64,000 bases of DNA, from assembly GCA_947034885.2 (NCBI GenBank), contig OX344754.2:14402501-14466500 (forward strand), written 5' to 3'. A program made the position numbers and the translations under genes. This stretch comes from Thuidium tamariscinum. Its lineage: Eukaryota > Streptophyta > Bryopsida > Hypnales > Thuidiaceae. The notes under the pieces were generated by a model, which had not been told where the DNA came from, ran no database searches, and worked only from the letters and a program-made list of their open reading frames with translations. Below, one piece after another: positions 1 to 64,000 of this stretch (the first letter of the stretch is position 1; each line of letters opens with the position of its first letter).

Positions 1-122
1 GTATGACATTTACTTGATACCAACTTAATTTTGGCATTATGATCTGCTAGGTTATCATCAATGTTTAGTGGGAGGAACTTTTTAGATGATACTGCTGATG
101 CACTTTTGTTGCATGTGTGCAG

Positions 123-554
123 GGATTGATGTGCTTGGGTCATCTTGTAATGGCGTCAGCTGTTAGAGGCTCTCTGTACGTGGGATCCATTATCCTGGGT
201 GTATGTTATGGTGCTCAGTGGTCACTGATGCCAGCCATAACATCCGAGCTCTTTGGTTTAAGGTATTTTGGAACTTTATACAACACCATTGCCATATCAA
301 GCCCAGTGGCAGCATACGTCTTGTCTGTTCAAGTGGCTGGGTACTTCTATGACAGAGAGGCGCAGAAGCAGCAGCATCTTGGAGCCATTAGCTGGGAGGA
401 TCCGTTGTTGTGTGATGGACCCAGTTGCTTTCGTATCACCTTCATCATCCTGGCAGTCGTTTGTGCATTTGGTTGTGGAGTTTGTATGTGGCTGCTGGTA
501 CGAACAAGACGGTTCTATGCAGAAGTTCATGAAAAATTGCACAAGGTTGACTAG
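123..554 (+). CDS. MFS nodulin-like (NFD4-type) transporter, last exon
   Basis: This is the 3' end of a gene that begins outside the window. The exon starts after an acceptor (tgtgtgcag, ending at 122) and reads 143 codons to TAG at 552-554. The peptide has GVCYGAQWSLMPAITSELFG followed by a GTLYNTIAI segment and a last hydrophobic helix (TFIILAVVCAFGCGVCMWLL), then a short basic cytoplasmic tail. This arrangement is typical of the C-terminal half of plant nodulin-like/NFD4 major facilitator proteins, which are multi-spanning membrane carriers; the substrate cannot be read from this fragment. Two or three membrane helices are visible. The exon is open and conserved in feel, so the gene is probably intact, but only this exon is seen. 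Family call is from recognition of the motif; the exact subfamily is uncertain. Confidence 0.85.
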   Translation, partial: GLMCLGHLVMASAVRGSLYVGSIILGVCYGAQWSLMPAITSELFGLRYFGTLYNTIAISSPVAAYVLSVQVAGYFYDREAQKQQHLGAISWEDPLLCDGPSCFRITFIILAVVCAFGCGVCMWLLVRTRRFYAEVHEKLHKVD

Positions 555-1780
555 ATTGAAAATAGGGGCGGTTAACAGAACATAGAATTTTCTTATTTTT
601 AAAATTTTTCTCATACAAATGAAATGGGAAAAAGATAGATTGAAGATTAGGTTGTATAGATGCGTTTGGAAAAGAGAGAGCCAGGTCAATGTACAGGTCA
701 TTATTGCGGGGCGATTGCGGACATTCCACACGTCCGAGGAGGGATAATGAGGCAAAAGCTTGAATGAGCTTACTCTACAGCTGCATATTTTTGGAAGGTA
801 AAGCACTCTTTGTGGCCATTCAATGTACGTTCAAGCCCGGCTGAGCCACAAATTCACAAATCCCATGTCACCAATTTTTTGATGTTAGACTATATATGGC
901 AGGAATACTGGTGCTCCGGAGACAGTACAGTGGATACGTGCTCATCAATTTCGTTGCGAAGCTTGATCCATGAAAGTGAGTGTGCAGTTATCCGCTTAAC
1001 CCACAGAAACTTTTCGGTGGGATTCAGTCTGCTAAAGTCACATCCTCTCGTAGACCTAATTACCGCAATGAAGAGTCGCAGCTATGGCGGGCTGTTCGAA
1101 GGGAAGGTCGGAGAACAGTGTAAGGCTCTAATTAAGCTTAGAATAGATTGGAGGAGCTAGTTTCGCCCTCAAGCGCAGAGGCATTGGGACAAGGAGTGCA
1201 TCATCTGTAGCATTATCCGATATTTGTAAAGAGAGTTTTCTGAAACCCAAACTACTCAAATTATTTAAATTATTCAATTGAGGTGGGAGTATGAATAGTG
1301 GAAGACCTTCTCGCATTAAATAAATTTGGATAATTTTGGATGAATATGATGCAATTTGAGTATTTGGATGAAATTTGGATGAAGGGTGTTTGAAGGTAGA
1401 TCCAGCAACTTAGGGTTTTAGAGGGTTTAGGGTTTCAGTTTTTGCCCCCAATGAATCCAAGAGCAGCCTATGCACTGATTGGATTGGATGGTTTCTCTAC
1501 ACTAGAGCATCTTTGTTAGATTCAACGAGTTTACAAACTACCCCAAAGTAAGCTCTCCAATTACCGCACCGGTGCGCACATCCAAAATTGGACAGAAACT
1601 GTTGCCATTGAATTGCAGAATGCAACTGCCAACTCAACTGCAATGGGTTCAAAATTTTGTAATAAGTTCATACTAAGTTACCCGATAACCATACACTTGT
1701 GCGGTGAACTTCCTCGGTGGCTACTCGGCTGTCATTCCTGCTCTCAAGGATCATGACGCAGAATTTTCTCTGAAACAGAA
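555..1780. other. 3' flank of the MFS gene, no gene seen
   Basis: No supported gene. The first few hundred bases are presumably 3' UTR and terminator of the transporter. Around 1420-1440 there is a short telomere-like run (agggtttagggttt). No repeat family shared with the rest of the window was recognised. Confidence 0.5.
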
Positions 1781-3191
1781 TGTACAGTGGGGTCCCAATT
1801 AAAACGGCGTTTTCAAAATTACAGTGAAGGAAATTTCAGTGCAGCCAACTTTGAGAGCCTCTCAAGAGCTCAAAAATTGGTATTTTATCACGAAATCTTT
1901 ACCACAGTATCATCTTCATGTTAATAACACTGGTACCAAATTTCAAGGCTAGAAGATGCACCATAAAAAAGTTTTTCAAAATCTACCAACATGAGTAGTG
2001 GTGAGAAACATTTCACTACTTTCAACTTTGACACCTTCCCAAAGATTGAGTTTTTTTTTGCCATGAAATTTTTTTCATGAAACAATCTCTATGTTTTTAA
2101 TGTGTATAAAAGATTTCAAGATAAATAAATAAATTTAAAAAAAGATATTTGAAATCTCCCAATAGGTGTAGTTTTGAGAAAATTTTCACAATTGCCAACT
2201 TTCACACCCTCCCAAGGGCTCAAAAATTGTTTTTTTACCATAATTTTTTTTTGGTGAAGTCATCTCTATGTTGATAACATGTGTTCCAAATTTCAAGTTC
2301 AAATGAATTACCAAAAAAAATAATCCAAAATCTCTGAACATATGTAGTTGTGAGAAAATTTTCACTATTGCCGACATTGACACCCTCCCAAGGGCTGAAA
2401 ATTTGTCTATTAAACATGAATTTTTTTGTATAAGATCACCTCTATGTTGATAAAATATTCTCCAAATTTCAAGTTCAAAAGACTTATCCAAAAAAAGATA
2501 TTCAAAATCTCTCAACATGTGTAGTTGTGAGGTTGAGTTTTTACATCCATGTCAAACTTTGCTCCACAATATAACACTATACTAAGGGCTCAAAAACTCC
2601 TCCCCACAACTACATATGTTCAAAGATTTTGGATTATTTTTTTTGGTAATTCATTTGAACTTGAAATTTGGAACACATGTTATCGACATAGAGATGACTT
2701 AACAAAAAGAAATTCATGGTAAAAAAAACAATTTTTGAGCCCTTGGGAGGGTGTGAAAGTTGGCAATTGTGAAAAATTTCTCAAAACTATACCTGTTGGG
2801 AGATTTCAAATATCTTTTTTTTAAATTTATTTTTTTACCTTGAAATTTTTTAAACATATTAAAAACATAAATATTGTTTCATGAAAAAAAGTTCATGGCA
2901 AAAAAAAAAAAACTCAATCCTTGGGAGGGTGTCAAAGTTGAAAGTAGTGAAATGTTTCTCAACACTACCCATGTTGGTAGATTTTGAATAACTTTCTTAT
3001 GGTGAATCTTCTGGCCTTGAAATTTGGTATACATTTTATTAACATGAAGATGATGCTGTGGTAAAGATTTTGTGATAAAATACCAATTTTTGAGCTCTCG
3101 GAAGACTCTCAAAATTGGTTGCACTGGTTGCATTGAAATTTCCTTCACTGCAATTTTGAAAACGTTGTTTTAATTGGGACCCCATTGTACA
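1781..3191. mobile_element. 1.4 kb foldback element
   Basis: The ends are inverted copies: TGTACAGTGGGGTCCC at 1781-1796 and GGGACCCCATTGTACA at the right. The two arms (about 1781-2540 and 2590-3191) are imperfect reverse complements over nearly the whole length, so the element would fold into one long hairpin. The arms also contain internal near-repeats built on 'gggtgtcaaagttg' and 'aacatgtgtagttgtgag'. No coding capacity is evident. A half copy of the same family starts at 44182. No clear target duplication was found. Confidence 0.8.
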
Positions 3192-4260
3192 AGGAGTTGA
3201 ATCCTCCTCTTACATGCCGCTCAGAGCTGATATGGAGAAGCAGCAGTCTTAACCCCAAAATGCCCCCAAGGCACCAAAATATGGTGTTTGCAAAACTTTG
3301 GAGTTAAATAAAACCTAACCAAGTTGCTATTTTTAGTAGTGTATAGTTTTGGAAACTTCTTTTTGAAGTCTAGTTTAAACATTGAATACCTGATCTTGAG
3401 AATGATCAATAATGATATAACTTGCTTTTCAAATGTTCAAATTACTCGTAAAAAAATGTGTCATTCATAGTGATTTTGAAGTGGAAAATTTAAGATCTTT
3501 TTATTATAAATAATACTAACTTTGTAAGTGAATTTTAATTTTAATTGGAGGGAACTTCTTGTATAGTCTATGATATAAGTGCCTATATTAGAGTAATCTC
3601 CTGTGATAATAATGCATATATGCTATAAGTACCATTTACAATTCAAATTTTTGTGCAAGGGTGTCCATTGCAATCTTGACTTTATGTAGTGTTGAGGGCT
3701 CTTGAAAATGAGCCTCAAATACATTAGATCTTAGAGAAAAATCGACATTTGAAATTCATTTAAAAAAAATTGAGGAGTAGATTTTGAGAAGCCATAAATT
3801 GATTGGATTTATACAATCTAAGCCTTGTAAACACTGAAATTTTTTATTTTTTGCATAATTCTTTTTTCAAATTCTCAGTTCATATTTGGCATCAAAGCCC
3901 CCGAATCAACTTGTAGAGGGTTAAATACAACCTTAAAATCCAACAAAAACATAAACCCCAAACCTCTATCAATCCCCAGTAAAATGAGTTTTATCCCGTT
4001 GGAGCCACATTTTATTCCTCTAGAGTCACTTTGTGGGACCAATTTAACATCTTGCATTTCTCTAGAGGATTACATGAGAGTGTTCAACTGTCTCACCAAT
4101 GGCAAAGGAAATTTTGTGTTACCAAAATTGTCATCTCAAGTTGTTCACCAAAGCGGAGCTCAAATTGGTACAATGTCCGGGAAGCTTTTTTAGTTTAACC
4201 GGCTAAAATCCTACATTTTGTACACCAACTGGTTGCTTGGAGAATACTCTTGGCTAGGCC
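3192..4260. repeat. Dispersed repeat remnant
   Basis: Gene-free. The stretch near 3249-3330 (taaccccaaaatgcccccaaggcaccaaaat) resembles the left end of the element at 5549. The part at 3833-3990 (aacactgaaattttttatttttt, then 'acataaacccc') is repeated at about 60533-60700. It looks like a decayed member of the TTAA-ended family; the right end was not located. Confidence 0.45.
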
Positions 4261-5193
4261 TTAACCCCTAAAGGACTGAGGCATTTTCTGGCCTGAAAAC
4301 CACTCAAAACTGCCATGTTTGCTACTTCCTCCCAAAAAAACAAAAAAAAATAATTTTATTAGAATCTAACCGTAGGATCTTGTAAATTATTTGTCTGAGA
4401 TCATATGGTAAAAATTTCATGAAGTTTGACCGTACCGATTGGAAGATATTAGCATTCAAAGTTGGAAAAAAAAGTTTTTTTGAACTCTGACTTGCAATTT
4501 CAGATGACTTTGATTGCCATTTGTTGAATTTTTTTGCACTATGGACCATGAAGTTAAAATTTATTATGTTGAACATTTGAGTTGGGAATTAGGGAAAAAA
4601 ATTTCAAAAAACTACTACTTGATTTTCATTCATTAAAAAATTGTTAAGTAGAAGTAGGTCCAAGATTGAACAAAACACTAAGTTGTTAATAACTTTAAGA
4701 TGGAATTGAAAAACCACAATCCCAACGGTGAGCTTGTTCTTGCAAACATCCTAAACCCTATCAAAAAAGAAAATTTGAAAAATTTGAAAAATTGCATTCA
4801 AAAATGAATTTTGTAAGTTATTTTCTGAAGAAGGTGCTTAGATTGCCCGAAATTCAAGATTGTCCATAACTTTCTCATTATTAGTCCAAATAAAATGAAA
4901 CAAATCTTCAGATGTAGAAAAAAACAAAATCTTCAAGAAAAAAAATAAAAAATAAAAAAATAATTTTTTTTGTGGTTTTTTTTTTTCTGCCCGACGAACT
5001 GCTTTTTGGACATAGAATGGCATAACTTTTGCTTCCAAGCACCAATTGAAATAAAAATTATATTTTTGGAAAGCTAATCTGATTTCCTATCTTCGAAAAA
5101 AGTTTCAAAAAATAATATAAAAAATTCAAGTCACACAAGCTTGCCCGAAATTCCAAGTGTCCCCCGAGGGGACTTCAGTCCTTTAGGGGTTAA
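4261..5193 (+). mobile_element. TTAA-flanked MITE, copy A
   Basis: A 933 bp non-coding element with TTAA at both borders and a terminal inverted repeat TTAACCCCTAAAGGAC / GTCCTTTAGGGGTTAA (one arm gives CAGTCC next to it). The same sequence occurs inverted at 7031-7941 and related copies lie at 40128-41078 and about 62757-63577. TTAA target sites with CCC-starting ends are the hallmark of piggyBac elements, which are rare in plants. Because TTAA is itself palindromic, it could equally be part of the inverted repeat. Confidence 0.75.
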
Positions 5194-5548
5194 GAAAATA
5201 AAAAATATTCTTTTTTTTTCCCTCTAAAATGATCAGGTTTTTTCCTGAAATTTTGAACTTCATTTGGAAGTTCCGGATTTCAACCAACTAACTTGTAACT
5301 AAATGCTGGTACTCCCCGTTCATTGAATTGGTACTATTCATACTGTTATGAAAATCCCTCTCCAACACATCCTCTGGCATATCCGTGTTAGAAATGTTTC
5401 TAATGTGCACAGACATGAACCAGTTGAGGCTATTAGTGTTAACCCAATTGTCCTGGAGTCAACATTTTCAATTTATCAGGCCCTCTTGCTAATTTCATAC
5501 CACCAATGCCCTTGTTATTCGTCGTGACAGGTTTTACAACTTCATGGC

Positions 5549-6191
5549 TTAAACCCTAAATGATCAAGGCACCAAAATCTCGTGTTTCCAAAACTTCAAA
5601 GCTAAAGAAAATCTAATCAAGTTCATATTTTTAGTAGTTTGTATTTTTGGATAATTCTTTTCAAAGTCTACTTCAAGCATCCAAAACCCAATCTTGAAAC
5701 TGATTGACTATGATTTTTCTACTCAAGATTTTGTGCGTGGGTATCTATTGCACTCTTGACTTTCTTTAGTGTTGAGGGCTCTTGGAAATGAGTTTCAAAT
5801 ATACTAGATCTTGGAGAAAAAATTACATTTGAAATTCATCAAAAAGAATTGTGGAGTAGATTTTGAGAAGCCATAAATTGATTGGATTTATGCAATCTAG
5901 GCCCTTTAAGCTCATATTCTTTTGGGGACAAAAAATTTAGATTTGACACATGAAAAGAGGATTGAAAGGTTTCACATCTCTTTAGCAATTTTAACACCCT
6001 CTTGATCAAGCATAATAATCTTCCAATCCATAAGGTTATCTTTTTCAAAATGATCTCTAATATGTCTACTTTGAATTTGCACGGTTATATTTCAAAAAGA
6101 ATTGATAAAGCTCATCATAAAGTTGACTGTTTGTTCACTTTAGAACAAATTCCTAAAAGCTCAAAAAAGACCTTGGGCATTTACGGGTTAA
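5549..6191. mobile_element. Second TTAA-ended MITE family
   Basis: Left end TTAAACCCTAAATGATCAAGG, shortened here to its key part TTAAACCCTAAATG, and right end CATTTACGGGTTAA form an imperfect inverted repeat about 643 bp apart. The interior differs from copies A to D but the ends are similar, so it is probably a related family. Non-coding; the short open frames inside have no recognisable features. Confidence 0.5.
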
Positions 6192-6403
6192 AGATTGTTT
6201 GGAAGGCAAGGTTCTTCTGTTCGAACTTCATACCCCTTGATCTTCAATCTTTGAAATTTTGCCAAGTTTCATTTAGAACAGTGGCTCCTAAAGTAGTTAT
6301 AAAAATGATAGGTCAATGTATTAATGAGATTTACCCTAGGACCCCTTTTGAATTTTTTTTATTCAATGGGAACATCCTAAGGTAGAAGGCTCTTAAATGG
6401 AGC

Positions 6404-6519
6404 GGGTTTTAAAATGGTGCCCTATCTTAAATGTACAGTAGTTGTACATGTTGCTTTTTCATAGCCTTCAACAGTGTACTGATAGTGTACATTGTAGCTA
6501 GGGCACCATTTTATAGCCC
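6404..6519. mobile_element. Small MITE, about 116 bp
   Basis: Inverted ends TAAAATGGTGCCCTA (6409 region) and TAGGGCACCATTTTA (6498 region) surround a short AT-rich centre containing tgtaca repeats. Likely a miniature inverted-repeat element or hairpin; no coding content. Confidence 0.55.
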
Positions 6520-7030
6520 TCTGCCCTTTCAACTTCAAAATTTGATAACTAATTCAAAAAATCTCAGGAAAATATGAAACGACTTGGGTTAGATATCAAT
6601 TCTACTTATTTTTCAAGGAAATTTTACTGAAAAATATTTCTAAAGGTTTTACCTCCCTGAAATTCTGTTTCAGCCCTTAGATGGTCCATTATAGGACCTC
6701 TTCGCTTACACTGATATCACAATGCTTGCCGTGCTTTGTGTGGGATTTGGGATTTATGACAATCTTCTGTTCTCATAATTTGACATTGGATTCACAAAAA
6801 TAAGAGCCTTCAAAATTTACTTAAGAATTTCATGTCATGTACCAGTCCTACTAGATTCTTACATTTCCAAATTTTCAAAAAGGGGTCCGGATCAAGTAGC
6901 AAAGGAATTATTTGTTTAAAATTTTGTTTCACTGAATAGACACATACACCATAAAAGTTCTATCACAAGGATATGCACATTACAATTCTAGGTCCAGGGT
7001 GACTATTCCAAGTTGTCAAAATGACACCAT
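6520..7030. other. Gene-free spacer
   Basis: AT-rich sequence between two elements. No gene, no recognised repeat. Confidence 0.4.
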
Positions 7031-7941
7031 TTAACCCCTAGAGGAATAAAGTCCCCTCGGGGGACACTTGGAATTTCGGGCAGGCTTGTGTGACCTGAAT
7101 TTTTGCTATGATTTTTTGAAACTTCTTCTGAAGATAGGAAATCAGACTAGCTTTTCAAAAATATAATTTTTATTTCAATTGGTGCTTGGAAGCAAAAGTT
7201 ATGCCATTCTAAGTCCAAAAAGCACTTCACCGGGCAGAAAAAAAAAACACAATTTTTTATTTATTTATTTATTTTTCTCATGATTATGTTTTGTTCTACA
7301 TTTGAAGCTTTGGTTCATTTTATTTGGACTATTAATGAGTAAGTTACAGACAATCTTGTATTTTGGGCAATCTAAGCACCTTCTTCAAAAAATAACTTAC
7401 AGAATTCATTTTTCAAATTTTTCAAATTTTCTTTTTTGATAGGGGTTTAGGATGTTTGCAAGAACAAGCTCACCTTTGGGATCATGGTTTTTCAATTACA
7501 TCTTAAAGTTATTAACAACTTATTGTTTTGTTCAATCTTGGACCTACTTCTACTTAACAATTTTTTAATGAATGAAAATCAAGTAGTTTTTGTTTTTTAA
7601 AATTTTTCCTAATTCTCAACTCAAATTTCCAACATAAAAAATTTTAACTTCATGGTCCATAGTGCAAAAAAATTCAACAAATGGCAATCAAAGTCATTTG
7701 AAACTGCAAGTCAGAGTTCAAAAAAAAAAAAAATTTCCAACTTTGAATGCTAATATCTTCCAATCCGTATGGTCAAACATCATGAAACTTTTACCACATG
7801 ATTTCAGACAAGTAATTTACAAGATCCTATGGCTAGATTTTAAGAAAATTATTTTCTTTTGTTTTTTTGGGAAGAAGTAGAAAACATGGCAGTTTTGAGT
7901 GGTTTTCAAGCCAGAAAATGCCTAAATCCTTAAAGGGTTAA
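7031..7941 (-). mobile_element. TTAA-flanked MITE, copy B (inverted to copy A)
   Basis: 911 bp, bounded by TTAA at 7031-7034 and 7938-7941. Its left part matches the right part of copy A as reverse complement (gtcccctcgggggacacttgg versus the cccgaggggact of copy A), and its right part (ggcagttttgagtggttttc) matches the left of copy A. The 72-residue open frame at 7662 is a by-product of the repeat and is not a gene. Confidence 0.75.
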
Positions 7942-7951
7942 GCCTACTTGT

Positions 7952-8060
7952 GGGTCATTGCAAGAAAGACTGACCAATTTTTGTAGTGTTTTTCATAGTC
8001 TTCATGATTTTTTCGGGATTACTTTAAATTTAGGAAATTTTTATGGGACCTCCAAGACAC
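7952..8060. mobile_element. Fragment of the GGGTGATTGCAAG MITE family
   Basis: Starts GGGTCATTGCAAGAAAGACT and continues much like the left end of the intact copies at 52687 and 53540 (gtagtgttttt, then a 'gggattactttaaa' stretch). No right end was found, so it is truncated. Confidence 0.5.
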
Positions 8061-9271
8061 TTATACTTCCCTAATGGGGAATGTTGGCATCCTCTCAAAG
8101 AAAGTCCATACTTCCAAAATTAGCAGCATGGACCTGTGAGTACTTTATTGTAGCAAGTGCAAGCTGGCATCTAAGAGAAGGATGCCAAGAATTCGGGGCG
8201 AGAGACATTGACGAAGGTTGTTGGTGTGGACACCGTTAATGAGTAGGACAATCAATAATAGTCCCATATTCTTTAATCCTTTTCAATAAGTGGCTCAAGG
8301 GTCCTTTGTGGATCCATGAAAAACACTTTGTGGATCCATGAAAAACACTCACATTGTGCAACATTCCAATTTATTGGTGTACATGCTATGAAATATGACA
8401 AAATCATACTTCACCTATTGCATCGGTCACTTGTGCATGTCCAATGACTCCCACTCTTCACCAAAAGTGAGTGTTGTAATTATGTCTCGTAAAAATCCTT
8501 ATACCCAATGTGAAGGTCAAATTTGACATACTTGAAATTGTCTTTGTAAAAATGTGCCATACTAAGCCACTTGTAGCTAAGTATGGTTTTGTATTTTTCT
8601 CTTGTAATAATTTTTTTTTCATTTATATCTAAAAAAAAAAAGTATGACATGTCATCATGTAAATGGTGTGAAATAATGTAGACCTTTGAAAATTTGATGT
8701 GAAAATTCAACTTTGGCACCTAAATGTTGAAAGTGTCACATGTCATCTTGCAAATGGTATGAAGTGATGTGAGTACTTGTACTTTTTAGTAGCACCCTCT
8801 CATAGAATAATGCAATATTACAATTGCTTGTACCATGCATACCTTGATGATTAGAACTATCAATGTGGTTAACAACAAAACTTAAAAAAATACTTTGCTT
8901 TACAATTGAATGTTCCATATTTGTATAGTACCACATTATAATTGATACTACTAATTCTACAAATATTAAAAATATAAATGAATAAATCATTGAGTTTTAT
9001 ACATGAAGTACACTTGAATAATCACATTCCAAAGGTATTGAAGGTCAAACATATTTTACATGGTGCACCAATATTTTGGGTGTGTCATGCAAGATTAAAA
9101 GGTAATTTTAATTTAATATCTTAAAGTTTAGGATATGGGATTTAGGATTAATGGATTAAATGTGTGGAAAAAAAATAAGAATTATCCTTTCATACATTAA
9201 TGCTACATTGGATACTTCACCCATTGAACACCAATCTTTTAAAGCAAAATTTGTGCATTTCACAATCCAAT
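8061..9271. other. Gene-free AT-rich region
   Basis: No supported gene. A 25 bp direct duplication (tttgtggatccatgaaaaacact) occurs at about 8308-8350. Near 8640-8770 there is an imperfect tandem pair built on 'catgtcatc(a/t)tg(t/c)aaatgg'. Confidence 0.4.
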
Positions 9272-9659
9272 CACTGGTAGAAAGTTGTAACCAGAATAAC
9301 AAAAAATCAACAATTTTCTATTATTCTAGATACTAGTGGTCACAGCTTATTGATATCAACAAAATTTTGTAAAGCCACCAAGAAATTTTTGTTGTTTAGG
9401 CACTTTCATTTTTTTGGCCAAATCAACAATAATTTAACAAGTTGTATAACCCTTGAAATCTAAATTGTCTGTAGATTTTTAAAATCTATAAATGTCCTAG
9501 ATGGTAGATATGTTTTAGCTTTTAAAAATCTAAATATGACCTAAATTTTAGAAATCTAGATACGTCCTAGTTGGTTTGGATTTCATGGTCTGAAATCTAG
9601 GTATGTCTTAGATTTTAGAAATCTAGAAATAACCTAGGTCTTAGATATTGCATAGTGAG

Positions 9660-10320
9660 GCATATTTCAATTGACTCATAGTTTCTACAAAATGACTTAA
9701 AATGTCAAAAAACAAGAAAAGTTGCAAAAAACACATCTATGATTAAACCTCCCTCCACTAAAATGCTTCTTTGTCACTTATAACTCTTTTGATTGATATG
9801 AAATTTTTATCACATAAATTAAACTTCTATGTGCAACTTTTTCAACAAGTTTTATTAAAAACAAACACTATATGAAGAAAATATAGGCTGCCAAAGTTCA
9901 CTATAATCAAAAAGTGTTTGGATTTTGAACTTTGAATGGCTTCTAAAAATTCAAGACAACTTGGATTGAGATGAAAATTTTACCACATTAACTAGACTTT
10001 ATGAAGAACAAAATTCAACAAATTTTATTGAAAAAAAACATTGGACAAAGAAGATACAATCCCCCAAAGTTGTAGCCATCAAAATGCAATTTGGTAAATT
10101 CAAATTCAAATTGTAAGCTTTGAATGTCTTTCAAAAAATCAATATTTTTTGGATTGATGTGAAAATTTTACCATACAAACTAGACTAGTATGCACAACTT
10201 TTTTGACAAGTTCATTGAATTTGGAATTATATGCAAAAGTTACAACTCTTTGAAATGTACCTCTAGACTATGTGAGGACACTTTGAAGTCATCTTAGGCA
10301 ATGAGGGAATAAGTAACAAT
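9660..10320. repeat. Dispersed degenerate repeat (second copy near 45200)
   Basis: Three imperfect units, each like 'gattgatatgaaaattttaccacat', then 'gcacaactttttcaacaag' and 'ttttattgaa'. The same series, including the lead-in 'gcaaaaa(t/c)acatctat', occurs in the same orientation at about 45230-45800. Confidence 0.55.
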
Positions 10321-10332
10321 TTCACATCATCA

Positions 10333-10425
10333 ATAAATATGTAAGGTGAACCTTGGTGTAGTGGTCAAGTATAATGGTTGGTGATTGAGAGGTCTTAAAT
10401 TCAAACCTTGGCTCCATCACTTGCG
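10333..10425 (+). repeat. tRNA-derived SINE-like remnant
   Basis: The segment 'ccttggtgtagtggtcaag' resembles a pol III A box, and 'ttaaattcaaaccttggc' about 45 bases on resembles a B box. This is the usual head of a plant SINE. No intact tRNA cloverleaf can be drawn, and no tail duplication was found. Confidence 0.35.
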
Positions 10426-10829
10426 TGATCACTTGATGTTGGGGCGATTGACTACCAAGTGGTAGTCAACATAGTTTGATCAAATTGCCATGTGACAAAC
10501 AACTCTGGTGATGTTGTAGTTAACCTTCCAAAATTTTACAAGTTTCTAACATTTTCAAAAAAATATTGTTATCCAAATTAACAAAAAAAGACAACAAATT
10601 TTTGTAAAACTTTAATCGGTACAACACAATCAAATCAAGTGAATTGGACAACATATTTGTGTTCAAATTTTGTTGTTTTGAACACTACGTTTCTACTAGT
10701 AAATGTCTAAGTAAGAAGAACTTCAAATTTTTGAACAAAATGAACAATCTAAAATAGATGAGGAATACGCATTATAGTAGATGAAGGTTTTTGGCTCTTA
10801 GTAGACTAGGTCTGGTCAAATAGGTTTCC

Positions 10830-11110
10830 AGGTGGGTGTTCAAGATGAGGGATCAGATGGATGGTTAGATAGATGTTTGAACAAAATCAAAATGGGTGCT
10901 TGGACAAGGGTTTGGATGGTGAGTCCATTGGGTGTTAGGATAGATGTTTGGACAGGCGCTTGGATGAGGGTTTGGACAATGGGTCGGATGGTGAATGGTT
11001 TGCAATGGATGCGGCTCTTGGCAAATAAGGTTCGAGCCAACAAGGGTTTGAGTGGACAAGTGGAGAGGAGGATTGGAGGATCAGGGTCTTGGGAGATGGA
11101 GTTGTATTAG
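10830..11110. repeat. Degenerate TTGGATGG/TTGGACA minisatellite
   Basis: Short degenerate units such as 'tttggatggtgag', 'tgtttggacagg' and 'cgcttggatgagg' run for about 280 bp, giving accidental open frames on both strands. Similar units on the other strand occur at about 23280-23460 (gtccatttgaccacc). Confidence 0.5.
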
Positions 11111-11169
11111 ACATGATTGGAATGCATGCAGTTGGAACAAATGAAGTTAGGGCAAAAAATACTTTGGAA

Positions 11170-11393
11170 GATCTTCTTGATCTATTCTGATTAATGAGTT
11201 TAATGCCCCCCAAGGGCATTACTTACATTAGTCATAGCTGAGCAAATTTTTCACAACTTTTACATGGGCAAGTGAAATTTTCTAAATTTTTTAATATACA
11301 TTTTATATTATCTAAGATCCCTACTTGAAAATTTGTAGGAGCATTAGACACTTTTAGAATTTTGTGCAATTTTTTGATTGTTTTAGCTTCCAA
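11170..11393 (+). repeat. Dispersed repeat, left half of the target of the giant element
   Basis: The segment 'gggcatta', 'tcatagctgagcaaat', 'gagcattagacacttttaga' and 'tgcaattttttgattg' recurs in the same order and orientation at 22210-22400, and partly at 22890-22990. The uninterrupted copies show how the sequence continues past the point where the 11394-22057 element begins. Confidence 0.65.
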
Positions 11394-11589
11394 TTACTAT
11401 AAGAAACTTGTGTTTTGGATGATGGATTTTAAGTGACATCTAATGTAGCAATTGATGTTTTTATGTCCAAATAGATGTCCGCCACATGGTTGTCATAACG
11501 GGCGAGTTAGGGTCACCGGACGTCTTGGACGGACAGTCCGGACGGACCGGATGGCTTTATTTTAGTAAGTAGTGGAATTTTTTAGGGTT

Positions 11590-11820
11590 GACATGTCACC
11601 TCATAACGCGAAATCCAGAGCGCGGACATCTTCGTCAGGGTGTGGACGCGTACAGGTAGGGCGCGGACTTCACCGTGTCACCGTCAAGGCGCGGACACGT
11701 ACAAGTAGGGCACAGACTCCACAGTCAACGTCAGGGCGCGGACGCGAGGCAGGGCACGGACGTTAGGGCGCGGATGCCAAACAGGGCGAGGATGTCAGGG
11801 CATGGACGCGAGGGTGTTGG
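11590..11820 (+). repeat. GGGCGCGGAC array, block 1
   Basis: The 10-mer GGGCGCGGAC and one-base variants occur about every 15-25 bases, usually as 'gtcagggcgcggac(t/g)'. This is strongly GC-rich against the AT-rich surroundings. Other blocks are at 14400-15110, 17540-17960, 18030-18540 and, inverted, 21725-21790. Possibly subterminal transposase-binding repeats; function unknown. Confidence 0.7.
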
Positions 11821-11821
11821 C

Positions 11822-14066
11822 GGGACAACAAAGTGCATGGGTGTTTCAAATGGCCTTGGTCTTGGGATTCCTCCTCTTCACTAAACCCGCCCCCCAAAAG
11901 GCCACATTTATTACTAGCAGCTCATTTGTGCACAGTTGATTAGATCTCCAAGTACATGGAGGTCAAATGGGCACATTAAAAACTCCACCTACCAACTACA
12001 ACTTGCACAAGGGTGGAGGCCTTTGAGAGCTAAGTGCATTTCTCTCTCTTGTGGCCTAACTCCTCAAATCTTCTTTCTCACAAGACCTTGGATTCTTCAT
12101 TCTTGAATTGAATCTTTGGGAGCTTGGAGGATAAAATAGTTCTTTTGTTTGTATTTTTCTTCCTCAATTTGATTGTTGAAGGCTTTGGATGGGGTTATTA
12201 GAGGGTGACATAGCCCTTTCTATTTATTTATACCAAAGCTTGGATATGTAGCTTATTTTTTTACTTTCTCTTATAGTAGTTTTACTTAATTATTTATTGT
12301 GTAAAATCTAAAGAAGGGATTTAGTGAAGGGCGCATCTTTTTCCATTTCTTTTTTAAATAATTTGAATGAATGGTTTTTTTCCCCTTACCATTTCTATAT
12401 TTTACTTTAGATTGAGGTAGGTGAAGTATTTATTGTGGCCATTTGAGCATCATGTACTTCTAGATTTGGTCTCTAGTACAAATATGTCCTCACAACATAA
12501 AAGTAATTTCTTAATTTTAGGGAGAAGAAGAATCTCATTGGTGGTGAAGGTTATACTTAGCTTTGCTTAATTCAAGTTATTGGTGGATTAGGAAAGAAGG
12601 AACAAGACAAGAGGTACTTGAATTATTTTATTTTATTTATCTACAATAGAAGTCAAGGTTGTTCTTGCTAAAGTTTGGTTTAACAATTAAAAGTAGGAAT
12701 GGAAAAGAAGTGGACGGATTGAATTCATTTAAATTTTTTTTTAATGGAAAGAAAGATTATATGTTGCCTAAACTTGGTTCAACATCTAATTGTGAGTATA
12801 AAAAGAATGGAACTAAAGTAGAGGCATTTTATTCATTCAAATTTATTTCTGTGTATAATAGAAATCAATGTTATTTCATGTTCTAGATATTTATACAATT
12901 AGTTGTGTAAATAGGTTAAATGGAAAATATTAGATTCATTTAAGTTTTGTCTTCTTTATTGCAATTATGAGAAAGGTTGTGTTTTGTTCAAGATAGGTTC
13001 AACTTTTAATTGAATTCTATTGAGAAGAAAGAACTGAAGTATTGAATTTTATTTTAGAGTGTCTAAGACTTTCCTTTGAAAATTTGAAAAAGAAATAATA
13101 TCCACTTTGACCCACAAGGATTGAGATAATAAAATTGTTTGATTAATCCTTTATTCAATCATTAAAAAATTAAATTCTAAATTCCCTTCAACAATATAAA
13201 TGCTACATGGAAAGAAAAATGGGGAGAGAGTGCCCTTGGTCCCCATTGTATCATTTTTTAAGACATTCATCCAAAAAAAAAATTCCTCAAGAAGTAAAAA
13301 CTCTATTTCAAGATTTTAAGAAATACAACAAAGTCACCTCTTCCTCTCTTCCAAATCCCTCCTTCATGCATTCAATAACTAAATGAACAATCCCTAGGGG
13401 AATATAATTGTATACCATCCTAAAATAAATGAAGAACAAGGGCCTCCACTATTATTAATTCATTCTTCACACTTTCTAAAGTAAAATAAAGAAATGGTAA
13501 GGGGAAAAAAACCATTCATTCAAATTATTTAAAAAAGAAATGGAAAAAGATGCGCCCTTCACTAAATCCCTTCTTTAGATTTTACACAATAAATAATTAA
13601 GTAAAACTACTATAAGAGAAAGTAAAAAAATAAGCTACATATCCAAGCTTTGGTATAAATAAATAGAAAGGGCTATGTCACCCTCTAATAACCCCATCCA
13701 AAGCCTTCAACAATCAAATTGAGGAAGAAAAATACAAACAAAAGAACTATTTTATCCTCCAAGCTCCCAAAGATTCAATTCAAGAATGAAGAATCCAAGG
13801 TCTTGTGAGAAAGAAGATTTGAGGAGTTAGGCCACAAGAGAGAGAAATGCACTTAGCTCTCAAAGGCCTCCACCCTTGTGCAAGTTGTAGTTGGTAGGTG
13901 GAGTTTTTAATGTGCCCATTTGACCTCCATGTACTTGGAGATCTAATCAACTGTGCACAAATGAGCTGCTAGTAATAAATGTGGCCTTTTGGGGGGGCGG
14001 GTTTAGTGAAGAGGAGGAATCCCAAGACCAAGGCCATTTGAAACACCCACGCACTTTGTTGTCCCA
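11822..14066. mobile_element. Nested 2.2 kb foldback with about 590 bp arms
   Basis: Left arm starts GGGACAACAAAGTGCATGGG (11822) and right arm ends with its near reverse complement CACGCACTTTGTTGTCCC (14066). The arms (about 11822-12410 and 13480-14066) are almost identical in inverted orientation over roughly 590 bp, far more similar than other repeat pairs here, which implies a recent origin or gene conversion. The centre is AT-rich with degenerate repeats built on 'ttggtt(t/c)aaca'. No coding gene. Confidence 0.8.
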
Positions 14067-14399
14067 TTCTCCGCGAAGTTCAGCCACGGTTCCCATTCCT
14101 TGGTCTGCTTCCTTTGACTTGCCATTGTATTCACAAATAATTTGAAATGCCTTCCCCTTCTCTGTGCTGAATTTAAGAAGATAGAAGATCTAACGGACAA
14201 AGTATCAGTAACATCAGTTAGCGCTAATCCACTGCTTGAATTGATTTTGACATCACCTCAACAGCAAACCAGGGCAATCTGCCACCCAAGTAGACTCACA
14301 AGGAGCTCAAAATGAATTGAAGTTCAAGAGATAGAGGCCAAGGTGACAAATGTAGGGAATGTAGGGTTCAGGGTTTTCTTTATATACTTGGGGAAGGTA

Positions 14400-15110
14400 G
14401 GGGCGCGGACTTCACCGTTGTCCTTGTCAACAGGGCGCGGACGTCTTCAGTCCCAAAGTCTATGGCGCGGGTCTGAGAATTTGTGAGTTTTGACGACCAA
14501 AATGCACACCTGAATCCCTGGCGTCAGGGCGGGGACGGGAAGTCAGGGCGCGGACTTGAGGGCGGAGAATTTGTGAACTTTGACAACGTTCAAAATGCAC
14601 ACCTGAATCCTTGGCGTCAGGGCGGGGACGGGAGGTCAGGGCGGGGACCGGAAGTCAGGGCGCGGACTCCACAGAGTGGACCAAAGGGCCAAGAAGTGGT
14701 TGAAACGCATGGCCTTCTTAATTTTCTTAAACATGGTATCCCACTTTTTTCCTCTTTTCCGCTCTTGGAAGATGTTATCCCTTCTTTTCATGGGAAGAGG
14801 GAACCATTAATTGCAGCGACGACCTTCTTTTACATTCCTCATATGTCTCGAAAGACACGACCGCTTTCTTCCATTAATGCTTGTGCTGAATGGGGGGAGA
14901 GGGCGCGGATGCAGGAGGCGGTCGCATGGTTTGGCAATTGCCAAAGGCTGAGGAACTTCACAATGAAGAATTGAAGGGCGCGGACTTCATGTCAGGGCGT
15001 GGACTTGTAGGCGGGGACTAAGATGAGGGCGCGGATGCGACTTCAGGGCGGGGACGCCAGGGTGCGGACTTCAAGTCAGGGCGCGGACGTCCTCGTCCAG
15101 TACTTGAGGA
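14400..15110 (+). repeat. GGGCGCGGAC array, block 2
   Basis: About sixteen copies of GGGCG(C/G)GGAC-type units, including a duplication of roughly 92 bp (the phrase 'aatgcacacctgaatcc' at 14503 and 14595). The 163-residue open frame through this block is low-complexity and is judged not to be a gene. An older relative of the 506 bp unit of 17494-18500 lies at 14690-14870. Confidence 0.65.
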
Positions 15111-16108
15111 GGGTATTTGCAGTGCACTTGGGCATGAGATCTTTGAATTCGTCTTTTTCTTGGAGTGGGAGAACCATTAATGTACCCAATTACAGCTTGT
15201 TCTAAATTCAGAGAAGACCATGAAAGCAAGATGCCACCATAAAGAGCTCAACGGACTAAGATTTGCAAGATATTTATGGAAGTGCATGTCCCGTTTCTTG
15301 TGTTGCAAGATGTCATTCTTTAGTTCTCCTAACCATTCTACCACTTTGAAGCAAGAAGTATTTTATTTCCAAAAAAAAAATACAAATTCTTTGATTTAGG
15401 AATGTTTAGGAAATACTTAATAAATGTATAGGACATACTTAAACCATATCATTTATACAAAACCTTTGGCCTTGTTGTTTAATAAATGCAATGGTTTTTT
15501 CATGTTGTTTTCTTTTAAAAAAAGAAGATGCCAAAATAAAGAGATCAACAAAAAAAGATTGCAAAGGAACTTCTTGGAAGACTATGTCCCCTTATTTGAT
15601 TTGGAAGATGTCATTGTTTACTTTGTGTATCACTTGAGAACAACTTTGAAGGAAAATATATAAACAAACAAGTCAAAATATTTTGTTGTTCATTTTCAAC
15701 ATTACCTCAAGCAAATTCTTTTTTTGCGTAAAGGCTACATTTCATAAATTATGCTCAATTTTGCTAAATGTTTAAAGTATTATTGTTTGGCTGAAAGGGA
15801 TTATTTATGAAATGAAAGTTGTTGTTCAATTCTTGTAGACTGATGTTCATCACATTCAATTCTTTAAACAATTGCTATAGGGGATCAATTCTGGTTTACG
15901 ATTTACTAAATCTTACATTCTTTTGGATTTACGTGAACAAATTCATTTTTGGTTTATATTTCGTACACGGGATTTTTTTTAATGAATTACTATTGTTTTG
16001 TTTGTTTTTTGTTTTTATAAGAAATGGCAAACCATTGCATTAAAAGAATACTATTTTGTTTTATTTCAATCACGTGGAAGGGATCCATTTCTACAAAAAT
16101 AACTACAA
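15111..16108. other. Gene-free, degenerate repeats
   Basis: 15090-15240 matches 18530-18680 (tgcacttgggcatgagatc; gaccatgaaagcaagatgcc). The rest is AT-rich without a recognised gene. Confidence 0.45.
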
Positions 16109-16890
16109 GGGATTCTTTTTGAACGAAAACTTAGATCTTCTATTCTTTTGGATTCACGTGAAGGGAATTCTTTTTGTGGATGCTTGTTATAAATAATTTG
16201 TGTAGCCTAAGCTATGAGTATCATATTCTTGAATTCACTATTCCTATAAAGGGATTCATTTTTGACCATTCTAACTACAAGGGATTCTTTTTGAACGAAA
16301 ACTTAGATCTTCTATTCTTTTGGATTCACGTGAAGGGAATTGTTTTTGTGGATGCTTGTTACAAATAATTTGTGTAGCCTAAGCTATGAGCATCATATTC
16401 TTGAATTCACTATTCCTATAAAGGGATTCATTTTTGACCATTCTAACTACAAGGGATTCTTTTTGAACGAAAACTTAGATCTTCTATTCTTTTGGATTCA
16501 CGTGAAGGGAATTGTTTTTGTGGATGCTTGTTACAAATAATTTGTGTAGCTTAAGCTATGAGTATCATATTCTTGAATTCACTATTCCTATAAAGGGATT
16601 CATTTTTGATCATTCTAACTACAAGGGATTCTTTTTGAACGAGAACTTAGATCTTCCATTCTTTTGGATTCACGTGAAGGGAATTCTTTTTGTGGATGCT
16701 TGTTACAAATAATTTGTGTAGCTTAAGCTTTGAGTATCATATTTTTGAATTCACTATTCCTATAAAGGAATTCATTTTTGACCATTCTAACTACAAGGGA
16801 TTCTTTTTGAACGAGAACTTAGATCTTCTATTCTTTTGGATTCACGTGAAGGGAATTGTTTTTGTGGATGCTTGTTACAAATAATTTTTA
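16109..16890 (+). repeat. 172 bp tandem array
   Basis: Units starting GGGATTCTTTTTGAACGA begin at 16109, 16281, 16453, 16625 and 16797, an exact 172 bp period, with only a few substitutions between units. Each unit yields an overlapping 64-66 residue open frame. Because 172 is not a multiple of 3, the frame shifts from one unit to the next and a stop recurs, so these are not protein repeats. Confidence 0.9.
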
Positions 16891-17493
16891 AAAAACTTCC
16901 AAGTTTTGTTTCTTAGATTCACGTAGAAGGGAGTCATTTCTAAATAAAAGGTACAAGAGATCATTCTTTTGAATGAGAACTTTACATTATTTTGGATTCA
17001 CATGAAAAGATTCACTTTCTTGAATAATTGATAGAATGCATTTTTTAAATGAACAAATGAGTTTCATTTCTTCAAATCCATTATTCATAAGCAAGGATTC
17101 TTTCTTTTGCATAATAACTACAAGGAATTTTTTGGGGAAATGAAAAATTACAAGTTATATTTTGTTCTTAATGTGAAAGGATCCATTTTTATAAATACTT
17201 GTTACAATGGATTCTTCCTTAATGAAATGTACAACTTAAATTAAAGTAGAAAGGTTGTGAATGGAATCCACAATTAGAAATAATTGCTACAACAAATTTT
17301 TTTTCACATGAACTTACAAGATATATTTTTCACATGCATGACACGGGTTCTTTTCCGAAGGTTTAGAGTACATCGATTTGTTTTTTAATTCAACCCTAAA
17401 CCCATCTGAAAGAAAGTCAAACAATCCAAACTCAAACCCTAAACCCTAATACTCCAAACCCTAAACCCTACACTCCTAAAACCTTTGAACCCA

Positions 17494-18500
17494 AGAAGCC
17501 AAGGAGTTGGAGGCTTGAACTTCACTACGCTGGCGCTACTCAAGGCGTGGACTCCAGCACAGGGCATGGACTCCAAGGCGCGGACCATTCTTGGTGCGCA
17601 AACGTGCATGCACTGAAAAGGAGGTTGACTTCCCGCATGGGATCCCTCCTTGCTCCTATTTATTGCTCTTGGAAGATGGTGTCCTTCCTTTTCATGGAAA
17701 CCGGGAACCATTAAATTCAGTCATGCCTTCTTTTAGATTCCTTGTAGTGATGGAGAGACAAGAGAGCTTTCTCTCACCAATGTTTTTGTTACATTGGCTG
17801 TGTCAGGGCGCGGACTTGAGGGCGGACAATTCACAGAGGTTGGGGAACTTGTGAGTGTGCATCTGAATCACACATGGTGCGGACTTCATGTCAGGGCGCA
17901 GACTTGAGGTTAGGGCGCGGACTTGAAGTCAGGGCGCGGATGCCAGGGCATACAACACAAGAGGGAGAACTTTGAAATGCGCTTGGGCATGAGAACCAGA
18001 GAAGCCAAGGAGTTCGAAGCTTGGACTTCACTACGCTGGCACTACTCAAGGCGTGGACTCCAGCACAGGGCGCGGACTCCAAGGCGTGGACCATTCTTGG
18101 TGCGCAAACGTGCATGCACTGAAAAGGAGGTTGACTTCCCGCATGGGATCCCTCCTTGCTCCTATTTATTGCTCTTGGAAGATGGTGTCCTTCCTTTTCA
18201 TGGAAACCGGGAACCATTAAACTCAGTCATGCCTTCTTTTAGATTCCTTGTAGTGATGGAGAGACAAGAGAGCTTTCTCTCACCAATGTTTTTGTTACAT
18301 TGGCTGTGTCAGGGCGCGGATGCAGGGTGCGGACTTGAGGGCGGACAATTCACAGAGGTTGAGGAACTTGTGAGTGTGCATCTGAATCACACATGGCACG
18401 GACTTCATGTCAGGGCGCGGATTTGAGGTCAAGGCGCGAACTCCAGGGCGCGAACTTGAAGTCAAGGTGTGGACTCCAGGGCGCGGACTTCATGTTAGGG
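17494..18500 (+). repeat. 506 bp tandem duplication with GGGCGCGGAC units
   Basis: The sequence from 17494 (agaagccaaggagtt) recurs at 18000 with few changes. It includes the phrases 'catgcactgaaaaggaggtt' and 'ctcttggaagatggtgtcc'. Both copies carry clusters of GGGCGCGGACTT units. Just upstream (17390-17480) is a run of ccctaaaccct telomere-like motifs. Open frames on both strands repeat with the unit and are not taken as genes. Confidence 0.75.
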
Positions 18501-18979
18501 CGTGGACTTGAGGTGAGGGCGCGGACGTGGTCGTACAACACAGGAGGGAGGACTTTGAAATGCACTTGGGTATGAGATCCTTCAATCCTTCCTTTTTTGG
18601 AGCGGGGGAACCTTTAATTTTAGGAAGAACAACTTGTTCTACATTCCGACAAGACCATGAAAGCAAGATGCCAAATAAAAGACCTCAATGGACTAAGATT
18701 TGGAAGAAACTTCGTGGAAGAGAATGTCCCCTTTGTTGTGGTGCAACATGTCGTTCCTTATGTCTTCTGATACTCCGAACTACTTTGAACCTTATTTGTG
18801 TTCCAAAAAAGAAACTAGTACTTTGAACTAAAAAGAATTTTATGATTTAAAAAAAGAAGTCTAATTTCTTCTATTTAGGAAATGTTCCGGATATTTTGAG
18901 GAAATATTTAGGGAATATAGAAGAAATGTAGTATACTAGATACAAGGGTAAAACTTAATTTGTTTAAAATGAAAGAAAT

Positions 18980-20330
18980 AGTAGAGATTTAAAAAAAAAT
19001 TCTAGACCTCCAATATGCCACTTCAATTTTTCATCTCATCATCCCCTTTCCAAATTTTTTTTGCATCAAAAGCAAAACTATCTTATCCGAAGTCAATGCC
19101 ATCTTTTTATTTCTTAATTTAGTTCCTTTTCCGTTTTTCTTGCTTCATTAATTAGCAAAATTCTTATATTTTTTGCCTCCAATGCAAAAATTCTTTTATG
19201 CCAAGTCATTGTCATTCCTTTTTTGTTGAATTATTTAGTCTCCTTGTTTTTTGGCTTCATTCCTTTTTTATTGAATCATTTTATCTCCTTTTTTTTGGAC
19301 TTCATTCCTAAAACTCTTGCATTCAAATTGAATGCCAATTTCTTTTACGTCATTCCTTTTCCTATTTATTTCCCATTAATTAGCAAAGCTCTCATTCCCC
19401 AACTCTATGCCATCCTTTTTTTGTTGCATCATTCTATCTTTTTTTGCCACCATTTCCTTTTCAGATTTTCATTTTTATTGGTCTTCATTAATTTCTAGAA
19501 CTCTTTTATCCTAATTAGCAATACCTATATTTATTAGTTGAATCATTCCATTGCCTTTCCTAAATTTATTTGGCTTCATTGATTACCAAAGCTCTTTCAT
19601 CCAATGTCAATGGGATTCTTTTTTTTGTACCACCAACTGACCAACCCCTTTACTATTTTTTACTATGTTTTTTACTTTATTCTTTAGCAAAACTTGTCCA
19701 TGTAACTCAATACCAATTTTTTTTGGCCCTCATTCTCGTTCCTTTTTTTTAATCCTAAATCGAAATCTTTTCCGTCTTAACAAATTGTCATTTTTTTTTC
19801 CCGTCAATCCCTTTCCTATTTTTTTTATTCATTAGAAAAACTCTTCCATCCCAACTCAATAATAAATGTTTTGTATGGTAAGAAATTGAAGTCTTTCCAT
19901 TGGCTTTCCATTTCTCGTTTATTAAAATAGGTAATCAAACACAATGTTTGTTTCATATCTCTTTCACATTTGTTTGCTTTTATTAAGAACATCTAAAATG
20001 CACTTTTACTCCAACTAAATGACGTTTTTTTTTCCTTCCCTAATTTTTTTCATAGACTGGAAATGAATCCCACTCCAATTCAATGACTTTTCATTTCATT
20101 CCGTACATGTTTTTATGATTGAATCCTATTCCAACTCAATGACATTTTACTTCATCAATTTCAAGTCAATCAATTTTATTTTTTTGCCACTAAATTTTTT
20201 TATATTTGGTAACCATTTTTTATTAAATATGTACCTATTTCCATGCCAACTGAATTATCAAAAAATGAAAGGGAAGGGAATGATCAACCAAAAATAAATG
20301 GCCTTCGGTTGGAATGGAACAATTTTGGTA
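18980..20330. repeat. Degenerate pyrimidine-rich tandem repeat
   Basis: Loose units such as 'cattcctttt', 'ttcattaattagcaaa', 'ctcttatcccaactcaatgcc' repeat for about 1.2 kb on one strand. From about 20270 similar units appear in the other orientation. No gene. Confidence 0.5.
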
Positions 20331-20599
20331 ATCACATGAAATAAAATAGTGAAAAGAAATCATTCTACCCTAGACAAATGGCATTGAATTAAAATGGAAG
20401 AGTTTTGGTAATGATGCGAAAAAAATAAGAAAGGGAATGATTCCGCCAATAAAAGTAATCGCAGTGACTTGGAATGGAAGTGTACTTCAAAAGTCAATGT
20501 CCAAAAGGAGAGGTAAAGTGACCCAAGCTTTTGAAAAGCGTACCAATTTATTTTAGGGTGGCCAATTATTTTTAAAGAGTAATATGATCTAACATTAAA

Positions 20600-20824
20600 A
20601 GAAATAAGGGATGGTGGAAAGCTTTGGAATATAGAAATGGCTTGGGTGTTAGAGTGATATGATCTAACACCCAAAAAATATATGGAATGGTGGAGTGATT
20701 TGGATATGGAAATGGTTTGGATGTTACAGTGATGTAATTTAACACCTCCTAAAAATATAAAATGGTGGAGTGATTTGGATATGGAAATGGTTTGGGTGTT
20801 AGAGTGATGTAATTTAACACCTAA
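20600..20824. repeat. About 75 bp tandem array, left part
   Basis: Units like 'gtggagtgatttggatatgg' and 'gtttgggtgttagagtgat' repeat three times, and the array resumes at 21557-21680. A MITE was inserted between the two parts. Confidence 0.6.
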
Positions 20825-21552
20825 GGGTGATTGCAAGAAACACTTGTCCTATTTTTTGTCCCCTTGACCTCCAACAGGTAGTTTTTTGCTCATAACTTTT
20901 GCATCGTTTGCCCTATCAACTTGAAATTTGGAATGAAGGTGCACACAAAAGTTTTATATGTTGTGTAATTTTTTCAATTTTTTAAAAATTAGTTTACTAT
21001 TTTTAAACTGCCCTCGATTGGCTGTCTACCTTAGCCATTTTGGGGGGTTTTAGTCCTATTTTTGACCCAAAAATGCAAATTTTGAGCTGAAAATTGGCAT
21101 GCTTAGATATATAGTATAGTTACACAATCCATAAAAAGGATTTTTGAAAATATTAAACTGTCCAACTTCCACATGTTGTCAAAGTGGCTGACTTTGTGCA
21201 AGTGTAGAGAATAGAATTTATTTTTTCCAAAGATGAAATTTGTTGGAAAAGAAATAAATTTACTTGAAGAAAAAATGGATTTTTCATTTTCATTTTTTGA
21301 ATTTTTTTACTATTTTTACCAAATTAGTGAAAAAAGAGCTATTTTCATTGTATTTTCCATTGTCTATAACATTTAGAGAAAAAAATTCTTAGGTCTGAAT
21401 TTCAAGAGACATAATATTCTCATTTCTCTTCAAATTATCCATATTTTTTTCAATTTAAAAAAAAATTATTTCAAAGGGTCATAGGACTCACAGGACTCAT
21501 TGATTTTGAGCCATTTTGAGCCAAAACCGGTAAGTGTTTCTTGCAACGACCC
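20825..21552. mobile_element. GGGTGATTGCAAG MITE, copy 1
   Basis: 728 bp. Left end GGGTGATTGCAAGAAACACT, right end reverse complement (AGTGTTTCTTGCAACGACCC). A 4 bp target duplication CTAA is seen at 20821-20824 and 21553-21556. The insertion splits the roughly 75 bp array, giving independent proof of the borders. The interior is non-coding; a related longer copy is at 60770-61867. Confidence 0.9.
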
Positions 21553-21724
21553 CTAAAAAAAATGGAATGGTGGAGTAATTTGGATATGAAAATGGTTTGG
21601 GTATTAGACTAATTAGAGTGATATGATCTAACATTAAAAAAAATATAAAGTGTTGGAGTGACTAGAAAAGTGGAAATATGGAATATAAAAAGGAAATATG
21701 TAGAAGCATATTAATTAATTTTAA

Positions 21725-21790
21725 GGTAGTCCACGCCCCTGCCTAAATCCCGTCCGCGCCCTGACGATCGCATCCCCGCCCTGCATGTGC
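21725..21790 (-). repeat. GGGCGCGGAC array, inverted block near the right end
   Basis: Reads GTCCGCGCCCTGAC and CCCCGCCCTG, that is, the same motif in reverse orientation to the blocks near the left end. The motif therefore points inward from both ends of the 11394-22057 element. Confidence 0.6.
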
Positions 21791-22204
21791 TAGAATCCAC
21801 ATGGCAGCTACGTGGCCTATTTTTCCATTATCAAAAAGTCAACTATGTGTTGACTCTACCGGACGGGCGAGAGCTCTATCGGACATCCCGGACGGACGGA
21901 CGGGTGAACCGGACGTCCGCCCGGTATGATAACCATGGTCCACCATAACATCAAGAAGTTATGGCGGACGTCATTTTGAACATAAAAACATCAATTGCTA
22001 CATTGAATGTCACCTAAAATCTGTCATCTTAAATTTGTCATCACTTTTTTATAGTAAATCCAAGAATAAATAAATTTGGAGTTGATTTATCTAACTTCAT
22101 ATGATAATATGGTTGATTAGGATTCATTGCAACTATTGAGGAGCTTGAAAAAATTGAATGAAAAAAGCAAGTAATTTGGGAGATTTGCTAGATTATCAAT
22201 AATG

Positions 22205-22990
22205 TCAGTAATGTCTATCAAAGGGCATTAGGGATATTAGTGATAGCTGAGAGCAAATTTGCCACAACTTTTGCATGGTTAAGTGAAATTTTTAAATTTT
22301 TTTGTATATGATTTATATTATGTAAGACAACTACTTGCAAATTTGTGGGAGCATTAGACACTTTTAGACTTTTATGCAATTTTCTAATTGTCTTATTTCT
22401 AACCAATAAATAAGTAAAATTGGAATTGACTTGTTCAATTTCATATTAGTATACTTGTTTAAGATTTATTGCAACCTCTACAAAAGGCTTTAGGCATTTG
22501 TGGTTGAACATAGGTACTTGAAGCAAATCTTGGATAAGTTACACTACAAGAGAGACAACAGTTCTTGGTGAGAGATGATGATAACTAGAAACTTACGTAA
22601 AGTTTAGACAAATGCTTAGAGGATTAGCAAAACAGTTTGGAAGGAGAGGATGGCTATATAGAAGATGCAAGAATAAGATGCATTGGCCTGCAATTGTTCT
22701 AACAAAGCAGCATTCTATTGCCTATGAAAATTGAAAAGAAGCTTTTAAAAATCCAAGAGAAGCTTGAAAGGCACAACATTCTATTAGAGAATGTATCCAA
22801 TAAGGGATTCAAAATTACAACTACAAAAATGTGGAAATGGTTCATGAATAGGCATCAACTAGATTCCATAGTGATAATGTTGTCATCAAAAAATCAATTT
22901 GTGCAATTTTTTATTGTTTTTATTTCTAACCAATAAATAAAATTGGAGTTGATTTGTTCAATTTCATATGTTAATATACTTGTTTAAGAT
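22205..22990 (+). repeat. Uninterrupted copies of the dispersed repeat
   Basis: Two partial copies (22210-22440 and 22890-22990) of the repeat described at 11170, sharing 'attgt(c/t)tt(a/t)tttctaaccaataaat' and 'ttgttcaatttcatat'. They serve as the empty-site reference for the giant insertion. Confidence 0.6.
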
Positions 22991-23804
22991 TTGTTACAGC
23001 TTTTCTAAATGTCTTAGGCATTTTCTTGAATCAAGAGGTTGTACACGTAATGTAGAAGATTGTTCAACTGTGATTAATATGACTTATGGACAAAAGGGAC
23101 ATTAGTTACATTAGTCACAATGTAAGAAATCTTCTACAAATTTCTAATCAAGGAATTGTTATTAAAATACAATTCTATTTATTGATGTTAAAGATATCGT
23201 TTATTGAAGTTTAATTTTTTTTTTTATATGATTTTTTAAAATATTAATCCATTCTATCTTGTTCCCAAAATCTCTCCATTTGCCCATCCATTCAACTACC
23301 TGGTTGATTTCTCGTCCGCCAAGCTATTTGACTGTCCATCTGTAGAACCATCTACTCACTTGTCCATTGAGCCGTTCGACCACCCATCCAATTGCACATC
23401 CATTTGACCACCTCTATATTGTTTGTTGGACGCCATCCACCGTCCATTGTCCATCATGCCTATTGAGTTTGTTGCGTCTAGATGTCCAATATTTGGACAT
23501 GATTTTGTTTGGGACATTGTAATTTGTCAACCCTAGTGCTTTAGATTGTTCCCATTTGTTGTGAAGCAAACATTGATTGAATCATGCTCAAGGTTTTAAT
23601 TATTTTCTTCATGAACTAGCACACCAAGATAGGAAACTTTATTAGTGATCCAAATGCCTTCTTCTAAAACAATAAAATTGTTCTTGAAGTAGCCAAGATT
23701 GTTTTTTTTGGTGATGGCTTCAAAAATATCTACTAATGCCTATGGTGAGGTGAAGTATTGTGTGAGCAAAGGTGCGGAGCCAGTAAACTCGTCACCTAGC
23801 TATA
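22991..23804. other. Gene-free spacer left of the transposon
   Basis: AT-rich with a degenerate CCATC/GTCCA minisatellite at 23270-23460. No gene recognised. Confidence 0.4.
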
Positions 23805-23815
23805 GTTTCGACATG
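23805..23815 (+). repeat. Target site duplication, left copy (GTTTCGACATG)
   Basis: Exact 11 bp direct repeat of 39339-39349, immediately outside the inverted ends. Lengths of 8-11 bp are usual for Mutator-like elements; one or two bases may belong to the element ends. Confidence 0.85.
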
Positions 23816-24016
23816 CAACGACGCTAGCGTGCGAGCTTGGAGCGGTGAGCCTATGAGCTGCGAGCGTGGAGCCTGTGAGCCTGAAAACCAAAAAAAATTC
23901 CATTTTTTTGGAAATTTTTTTTTTTCCTATTTTTTTGGTTGAAAAGTTGAATTTTTTACGGAAAATAGTGAAATATATGACCTATGACCGTGTCACCTAT
24001 AACCATGGTTTAGGTG
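23816..24016 (+). repeat. Left terminal inverted repeat and subterminal repeats
   Basis: Contains GCTAGCGTGCGAGC, then degenerate tandem GTGAGCC/GCGAGCGTGGAGCC units to 23884, then an A/T-rich spacer, then the inner block matching the right end. Tandem short units beside the end are plausible transposase-binding sites (inference). Confidence 0.7.
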
Positions 24017-24323
24017 AAATGTTATATTTTTGAGTTGAACTTTTATTTGCTAAAGGGTGAGGCCTTTCAAGGTTTAGGGGAAAATTTTCAGCATGTAGTT
24101 TATCCATTATCTACAAAACTAGCAAAGGATTTATAAGAAAAAATGTTGTATTCATGCATTTCAATTTAATTCAACAAATTTTTTTGATAAAACATTCTGT
24201 GATACTTTGTGAATGCATTAATAGTTTTGAATACTTCTGTAATACGAGAGAATTCACTTCAAATGGCAATCATAATATATATTTATAAATGCAATTCAAG
24301 TAGACCAACATATCTAGCCATGC
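24017..24323. other. Gene-free stretch between left end and transposase 3' end
   Basis: AT-rich, presumably holding the 3' UTR of the minus-strand transposase. Nothing else seen. Confidence 0.5.
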
Positions 24324-25712
24324 CTATTCTGGAATTGCAATAATTCCCGCTCGGAGTAGAAGTAGTTTCAACTCATTGAAGCTATAACTTGGTGCATGAA
24401 TGAATTTGTCTTCGTAGACATCCATCTTGCAAAAGTACCTATACAAATAGTACAAGTGCTTGCAATTCACGTACTGTTGATGACCACCAATAGCTGAAAC
24501 AATCATATTTATAAAATCTGGACATGTGCACGTTGGGAACATCCCTATTGTAACTCGATATGCATTCCTGTTAGAATCTGACCCTGTCTCAAGTACCACA
24601 ATTGCACCAAGTCTAGGAAAAGGGAGTAATGTGACCTCCAGAATTTGTCCTCTGACATTCCCTGCACTTTCCCATTTATTCCGTTGTTCTGTAGTTGGTG
24701 CATTTACCGTCCTTCGAATGGTTCAGTTGTTCCTGACTGTAGGATACGTGTCTGGGTTCTTCGGTGAAGGTTCATCATACAAAACAGTGGTGAAAATCTT
24801 TGACATGCTGAACAATCGCCGTGGTGATAATGTTGGACGTACTTGGAGGTGGAATCCCACATGCTGCAAGAGCAAAGTCTCTTCACAGTTGAGATTGGTT
24901 CCACTCAGAACAGGCCATACCTCCGGGATCTGTGGCCAATCAATTACCCACTTCCGCTTTGTACCTTTCACACATCGCTCAATGTCGTCCCAACAAAACC
25001 AGAAATCTGCGACAACCTCTCGCTTACTGTCATAATCCTCTTTTCGTCCACGATAGGTAGGAGCTAGAGTTCCCTTCTTTCCTCTTGCAATTTTGGAGGT
25101 GCACTTTATGTTGGATCTTTGTTGTTGAGCTTGACATCTTGCGTTGGATTTGTGGCTAATCCTTGCTATGTGCCACTTAGATATGTCGCAGTCGCTTTCA
25201 AATGCAATCGTAACATGTCCTGCAGTAGAATCTTCTAATTCTTTACCCTTATCTTGCAAAGAAGGTAAAGAAGTTGTTGTGGACCTTGTTCGAACACGGG
25301 GTTGAGAAAAGTTCACTTTGTCTAGTCTATGTGAATCTCCTGCATCGCCGATGGGCACATCCAACTTCCTCTTCATACTTCCAAATATTTCTTCCCCCTC
25401 TAAGTGCGGTACTCTAGTTCCAACACCTTCTGAACCAGGCAATTCATTCAAAGCATCTGCAATTTTTTTGGGATCCCTGCTCCTCCTAGTAGCTTTGAGC
25501 TTCAACTTGCCCTTAGATGGCCCTGATCCTGATGCATGACCTCTCAAATAGGCACGATAGTTTGTCATTTGCATCCAAGCACGGATACTGTCATCACATG
25601 TTGCATCGAACAAGTTGTTCCCTTGATTTCCAGACATTTGCAACCACTTATTATGCACCGTTTCAGATAGATTGCACGATGGTAAGTCCAACATCTCTTC
25701 GAGATTCAACTT

Positions 25713-26226
25713 CTACAAATGAATGAAAATTTCCAAAATAGTTAGAAATTTATAGTCCAAAGACAACAAACTTTTAGATTGTAATATTAGGGTCACAATT
25801 CAATACACATTGTAATAGTCATTACGACTTACAAGGACTTCTCATTTTAGAAAGATATATCCGTATTGAAGTACTAAAAATCAGATTAATTCGAAAAAAG
25901 CCTAGTCTAAATAGACATATATATTTGAATTGCATACCTACTGATGTTCATTTTTGGAGGTTAGCAATAAAATTGAGGGGGTCATGCTGATACTCGGATG
26001 AGAACTGTCGGATCCGAGGCATGTAGATTTAGTATTACCCGGACCCCCTATTTTCCATATGTCAAAGTACAAAATTCCAAAAATTTTTTCCAAAAAAGGC
26101 TCCAAAAGAAAATTATACATCAACTTCAACAGAAATCAGATTTTACATTGAACTGAACTTTGTATTAGAGAATGTAAATTCAAAATTAAAATTGGTATAC
26201 AAATAGCAATTAATGATTGAACGTAC
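25713..26226 (-). other. Transposase intron, holds palindromic module 1
   Basis: Donor ATG|GTACGT at 26226 and acceptor TTTGTAG at 25713. Removal joins two open frames in phase 0. It contains the first of the 72 bp modules. Confidence 0.75.
25977..26048. repeat. 72 bp palindromic module 1
   Basis: GGGGGTCA, 22 bp, GTCGGATCCGAG, 22 bp, GGACCCCC. The outer flanks also pair (aaaat). The spacers pair only partly (about 9-10 of 22). It lies in the transposase intron. Confidence 0.85.
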
Positions 26227-28427
26227 CATGTCCATGAAACCTCCCCATTGCCGGTAACGGAAATGCCAAAAAGCTAGCCAATGGTCCAAGTGATGAAGTG
26301 CATCTTCATTGGCAGCTCCAGATGATAGCCACCATGACCGTATTGCTAGGTACCATATCTCTGCTTGGTCCATATTCTTTGAGTCCTTGTATTGCTTACA
26401 CAATGAAATGTGTTGTTGATGGAATGCTTCTTTGATGTACTTCTGTGTATGCTTATGGAGAGAGGTACTCCAATGCAGCAAACATGTTCTTTCTCGATTC
26501 TCCATGGCAACATTGGCAGAACCGCTTCCGTACACAATGCGTACCGCATTCCAATTGGCCATGGCACTATCCGCCATAAATCCCTTGAAGTTTGGATTAG
26601 TCACCCCATGTGAATGCATTACTATATTCAAGCTTCTCCAAACTGTACTTGAATCTCGGTGTCTTCGGATTGCATATCGCAAATTGCAATGGTCATCACC
26701 TTTTTGTACTGAGTATCATATACGTGGCAAGCCATTGTGGTCCAGTCCTTCACGCGCTTCACGTGGTCAAACATCAACCAAGCATTCTGAAGATCACCTC
26801 CTTCTTGCATGCGCTTTACGAGGTCCACCCTACTCCTTGGGCCTTCAGTAAGTATCTTGAAGATGTATACTTTCTCCTTCCCTTGCCCAGGGAAGATACT
26901 GTCGTGTATGAATTCGAACTTGGACTCTCTCTTCATAGTCATAATGTTGTCGATCACTCCTCCTCGATTGTTAGAACGGAAAGAAGAAATAACATTGCGA
27001 ATACTTGGGCTACTTAGGTATTGAAAGCGATCCATGACCTCCTCCATTTCTTCCTCCCTCAACATCTTTTTAACTCCCTCTCCATTGTGGAACAAGTAGT
27101 TCGTTAAGAACTCTTTACTAGCAGAAAGAGCAATAGCAGAGTTCGTGGCCATGGGTGTCTTTGCCACTTGCTCTGCTATGAGACCACAAATTCTTTCCGT
27201 GGAATCCCTATACATCCCTTTAGCAACAGGGTATTTGTGCTTTCCAAAGTGAATTGCAGCCCTACTGAGTTCTGGGTTATCAGTATATGCATAGTATATC
27301 CTAGCCTTGCATTCGCTAAGATAGGAAGGTGAAGTTTTGCAGACTTTGCATACTAGAGTTGAATCTGCTGGTGGACACTCTGCAGGACTAAAAGGAAACA
27401 CAGTATAGCCAGTCCACTCTGTTTCATTTTTCTTAGAAGCTCTCTTCAAATAATCACAATTCGGATTTTTACAAACGAGATGGCCAGTACAATACGACTT
27501 ACGAAATTTCAAGTTGTCAGAGTTGTGGATGTTAGTGGTCATGAGCTTGCACCACGGATGTCCGTCGTACCGCTTGTCCATTCCCTCCAAGTTTCGGGCA
27601 CTTGTCGAGGAAGAAGATGAGCGACACGGGGGCAGTTCAAAGATGACATCTCCATCAAATACTGCTGGAAGGTATGGAACTTGAAGGTACTTCAAGGTAT
27701 CCAGATTCATTGTCGACAGTTCATTGCGAGACCGGCGCATTGTAGCGAGTCTCTTCAAACATTCCATAATGCTTTTTCTCCCTGCTATATACGGGTGTAC
27801 AAGAGGAAGTGGAAGTGACGAAGTTGAGGGACTTCTAGATGGAGTATCGAAAAATGATTCTACTCTTTCAATCTTGCATGATTCGAGGGAAACAAAAGCA
27901 TGAGGCTTTTTGGACTTGCAATCTATAGGCTTTCCTTCGGAATCGGAAGACAACTCTATGATAGTATCTAATCTCTCTACTTTCACCTTACGAAGTACTA
28001 TACGCATCTCATTCATTAGCAGAGCATGTAGAGGTGGGCTAAGTGCAACGGCATGTGGTGGTTTTGGCATATCTACAGTGGAATTGTCTGATTGGCGACT
28101 GAGGATTTCAGTAGATGCACTCAGTGCAGACAATGGAAGCCCATATGCTCTATAGTTTCCTGGAGGAAGGTACCAGCAACGTGTTCTATCTTCTATAGAC
28201 ATGTCAATAGGAACAAACTGATAAACTTCACCTGATTTTGATATTTTTTCTTCCTCAACATATACAGAGCATTCTAGGAACTTAAATCGAACGTGGAGAA
28301 GGTGGCTCGCTACTCTAGCACATCCACCATCTACTACCGGAAATACAATAGGAACCGCATACCCCTCTACTCGAATGGAAGCCATCGTGGAACCTTGCAA
28401 AGGGATTGAAGAAGAAAGAGAAGACAA

Positions 28428-30791
28428 TGAAATCTACACAGCTAATCAGGTAAGAGGGAATACAACTACCACTTCATTTGAACTTTACCATGTTCTCCCC
28501 TTCTCTGATATATATTCACTATTCCTATATTAATGTCCGCCGAATTTTTTTAAAATTTTCAATAATTGCCATCTTCTTGATACGGCTCAAAGCAGTATAC
28601 ATACTTAGTAAAATATACTAGCTGAATACAAAAACATTCCTAATTAGCATAAGCACTTCTAAGCGATGAAAATTTATTGAAGAAATACACGCACATGTGA
28701 ATAATTGCAGACCAGTACATTGAAAGTGGCGTCTACATTCCGATAATTAGTTTGTGTTTTTCAAATGTGGTAGATTGTATAGCGCCGGCGGAATCCCACA
28801 GCATTATCACTTGGAGAACTGACAAGACAGAACCTCTAGAAGCTGACAAGGAAGCACATTTAAATTGTTGGGGTGTGGTGATTTAAAGAAATTGACAACG
28901 GAAAGACGGCCACTACCTCATCGTACAATTGAATTCTGCCGGCTCGCCTATAGCTAGGTTACTTTACACATATGACACGGTACTCCCACGCTCCTCCATT
29001 GAAGTCACCCTAACATGGCGTCTTCACTAGAACTCTCCACTATGCCATAAGAGGGAAGCACCACCAAGCTTCTTCACAGTTCTTTTTTGACTTCTGTTAA
29101 CGACTTGCGTGAGAGACTGATAGGTATCAAGTATTTGCTTCTCACTTCATGCTTGTAGAAGATAGGACACTTTCTTTTGTTAGTTTGGAACAGAGAAGAA
29201 CACGGAAGCGCCGTAGGTCACTCTATTTCTCATCTACCAAGGCTTTAAGGAGAGCTAGAATGATGAAAGGAAGTAGATTACCACCGAAAACTACCGAACC
29301 GAGAGGCGGAGATCTTCACTGAACTTTGCGTTTTGAAGTGGGGAGTACTGTTGGGGAGGAGGATGCTCCAGTCGACATCACAGAGGAAGTGGAGGAGACG
29401 GTTGCGGACAGCACAAGTTCACAGCAAGAAGCAAGGGCTGTAGACTCTGGAAATGTAAGATTCTTGAATTGATCCTCTTTAGTTCACTTGTCCTTTGTTT
29501 GCATTCTTGATGAAAGGGCGATAGAGCTATTGACATTTTGAGGTTTTCTGATCAAGTACTATGTTCATTTGTAGTACATGTAACAAAGTACTATAAGGAT
29601 AGCCGTCATGCTCATAGCCATCACTTGTACACGCAACAAGAGAGATGTCTCTGGATTTCTAGAATAGGCAAAGTCAGAATACATGAGAATCATGATTGAG
29701 TGTCATTGATTAATTAGGTTTCATAATAGAAGAGGGACATTCTTCCAACAATAGCTCTACTGTTTTCAAATGATTGCATTTTCTAAAAAATAAAATTTGT
29801 TGGCTTTTAGGCTAAAAGGACTCTTTTGAAAGAGTTTATAAATTAAAATATGAAGAGGTTTTAGTATAAATAATACTGATGAATAGAATAGAAGTGAAAA
29901 AATGATTGGGGTTTCTCTTCTCATGGTACCAAAAAGAATAGAATTATTTAAAGTAAACTCATAAATATGATGGCATCTTTAAAGCATCAAAATTGATAGT
30001 TAGAATTAAGAGATACTTCATGAATTGCCAGAGGAAGACATATTCTTGTTAAGTCAAAATTCATTCAAGTTTTGGTGCCTATTTTGTTTTCCTCTTTCCA
30101 TCTCACATATAATTCCCTAAGAAAGAGAATTACTTTAGAATCTCATGAAATCAAACAAATGATATTCCTTTAATTTCATTTACAATTAATAAAATAATCT
30201 CATAATAGTGAGATTTTATAAATGAATTTGTACTATATTTCAAAGGCATTATTATGAATTTTTTAGTAACTCAGTCCACGTCATAATAAAAATGTTGAGA
30301 ATTGGGGCGGCCACGTCAGATTTCTTTTCAAGAACAGGAATCACCCGCGGCCACGTGTCAGTCCTGTTGGACCAAACCTCCCCCTGCCCACGTCATTACA
30401 AAAATGTTCTGCCAAATTTCAGAATGACACGTGGCCGTATCCCGCAACGTGTTCCCGAACGTGCATTAGCAAACCGCGACTTAACACCTGTTCGGTCCCG
30501 CCACGCCAGCTAACTCATGCAGATATGCACGAATTTGAGGATTGTTCTCTGCGCCGCTGCCAGGCTGTGCCAGCCCCAGCTCCCACACTCCGCGCCGCTG
30601 ACATTCTCGATAGAATCTATCTTTTTCTGATTGAATGGCCACCCGCACAATAGGGACAAAGCCGCAACTTGTGGCGGCTGACCTTTTCAGTCAAAACTCC
30701 ATCATCTAGGGTGCCCTGCCTCCTCGCTCATTTTGCTAAGTGCCGTCCGAGCTTCTTAGTGAATCTTGTTTTGCAGCTTCTTCAGTCCAGC
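28428..30791. promoter_or_regulatory. Divergent intergenic region of the transposon
   Basis: About 2.4 kb between the start of the minus-strand transposase and the first plus-strand exon, so it must hold both promoters. From 30270 to 30520 it is GC-richer with repeated CACGTCA and CACGTG (G-box) motifs: 'ggccacgtgtcag' at 30350 and 'gacacgtggcc' at 30426, plus a repeated phrase 'cacgtcat(a/t)a(t/c)aaaaatgtt'. The middle (29460-30270) is AT-rich with nothing recognised. Confidence 0.45.
29327..29451 (+). other. Exon-like acidic coding segment
   Basis: One frame is open from about 29310 and reads a low-GC-bias acidic peptide (GEEDAPVDITEEVEETVADS, then TSSQQEARAVDSGN) ending at a good donor AAT|GTAAGA. 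No start codon or partner exon was identified. It could be a 5' exon of the accessory gene or a relic; too short to assign. Confidence 0.3.
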
Positions 30792-32956
30792 ATGAGGAGA
30801 TCCACACGCAGCGATGCGAGGGATGTTGCTCCGAGTCTGCCACCTCCAAGAACGAGCAGTCAACACACCAAGCAGGTACTCACATTTGTTCTTGTTTTTT
30901 GGTTTTTCTTTCCCTCATGGTCTGCTGTTAAGCTACGGAGTTGTGTGAAGATCGGAATTCTGCACTTGTGGAGCCTCCAGAATCTCACATTGAGTGCAAA
31001 TTGGACCTGCTGTCAAGACGTGGTTCTTTTAGTGTCAGAGCTTGTATCCATCAATTTGAATCCAAATATTGATATGATTCATGAAGTGAGGGGGTCCTAG
31101 TCATGTGCCGCAGCTGTAGCTCGGATCCGAGCTACGTATTCGTGTATTCAAGCGGATCCCAGGATTCAAGGCCTTCGGCCATTTTTTTTCTTGCGTGGTC
31201 CCTCTGAGCTGTGGAGTTTATCTTTTTGGTCGATGAAGTCTCCGCTGGTTGAGAGTCTCGGCAGTTGGAGTGTGTTTCAATTGATAGCTAGGAATTGACA
31301 GAGACTATTAGAAACCGAATCCGAGCCTTGCGATTCTTTTTTCACTCGGTACCTGCACTTGGATTCTTGCGTTGTTCTGTTCCTTGTGGTTCAAATTTTT
31401 TTTATATCATGAACCTCGGCAGGTTTTCTACACCCTTCAAGGCTTCAAGCGTTCGAAAAATTCTCATCTTGAAAAATGTCATGAAGTTGGGAGGTTCGTG
31501 TGATTGTCGTCCGATGTAGCTCGGATCCGAGCCATGTCGGATGATAATCACACGGACCCCCAGATTTGTAGATAGTATCTTGAACTCTATTAAGTCTGAC
31601 TTGTTTTCGAGAGCGGAAACGCCCGATTTGATTTGAAATTTTTTTTGCGAAGCTCCTCAAAGTCTTCAATGTCAGAAACTTAGGGGGTCCTGGTGATTCT
31701 CGGCCGAGGTGGCTCGGATCCGAGCCACGTCGGACGGGAATCACCGAGACCCCCTAGGTTTCTGACGTCGGAGTTCTTGAGGAGCGCCTGACCTATTTGA
31801 TTCAATAGAAGGATTCGGGATCTGATGATCCGGAGAGAGCTGATGCCGCTCAGGCTGTTTGGATTCCAGAAGTCAGGGGGTCCTCTCGATTGTCGTCTGA
31901 CGTGGCTCGGATCCGAGCCACGTCAGACGACAATCGGGAGGACCCCTTGACTTCTTGGAATTTTTTTAAAAAATTTGCATTTTTTCTCTGCTTTTTGAGA
32001 ATTTGATCTCTAAGAGCTGTTTTTTGAAGAATATTGTACATCATGCGATGTTTTCATGAAAATTTTAGATACTAACATTGGACATCTTCATTTATCCTAA
32101 CATTTTAGTTGAGACTCTGAGAATATATCAAGAATTTGGTTAAGAGTTCACAAATTCTTTGTATTTTAAAGATTTGAGATTCATATTAGATTGCATTATA
32201 AGCTTCATCAATATTTAATTTTTTTTGAAATTCAGAAAATTTTGATTTTGTTATTATGAGACTATCATACATAATACTTTCATCTTGGGCAAAATATACA
32301 TATTTCTCTTATAAGTATGATATTCATTGATGTTAGAGACAATTCATGTGAGTGTGATATAATAGCCTTCAATTAGAATGATTTGAGTCATAAGTATTTT
32401 TTTTAATTGCTATCATCTTTCAATCTTTGAATTCTTACTGAAAACATTGCTTTCAATTGTGACATTAAAACACCAGAGAGGACATAGCGAAGGGGCATCA
32501 TCACCTTTGGCACCACCTCCAAGTATCCCTGATACTCTTCAAGCTGGAACTTCCCAGCCCTCTACATTTAAGAGCCCAAACGTGCAAGTTTCTAGTGATT
32601 CGGAGGAGGAAGGTGCGGGTAAAGACTTGGTAAGTTTTGGAGATGTCATGGATGCCGTTGAGCGTGCGGTAGATGCTTTCCAGAGTTCCGTGCTTAGTCG
32701 TGTCAGTGACCCAAATGTAGGAAGGCGAAGGCATGCCTTGAGGCTTGCTGAGATTGCTAGAAGAAAGGGATTTAGGTGTTTGTCTTCAGAGAGCTCAGAG
32801 ACTGAGTATAGCTCTAAGCCGCAGGTCTCCATCACTGTTGATGGTCCACCACTACAAGAGACATATACTTGTGCTTGCAGTGGTCCTAGAGGTCCGCAGG
32901 TTCCAGTCTTCATTCATCTAAGCTCAGATTCTAAGGAAGATGTAGAGATTGACTAG
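30792..32956 (+). CDS. Small acidic accessory protein of the transposon
   Basis: Two exons: 30792-30875 (28 codons, donor CAG|GTACTC) and 32477-32956 (acceptor ACACCAG, phase 0, TAG at 32954-32956), giving 187 residues. I do not recognise a family. The N-terminus is basic and Ser/Thr-rich (MRRSTRSDARDV). The middle has a helical stretch (VMDAVERAVDAFQSSVLSRV, then RHALRLAEIARRKGF). Two SUMO-interaction-like motifs are visible: NVQVSSDSEEEG, and VFIHLSSDSKED near the end. The 1.6 kb intron holds palindromic modules 2-5. Alternative: exon 2 could splice from an internal CAG|GT (for example near 32899) in phase 0 to the exon starting at 33148, making this the N-terminus of the ParB-methyltransferase-like protein. 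Confidence 0.55.
31090..31161. repeat. 72 bp palindromic module 2
   Basis: GGGGGTCC, 22 bp, CTCGGATCCGAG, 22 bp, GGATCCCA. The core extends to a perfect 20 bp palindrome (GTAGCTCGGATCCGAGCTAC); the outer parts of the spacers pair poorly. Confidence 0.8.
31490..31561. repeat. 72 bp palindromic module 3
   Basis: GGAGGTTC, 22 bp, CTCGGATCCGAG, 22 bp, GGACCCCC. About 17 of 22 spacer positions pair. Confidence 0.85.
31683..31754. repeat. 72 bp palindromic module 4
   Basis: GGGGGTCC, 22 bp, CTCGGATCCGAG, 22 bp, AGACCCCC. About 18 of 22 spacer positions pair, and pairing continues outward (tgtcagaaac on the left, gtttctgac on the right). Confidence 0.9.
31876..31947. repeat. 72 bp palindromic module 5
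   Basis: GGGGGTCC, 22 bp, CTCGGATCCGAG, 22 bp, GGACCCCT. 21 of 22 spacer positions pair, and pairing continues outward (attccagaagtca / tgacttcttggaat). The most perfect copy. Confidence 0.92.
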
Positions 32957-33147
32957 GTTCTCTTTCTCCAGAAAGTTTTATATTCAAATGGCACTATAAA
33001 GCCTTACATATTTCAAAATTAATGTATTACTTATGTACTCTATCTTTTGAAAGTTTATCTCTCATTTCAACTTGAATTCTTCTTTGCATTTTTGCATTAT
33101 AAAGGTAGGCTTGTGGTCAAACATTTATGGGTGTTTTATTATTGCAG
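32957..33147 (+). other. Spacer between accessory gene and ParB/MTase-like gene
   Basis: 191 bp ending in a clear acceptor (ttattattgcag) directly before the ATG at 33148. An intron therefore ends here, either in a 5' UTR or joined to the upstream accessory exons. Confidence 0.5.
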
Positions 33148-34005
33148 ATGGAAGTGTCTCCATTAGTTCTTTCCCAAAAAGAAACTATCATGGAAACCCA
33201 AAATATGGATGATACAACTCAACCCTCCATTGGTGGTGAAGCGAGGAGAGGTGTCACAAGAGAAGACGTGGTGGAGGAATTCATGGATGAAGATGACAAG
33301 GACCTGTTGGAGGATGACCTCCGCCAATATCACAAGGTAGACTCTGTGAATACCATTGCAGGCTTGAGGATGAAGCCTGATCATTTGTTTCGGCTTCAAA
33401 TTCCCTTATGCCGGATGGTAGCGATGCCTATCGTAAGACCTACTTTGTCTTGCGATCTTGAATTGCTTGAACATGAATTTGCAAAGGGCTACCTTGACGG
33501 AGCAGCAGTTTTCTACGTCACAACCACAAATGAAGCCGGAGAAAGCTCCAAATTCACAAAGGAGGAGATAGAGAAATGGGGGCCTTTATGGAGAGAGAAG
33601 AATGAGATCTTCGAAGCCCACGTCCAGTCTGTTCCCGAATTGAGGTTCTTAAAGAACTTAAAGTTCTTTGTGTGTGACGGGAATCACTGCCTGCTGTCAT
33701 GGATGAATCATATTTCTCGGCTGCACTCCAAGGATATAACTTGGCACTATGTAGTGGACTCAATTGTGTTGGACACGAAGGGCAAAATCAAGGTTGCTAT
33801 GCATGTCATGCATGACATTAACAAGTAAGTTGTTTACTTGAATTTTGTCTTTGAAGTTTTGTTTTATGTTTTTAGAAAATTTTGAAACTATTTCATCTAC
33901 ACTTATATAATATGAAATGCATATACTTATAAAGCCTTGTTGAATTTCAGGTCTACAGAGGGCTCACACGTGAAGACCAATTTGGTTCATACCCTTTATA
34001 AGGTT

Positions 34006-34008
34006 TAG
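34006..34008 (+). other. In-frame TAG in the ParB-like exon 2
   Basis: Exon 2 reads on in the same frame both sides of this TAG (…LVHTLYKV, stop, KYGLLSIERF…) and all later phases fit. A CAG to TAG change by deamination in a CHG context is one possible origin (inference). Confidence 0.7.
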
Positions 34009-35250
34009 AAGTATGGGCTTTTATCCATAGAGCGCTTCATCGAAATGTTGAGGCCATCTGAGCTTAAACGTTGTACTGCACAGAAATTGAAGAAGACGTG
34101 GTATTCTATGCCACTAGAGGTCTTCACATCCTTTGTTTTTCGGGTATGAAATTATTGTGATAATTCTTCCTTTCAATACAATGTATTTTAGTATGTTTAA
34201 TTTTGTTCTTAAAGCTTTTGTTCACTTTGATTGGCCTTGGAATTGTGCAGCAAGAGATTTCTCAAGCCGCAGATGCTGCAGTACGAAAGTACAACGAGAT
34301 CACGCCAGAGGAGGAGAAAACTGCGAAGGGACTTGCTTACGCTATGAGATCCGCAGCAAAAGAGAGGACTGGAAAACTCAATGTGAAGATGTCAAAATTG
34401 GCCTTCGTTGCTAATCCAGCTAATGAGCCCGACTTTTTGAAAGAAGTAACTACTTTGCATACTTCAAAAAATTAAGAAAATGGTTTATACCTTGAAAATT
34501 GGAAGTATGAATCTCACATCATTTTTTGCAGGTTGAGAAGCACTGGACTACAAATGAGGTTCCCGAGATGACTCTCGAGAAACTCCAAATGGTTGTAACG
34601 TGTAATACAACGGCAGCTCACAAGATCAAATCCTTGCAGTGGTGGAACTCTTCTATTCCCTCACGTGATGCAAGGCGTTTCCCACCTAGGCCAGTGTCTG
34701 AGACACTACTTGGACCATTTCTAAACCGTTGTGTTTGGTATGCTGGGGTAAGTAACTTACTTAGAAGTTTGTTTTCAAGTTTAACAATTTTTGTATTTGA
34801 TGTTTATAATAATTTAAATTTTGTAATCATGAGGCATAGTGCTTTTAATCATGTGAATTGTAATATTGTTTTCTTTGATCCAGATTGAGGATGCAGTGGT
34901 GGATATCTTTGAGGGTGTTGTGAGGCATGACAACATACCTATAGATATAAAGGTTCCACAGAAACCAGAGACTCTCCTTGACTATTTGGAAGGTTGGAGA
35001 ACAAAGATCTGGGATCAAGGATTCTTAGCTCACCTTCGTGGAGCTAACTACTTCAAAAAAAGCGATAACTTCAACACCTTTGAGGGATCAAAGCAGGTAG
35101 TAAGAAGGGTTCTTTTCCGGTGAGTCTCTAAAAATCATAGCTCATGTTTGTCATTATAGTTATTGAATGTCCTATAAGTCAATCTTTGCATTGGGGCCCA
35201 AAAAATAATTTCAAAAAAATCTTGAATTGAAGTAGGAAATGAAAAAGTAA

Positions 35251-35322
35251 GGGGGTCCTTGAGCATCCTCATAGACATAGCTCGGATCCGAGCTATGTTG
35301 AGGAGAATGATCAGGGACCCCC
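35251..35322. repeat. 72 bp palindromic module 6
   Basis: GGGGGTCC, 22 bp, CTCGGATCCGAG, 22 bp, GGACCCCC. About 16 of 22 spacer positions pair, although the spacer sequence differs from modules 3-5. Confidence 0.88.
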
Positions 35323-35489
35323 CCAGTTCTTGCCCCTTGCAAACTTTGAAGTCTCAAAGTTTGATTTTTTTTCATCTGAAACTGCGATTTTAGAGTGAAT
35401 TATGAGGAATGAAAAGTCCATTCTTGCATGTGATCACCAAAAAAAAATTTCATGAAAATCAAAAAATCATGTAGGATATCAAAAACTGG

Positions 35490-35561
35490 GGGGGTCCTTC
35501 ACCTACCTTCAAGAGTTAGCTCGGATCCGAGCTAACTCACGGACGTTGCTTAAGGACCCCC
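35490..35561. repeat. 72 bp palindromic module 7
   Basis: GGGGGTCC, 22 bp, CTCGGATCCGAG, 22 bp, GGACCCCC. About 15 of 22 spacer positions pair. Pairing continues outward (caaaaact / agtttttg). Confidence 0.88.
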
Positions 35562-37721
35562 CTAGTTTTTGTCCCTTGCAGACTTTGAAGTTAAAATTTT
35601 CCATCTCAAATTGAGAATTTAGAAAAAATACTTTGTAGTTGGTATCCTTTCAAAGAGGTTGTCAAATCATTTGGTAGTTGAGAATGAATTTTATCATTTG
35701 TATTTATTGAATCCTCTTGAAACTGCAGGTACTTCAAATATGAGCTCGAAGGTAAAGAAGCAATCAAGACTGAGGACCTACCTACCTTCTTGAAGAATTT
35801 TCTGGACCGCAACTCCAAAGACTGCATGTATACTCCGACTCAGCTCAAGACCTTCACTACCTCACATCTTAGTGGTGATGGATGGTACATTGACTGCCCA
35901 ATCTCCTACACGCATCCGTCAGAGGTAGAATTGCGGGCTTCTTTGGAAGGACAAGGCACCATCAACATGGACGTTGACGAGTTTCCAGGACTTAGTGAGA
36001 ATGAGAGGAAGAGGGCTATTGCAAAGAGGGAGACCATGGATAGGAGGAAGGCAGCACGAATTCAACTCGCTTTGGAGCACAAGGAGAAGAAGGAGGCGGA
36101 GCGTTTGGCCAAATTGGCGGAGAAGGAGAAGGAGAAGGAGGAGAAGGAGAAAGACAAGGAGAAAGGTAAAGGAAAGAAGAAGGAAGAAGGAAGTGGTATT
36201 CCAACGTCGTCTGCAGTGGATGAGGGCTCCCAAATGCAGGGTGCATCACAAGGTGGGTTGAAGAGGAAGGCTGTACTTCCAGACTTCTCGGAGGAGGTTA
36301 TAACACAAGGGACACAAGTCATTGCTCTTGGAGATGACGATGATGTCACCTCAGAGGAATTGCTTCTTGATGTCTCAATTTCAGAGGTGGTCGACAACGA
36401 AGGAGTCCGGGGACCAAACTCTTATACAGAGGTCATGAATTTTCTACAAAAGGTAATATTCTTCTTTCTCTTAGAAATGAAGATTGTTATTTGACTAAGA
36501 AGCGCTTATTTTCTTAACTTGTTCTTGGAAATACTCATGTATTGAAGAAATGTTCTTGCAAATGGTCGTAGGTAAGGCCAGGGTGTATGATGGGGTGGTC
36601 AATCGACAGCTAGGATTTGATCTCATGATCTTTGACTGCCAGGAGAACTTGCCAGTGCCAGAGATAGGGGGGTTGAAGCACATTCCTTATTGGAACGCAG
36701 ATAAGGACTACTTTACAATTTTTCAGGCTTTCAACTTTGCACACAAACATTTGCAGGACGACGGGTGCCTTGTAGTGTTTCATTCTTGGGGCCAGGACTC
36801 CTTGGAAACCATTGCAGGACTTCTTCAGGAGTATCCAAACATCAAGAAGAAGAAGGACTGGATGGGCATGAATCGGATGCACCTTACATCGGCAGTTCAT
36901 CCCGACCAAACGGTAAGACTCTATCATTTCATTATAATAATTTAATATATTTGAATTTGTTGCTTTTTATTGTTACCTAATCTCATGTGAGTTTTGATTA
37001 TGCTTGCAGACATTGAAGTTTGGCATCACCCTTTTTGTCAAACATCTGGGAGCCAAGGGAAAATCAAATTTTGAATTCAGGCGCTCTCAGACTATGCTGA
37101 AGGCAAAAGTATGCCTTCGGCGTGATGACTTGCTCATGAACTACACCACAGAGGACACGATGTTGGTGAATGACATGGATCGAATGGCTAGGCGAGGAGC
37201 TCGAGAGAAGGACCCGCGCTTCATTCAATTCATCATCGAGGGCACCACTGATGAAGGGGACATAGTGGTAGACTGCACTGCATCCACATGTGAGTTCTTG
37301 TTCTATAACTTTTGCACACTGAATTTTTTTATAGAAAATAGTAATACAGATGATGTAAACCTCGGTTTGTGGCAGGTGCATCTATTACTGCTTGTCGTGC
37401 TACCGGGAGGCATATTGTAGCATTGGAGGAAGATAAGAGGATTTTCCAGCATGTCCTCTTGCCAATGAAGAAGTCCGCTTCTCCATTGACCGCAGATCCA
37501 AGTGTGGAGGAGCCCACAGTTGTATTATCACAAGACCAAGAGGCCATGGTGATAGTACCTCGAAAATTTGTTCGGCGCCCTAAACCTAATAAGTAAGTTT
37601 TTCCTAAATTCAATTTTCTCAAATTCTTGATATTTGTTATGTTTCATACATCTAACAATGCTTCCATTGAATTTACAGCAGTGAGGGAGTGATCGTGCAG
37701 GACCAAGTAAAGAAGAGATGA

Positions 37722-37941
37722 AGATTCATTTTGAGCCCAGAGAAGCCATTCGATCTTCCAGTTCTATGCAGAGCAGCTAGCTTCAGCGTTTGCGGAGTTT
37801 GGCACTTCTAAACCCAAACATCGTAAACCTTCGTACGCTCTAAATGTCTTAGAATTCATAGATGGATCAACATCGGAAGGTAGAGAGACTTCAGACTCTT
37901 CTAGTGATAGGGACTCTGTAGCGGAGTCTACTGCATATTAG
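37722..37941 (+). other. Coding-like tail after the MTase-like stop
   Basis: From about 37764 another frame reads an acidic, Ser-rich peptide (FAEFGTSKPKHRKPSYALNV, then EFIDGSTSEG and a DSSSDRDSVAESTAY end) to TAG at 37939-37941. Either the last intron uses another acceptor in other copies, or a frameshift has cut off the original C-terminus. Confidence 0.4.
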
Positions 37942-38414
37942 ACTCATGAGATTGACATATCTCATAAGTCAAATCAGTATGTTTGGATTTTCATTATGAT
38001 TGGATTTGTGTGCTTTATGGCTATATGTTGTGTGATTTTTCTCATCTAGCCTTGTATTCTAAGCCTTAATCCCAGAGAAGACCTAAACCTAAATTTAACT
38101 TCATCAAATGAATTATTTGAACTTCTTTAAAATGAATTGAAGAGCATTATTGTATTTCTTTTAAGCAAAGTTTAATTTTTAGAAATGTGGGTGTACCTTG
38201 AAATTCACCCTTAGTATAGTGTGCTAATATAGAAATTATGAGTTTGAAAAAGGCCAATATGAACCCTTTCACTTTACAGCCTAAATCCAGGAAATTATTG
38301 GGCCCAATTTGTTGATGGGATTACACCTAATTGAATATCTTACGGCATCTTACAATAAATCTTATTCTCAAATAGAGAAGGATTCTTCACTTATAAAATG
38401 GAAAAAATAATAAT

Positions 38415-39000
38415 ATTGCACTCCATGAAAGGGGGCGTGAAAAAAAGTTGTCAACAAAATAATATTCATATCCTTCAAAGTTAGCATCCAACAAAATGGG
38501 GATTTAAATAAATATTTACCTTCTTTAAAGTCTCTATGGAATTAATGGGGAGTGAAATAACTATTCACCTTGTACATTGTCTTCATGAAAAAAAATGGGG
38601 AGTCAAATCCCTAGAACCTCGTACTACATTTGCATCCAAAAAAAGGGGAACTCAAAGAAATATTCACCTCTTGGAATATCTTTAAAAAAAAATGGGGAGT
38701 GAAATAAATATAAACCTCCTACAATGTCTTCATGAAAAAAAAATTGGGAGTGAAATATATATTTACCTCCTTCCATGCTTCCATCCCAAAAAATGGGCAT
38801 TAAAATAGACATTCACCTCGTAGAAAATCTCCGCCAAAAAAAATGAAGAAAAAAATATTCACCTTCTGGAATGTCTCGACTAAATGAGATGGGGATTGAA
38901 ATCAATATTGACTTCCTACAATGTCTTTGACAAAAAAAATGGGGAATGAAATAAATATTCACCTCTTATAATGTCTCCGTCTTCAATAATAGGTGAAGGA
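38415..39000. repeat. Degenerate array of about 60 bp units
   Basis: About nine units like 'aatggggagtgaaataaata', 'ttcacctcctacaatgtct', 'tcatgaaaaaa'. It lies between the last gene and the right end of the transposon. Open frames on the minus strand here are repeat by-products. Confidence 0.65.
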
Positions 39001-39214
39001 ATAAAATATTTCATGTTTCTCGAAATACAGTATACTTTCAAGAAATAAAAGGTGAAGAATGGAAACAAACGTATGATCCTAAGGCTACTCAATGTTATCC
39101 AAAGATAATTTTTTCCATCCAAAATTTGGATATACAAGCTATTTTGATGAACCCCACATTTTTAGATAAGAATTTCTAAATCCTAAACCCTAACAATCCA
39201 AAAACAGCATAGAT

Positions 39215-39338
39215 TATTCAAAACCACGATCATAGGTACATCCACGGTTACAGATCCTCATCCACTTTTTTTAAGAAAAAAAGTTCCTGCTCACAGGCTC
39301 ACAAGCTCACGCTCCCAGGCTCACACGCTAGCAACCCT
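39215..39338 (-). repeat. Right terminal inverted repeat
   Basis: Inverted match to the left end: CACGCTAGC at 39324-39332, repeated gctcac/ggctcaca units at 39289-39323, and the inner block at 39221-39253. Confidence 0.75.
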
Positions 39339-39349
39339 GTTTCGACATG
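39339..39349 (+). repeat. Target site duplication, right copy (GTTTCGACATG)
   Basis: Exact copy of 23805-23815. Confidence 0.85.
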
Positions 39350-40127
39350 TATTGATCAATCAATTGCGATTGGAACAAAGAGAGTGGGTATTTTTTGTAA
39401 AGTTGTTGAAATAAAAGATGGCAATCTACTCCATACATAGGTTTTAACCAAGTGTGAGCTTTCATTTACGTAGGTTCCTCTCTTGTAGATCATGAGAATG
39501 AAACGATGAAGACATTGAATTTTAAAGGCCTAAGAAATTGGTTTGTGTGAAGGTAGAGGCATTTGTAAACATTCAAAACCTAGCTAGGAGAGTTGTTTGA
39601 TTTTGTGATCCTAGAAACTATGCAATTGAAATATGACAATGAACTCAAGTTTAACATCAAAACTTTGTCTATAAAAGCTTTTAATTGTTGGCTTCTTTTT
39701 GTGTGCCTAAATTGAATTGTATTCAAAACCTTATCCATTTCTATTGAAATACAAGACTACAAGGGTGATTGCAAATAAGACTAGTTATATTTGCTGTCAC
39801 AATTGGTTTGTCAAAGTTGTTATCAGCTTTAACTTTTGGAGCATGAAACCAATTGACTTGAAATTTTTACTAAAGATGAACAATTTAATAGTAACCACTA
39901 GAAAAAAAACTATGTTTTCTACAACCAATTGAAATGCAACTATCATGTCTTAGAGAGATCACTCTTGGTTTTTTAAGAAACTATGTGAGTTAAAAGATAG
40001 GGTCCATTTAATTCGAAGAGAAAAAATTTATATAATATGTAGGACTACTATAGAGTCTATAAAATGCTTTTCACTATCTTATATATAAATTAGGCTATAT
40101 AAAAGCATCATGTAGTAGGAATTTTTA
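39350..40127. other. Gene-free spacer right of the transposon
   Basis: AT-rich; no gene or shared repeat recognised. Confidence 0.4.
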
Positions 40128-41078
40128 TTAACCCCTAAAGGACCATAACTATATTTTTACTAAAACTGCTCCAAAACTGTCATTTCTAATACATGTACCA
40201 AAACTTAAAAAAGAAATTGTTTTTTGACATATATAACCATTAGATCTTGTAGTAAGATTCTTTGAAAGGATGAGGAAAAAATTTCAGAATTTTCCACCAT
40301 GTAGATTGCAAGATTTTAGTGTTTGAAGCTACAAAAAGCCTTTTTTTACTACTGCAAAAATCCAGACAGCTTCACTTCACAAGGTCACATTTGTAAGAAA
40401 ACAAGTTCAAATTGGTTGCAACTCTTTGAATTAATCTTTAAAATCAAGTTGTCTACATGCTCCAAAAATTTCAAATCATTCAGAATTGTACAACATATAG
40501 GAAAAAAATAGTGAGTAGAAAGAAGTAGAAAATGAGTTAAAATACAAAATTATAAACAATTAACTTATGGAATTGAAAAATACCAATTCCAATGGTTAAA
40601 ATGTTATAATAAAAAATCTATACCTACTTATTTTAATTTTTTTCCAAAAATATTAAAAATTTCATTAAATAAAGGATTTCAAACTTTTTGTAGTGTAGAG
40701 ATTCTATAACTAGCCACAAGCTACCCAAAACTAAAACTCCTCATAACTTTTGACTCATTGATCAAAATGAAAAGATTCAAAGCTTTCTACTTAAATAAAA
40801 ATCTAATAATACAATTTTTTTTAAATTATTGAAAAAATCATTTTTAAAGAAGTTTTTTTTCTCTACCCGGACTGTTTGACAAGTAAAAAAAGTGACATAT
40901 CATGCCATAACTTTTTAACCATGTATTCTAAAGCTATGAAAATTGTTGGGCCTTAAAGCTACTCTTTAGGCACACATTGTGTGAAAATTTCAAAGAAAAA
41001 AATGAAAACTCCATTTATAGTGAGCTGCCTAAAATTGCTATGTTGCCAACAAACGCAATTTAGTCCTTTAGAGGTTAA
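40128..41078 (+). mobile_element. TTAA-flanked MITE, copy C
   Basis: 951 bp between TTAA at 40128-40131 and 41075-41078, with ends TTAACCCCTAAAGGACC and TAGTCCTTTAGAGGTTAA. The interior is diverged from copies A and B but shares the same plan ('caaaactgtcatttc' near the left end). Confidence 0.65.
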
Positions 41079-44000
41079 TAAGTTAACTTTCACAAATAGA
41101 AGTTGTGCAAAGTTCTCATTTTACAATGAGTATATATTTGGATAGATAATTTCATGTAGATGAAAAAAATGGACACAATTAAGTTTAAGGAATTTATAAT
41201 GAAGGGTAGTTCACTAAAATTTTGCCATGGTACCAATAGTATGTATAATTAAGAATTAAATGTAAGACATTGACCCTATGTGATAGAAATTGCCTCATTC
41301 GGCATGAATAGGGAGTTTACCTTAGTGGGTTCAACAAACTAAACATTGTACAATATGAAGGCAAAATTTGTGGTTCATTTACCTTCAATCTTTGAAGCCA
41401 TATGTGTTATACACAATCATATTGAATAGAATGTTTACATGATAGTTTTGATGGAGATTTTGGAAGTATTTAGTGTTAAACTTTTCTTCTTTACTAAATC
41501 ACGAAGGGTGTTTGGGAAAAAAAAAGTCCAAATAATCAATTTTAAATGTATTGTCCGCAAATTTAAAAAAAATTCCAATCATATAAAAAATTTATTGAAG
41601 AAGTAAGGCAATGTCTAGAAAACATTCAATCCATTTGACCTTGTCGATTGAAAGATTACAATGTTTGATGTGAGAATTTTCTTTTATTCTTACAAAAGAA
41701 GGACAATAAACTTCAAGCCTTTTTAGGAGTGAAATTTTGTGACCATTTATGAGTATATGATGTTACGTTCATTCATGAAAAATTTTAGAAGCAAATATGG
41801 AATTTAAGCTTATTTTAAATCAACTTACAATGAAAGGAGGTTAAATGCATTGGCAATACACTAGTCATTTTTTGATGTTTTTTTGTGCAATGAAGAATTT
41901 TTCATTTGAAATTCAAATTTAATAAAATAAAAAAAACATTTGGAATATGTAGCCAAAAACTTTGACTTCATAGGTTGCAAAATAATAGAACTTGAAGTTA
42001 GAAGAAAATGTTTTTTTTGAAGTTGCCCCAATATAGCTAACAAAGTTTGACTTCTTTGAGAATGTGAATTTTGAACTAATTTTTTTTTGTCACACTTGAA
42101 TGCCATATTTTATTAGTTTCATTTATGCCAAATTTCAAAAGCCGATGAGTGTTTTTGCAAAAGATGTGCTAAAGATGTTCAAATTGCCTAACCTACCAAG
42201 AAAATTTAGGGGAGCATAACTTTGATTTGGATCCCCACTTGAAAAAAATTATATTTTTTCTTAAGGAAATACATGTTCACATCTTGTAGCAAAATTTTAT
42301 GAACATTCAATCAAAATTCATTTAATAAGAACCTACCCTAATTTTCAATTGTTTGTTTAATGAACAATTGGATTTTAGAAGTTAAGAACTACCACTTTGT
42401 CAATAGCATTTGAATTGAATTACTTGTTGTTGGTTTCATAGTGTATATTCTATACATGTATGTAGTAGAAAGAAAGAGAATTTTGTAAAGAAAGGTAGAT
42501 GTAGAAAAAAATAGGACATTTAAATTTTAAATATAAGATAGCCCTACTTTAAAACCCACAAGAATGAATTTACAAAAAACTATAGGGTATTGGAAATATG
42601 CCCTTTATAGATTTTTATGTAAAAATACAATCATCTTAAATTCAAGAATTAAAGTAGATAGCCCCATGTAAAATATCCTCTTAACTCAAAGGTGTATATC
42701 TTAAATTACAAGGAGTAGTCTCTCTAGGTTATAGAGACATGAATAAAAAACTAAGCTTGTACACCTAAACTCAAACATACACTACTATAATTGATGGGAA
42801 AACAAGAAAACAATTGTTGTCTTCTACATGAGAGGGATATGCAAGGAAAAATGCATTTCCTTGATTCAAACAATCCCCTATAGTTTTGCACCTACATTAC
42901 AGTGGACCTACACACTTGGATCAATGGAAATGTCCAAAAAGAGTATAAACATGCAAGCCCATACATGGCCATATACAATGCATCATGTATAGATTTGAAG
43001 AGCACATGCAAAGGAGAAGGAGGTGAAATTCAATACCATGTCTTAGAGCTTGGTGGGACGGTGTAACCTAGTTACGATTGTAGGGTTGTAGCTTTGCTTT
43101 GCGAGCAACTTGAATCTCTAAGTGGCCCCACCCGTCTTGCAAAGTGTAGCAAAAGGTATGCAATTTAGTAGCAGATAGCTCTACAAGAGGTGCATACCTC
43201 AATCTTTCATCCCCATCCTATTGCAACGCCCACAAATGAGACAACAGGAAGAGAGCACGCTCATACACAGAAAATATGACGAACATGAAGCAGCAACAAC
43301 ACAAGAAAGGGAGCAACAACACAAAAACCCTAAACCCTAAACCATGCATGAGAATAAAAAATTTAGATTAGGCAAAGAGATGACCAATCAAAAACTCATA
43401 GTTGCACCCTAAATTGCACGAGAAAGGTAGAACAACACAAGAATCCTAAATCCTAGATTGGGCTTGAGAACAAAAAACTTAGATTGGGCAAAAATACGAC
43501 TAACCAAAACCTCAAAGTTACATCTCAAATCATATAAGAAAGGCAACAACAATGCAAAAATTCTAAATCCTAGATTAGGCAAAGAGATAACCAACAAAAA
43601 CCTCATAATCACAGAACTCTTGCAAAATCCAAGAAGATATGACGGCTACAGGATATCATTCAAAAACAATATGTTCAATGTCTTCACCAATGTCTTTAAA
43701 TGAATATACCCTAACCAATATGCCATTTACAAAGTTACTTTTTCAGACTTTTGGCCAAAAAAAAGAATATAAAGACGAAAATTTTAGAAAAATTGCATTT
43801 TCTAATAGAACCTATTATTCCATACCCTATAGTACTTTAAAGACGTCCAATGTCATTTTATATATCCTATAGTACAAATAATCCATTTATAATTATTTGC
43901 CCTATGTTTTTAAAACACCCTATTATTTGATCGCATGTACGTTCCTACTCCAACCATTCACGATACCCCCCTATACCCCCCCATACCCCCCCCCCCAAGT

Positions 44001-44181
44001 TATTCATAAACATTTGTCTTTAATAATGAAGAAATCCTAGTATATAGACTATAGAGTACTTGTTAATGGTAGTGTGGGAAATATTTGCAAGTCATCTAAT
44101 TTATATTGTGTAATTGTTTTTCTATGTGTACAATTAGTTTGCACCTTACAACATTTTGAATTTATAAAAGATTTTGTGATA
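41079..44181. other. Gene-free AT-rich region
   Basis: No supported gene over 3.1 kb. At about 43325-43610 there are three degenerate units of roughly 110 bp built on 'aatcctagattgggc' and 'ccaaaacctca'. At about 43965-43997 there is a run of C-rich repeats (atacccccc) ending in a poly-C tract. Confidence 0.45.
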
Positions 44182-44740
44182 TGTACAGTGGGGTACCAAT
44201 CAAAATGGCGTTTTTGAATTTATAGTGAAAGGAATTTCATTGCAGCCAACTTTGACAACCTCTTGACAGCTCAAAAATTGACATTTTTCATGAATTTTTT
44301 TTACAAAATCAACTCTAAGTTAATAACATGTGTTCCAAGTTTCAAGGCCAAAAAATTTACACAAAAAAGATATTCAAAATCTACCAACAATCCAACATAT
44401 GTAGCGGTGAAAAAAATTTCAATACTTTCAACTTTGACTCTCCCAAGGATTTTATTTTTTATTTTTCCATAAAATTTTTGGCATGAAAGAAAATAAAGTT
44501 TTTTAGTATGTGTAAGAAATTTCATAATCAAAAGATGAATGTAAAAAAAAAATTCAAAATCTCCCAACATGTGTAGTGTTGAGAAAATTTTCACAATTGC
44601 CAACTTTGACACCTTCTCAAGGGCTAAAAAATTAGTTTCTTACCATGAATTTTTTTTAGTGAAATAACCTCTATGTTAATAACATTTTTTCTAAACTTCA
44701 AGTTCAAAAAATCTCCAAATTATCATTTGTGACATTCAAT
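44182..44740. mobile_element. Half copy of the 1.4 kb foldback
   Basis: Starts TGTACAGTGGGGTACCAAT and follows the left arm of the element at 1781 (cagccaactttga, acatgtgttccaa, caccttctcaagggct). The second arm is missing. Confidence 0.65.
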
Positions 44741-45943
44741 CACTAGTACTATTTTTATATTAAACTATTTTTTTAAATTATGAAAAAATTATGTAAGGTG
44801 TATGATAGTCATGAGTACCTTTTCTAAAAATCTTAAGTCAATTGTGGCAAAAATGCAAAAGTTAAAGTCAAAAAACAGATCAGCATGAGATGTGTGATGG
44901 AAAATAGTATAAGTGTTTCATGCAATCAACCAAAATGTCACTAAGGTAAAGAAATTTCAACTATACAATCTTGTAGTGTACAAGTTGTCGATGATGCAAA
45001 ATAAAATTTGGAGTCATTTGGCCACAAAGATTGGAAAATTGTAATGTTTTAGTGTATAAAGAGGGGTTCTAAAATTCGCCTATTACCACTCATATGGAGG
45101 TGATATTCAATTTCTAAATTTATTCAAACAAAATTTTCATAAACTATAAAGTCCTTCAAAAACAGTGTAAAAATATATTGGTGAAAGAGAACATCATTTG
45201 ATTGATTCATTGTGTCTACAAGATGAATTTGAAATGCCAAAAAATAGCAAGAAAATTTGCAAAAATGCATCTATAACTAAACCACTTTCTACTAAAATCC
45301 TTTTCATTCACTCATTACTTCTTGGATCAATATGGAATTATAAATACAAAAATTGACTAGCATGTACAACTTCCCCAGTCCCCCCTCCTTTTAAAAAGGG
45401 ACATTATATGAAGAAGAAACAGCTTCCATAAGTTCACTACAATTTGAAAGTATTTGGATTTTGAATTGTGAATTGCTTCCAAACATTCAAAACACTTTAG
45501 ATTGGCATCAAACCTTAATAGAATCATAATCCGACTAGTTTTATTGGAAAAAAAAATGAAGGAGATACAAGCCCTCAAAGTTTCAACCATCAAAATGCAA
45601 TTTGGTAAATTCAAATTGAATCCATGAACTTTGAATGGCATCTAAGAAATTCGTACATCTTTGATTGATTTGAAAATTTTATCATCCAAACTAGAAGAAA
45701 GAAGAAATTGAGATTTTTCAACAAGTTTTATTGAATACAAATATTGGATGCAAAAGTAACTATACTTCGAATTGAACTTTGACACTATGTGAAGATACTT
45801 TTGGTTCCATTGGGCAACGAGGATTTAAAATAGTTCCTTCAAACTACACTAATACATTCTATCAATTGGAAAACCTTAATGTTATATGCACTTCTTAATA
45901 TGGTTGACCACATATCATGCAATAAAAGTGAAATTTAGTGTGG
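44741..45943. repeat. Mixed dispersed repeats
   Basis: 44877-44935 has a lone right end of the MITE family (aagtgtttcatgcaatcaacc). 45230-45800 is the second copy of the repeat at 9660-10320. No gene. Confidence 0.45.
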
Positions 45944-47000
45944 TGTGATTGCAAAAAACACTTGTACTATTTTGTCTCTCCTCCATGGCTCCATTGTGTA
46001 TTATTTATTTTTTGGCCAATTTTTTTGTGTTTTAGGATCTATATAATTTAAAGAGTATATGTATGGTATTCACAACTATCATTCAATTTTTTCTAATTTT
46101 TTTTCAATTTTTAAAAATGTTTTACCATCCAAGTAAATAGCCCTTAATTTATATATTATTGGCCAATTTTTTTCTTATAATACTATTTAGTACCCAAAAA
46201 ATGAATTTGAAGCTAAAATTTGGAGAAAAGGGTCTTGTAGTAGACTTGTAGCTCTCATTTGAAGGAATTCTAAAAAAATTAATTTCACCTAGTGTGAAAT
46301 TTTATGAAGTAAGCTTCTTTTTGCTTGCAGTTCCCGTGTATAAAATATTATTTTGGTGATTTTTTTGGTGAATGACCATTTCTATAGAATTGTTACAATT
46401 GGCTACTTCTTCATTTTTTTCATTTTCTATTTTCCTATTTTTCATTAACTAAAACATTGAAGTATCTATTTTCTTGAGATTTGGTACATTTCTAATTCTC
46501 CTACTTTTAGGAACTTTTCTATAGTTTTTTCTTTTGTGGTTACCTTCATCTCTAAGGTATATTCATTGACCATTTGTTTGTCTCAGGAAACAATTAAAAA
46601 TTCACTAGTAAAAACCCATGTTTAATGTGACAAGGCCTAATTTTTCTTGATGGATTTTGCTAGGCATCAAAAGTAACAATCCATGTTTTTTATGTCAGCA
46701 TTGATGTTGTGTTGAACGTTTTTGTTGGCATAAAAACACGGGTTGTTACTTTTGATGCTTAGCAAAATCCGTCAAGAAAAATTAGGCTTTGTCACATTAA
46801 ACAGGGGTTTCTATTAGTGATTGTTTTAAATTTTTTTCTAATTTTAAGTATACAATAAAAAAAACATGAGTAATATAAAATGCAACAAATTGATAGCAAT
46901 TACCTTATAAACCATTTAGGACATAAGGGATAGAAGTGGTTTGCAAACAACATATTGTACAAATGGTGAGAATTTGTATTGGTCACTGTTAGGACTTAGG
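45944..47000. mobile_element. GGGTGATTGCAAG MITE fragment carrying a CACTA MITE
   Basis: Left end GTGTGATTGCAAAAAACACT, then an interior like the copy at 47578 (e.g. 'gaaggaattctaaaaa' and 'ttcttttgtggt'). No right end was identified, so the right limit is approximate. It is split by the 217 bp element at 46603. Confidence 0.45.
46603..46819. mobile_element. 217 bp CACTA-type palindromic MITE
   Basis: Ends CACTAGTAAAAACCC and GGGTTTCTATTAGTG, with ATT repeated on both sides (46600-46602 and 46820-46822). The arms are long inverted copies (acattaaacaggg versus ccatgtttaatgt; ttgttacttttgatgc versus gcatcaaaagtaacaa). Typical of a non-autonomous En/Spm-like hairpin. Confidence 0.8.
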
Positions 47001-47573
47001 AGTTCTACCATTTTGATCTGTATATGCAATTATGTCTTAGTATTTGAAAACATTTCAACCTAATTTCACACAAGAAGATTTGTGATGCAACTATAGTCAT
47101 GATTCAATTCCTAAAGTTTTTTCTTATTTAAGTATGATTTGTGTGGCATATTATAATTTTTGTATTTTAGCTTGCTTCTAGAGGATTCAATTTTCGTCAT
47201 ACAAAGTCCAAAAATGATTTCTAATCTTTATGACAGTAATTGCAATTCCAAATGCAATACAATTATCTAATTGTAAGCCAATGAAAGAAATAGTATGGAA
47301 TAATATATTGAATGAGTGAATTTTATTGTTGGATCAATGTTTGTTTATTCTGGCGATTTGGAGCAAAATTGCACCAAATTTTTGTGCTAAGCACCACACC
47401 TATAGAAATAAATAGTAAAATTTAAGATGAAATCATCAATAAATTTCAAGTTTTAAGAAACTATTGGATGAAATTGCTAGATAATGGATGAAAATAGGAT
47501 GATAAATATGTATTATGCCCTATTATGATATTTTTTTATCTAATGTATGCATGAATGTTGAAATTTGGAGCAC
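47001..47573. other. Gene-free spacer
   Basis: AT-rich, nothing recognised. Confidence 0.35.
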
Positions 47574-47577
47574 CACA

Positions 47578-48667
47578 GGGTGATTGCATGAAACACTTAT
47601 ACTGTTGTGTTGCATCATGTTTTGTGGTGACTAGTTTTTTAGCCATAACTTTTGTTTTTTAGCTCCAAATGATTCAAATTTTTTTAAATGAGTACTCATA
47701 ACTATTATACATCATTCAAAATTTTTGAGGATTTTTAAAAAATATTTTACTATTTTTAAATAGCCCCCAATTTTTTGTCACATATTCCAATTTAGGGGGT
47801 TTTAGTACTATTTAGAACCCAAAAAAATGAATTTTGAGCTGAAATTTTGAGAGGATGTCTTCTTAGTAGAATTATAGCTTATCTCAAAAGGAATTTCAAA
47901 AATAGTCATTTTCATGTGGTGTAGAAGTCTACAAAGAGACCTTTTTCTGCTTGCTTTTTGAAATGTGTAAAACATTTTTTTGGTGATTTTCTTGGTCAAG
48001 CCTTATCACCAAAAAGTCTTCTCAAATGGCCTATTTTTATTTTTATTTTAAAAAATGTTTTTTATTTTTTATTAATTAAAACATTGAAGTATGTATTTTC
48101 TTCACTAGAATTCTATGTGTTCTATGTCCAAAATTCTAGTGAAGAAAAATACAACTTCAACATTTTAATTTGTAAAAAATAGAAAAAAAAAGTTTAATGA
48201 AATCTAAAAATTGGCCATTTGAGAAGACTTTTTGGTGATAAGGCTTGACCAAGAAAATCACCAAAAGAATGTTTTATATGTTTCAAAAAGCAAGTAGAAA
48301 GAAGGTCTCTTTGTGGACTTCTACACATTAAAAAAATGACTATTTTTAAAATTCCTTTGGAGATAAGCTATAAGTCTACTAATAGAATATCCACTCAAAT
48401 ATTCAGCTCAAAATTCGGTTTTTTGGGTTCTAAATAGTACTAAAAACCCCACAATGTCAAAGTGTGACAAATTAACAAAATTGAATTTTAAATATCAAAT
48501 GATTTTTTTTAATTTGTAAAAAATAAGGATAATAATGTGAGTCAAGATATCTAGGAAGATTTTTTTAATTTTGTGCACTTAGTTTTTTATTCAAAAGTTA
48601 GAGCCATCTTAAAGCGGTCAACCCCAAAAAATGCAACAAATAGTACAGGTGTTTCATGCATTCACCC
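47578..48667. mobile_element. GGGTGATTGCAAG MITE, 1.09 kb foldback copy
   Basis: Left end GGGTGATTGCATGAAACAC, right end GTGTTTCATGCATTCACCC, 4 bp duplication CACA (47574-47577 and 48668-48671). The two halves are near reverse complements meeting at about 48120, so the whole element is one hairpin. Confidence 0.88.
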
Positions 48668-48671
48668 CACA

Positions 48672-49627
48672 ATGAAATGAAGTATCGCCACTTTGACACT
48701 TCACAAGAAATGAAAAAAAACAACTGTATTGGATTGGGGTGTTCAAAGACCTCACCCTGCACATCACCATGTGCCCCCGGCTCCTCAAGGACTCCCTTAT
48801 CTAATGTTGATGGCAAGGTCAGTCTTTACCACAAGACATTTTGAGAGTTCTCCCTTCACTGCCACATTTTTTAAAGGTAGCACTGAAAGTGCCTTTTCAA
48901 CGAATATAGCGAGGCCAGCCAAACAAACATTTATTATTAATTTCATTCATTGCGATGATGCGGATAAATTATGTGGCAATTGGATAACTAAGATTCAATT
49001 TCAAATGTTTATATTAACAATGAAATTCATGTTTAGATTCGCACAACACCTAGATTGATTTCATTTCCAAAGGCTTACATTTAATTCATTCTCAGATCAG
49101 CATCGACAAGCATGCAACTTAACCACCGAGGCTCTGATTTCATCCTGTGAACTAACCCTTCCAACAAGGCCACTTATTTTTTACTTACAGGATTGAACCG
49201 ACTTCCGAGACTAGTCAAGTTCCATTGACTCTTGCAACCAAGATGAACACACACATATATAGTCTTGCTTCACATGATGTGAGTTTCATTATTCATCTGT
49301 TAATTTTTAGGTTGCTAGACTTGTTTGCATAGTCTCTCCCCCTCCTTGACTGTATGTGTAGATTCATATTCACGGACTCCAATTTGACATCCAGGGTTTT
49401 TGATCATGGAGTAGCTAGACTAACTAGCTAGTAATCTTCTACATGTGGCGCAGCAAGAGTTTTCTCCTATTAATTCTAGTTTGGTGCTTTACTTCGATAG
49501 ATCTCAAAGGTGATCCGATCAAAAGTTGTTCGTCAGCAAGAGGGGAACTTCGTTAAGGTTTTATATAAACCTGCGATTTTTAGCGCCAGGATAGGGCAAA
49601 TTCGGTCGGTTTGATACATTATTCACG
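48672..49627 (+). promoter_or_regulatory. Upstream region of the ubiquitin protease gene
   Basis: No gene. A TATA-like box TATATAA at 49562-49568 lies 60 bases before the ATG. The 62-109 residue open frames here have no recognised features. Confidence 0.45.
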
Positions 49628-51983
49628 ATGCCTGAGCAGGATTCTCCACCATCGCAATGTGTTCCTGTGGCACCTTCTGTAACTGCAGTTCTAGATCGTG
49701 GGGCTTCCTCATCCCCTCCGGCGGCACCTTTGCTTCGAAGGACTAACAGAAGGCCGATGGGACAGAGAAATCCTACACAAAGTTCATGTTACTTGAACAG
49801 TGTGTTGCAATGTTTAACATTCACGCCGCTGCTTGCCGAATATTGCCGACGACAAGTACATTCCACCAACTGTATGTCTCCACTACTCTTCCGAAATGTT
49901 GTGATAGCTGTGGTGATTTACATAGAAATGGCCTGTCAAAAGAGTGATCACTTTCTGCACAACTTTTGATGTAAATTGTAATACTAGAGGCTCTATGCAT
50001 ATAGGCTCATATGCCTATGCCATGTCATTGTTTTTGTAGATGATTCATTTTTGTATTAGTGAATTTATAATTCAAATACATCAATCGATGTGTAGATGTA
50101 CTAAAACGATGACAAAATAGAACTAGGGATAGAAAATCTTAAGTAAAATTTTTGATACTTTTATTATATTGGCTGATTATTTGGATGTATTCACAACAAA
50201 CTAAGGCCTACTTCTCAAGATGCATGGGTCCTTATTGTAGAAACTTAGATTGATACCAATCTTCATTTAAGAGCCAACTTTGTGCAATTGATCATGATAT
50301 CAAAATTAATTTTGGCCCTCTAAATGACTCAGAACTAACAAATTTGGCAAGGGTTTTCGTAATGTTAAGCATTCATTTGCCAATTGCCTTATTAATCTTG
50401 ATGACTTATTTATTAATGAATTGATTGTGGTAGCTACACTAAACAGAACAAATTGAGTTTGTAGCTAATTTCTATATAATTATTTAATATATTTCCATAT
50501 ATTTATATATTTATATATATTGATTATTTGTTACATGTAAATGTGGTGCATGCAGACACGGGCTGGTATTGCACTTCGTGCATACTTGAGAAACGAATTC
50601 GGAGGTCGCTGGAAGCACCAGAGAATGTGGATACACCTAGAAATTTGAGCGCGCACGTGATAACTCACTCCGAATTGTTCCAGCCAGGGAGGCACGAGGA
50701 CGCGCATGAGCTTCTTAGTTTTCTGATCGAAGATTGTGGTAAAGCAATCGAGGGTCCCGGGAAGCCGATGCTGGAGCACCTGTTTGGCGGGGTGCTACAG
50801 AGCCGCATCGAATGCCAAGAGTGCCACGCTGCATCCACGAGGCATGAGGTCATGTTGGATCTCAGCCTTAATATTTGCGAATTGGGCTCCCTAGAGCAAG
50901 CGTTGGCGAGTTTCTTTCGCCCGGAGGTTCTCGATGGACACAACAAATATCACTGCGAGGGGTAAATAATCCAAACTTGAAGTTTCAGTGAGTCCTTGTT
51001 TGAAGCAAACTATAAAAATTGCAAAGTCTGAACTAGTGAGTCCTCGTTTGAAGCAACTGTAAGAAACAGCTCTTGTGAATTTCATTTTAGGATTCCGATA
51101 CGTACCACTCAATCTAACTGAAAAGAAGTTGTCTTCCTTCATTGCAGGTGCCAAAGCCTCTCGGTTGCTCGGAAGCGAGTTTCGATTTTTGAAATGCCGA
51201 AAGTGCTCACAGTCCAGTTGCAAAGGTTTGATCCCCTCTCTGGAAACAAGTTACAGCATCTCGTCCAATTCGAGGAGCAACTCAGTGTCACCAACTACGT
51301 AAGCCAGGAATTCACAGTAAGTACTAATGTAACTACTCAACAATATTTAGACACTGTCAAATTTAGCAATGCAGAGAGACTATTAGCACTTTCTAACAAT
51401 ATAATTAAATTATTAATTCAATAATTCAATTCCCTAAACATTTGTTTGATCCTCTCGACTATACCACTGATCGAATGATCCGAAAAATATCAGTCGTACT
51501 AATTGGATCGACCCGGTCTGATCTGCAGGAGGGTCTAGTTTCTGACTACAAGCTCTATGGAGTGATTGAACATAAAGGCAGATCTCGCCAAAAAGGACAC
51601 TATGTCGCAGCCGTGAAGGTACACTCTCTAACCACCAGACTGTATTTTTGAAGTATGCTGTTCTGGACAAGTATTTTGAAACTGTTGTTTCACCACTTTA
51701 TCAAAAAAATTTACCTTAAATTCATCACTGGAGGGAATTAATTGGAGTTCACGAGTTTAACTCGTGAGCATAGATCAGTGTAAGTATTTTATGACAATAT
51801 ACTTAGTTGAGTAATAAATGGAGTTGTTTGCTTGTTTGTTCATATTTGCAGGAGACAAATGGAACATGGTATCTTTGCAATGATGACGAAGTCTTTGAAT
51901 TGAAAGTGGGAAAAATCCTTGAAGCCAATGCTTACCTTCTTTTCTACATCCGAAGCGACGTCACCGAAAATGAGTGTTTGTGA
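49628..51983 (+). CDS. Ubiquitin-specific protease (USP/UBP family, C19)
   Basis: Five exons: 49628-49871, 50556-50961, 51148-51316, 51529-51618, 51852-51983. All are GT-AG and in phase, giving 346 residues. It removes ubiquitin from proteins by a papain-like Cys/His mechanism. The Cys box is GQRNPTQSSCYLNSVLQ (catalytic Cys about residue 54). Next come GRHEDAHELLSFLIE, a zinc ribbon of two Cys pairs (CQEC and CEGC), then PKVLTVQLQRF. The His box is GVIEHKGRSRQKGHYVAAVK, and the last exon ends with WYLCNDDEV and AYLLFYIR. The residues expected for activity are present. It resembles the USP36/42 and plant UBP15-19 core but is compact and lacks their MYND finger and long tails. The intron before GWYCTSC follows the Cys box. 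An independent, intact host gene. Confidence 0.92.
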
Positions 51984-52686
51984 ACTTGGGCTTGGTCGAC
52001 TAGTCGGGATTGAAGTCTCCAAGCGCGGTAGCATTCATACATACCGGTAGCTAGCTTTGAGCTCATCGATGGAAGCGTCAATTAGCTAGAAAACATCGTG
52101 AAGAAGGTCAATGTCTAAAGAGCTAAGAGGATCAAAGGCATGTAGAACTGTCAGATGAAAATGAATTAGTTTAATGGTCTTGAATTGGAAGAAATCCCAA
52201 CAACTCGTGATGAGACTTGTGATCAGATGCCAAGATGAAGTTTAATTTGAGAAGAAGTGAAAACCATCTAATTGATCCACAGACTCTGCCACAGCCAAAT
52301 GAGCCAATTTATCGCATTTTGATGGCTTCGGAATAGTAGGGGCTATGGAAATAAATTCTTCATCCAATTCTTGTTTGAAATTTCTTCCAGGGTGAAGTTG
52401 AAATGTCTTTCTTGAAGTCAAAATAATTTATGAAATTTTTAACTTACAAGATGCTTTTAAAAACAACTCAACAGAAAATGCCTCCAATTCACTTTATTGG
52501 AGCAACTCTGCATATGACTATTAGCCACAGAATGATATTTTTTGGGATTGTAGCTAGCTCAATTAAAAAAAATGGTCATCATTCATCACCTTTAGTTTTC
52601 TACACTATTTTAAAATTTTAGAAAATTCCCAAAATTGATTAATTCATCATCATTTAAGTTTTGGATTACTAATAACCATCATGTAT
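51984..52686. other. 3' flank of the ubiquitin protease gene
   Basis: Presumed 3' UTR and spacer; no gene seen. Confidence 0.4.
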
Positions 52687-53418
52687 GGGTCGTTGCAAGA
52701 AACACCTACCAAAAAGCGTAGCGTTTTGCAACGTAGTCTTTTTTTTTTTGGGAGTACTTTAAAATTAGAAAAACAAGTTTTAAAAAAAGTGAAAAATATG
52801 TTTCATGTATAAACCTTTAAGAAGAATAAAACCTAGAAAGGAAAAGCATAGGAAAAATCTCTAAGTAGGAAATCCAGAAAAGTGCAAAATCTCATGAAAA
52901 TTAGTACTTCCACATTTTAATTTGTAAAAAATAGGAAAATCAATTTTAAGAAAAACTAAAAATTGGCCATTTGAGGAAAGTTGATTTTGATGAGATTTGA
53001 CCAAAAGTTCGATCTTAGAACCATTACCATTGTTCAAAAATTGTGTGCCAAAAAAAAAAATTTGTACTCATGTGGAGGACATAAAAAAATATATTTTTAA
53101 ATTTCTTTTTGGAATTTGTAGGTTTTACACCTATGCAAATAGACCATGAAAGTTTCGTCATCAAATCATTAAATTTAGACACTGCGAACGTAATGATAAC
53201 CATAAACGTAATTTTGTGACGCTCAACGAAAATGTTTTTTAAATATAAAATGATTTTTTTTAATTTCTGAAAAATAATGGATCTAATAAAATTCAAGTTA
53301 GGTATGTTCAATAAAAATTTCATTTTCATTGGACTTAATCTCCAAAAGTTATTGTAGACAACAAAAAAGTGGTTCAAATTGTGACATGAAATAGGACAGG
53401 TGTTTCTTGCAATGACCC
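52687..53418. mobile_element. GGGTGATTGCAAG MITE, copy 3
   Basis: 732 bp, left end GGGTCGTTGCAAGAAACACC, right end GGTGTTTCTTGCAATGACCC. Duplication GTAT at 52683-52686 and 53419-53422. Almost identical to the copy at 53540 in the same orientation. Confidence 0.9.
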
Positions 53419-53539
53419 GTATTCATTTTCTAATTATGAAATGATATCAAAATTTGGTTTGTACCATAATAATCTATACCATAACATCTACTTGTGATGA
53501 ATATTCATCATTTTCTATGCCACAAACTTTATATTTGAT

Positions 53540-54272
53540 GGGTCGTTGCAAGAAACACCTACCAAAAAGCGTAGCGTTTTGCAACGTAGTCTTTTTTTTT
53601 TCGGGAGTACTTTAAAATTAGAAAAACAAGTTTTAAAAAAAGTGAAAAATATGTTTCATGTATAAACCTTTAAGAAGAATATACCCTAGAAAGGAAAAGC
53701 ATAGGAAAAATCTCTAAGTAGGAAATCTAGAAAAGTGCAAAATCTCATGAAAATTAGTACTTTGACATTTTAATTTGTAAAAAATAGGAAAATAAATTTT
53801 AAGAAAAAATAAAAATTGGCCATTTGAGGAAAGTTGATTTCAATGAGATTTGACCAAAGGAACGATCTTAGAACCATCATCAATGTTCAAAAATTGCGTG
53901 CCACAAAAAAAGAATTGTACTCATGTAGAGGACATAAAAAAACATATTTTTAGATTTTTTTTTTGGAATTCATAGGTTTTACACCTATGCAAATAGACCA
54001 TGAAAGTTTCGTCTTGAAATCATTAAATTTAGACACTGCGAACGTAATGATAACCATAAACGTAATTTTGTGACGATCAACGAAAATGTTTTTTAAATAT
54101 AAAATGATTTTTTTTAATTTCTGAAAAATAATGGATCTAATAAACTTCAAGTTAGGTATGATCAATAAAAATTTCATTTTCATTGGACTTAATCTCCAAA
54201 AGTTATTGTAGACAACAAAAAAATGGTTCAAATTGTGACATGAAATAGGACAGGTGTTTCTTGCAATGACCC
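53540..54272. mobile_element. GGGTGATTGCAAG MITE, copy 4
   Basis: 733 bp with the same ends as copy 3 and duplication TGAT at 53536-53539 and 54273-54276. The different duplications show two separate insertions rather than a tandem duplication. The 113-117 residue minus-strand frames in both copies are parallel repeat frames, not genes. Confidence 0.9.
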
Positions 54273-54276
54273 TGAT

Positions 54277-55432
54277 ATGAATTTTCTTCACTTTTTCTTC
54301 ACATGTTCACAATAATTCTTATAACTTAAAGAGTTACAAAAACAATGTATTTACACCTCTGAAACGTAATTGTGAAAAGTTTCATTCACATGTAATCACA
54401 AAATGGGAGTGCACAGGAAGGACTTAAGAGTTTCAAATATTCATCATTGGCCCGTCCTAACTTTTAACAGGGTTAGGATGCCAAAATTCAAGATATTTGA
54501 CACTTCCCAGACCTAGTTTTCATATCTTTTTAGTTTTTACACTTGAACGCATGCCACATTTTTGGCAATTGTATTGAAACAAGACATCTTAATCACAAAA
54601 CCATCACGAAAGAATGTGGATAATTATTCTCCATTATCTTCATTGAAGAACAAAACACTATTTTGATCAAGATCAACTTTAGCTTCGGAAACATATGACA
54701 TTGTAGTAAGCTAGCTTCACCTTAGACTGCGTAGTTTCTCTTTTAAAGTAGCACTCAAGATAACTAACCCCTAGAGGTGCAGAGCTATATATGAAATCCG
54801 CATGACTCTCCTAACATTTGTCACTGCCTAGAGTCCATAGCAGGAATGCAGGATTAGGTCACCGATTTCTTGCATGACTGGCTTACTTATCACAACCTGA
54901 AGCAAATTCTTCAATCCGCTGTTAAAATAAAACTCCATGACTATCTTTTATCATTAGGTTACAATACAAGTGCATCAGTGCATATGATTGTGTAGTCTTA
55001 TCATATTCAGGAAATTAAGCCAAAAATTGAGATTGATAATGGTAAGTTGGTGACTAGTAAGGAATCACAGTTGATACAATTTTTCACGACTTTTCTCACA
55101 GTATTGCATTCAGCAATTGCAAGGGAATCATATATTGATGTGCACTAAGCTCTTTGGTCCCTTGTTTGGTAGCCCTCAAAGTTGCAAGACTAGGACCATT
55201 ATTTTGATTGAAGGAGATACATAAATTGAAATGAAATGCTGTCATTCCCTTGAAACACAAGTTGAACAAGGATTCAAATGCAACATAGGAAAAGGATTGG
55301 CATATGTTCAACGAGGACCAATCCAATACAAAGAAAGATGCTTATAAGGAGGGATCACAGACCAAATCCAAAATACACTCTGATTTTTCAAATCCCTGGA
55401 CTACCAAAAAGACATATAAAACACTGTACATA
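54277..55432. other. 3' flank of the lectin gene
   Basis: No gene found. In particular, no kinase domain follows the lectin gene here on its strand. Confidence 0.45.
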
Positions 55433-58163
55433 CTATACGACACGGGTCCTCGCTCTATCAATTTGTGCCCCGTCTTCTGGAAGCTGTGGCGCAGATTGCA
55501 TAGGTTGCATCTGAACTTGATCTTCTGGGAACTTGATCTCATAAACAGACCTCGTGCAACATGACCCACAATTAGGGATCCTCTCGTTGCGCCATAAATA
55601 ATAGATCACCCCACCAAGACCAAGTAGCAGCCCTGCAGGGATCCCGATAGCCAGCCCCAATTTCCACCCCAGCTTGTCATCCTTCTTCGCCGCTCGCGGT
55701 TGAGGTAATTCCCAGGCAGTCTGATTCCGCAAATACGAAGTCCGATCGGTCCCATGAAGCGCCACTGTTGGATAATTTATATTTAGCAAGATACCATTTT
55801 TCAGCCAGCACATGGCCTCCTGTTTGGAATATACCGCTCCAGAACAGTGGCAGTCATTCGCGCAGGCCTCCTTGCAACCGGCAGAGGCGTTCCCCGTGAG
55901 ATTCCGGTAGTCACCTAGATGATTGCAAGAAACACTTATCAACATTACGGAAGTTGTTTTGTGCCATATGTATTGCACAAATGAGTAAATGAACATGAAA
56001 GTTAGAAATAAGCTTCCTTTGGCAACAGAAAACGTATTTGAATTATTTCACTTTTTTGCAAAGCTGATCCAAAAGGTGAAATTGAATTTCGTGATATAGT
56101 CAGAAGTGCTCAAAGGCTGGAAATAAAACATGCAACAAACAATAGTCCAAGTAGAAGTGTTTCTTGCAACCACCCACCTCCCCACGGCATGTCAACTCCC
56201 GGAAGCTCCAGCATGCCAACGGGATTAGGAGTGCCGGTGTAGGTCCCGTTCTCGTTTGGGCAGTCAGCCCGTTGAGATGGGGGCTGGCATCCTTTGGCCG
56301 TGTTGTTGACGTCGATGGGAGTGAACCAGCCTTTGGTTGCAGGATTATCCGACCCTGGACATCGACAAGTGACAGGCTCCAAAGAGTCGAAGGAAGAGAC
56401 GCATTCCGCATAGGGCCCACACGTCCCGAAGGCGGTGCACTGGCTACGGCTGTCAGGCCGGTCGGACACCACCCAATTCGCCACCACTTTCCAGTCTTCG
56501 TTCAAGGTTTGGTTCGAGGAAACCCTACACTCCCAGATCCTCAAACCTCCATCCGAGTCCATCGTGAGTCGCTTCAGCGTTGTATCGTTCACAGGGTCCG
56601 GGCCTCCGGAGAGGATGGCGGTGGGAGGATTGCTGCCGATGTAGAGGTGGCCCAGGGTCTCGTGGAAGTAGACGCTGTCGACACCCTGGATGGTGTGCGC
56701 TGCGTACACGTCGGGGGCGGGGATGTAAGATCCTCCTTTCCAATTGAGGAAAACCTTGGGACTTGTCCAAGAGAGAGCCAAGACTCCCCGTGCATCCCAC
56801 CCGAACGAGTACGTATCATTCACATCCAAAACTGACGGATCGCCTGTCCTCTGCATGGAAACCAATTCGTGGTCTTGGCTGCGGTTCATGCTCTGCCCGG
56901 GTAGCAACGTGTCCGTGGGAGGACTATCGTCGAAGCTATTCCACACCTCCGTCCCATTTTGATTGTTTAGCACTAGCCTTCCCGTGTCTAGCAAGACGAC
57001 ACTTGCGACGTCCTTCTGTAGAGTCAAATGAAAGATCGTCAGACATATTGAAGAATTCATTAGACTGATCAGAGACCAATGCATTCGATCACAATATCTA
57101 CGTACAAACGGCAGGCATGCAGGAGAATCATTGAATCAGGTAAAAATGCACATCTGAAATTGGAATGCAATCACTTGTAATGCGAAATAAGTGTTGGTCT
57201 AGAGTCGATCGAGTCTCAAGTGCGTACATTATCCGTGAAAGTATTCCAGATGTTGTCACGTTGCGTGTTCTGGTTCTGGTCGGACAATTCGAGGGATCCA
57301 TTTGAATGGAACAACAAGACCGCGGCGCTAGAGAGAGGGTAGCTACGATTTGACATCCAGGTGACCACTTGATCGATTCCCGGAATTGCATACCTGATCA
57401 TAAGGTAATGGCTTGGGTTGGCAACTCCTGTACAATGCGCGGGGGATTTGAGAAGAGAAAACTAGTAAGGTTGAATACTTCAAATCTAATAACTTACGAT
57501 TGATTACTAATAACGTTTTAATAAAGCTTTTATGAGAGGAAGCCAGGGCTGAGCTTTCTAATAGATTTCAATTATACCATGTGTGGAATAGCTCAATTTT
57601 AGTAGAATGTAGTGCACGTAAGGAACATTCAAATCTCGACATTGAGATATTTTCTCTATTATCATATAAATCTACTAACTGATTGCTCCCCCTGCATTTG
57701 AGAAAATTTTGAATTCTCTGATTTCTCTTGTTACAAGTTCTGAAAATGATTTTTTGATTGAGTGCCTACAATTATTATGAATTTCAATGTAAAAAACATA
57801 TCAATAGATTCTTCTCAATAGACTCAATGTCTCCTTTAAATCTTTCCTACTATGGCCTTACAACCCGCATAATAAAAAGCAAGCTTCTGTCTTGTGGTTT
57901 ATAAAACTAAGTAAAGAAAGCAACTGCCACAACACTGTGAGTTGTCTCCTGGGAGTAGAAATACCTGAATATGGATAAGAAAAGATCCCGAACTCAAAGT
58001 AGGGGTTTGGAGTCGAAACCAATCTGTCTCCAACCATCAGCTGGGTTGCAGTAGCATTCAAGCTCGTGTAGTTTGCAGACCTCACTAGAGGCACACAGCT
58101 CGCCAACATTCCCAGCAAAAGGAAGCCAAGCAACCCCCGGCTCTTGCCTCCGTGCGTGTCCAA
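55433..58163 (-). CDS. G-type (bulb/S-locus) lectin receptor-like protein without kinase
   Basis: Four exons: 58163-57965, 57427-57228, 57015-56178 and 55914-55433. Phases agree, 572 residues, stop TAG. A signal peptide (LLGFLLLGMLASCVPLVRS, about residues 11-29) is followed by a bulb-type lectin domain (to about 160, with VLLDTGRLVLNNQNG and VWNSFDDSPPTDTLLPGQ). Next are an S-locus glycoprotein domain, an EGF-like stretch (CTAFGTCGPYAEC) and a PAN/apple domain (CKEACANDCHCSG). The last parts are one membrane helix (about 497-520) and a short tail of about 50 residues. Such proteins act at the plasma membrane in cell-surface recognition. The kinase usual in this family is absent, so it would have to signal through a partner. 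The third intron (56177-55915) is exactly a MITE; with it removed, GGA-G|GT-GAC restores the PAN domain frame. Confidence 0.88.
55917..56175 (-). mobile_element. GGGTGATTGCAAG MITE acting as an intron of the lectin gene
   Basis: 259 bp. On the gene strand it begins GGGTGGTTGCAAGAAACACT and ends AAGTGTTTCTTGCAATCATCT. The 4 bp duplication AGGT (ACCT on the plus strand at 55913-55916 and 56176-56179) brackets it. The first copy gives the donor AG|GT and the second gives the acceptor AG|GT, so the 263 bp intron is GT + element + AG. The last three bases are CATCT instead of the family's CACCC. Confidence 0.88.
57428..57964 (-). other. First intron of the lectin gene
   Basis: 537 bp, donor TCAG|GTATTT and acceptor TGTACAG. 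No MITE end was seen in it. Confidence 0.7.
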
Positions 58164-60769
58164 GCTGCAAATGAATTGGAATTAAAACACAAGAGCTAGA
58201 ATCAGTCAGCAATATATGATTGAAACAATCATTGCTTTAGATGCTCCATTTCTCCGTAGTTTAGAATAGAATCTATTTCATGTCGTTTCTGTTTCAAAGA
58301 TGCAGTCACAAGTTCTGAAGAAACCCTGAGCCCAGAGCCCCTGCGTGGAGTGACACGAAAGCTCATGTTTCAAGGCGGGATGCCTAGTAAAATGGCCATA
58401 AACTGGCATTCCATGCATGTGTCGCTTAGTTCCATGTCACCCTTAATCCCTAACGGCAGTAATATGCAATTAATCTGGATCTTACGAACCACCCGGAGAC
58501 CGTAACTACTGTGATGCGAGGTGTGATGCCCCCAACAACTATCTGGTGAAAGGCATCATATTACTAAGCAACGTTGGGGTCACTTCGACTCCCCCAGATT
58601 TCGGGACTGCGTTCCCAGCGTTTTCTGAATTAAAAGAAGACTGCCTGATAACGGGATACGGACTACGGAGGGGAAGCCCAAGAGGCGGAGACTGGGGCAA
58701 GCACCGGGTACGTCCACAAGCTTGCCGGTTGTACTTACAAATACTGATGGATTGACACCGTCAAGCGGAATTATCGGACATCCTTGCATGCGTCCTCAAG
58801 ATCCCTGATGGGAAATTTTATTGAATTGACAGTCATTGGGCAATTCTTAAGTTCAGATCGAGTGGGTCTGAAATCTACAGTGGACCTCTAGAGATGGTTT
58901 AGACCATCCAGTCTAAAAATGCCAAAGTGGCGTAATCATGGAATATTGCCATTTAACGAAATTTGCCATCCTGCAAGTGTAAGTAACCTCCTACACTGCA
59001 AACGCTAGCAATATGCTCTCCGGATACGAACCACCACGAGGCCACTTAGCTTGTTTGTTGCTAGCTAACTGTGTGAGCCCAGAAAATATATATGTCGGCA
59101 AGCAGTGAGACGTCCCTAAGTTTGGCGGTATTCCTAGCTACTAGTAAGAGTGGAACGAGAATACTAGCCATGGACACTGAGGAGCAGTACGTACAGGGAG
59201 AACTTATTCCGCACAATCATTTCACTGCAAATACGAAGCACCAATATATACCAGCTCGAAGTATAAGCACGAACTCCTGAAGAACTGACACAAAAGGAGA
59301 AGCTAGAAGGACAAACTTAATTTGCATTGTTCTCTGAATCGGTCTCTGAATTGATACCTGATCATCTTGCAGACCCTGAGCACACGCATGGCTTAATTAG
59401 ACTCCCGCCTCGCTAGAGACTCCGGTCACTTTGTCGGAATCCACCAGTGCGTTCGTGAAGCTAGCAGCTTCAATTCGAATTTATCTCAACGTACTTCTCC
59501 GAGCATGTGAATCTTATCACGTCGGTACGAGTCGGTATCAAACTGAACTGTGAAGCACACAAAAACTCCACACAACAAGCTATCGATCGATAGCTCGTAT
59601 TGAATGAAAAAGACTAAAATCCGATTTATAGCAAATTTATCAATCACAAGTTCACAATATCTACTAGTCAGAACTCTGTGAACAAGCTTCAACACGTCCA
59701 AGTCTCTAAGAAGCCCACTCGATCGAAGATGTGATCATTTCCAAGGATGTTGTAAGGAATGAGCTAAGACAATGATGTTTTACAGACAGTCTTACATACT
59801 TCGGAGCATACTTCGGAGCATTATATTCGGCTTACCGACTGAATTGTTTACGAAAAGTGACCGGATCGCACGCAGGCGGAGCGGGTGAGTCAGCTTGCGT
59901 AGATAAGTTAACCCTTGAAGGACATTCACTAACCTTCCGTCACCTGCATGCCTACAGTAGAGGCCACGCAGTCCAAACAGAAAATTGAAAATCCAGGGTA
60001 ACTTACCGTATGGGTCCGTCTTCTCGCTTGTCCAAAGTTTGTGGCAGTCAATTCACTCGTGCATGTTTTGACTGCCACAAACTTTGGACAAGTGAATTGA
60101 CATGCACGAGTGAATTGACGTGCTAGACTTTGGAGCCTGAAAGCGGTGCTGGGCAAGCCATATGCACTACTGTACTGATTATTGAAGCCAATGAATAGGA
60201 GTAGGTATTTTACATTGGAGAATCATTTAAAAGTTACTTTCCGTCAACCAAGACCCAGGGTGAAGCCTTCATGTCGGCCCAGTGGCCCACTCGCCAAAGG
60301 TTACAGAAGATCGCTACAGTAGCAGACGATAGCAGACAATCTGGATTGGCTCGTGGAAATCCCAGACTGCCGACTGTCTGAACTGATTTGGGTAGGCCCG
60401 CGCTCCCAAGTTGCAAGAATACTACGCTACTGTACACAGTAACAAACTCCGCACAACTGAAGGAGGTGAAATGGCGCGCGTTAAATCGTGTAATCGAAAC
60501 TAACGTGGCGCAGCTGAAGTTACCCCAGGGTAAACACTGAAATTTTTTATTTTTTTCAAAATTTATTTTTTTCAAATTCTGAATTCATATTTGGATTCAG
60601 AGACCCCAAATTAGCTAGGGAGGACCTTGACATAACCAAAAAACCCAACAAAACATAAACCCCCAAACCCTCATCAACCCTTGGTAAAACCTATTTTATC
60701 TGCGGGGGGCTGGATTTACCTGCGCCACGTCAGGAACGATTGCACGATTTAACGTCTTGCAGTTGAAAT
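58164..60769. other. Upstream region of the lectin gene, gene-free
   Basis: Presumed promoter of the lectin gene at its left edge. No gene recognised; base composition is less AT-biased than elsewhere. 60533-60700 repeats the sequence at 3833-3990. Confidence 0.45.
60027..60092. repeat. Perfect 25 bp hairpin
   Basis: Arms 60027-60051 (CTTGTCCAAAGTTTGTGGCAGTCAA in part; key bases CAAAGTTTGTGGCAG) and 60068-60092 pair without mismatch around a 16 bp loop. Next to it, 'cacgagtgaattgac' repeats the loop sequence in both orientations, so it is part of a small palindromic cluster. Confidence 0.75.
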
Positions 60770-61867
60770 GGGTCGTTGCAAGAAACACTTACCGGTTTTG
60801 GCTCAAAATGGCTCAAAATCAATGAGTCCTGTGAGTCCTATGACCCTTTGCAAGGTTGTCTTGTCGAACATATTTTTGGGTTTGAATGTCGTGTACGACG
60901 TCCAACATCGCGTGTCCCGGTGACAACTTGTTACAAAGGGCGTCCCACCTCGTCGCGAAAGTCCATTTTCAGCAGCTCAAAGAAATGAAAATCTTACTAT
61001 TACTATGAACCTAAATGAAGAATGTAATATGTATTCATAAAATTGAAACACTTAATTGAAACCCAACTTATATATGTCAAAATTTTAAATTTCTAATGAT
61101 TTATTTTTGAGTCAACTTGATTTTTAGTCAATGAGACGTCACGAGGGCTCTACTAGACGTTGCGTGACGTCTGTCTGTCGTGATGTCGCATTGTCCGGCA
61201 GAACAACCCTGACCCTTTGAAATAATTTTTTTTTAAATTGAAAAAAATATGGATAATTTGAAGAGCAATGAGAATATTATGTCTCTTGAAATTCAGACCT
61301 AAGAAAAAATTTCTCTAAATGTTGTAGACAATGGAAAATACAATGAAAATAGCTCTTTTTTCACTAATTTGGTAAAAATAGTAAAAAAATTCAAAAAATG
61401 AAAATAAAAAATCCATTTGTTCTTCAAGTAAAGGTCTTTCTTTTCCAACAAATTTCATCTTTGGAAAAAATTAATTCTATTCTCTACACTTGCGCAAAGT
61501 CAGCCACTTTGACGACATGTGGAGGTTGAACAGTATAGTATTTTCAAAAAATCTCTTTGTGATCTTGGGTAACTTTAGGTGAGGTCCTTGCATGCCAATT
61601 TTCAGCTCAAAATTTTCATTTTTGGATCAAAAATAGGACTAAAAACCCCCCAAATGGCCAAGGTAGACATCCAATCGGGGGCAGTTTTAAAATAGTAAAA
61701 TAATTTTTAAAAAATTGAAAAAATTACAAAACATATAAAACTTTTGTGTCCACCTTCATTCCAAATTTCAAGTTGATAGGGAAAACGATGCAAAAGTTAT
61801 GAGCAAAAAACTACCTGTTGGAGGTCAAGGGGACAAAAAATAGGACAAGTGTTTCTTGCAATCACCC
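60770..61867. mobile_element. GGGTGATTGCAAG MITE, copy 2, with nested hAT-like MITE
   Basis: 1,098 bp, inverted relative to copy 1 at 20825, with duplication AAAT (60766-60769 and 61868-61871). Without its 361 bp nested element and one duplicated target site it would match the 728 bp length of copy 1. Confidence 0.9.
60851..61211. mobile_element. Nested hAT-like MITE
   Basis: 361 bp, ends CAAGGTTGTC and GAACAACCCTG (inverted CAGGGTTGTTC), flanked by the 8 bp direct repeat ACCCTTTG (60843-60850 and 61212-61219). CAAGG/CAGGG ends and 8 bp duplications are typical of hAT elements. The host MITE copy at 20825 shows the empty site (accctttgaaataa, on its other strand). Confidence 0.85.
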
Positions 61868-61871
61868 AAAT

Positions 61872-62756
61872 ACCCTTTCCTAGCTGTATTTGCTGAGGTA
61901 GGAGGTCCATAAAAGAGCCGAAACTGAATTTTGTGAATTTGGGGAGGTGAAACTTCTCGAAATATTTCCCAGTAAATATGTTCTTTCAAAGATAAGTGGA
62001 ATTGGCATCCAACCCAAATCATTTCATGATTTTTGGAGCTTTGTGGAATTAGTTATGAATTTTTGAAGTTGAAATAGCATAGGGCTCTATAACCGCCCAC
62101 CTCCTCAATTTACATTGATTGTACATTGCTCGTACAAATGACAGAGTAACATGTACAAACAATGTACATTTGAGTAGGTGGGTGGTTTTAGAACTTAAGC
62201 AAATTTTGAGCTTCCTACATTAAGGTAATTACATTTAAATGCATATGTTGAGCATTCATTTGTTCCTATCATCAAATTGACAAATTTTTGGTTTGAGATT
62301 ATTGGAGGTCAAAAAGATATTTTAGATTCTGACTTTATTCATTGATTGGACATTGAATGAATAAACTTTGAATTTTCACAAAGTGCAAGGAATAGATATT
62401 TCTATAACTAGCTTTTGATTTGATTCTCATGAATTGTAGGAGTACATTTGTAAGAAAGAATTTGTAAGGGTCTATTTCAAAAAGGGATCACTAGTAACAA
62501 TAGTAAATGTAATTATCTTACATTAATTGCATTCTTGTAATTTGGAAGTACATACATATTACATAGTAAATACAAATGGGGCACATTTATCCCCTACAAG
62601 ACTATGGCCTTTTATTTGTCAAAAAACACCATTTCTATTGCAAGATGCAAAAATTTTAACATTTTTTTTGCATATTTAATTGTAAGATCTTACAATGTGT
62701 AGAAAAAAATTTAGAAACTTTGACCTTGAACTCTTGAAGATTGCAAGATGTTTGTG
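61872..62756. other. Gene-free region with a small MITE
   Basis: 62081-62197 has inverted ends (accgcccacctcctca / tgagtaggtgggtggt) around a TGTACA-rich centre, probably a short MITE. The rest is AT-rich. Confidence 0.45.
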
Positions 62757-63577
62757 TTCAACCGCTAAAGGAAAGAAGTTTTGTTATCAAAAACCACTCA
62801 AAACTATCATTTGTACATCTAACCATAGGATCTTACACTAAACAAGTATAACAATGTGTGGAAGAACTTTTGAAAACTTTGACCATGTAGATTGCAAGAC
62901 ATGCATTTAAAATAAAGAAAACAAATTTTTGCATCATGCTAACCTTGAATAGATTTTTTGGCTTTGAATCTTTTTAACTGAAAATTTTTGCACTATGGAT
63001 TTTAATTTTTCTAATTTTCTATGCTAAAGAATCAAATCAAGATTTTGTGGGGAAAAAATCAACAAAAGAATATTTAATCTTCACACATTAAAAAATTGTT
63101 AAGTAGGTTCAAGATTGAAGCAATACTCAATTGTTATTAAGATGGAATTGAATTACAATAATCCCAATGGTGAAATTATTCTAGAAAGAAAACTAAACCT
63201 TGTCTACTTGCACAAATCAGCATTCAAAAATGAATTCTATAAATTGTTCTATAAGTTTTAAGAAGATGCTTAGATTGCCCAAAAAATAAAGATAATCTGT
63301 AATTTTTTTCATTATTGGTCCAAATAGAATGAATTAGAGCTTTACATGTAGACAAAAATATAGTATTTGCAAAAAAAAATCTAAAAAAATCATTTTGACT
63401 TTTTATAATATTTTTTGTACTATTAGCAAACCTCAATTGTTGTTTATTGTGCTGTGACTTTTGCTCCTACAAATACTAAACATCTTCAAAAAAAATTCAC
63501 TACAAATTGAGACATTAGGAGCATATATCCAAACCCAAATTATCTCCTAAGTGAACAAACAATCCTTTAGGGGTTAA
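62757..63577 (+). mobile_element. TTAA-type MITE, copy D
   Basis: Right end CCTTTAGGGGTTAA at 63564-63577 and a mutated left end (caaccgctaaagga near 62757). The interior follows copies A and B in order (for example 'caaaactatcatttgt', 'aagtaggttcaagattgaa', 'gcttagattgccc'). Confidence 0.55.
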
Positions 63578-64000
63578 AAACTTAAAATGAAGGGAATAAA
63601 TTTATTTGCACTAGATCCTTTTGATTTAAGTCTTTTGACTTTAGACCTTGTTAACTTCAAATTTTTTCAGTACACATTTTGAATTGAGAAAAAGATTGTA
63701 TTCAAGATTGTGTTGAGGATCTAGAATAAAAATTTAACTCACCTTATCTTCAATCTTTAAAAAATTGTTTTATAAAAATAAGTTAAAGATAGAAAGACAA
63801 AACAAATTAACTAAATCTTTAATACATCTAAGATGGAATTGGAATACACTAATTGCAATAGTGAAATTTTTCCTTTTAATTTTTTTTTGTTTTTCTTAAA
63901 TTACTTTTTTGAGCTAGTATCACATAACTTGTCTTTATAGTCACAAATAGAATCCTGAAAACCATATTATTACAAAGCTAATATATATATATATATATAT
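63578..64000. other. Gene-free end of the window
   Basis: AT-rich; an (AT)n microsatellite occupies about 63979-64000 and runs off the window. Confidence 0.5.

Follow-up and report, generated by a model that had tools for sequence, protein, structure and literature searches.

Why should a transposon keep several copies of a short, symmetric sequence nearly unchanged within non-coding DNA that diverges fast? The question is raised by a 64,000-nt stretch of the moss Thuidium tamariscinum (contig OX344754.2 of assembly GCA_947034885.2, positions 14,402,501-14,466,500, forward strand), here called the window, in which a single transposon copy carries seven modules. Each module is 72 bp long and consists of a central core, CTCGGATCCGAG, and two outer shoulders of the GGGGGTCC type, and both spacers between core and shoulders measure 22 bp in 7/7. 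The preliminary description of this DNA had reported the same seven starts and the same spacer length, and both were found to be correct (Table 1). The core is exact in six of the seven modules, with one mismatch in the first (GTCGGATCCGAG), and the shoulders show 0-2 mismatches per side. On a box template of 28 positions (core plus shoulders) the seven score 26-28; the best score in the window outside the element is 16, and no site reached 20 in any of five base shuffles of the window. Two parts of that description stand only in a narrower form. The placement of all modules in introns holds for three of them by splice-site matches, the other four being sited between the divergent genes. Likewise, the term palindromic holds strictly for core and shoulders, but not for the spacers, in which between 7 and all 22 of the possible pairs are self-complementary. 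Modules 6 and 7 are spaced 239 bp apart, and the duplicated stretch to which they belong exceeds the module (155 nt, 75% identity).

Table 1. Positions in the window of the transposon, its genes and its modules (module scores are out of 28 box positions; spacer pairs are out of 22).
Feature	Position	Strand	Remarks
Whole transposon copy	23816..39339		15,524 bp; ends from comparison with other copies
Target duplication	23806-23815 and 39340-39349		TTTCGACATG, 10 bp, flanking the element
Left terminal inverted repeat	23816..23836	+	CAACGACGCTAGCGTGCGAGC
Right terminal inverted repeat	39319..39339	-	CAGGGTTGCTAGCGTGTGAGC (minus strand)
Gene A, transposase candidate	24327..28433	-	two coding blocks with intron 25713-26226 between; C-terminal SWIM-like zinc finger, sub-threshold
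ORF1, short open frame upstream of gene B	32387..32956	+	ends EID-stop in four listed copies
Gene B, first coding exon	33148..33824	+	model carried over from another copy; DGNHR-type motif (DGNHC in window copy)
Gene B, exons 6-9	35729..37590	+	end approximate; lysine/glutamate-rich stretch, then N6/N4 DNA methyltransferase-like domain
Module 1	25977..26048		gene A intron 25713-26226; score 26/28; spacer pairs 9/22
Module 2	31090..31161		between divergent genes; score 26/28; spacer pairs 9/22
Module 3	31490..31561		between divergent genes; score 26/28; spacer pairs 17/22
Module 4	31683..31754		between divergent genes; score 27/28; spacer pairs 18/22
Module 5	31876..31947		between divergent genes; score 27/28; spacer pairs 21/22
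Module 6	35251..35322		gene B intron 5 (35120-35728); score 28/28; spacer pairs 16/22
Module 7	35490..35561		gene B intron 5 (35120-35728); score 28/28; spacer pairs 15/22

The modules are specific to this transposon family. In the 363-Mb genome the exact module pattern occurs at 99 sites and the relaxed pattern at 248, with 0 matches for the reversed control of either. Among the 50 exact matches listed out of 99, a scored copy of gene B occurs within 16 kb of 44, and 46 lie near element copies once right terminal repeats are counted too, against an expected fraction of 0.7%. Similarly, 47 of the first 50 relaxed matches listed (of 248) are near a scored gene-B copy. For the exact matches, the proximity counts drew on 80 of the 81 listed gene-B matches, one second piece being dropped, and on 96 right terminal repeats: of the 159 in the genome 100 were listed, and the four of these with two mismatches were dropped. 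The exceptions, with neither a scored gene-B copy nor a terminal repeat within about 16 kb, number four among the 50 exact modules listed (C3:47078964, C4:39794, C5:29680132 and C5:29680423) and three among the 50 relaxed modules listed (C1:54017645, C2:452148 and C2:35427861). The genome-wide search thus agrees with the earlier view that the module belongs to the transposon; the contrary outcome named there, modules scattered through the genome with target duplications of their own, was looked for and not found among the modules compared. The 12-bp core alone, with 292 genomic sites, was rejected as a marker of the element: of the first 24 loci retrieved, 12 carry it within an unrelated repeat.

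An imperfect terminal inverted repeat of about 21 bp is present at both ends of the element, and 10-bp target duplications flank the nine loci at which both ends were located (8 exact, one 9/10). The right terminal repeat has 159 genomic sites at up to 2 mismatches and 0 in the reversed control. Of the 96 used, among those listed, 30 have no scored gene-B match within 12 kb, so that module-free or unscored derivatives may exist. All two-gene copies examined (10/10) carry modules at the same three places, namely the gene-A intron, the intergenic region and the gene-B intron, and the intergenic cluster is the largest, with 1-6 modules per copy (10 copies).

The boxes and their spacing are constrained. 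When spacer length is assessed core by core, both shoulders are best placed at exactly 22 bp in 53 of the 55 CGGATCCG cores having a shoulder-like octamer nearby (11 loci). The orthologous module in the gene-A intron differs between the main and S subfamilies (7 vs 3 copies) by 1.2% in the core, 8.3% in the shoulders, 49.9% in the spacers and 44-55% in the flanking intron. Likewise, the two modules of the gene-B intron differ from each other by 2.4% in the core, 2.7% in the shoulders and 40% in the spacers. The fixed geometry and the conserved boxes between differing spacers, as first described, are therefore upheld across the family. A core divergence of about 1% against about 50% in the spacers and 44-55% in the flanks argues that selection acts on the module as a three-box site with rigid spacing. 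Variants occur in the S subfamily: the core of its gene-B intron module is more diverged (23% from main), and the left spacer of that module measures 21 bp in one of the S copies.

Gene B resembles the bacterial-type N6/N4 (beta-class) DNA methyltransferases in one domain, in which the region of motif I is clearly recognisable and that of motif IV is weakly aligned and degenerate (DCQE). The domain scored 8e-6 and 26.4 bits against Pfam N6_N4_Mtase, just below the cut-off of 26.7, 4e-7 in PHROGs and 5e-6 with the NCBIfam CcrM model, far below that model's cut-off; methyltransferase was the only Pfam family to pass E 5. The usual motif IV of N6/N4 methyltransferases is DPPY. Its place, located via a neighbouring anchor and hence independently of the motif itself, reads DCQE or DCQK in 8 of the 10 two-gene copies and DC-stop-E in 2, and an intact DPPY-type catalytic motif is absent in all 10; a partial eleventh copy is degraded at this place. 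A stop interrupts the methyltransferase-like exon in 2 of the 10. Gene B in the other six main copies is 94-95% identical to the window copy, and dN/dS between the subfamilies is 0.05-0.19 over the three exons compared, the ratios being rough where dS is near or above 1. Judged by these values, gene B is under purifying selection. The DGNHR-type motif of its N-terminal part may recall a ParB/Srx-like fold. DUF1015, a family akin to ParB, matched this part in 3 of 8 members below threshold (best E 0.0065). Searches of Pfam, NCBIfam, PHROGs and PDB gave no ParB match, and tblastn with the N-terminus gave no match in phages and one in plasmids, at E 1 and with an unrelated annotation; with nothing solid from these searches, a ParB identity was not confirmed.

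The window copy of gene A is interrupted by an in-frame stop near 24723 and a break of the reading frame near 26.63-26.72 kb. Its SWIM profile matches (E 0.0091 and 0.016) both fall below the cut-off, and no Pfam match to the MULE DDE transposase was found in the gene A pieces or in 7 exon 1 members scanned singly, a result that profile sensitivity may limit.

Kept nearly unchanged amid strongly changed DNA, the module is probably a site at which a protein, perhaps one encoded by the element, docks and thereby controls the element. The reading which we favour, with about even confidence, is that the modules are docking sites for a regulator encoded by the element, most likely gene B, which would control or de-silence it. 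The module would then be a composite, two-fold symmetric putative binding site, built from a palindrome at its centre (about GAnGTnGCTCGGATCCGAGCnACnTC) and an inverted pair of outer sites (about GAAnTnnGGGGGTCC) fixed at exactly 22 bp, roughly three helical turns from the centre. The sites are retained in the non-coding DNA of the element, in the gene A intron, the interval between the divergent genes and gene B intron 5, and multiply, at least partly, along with the surrounding DNA. The protein docked on them would regulate the transcription or chromatin of its own element, probably countering silencing. We infer the binding, its agent and the direction of the effect from sequence, and the docking protein might just as well be gene A, ORF1 or a host factor. 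A bolder version, which we consider improbable, makes the modules parS-like loading sites: a fusion protein encoded by the element, ParB-like in one domain and a catalytically degenerate DNA methyltransferase in the other, would load at the internal palindromes, spread along the 15-kb element, mark it as self and shield it from silencing. If this were true, transposon-borne ParB-methyltransferase proteins would gain a defined cis target, and a partition-type system would have been recruited for epigenetic self-protection.

Other explanations have to account for the same pattern. The modules could act as hairpins, either in a transcript (as siRNA or a processing signal) or as extruded DNA cruciforms, since spacer pairing averages 14.9/22 within modules vs 8.5 between modules, pairing extends into the flanks (10.2/20 vs 6.9) and some copies are perfect palindromes. 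However, in 12 of 36 non-redundant modules the spacers form at most 12 of the 22 possible pairs, and the boxes are kept just as well; in the orthologous intron-A modules, too, the spacers pair poorly (9-12/22 in seven main copies and 11-13 in three S copies) while the boxes persist. Across the 36 modules, box score and spacer pairing are uncorrelated (Spearman -0.005), as expected for a double-stranded site and unlike a hairpin. Counted over 20 modules, G-T and A-C mismatches stand at 47:35, which is no clear sign of a strand bias, and an Rfam search of the window gave no match. On these comparisons a hairpin is not required for the conservation of the module; an RNA hairpin as the conserved feature is not supported, and the hairpin reading as a whole is doubtful. 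The arms may have been made alike by recent amplification or by correction through template switching; the near-perfect palindromes of spacer and flank in some modules are left unexplained by the three-box site alone. Far less credible still is a small MITE, or a set of neutral tandem repeats present in the element by chance. The modules do cluster, neighbours being mostly 119-411 bp apart with a repeated stretch sometimes longer than the module, and direct repeats of at least 6 bp flank 17 of 36 modules vs 10.9 expected, a mild excess with inconsistent lengths. Yet so few listed modules lack a nearby copy or terminal repeat (4/50 exact, 3/50 relaxed), with neither target duplications of their own nor dispersal outside the element, that a free-standing MITE is not supported, and neutral drift fails to explain the gap between core and spacer divergence.

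The identity of the binder leaves two further explanations. The modules may be transcription-control sites (enhancer, operator or insulator) for a protein of the host which the transposon turns to its own use, gene B having another job. The position of the largest clusters between divergent genes would suit this reading, and the identity of the binder is equally compatible with a host protein. So long a composite site, however, would lead one to expect targets of a host factor in the host, and 46/50 listed exact and 47/50 listed relaxed modules lie in or near copies; we regard this reading as rather unlikely. Transposases bind repeated sites within their own elements, and gene A shows conservation, with a dN/dS of 0.11-0.12 between subfamilies. 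The modules could thus be binding sites of gene A for transposition or autoregulation, but in the 9 copies for which both ends were located the terminal 2 kb on each side contain no module scoring at least 20/28. The modules are internal, in introns or intergenic, which makes this role improbable too.

The docking-site reading has parallels in known systems. In Arabidopsis, VANC21 binds short motifs that lie in the non-coding DNA of VANDAL21, in introns, between genes and at the ends (PMC5735166). As far as the relevant parts of the VANC/VANDAL reports go (PMC5735166; PMC10398659), the moss element shares with that system element-specific motifs repeated in introns, between genes and in other non-coding DNA, the placing of motifs within repeat units, fast-diverging non-coding DNA and a further gene beside the transposase. 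VANDAL target duplications are 9 bp according to a table in PMC6446971, similar to the 10 bp seen here. In the portions of those reports that bear on it, VANC motifs are 8-9 bp, in contrast to a symmetric 72-bp three-box module, and VANC targets differ between families, whereas the moss boxes are common to both subfamilies. Moreover, gene B carries a methyltransferase-like domain, and the comparison with VANC concerns the arrangement of the sites rather than kinship of the proteins. A counterpart of gene B may be found in Sola1-1_Ec32 of the brown alga Ectocarpus, whose 1104-aa accessory gene, opposite the transposase, joins ParB-like and N4/N6 methyltransferase parts and has green and red algal relatives cited in the same source (PMC12477816, in the passages on this element). 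Both are large DNA transposons with an accessory gene opposite the transposase and a protein of ~1050-1100 aa with an N6/N4 methyltransferase domain and, possibly, a ParB-like N-terminus. The moss element differs in its plant host, in the putative nature of its ParB-like part and in having DCQE or DCQK for the usual DPPY; the Sola1-1_Ec32 passages of PMC12477816 mention no target sites. For MULEs, the pertinent sections of PMC6446971 give target duplications of 8-11 bp, a range that includes the 10 bp of the moss element, and extra genes are shared as well; the SWIM-like finger of gene A, which may be a further likeness, scores below cut-off. Their terminal inverted repeats are often long and sometimes short or absent, against about 21 imperfect bp here, and gene A lacks a match to the MULE transposase profile.

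A description of the module was not found in titles or abstract openings of the openly licensed papers that the literature searches listed. The molecular details of self-protection or self-control by plant transposons have been worked out in few cases. This family offers a sharply defined cis element, with three boxes at fixed spacing in the same three places of every two-gene copy examined, together with a candidate trans factor that is conserved, and with natural variants in which unchanged boxes stand in differing intergenic DNA; hence target recognition by transposon-borne methyltransferase accessory proteins is directly testable by a binding assay. For example, the middle region exists as three unlike haplotypes among the 7 main copies, and all of them retain the same boxes.

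The positions of all seven modules in the window, and the 22-bp spacers on both sides of each core, were borne out as given in the preliminary description, with the 12-bp core exact in six modules and carrying a single mismatch in the seventh. Matching to a 28-position box template (core plus two 8-bp shoulders) gave scores of 26-28 at all seven and at best 16 elsewhere in the window, outside the element; no score reached 20 in five base-shuffled versions of the window. The claim that all modules lie in introns could be borne out for three of the seven; the other four lie in the middle region between gene A (the transposase candidate) and gene B (the methyltransferase-like gene). Modules occupy the same three places in 10 of 10 two-gene copies, with one to six in each middle region, and a partial eleventh locus carries two, both in its gene B part.

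Features of the window and the modules they hold
Feature	Position	Remark	Window modules (start)
Element	23816-39339	ends set by comparison with other copies	
Gene A	24327-28433	minus strand	
Gene A intron	25713-26226		one (25977)
Middle region	28432-32622	between divergent genes	four (31090, 31490, 31683, 31876)
ORF1	32387-32956	upstream of gene B	
Gene B intron 5	35120-35728	gene on plus strand	two (35251, 35490)
GGGCGCGGAC repeats	11633-18526	13 on plus strand, 1 on minus	
Tandem array	16100-16887	172-bp unit, 4.6 copies	

The genome-wide pattern search proposed earlier found the exact pattern at 99 sites and a relaxed pattern at 248, the reversed control giving 0 in both cases. Gene B matches were the 40 best candidates per search, and hence the counts of modules near copies are lower bounds: a scored gene B copy lies within 16 kb of 44 of the 50 exact modules listed (of 99), a gene B copy or terminal repeat is near 46 of these 50 and neither is near four, and 47 of the 50 first-listed relaxed modules (of 248) have a scored gene B copy nearby and three have none. 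Modules with no scored gene B copy or terminal repeat nearby are C3:47078964, C4:39794, C5:29680132, C5:29680423, C1:54017645, C2:452148, and C2:35427861 (contigs of the T. tamariscinum assembly), the first two having spacers nearly identical to each other. Core-only genome counts are inflated because an unrelated repeat family has the same core; it carries GGCTCCTCGGATCCGAGGAGCC or close variants at L003, L011-L015, L017-L020, L023, and L024 (loci first fetched for core matches), in some of them twice at 74-bp spacing. This shared core is coincidence or convergence.

The conservation analysis took in 68 modules (36 non-redundant) of 11 loci, all with a box score of 20 or more, a selection that restricts the low end of the score. 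Information content peaks in the core (1.2-2.0 bits) and shoulders (1.0-2.0 bits), with extra informative positions at 9, 12, and 13 from the module centre and at 41-43, outside the shoulder; shoulders stand at 22 bp on both sides of 53 of 55 cores. The orthologous module of the gene A intron, identified in main copies through sequence match to the window's module, differs between seven copies of the main subfamily, that of the window copy, and three of the S subfamily by 1.2% in the core, 8.3% in the shoulders, and 49.9% in the spacers, the flanking intron differing by 44-55%. Likewise, the two gene B intron modules, compared with each other in main copies, differ by 2.4% in the core, 2.7% in the shoulders, and 40% in the spacers. 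Between subfamilies the picture for these modules is less clear-cut, with differences of 23% in the core, 7% in the shoulders, and 48-53% in the spacers; the outer core bases are changed in S copies, and in one S copy the left spacer has 21 bp, which shifted its alignment row by one base. The seven main copies differ little from one another in any part (2.4% in the core, 4.8-6.1% in the spacers, 1.7-8.4% in the flanks), and comparisons among them are therefore of little help.

Constancy of boxes and spacing amid changing intervening and surrounding DNA is typical of composite protein-binding sites. The modules are putative docking sites for a regulator encoded by the element, probably gene B, a reading with about an even chance of being right and favoured over a host factor, the transposase, or hairpins. 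It is favoured for this constancy and for two parallels. VANC21 sites of VANDAL21 lie in introns, intergenic, and terminal regions (PMC5735166; PMC10398659), and the present modules are likewise confined to the non-coding DNA of their own element, in three constant places. Similarly, a brown algal transposon carries, opposite its transposase, a gene that combines ParB-like and methyltransferase parts (PMC12477816), a gene content that parallels gene A and gene B.

Among other possible binders, a host factor is unlikely and the transposase distinctly improbable. The idea that the modules act as hairpins, just as improbable, concerns spacer pairing, which averages 14.9 of 22 within modules (range 7-22) versus 8.5 between modules and is unrelated to box score (Spearman -0.005, among modules preselected for box scores of 20 or higher). 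The gene A intron comparison is a stronger test than this correlation.

The gene B model, from the copy at C2:0.29 Mb, stays open over 1053 codons or more in nine exons with GT-AG introns. Its last part matched the Pfam N6/N4 DNA methyltransferase at 8e-6 (26.4 bits, cut-off 26.7), the whole protein matched it at 3e-4, and the C-terminus matched the PHROGs N6/N4 methyltransferase at 4e-7. The weak PDB matches of the C-terminus include DpnA and CcrM as well as some chance ones, and tblastn of the domain to phage methyltransferases gave E values of 0.004 to 2 with coverage up to 90% (15 matches listed). DPPY is the catalytic motif of N6/N4 DNA methyltransferases; at its place, 8 of the 10 two-gene copies have DCQE or DCQK and the other two a stop as third codon, which makes methyltransferase activity of gene B doubtful. 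The layout of the N-terminus, which has a DGNHR motif, recalls ParB, and profiles of this part gave a sub-threshold DUF1015 match alone. Gene B dN/dS between the subfamilies is 0.05-0.19 (three exons; dS high in two).

The middle region and its equivalents form three unlike haplotypes in seven main copies. Only BLAST matches of at least 120 bp counted, the length shared between haplotypes is about 12-29%, with an identity of 76-81%; gene B, by contrast, has 94-95% identity to the window copy in the six other main copies. The haplotypes look as if blocks had been exchanged or replaced, and the modules have spread, at least in part, together with surrounding DNA. Those of gene B intron 5 belong to a repeat, 155 nt or more long, whose units are spaced 239 bp apart; in other clusters, the distance from one module to the next is 119-610 bp. 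Flanking direct repeats of at least 6 bp accompany 17 of 36 modules versus 10.9 expected, a mild excess, the repeats having no consistent length.

Target duplications of 10 bp were found at the nine loci with both ends found (eight exact, one 9/10), and the right terminal repeat occurs at 159 genomic sites (at most 2 mismatches; control 0). In 10 copies, 4.2-8.3 kb of middle region separates the divergent genes. An AAACCCT repeat and a receptor-kinase-like frame make the host look plant-like. Membership among Mutator-like elements is not claimed because there was no transposase profile match. In the window copy two defects interrupt gene A, an in-frame stop (near 24723) and a break in the frame (near 26.63-26.72 kb), and some other copies have longer gene A open frames; the ORF1 open frame ends in EID-stop in all four copies listed. 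Since no scored gene B match lies within 12 kb of 30 of the 96 right terminal repeats that were used, some derivatives may lack gene B, or some copies may have escaped scoring; possible deletion derivatives would be useful for asking if movement needs the modules. On contig C11, perhaps a sex chromosome or otherwise rich in repeats, lie 19 of the 40 gene B copies scored with an S-type query versus 5 of the 40 scored with the window query.
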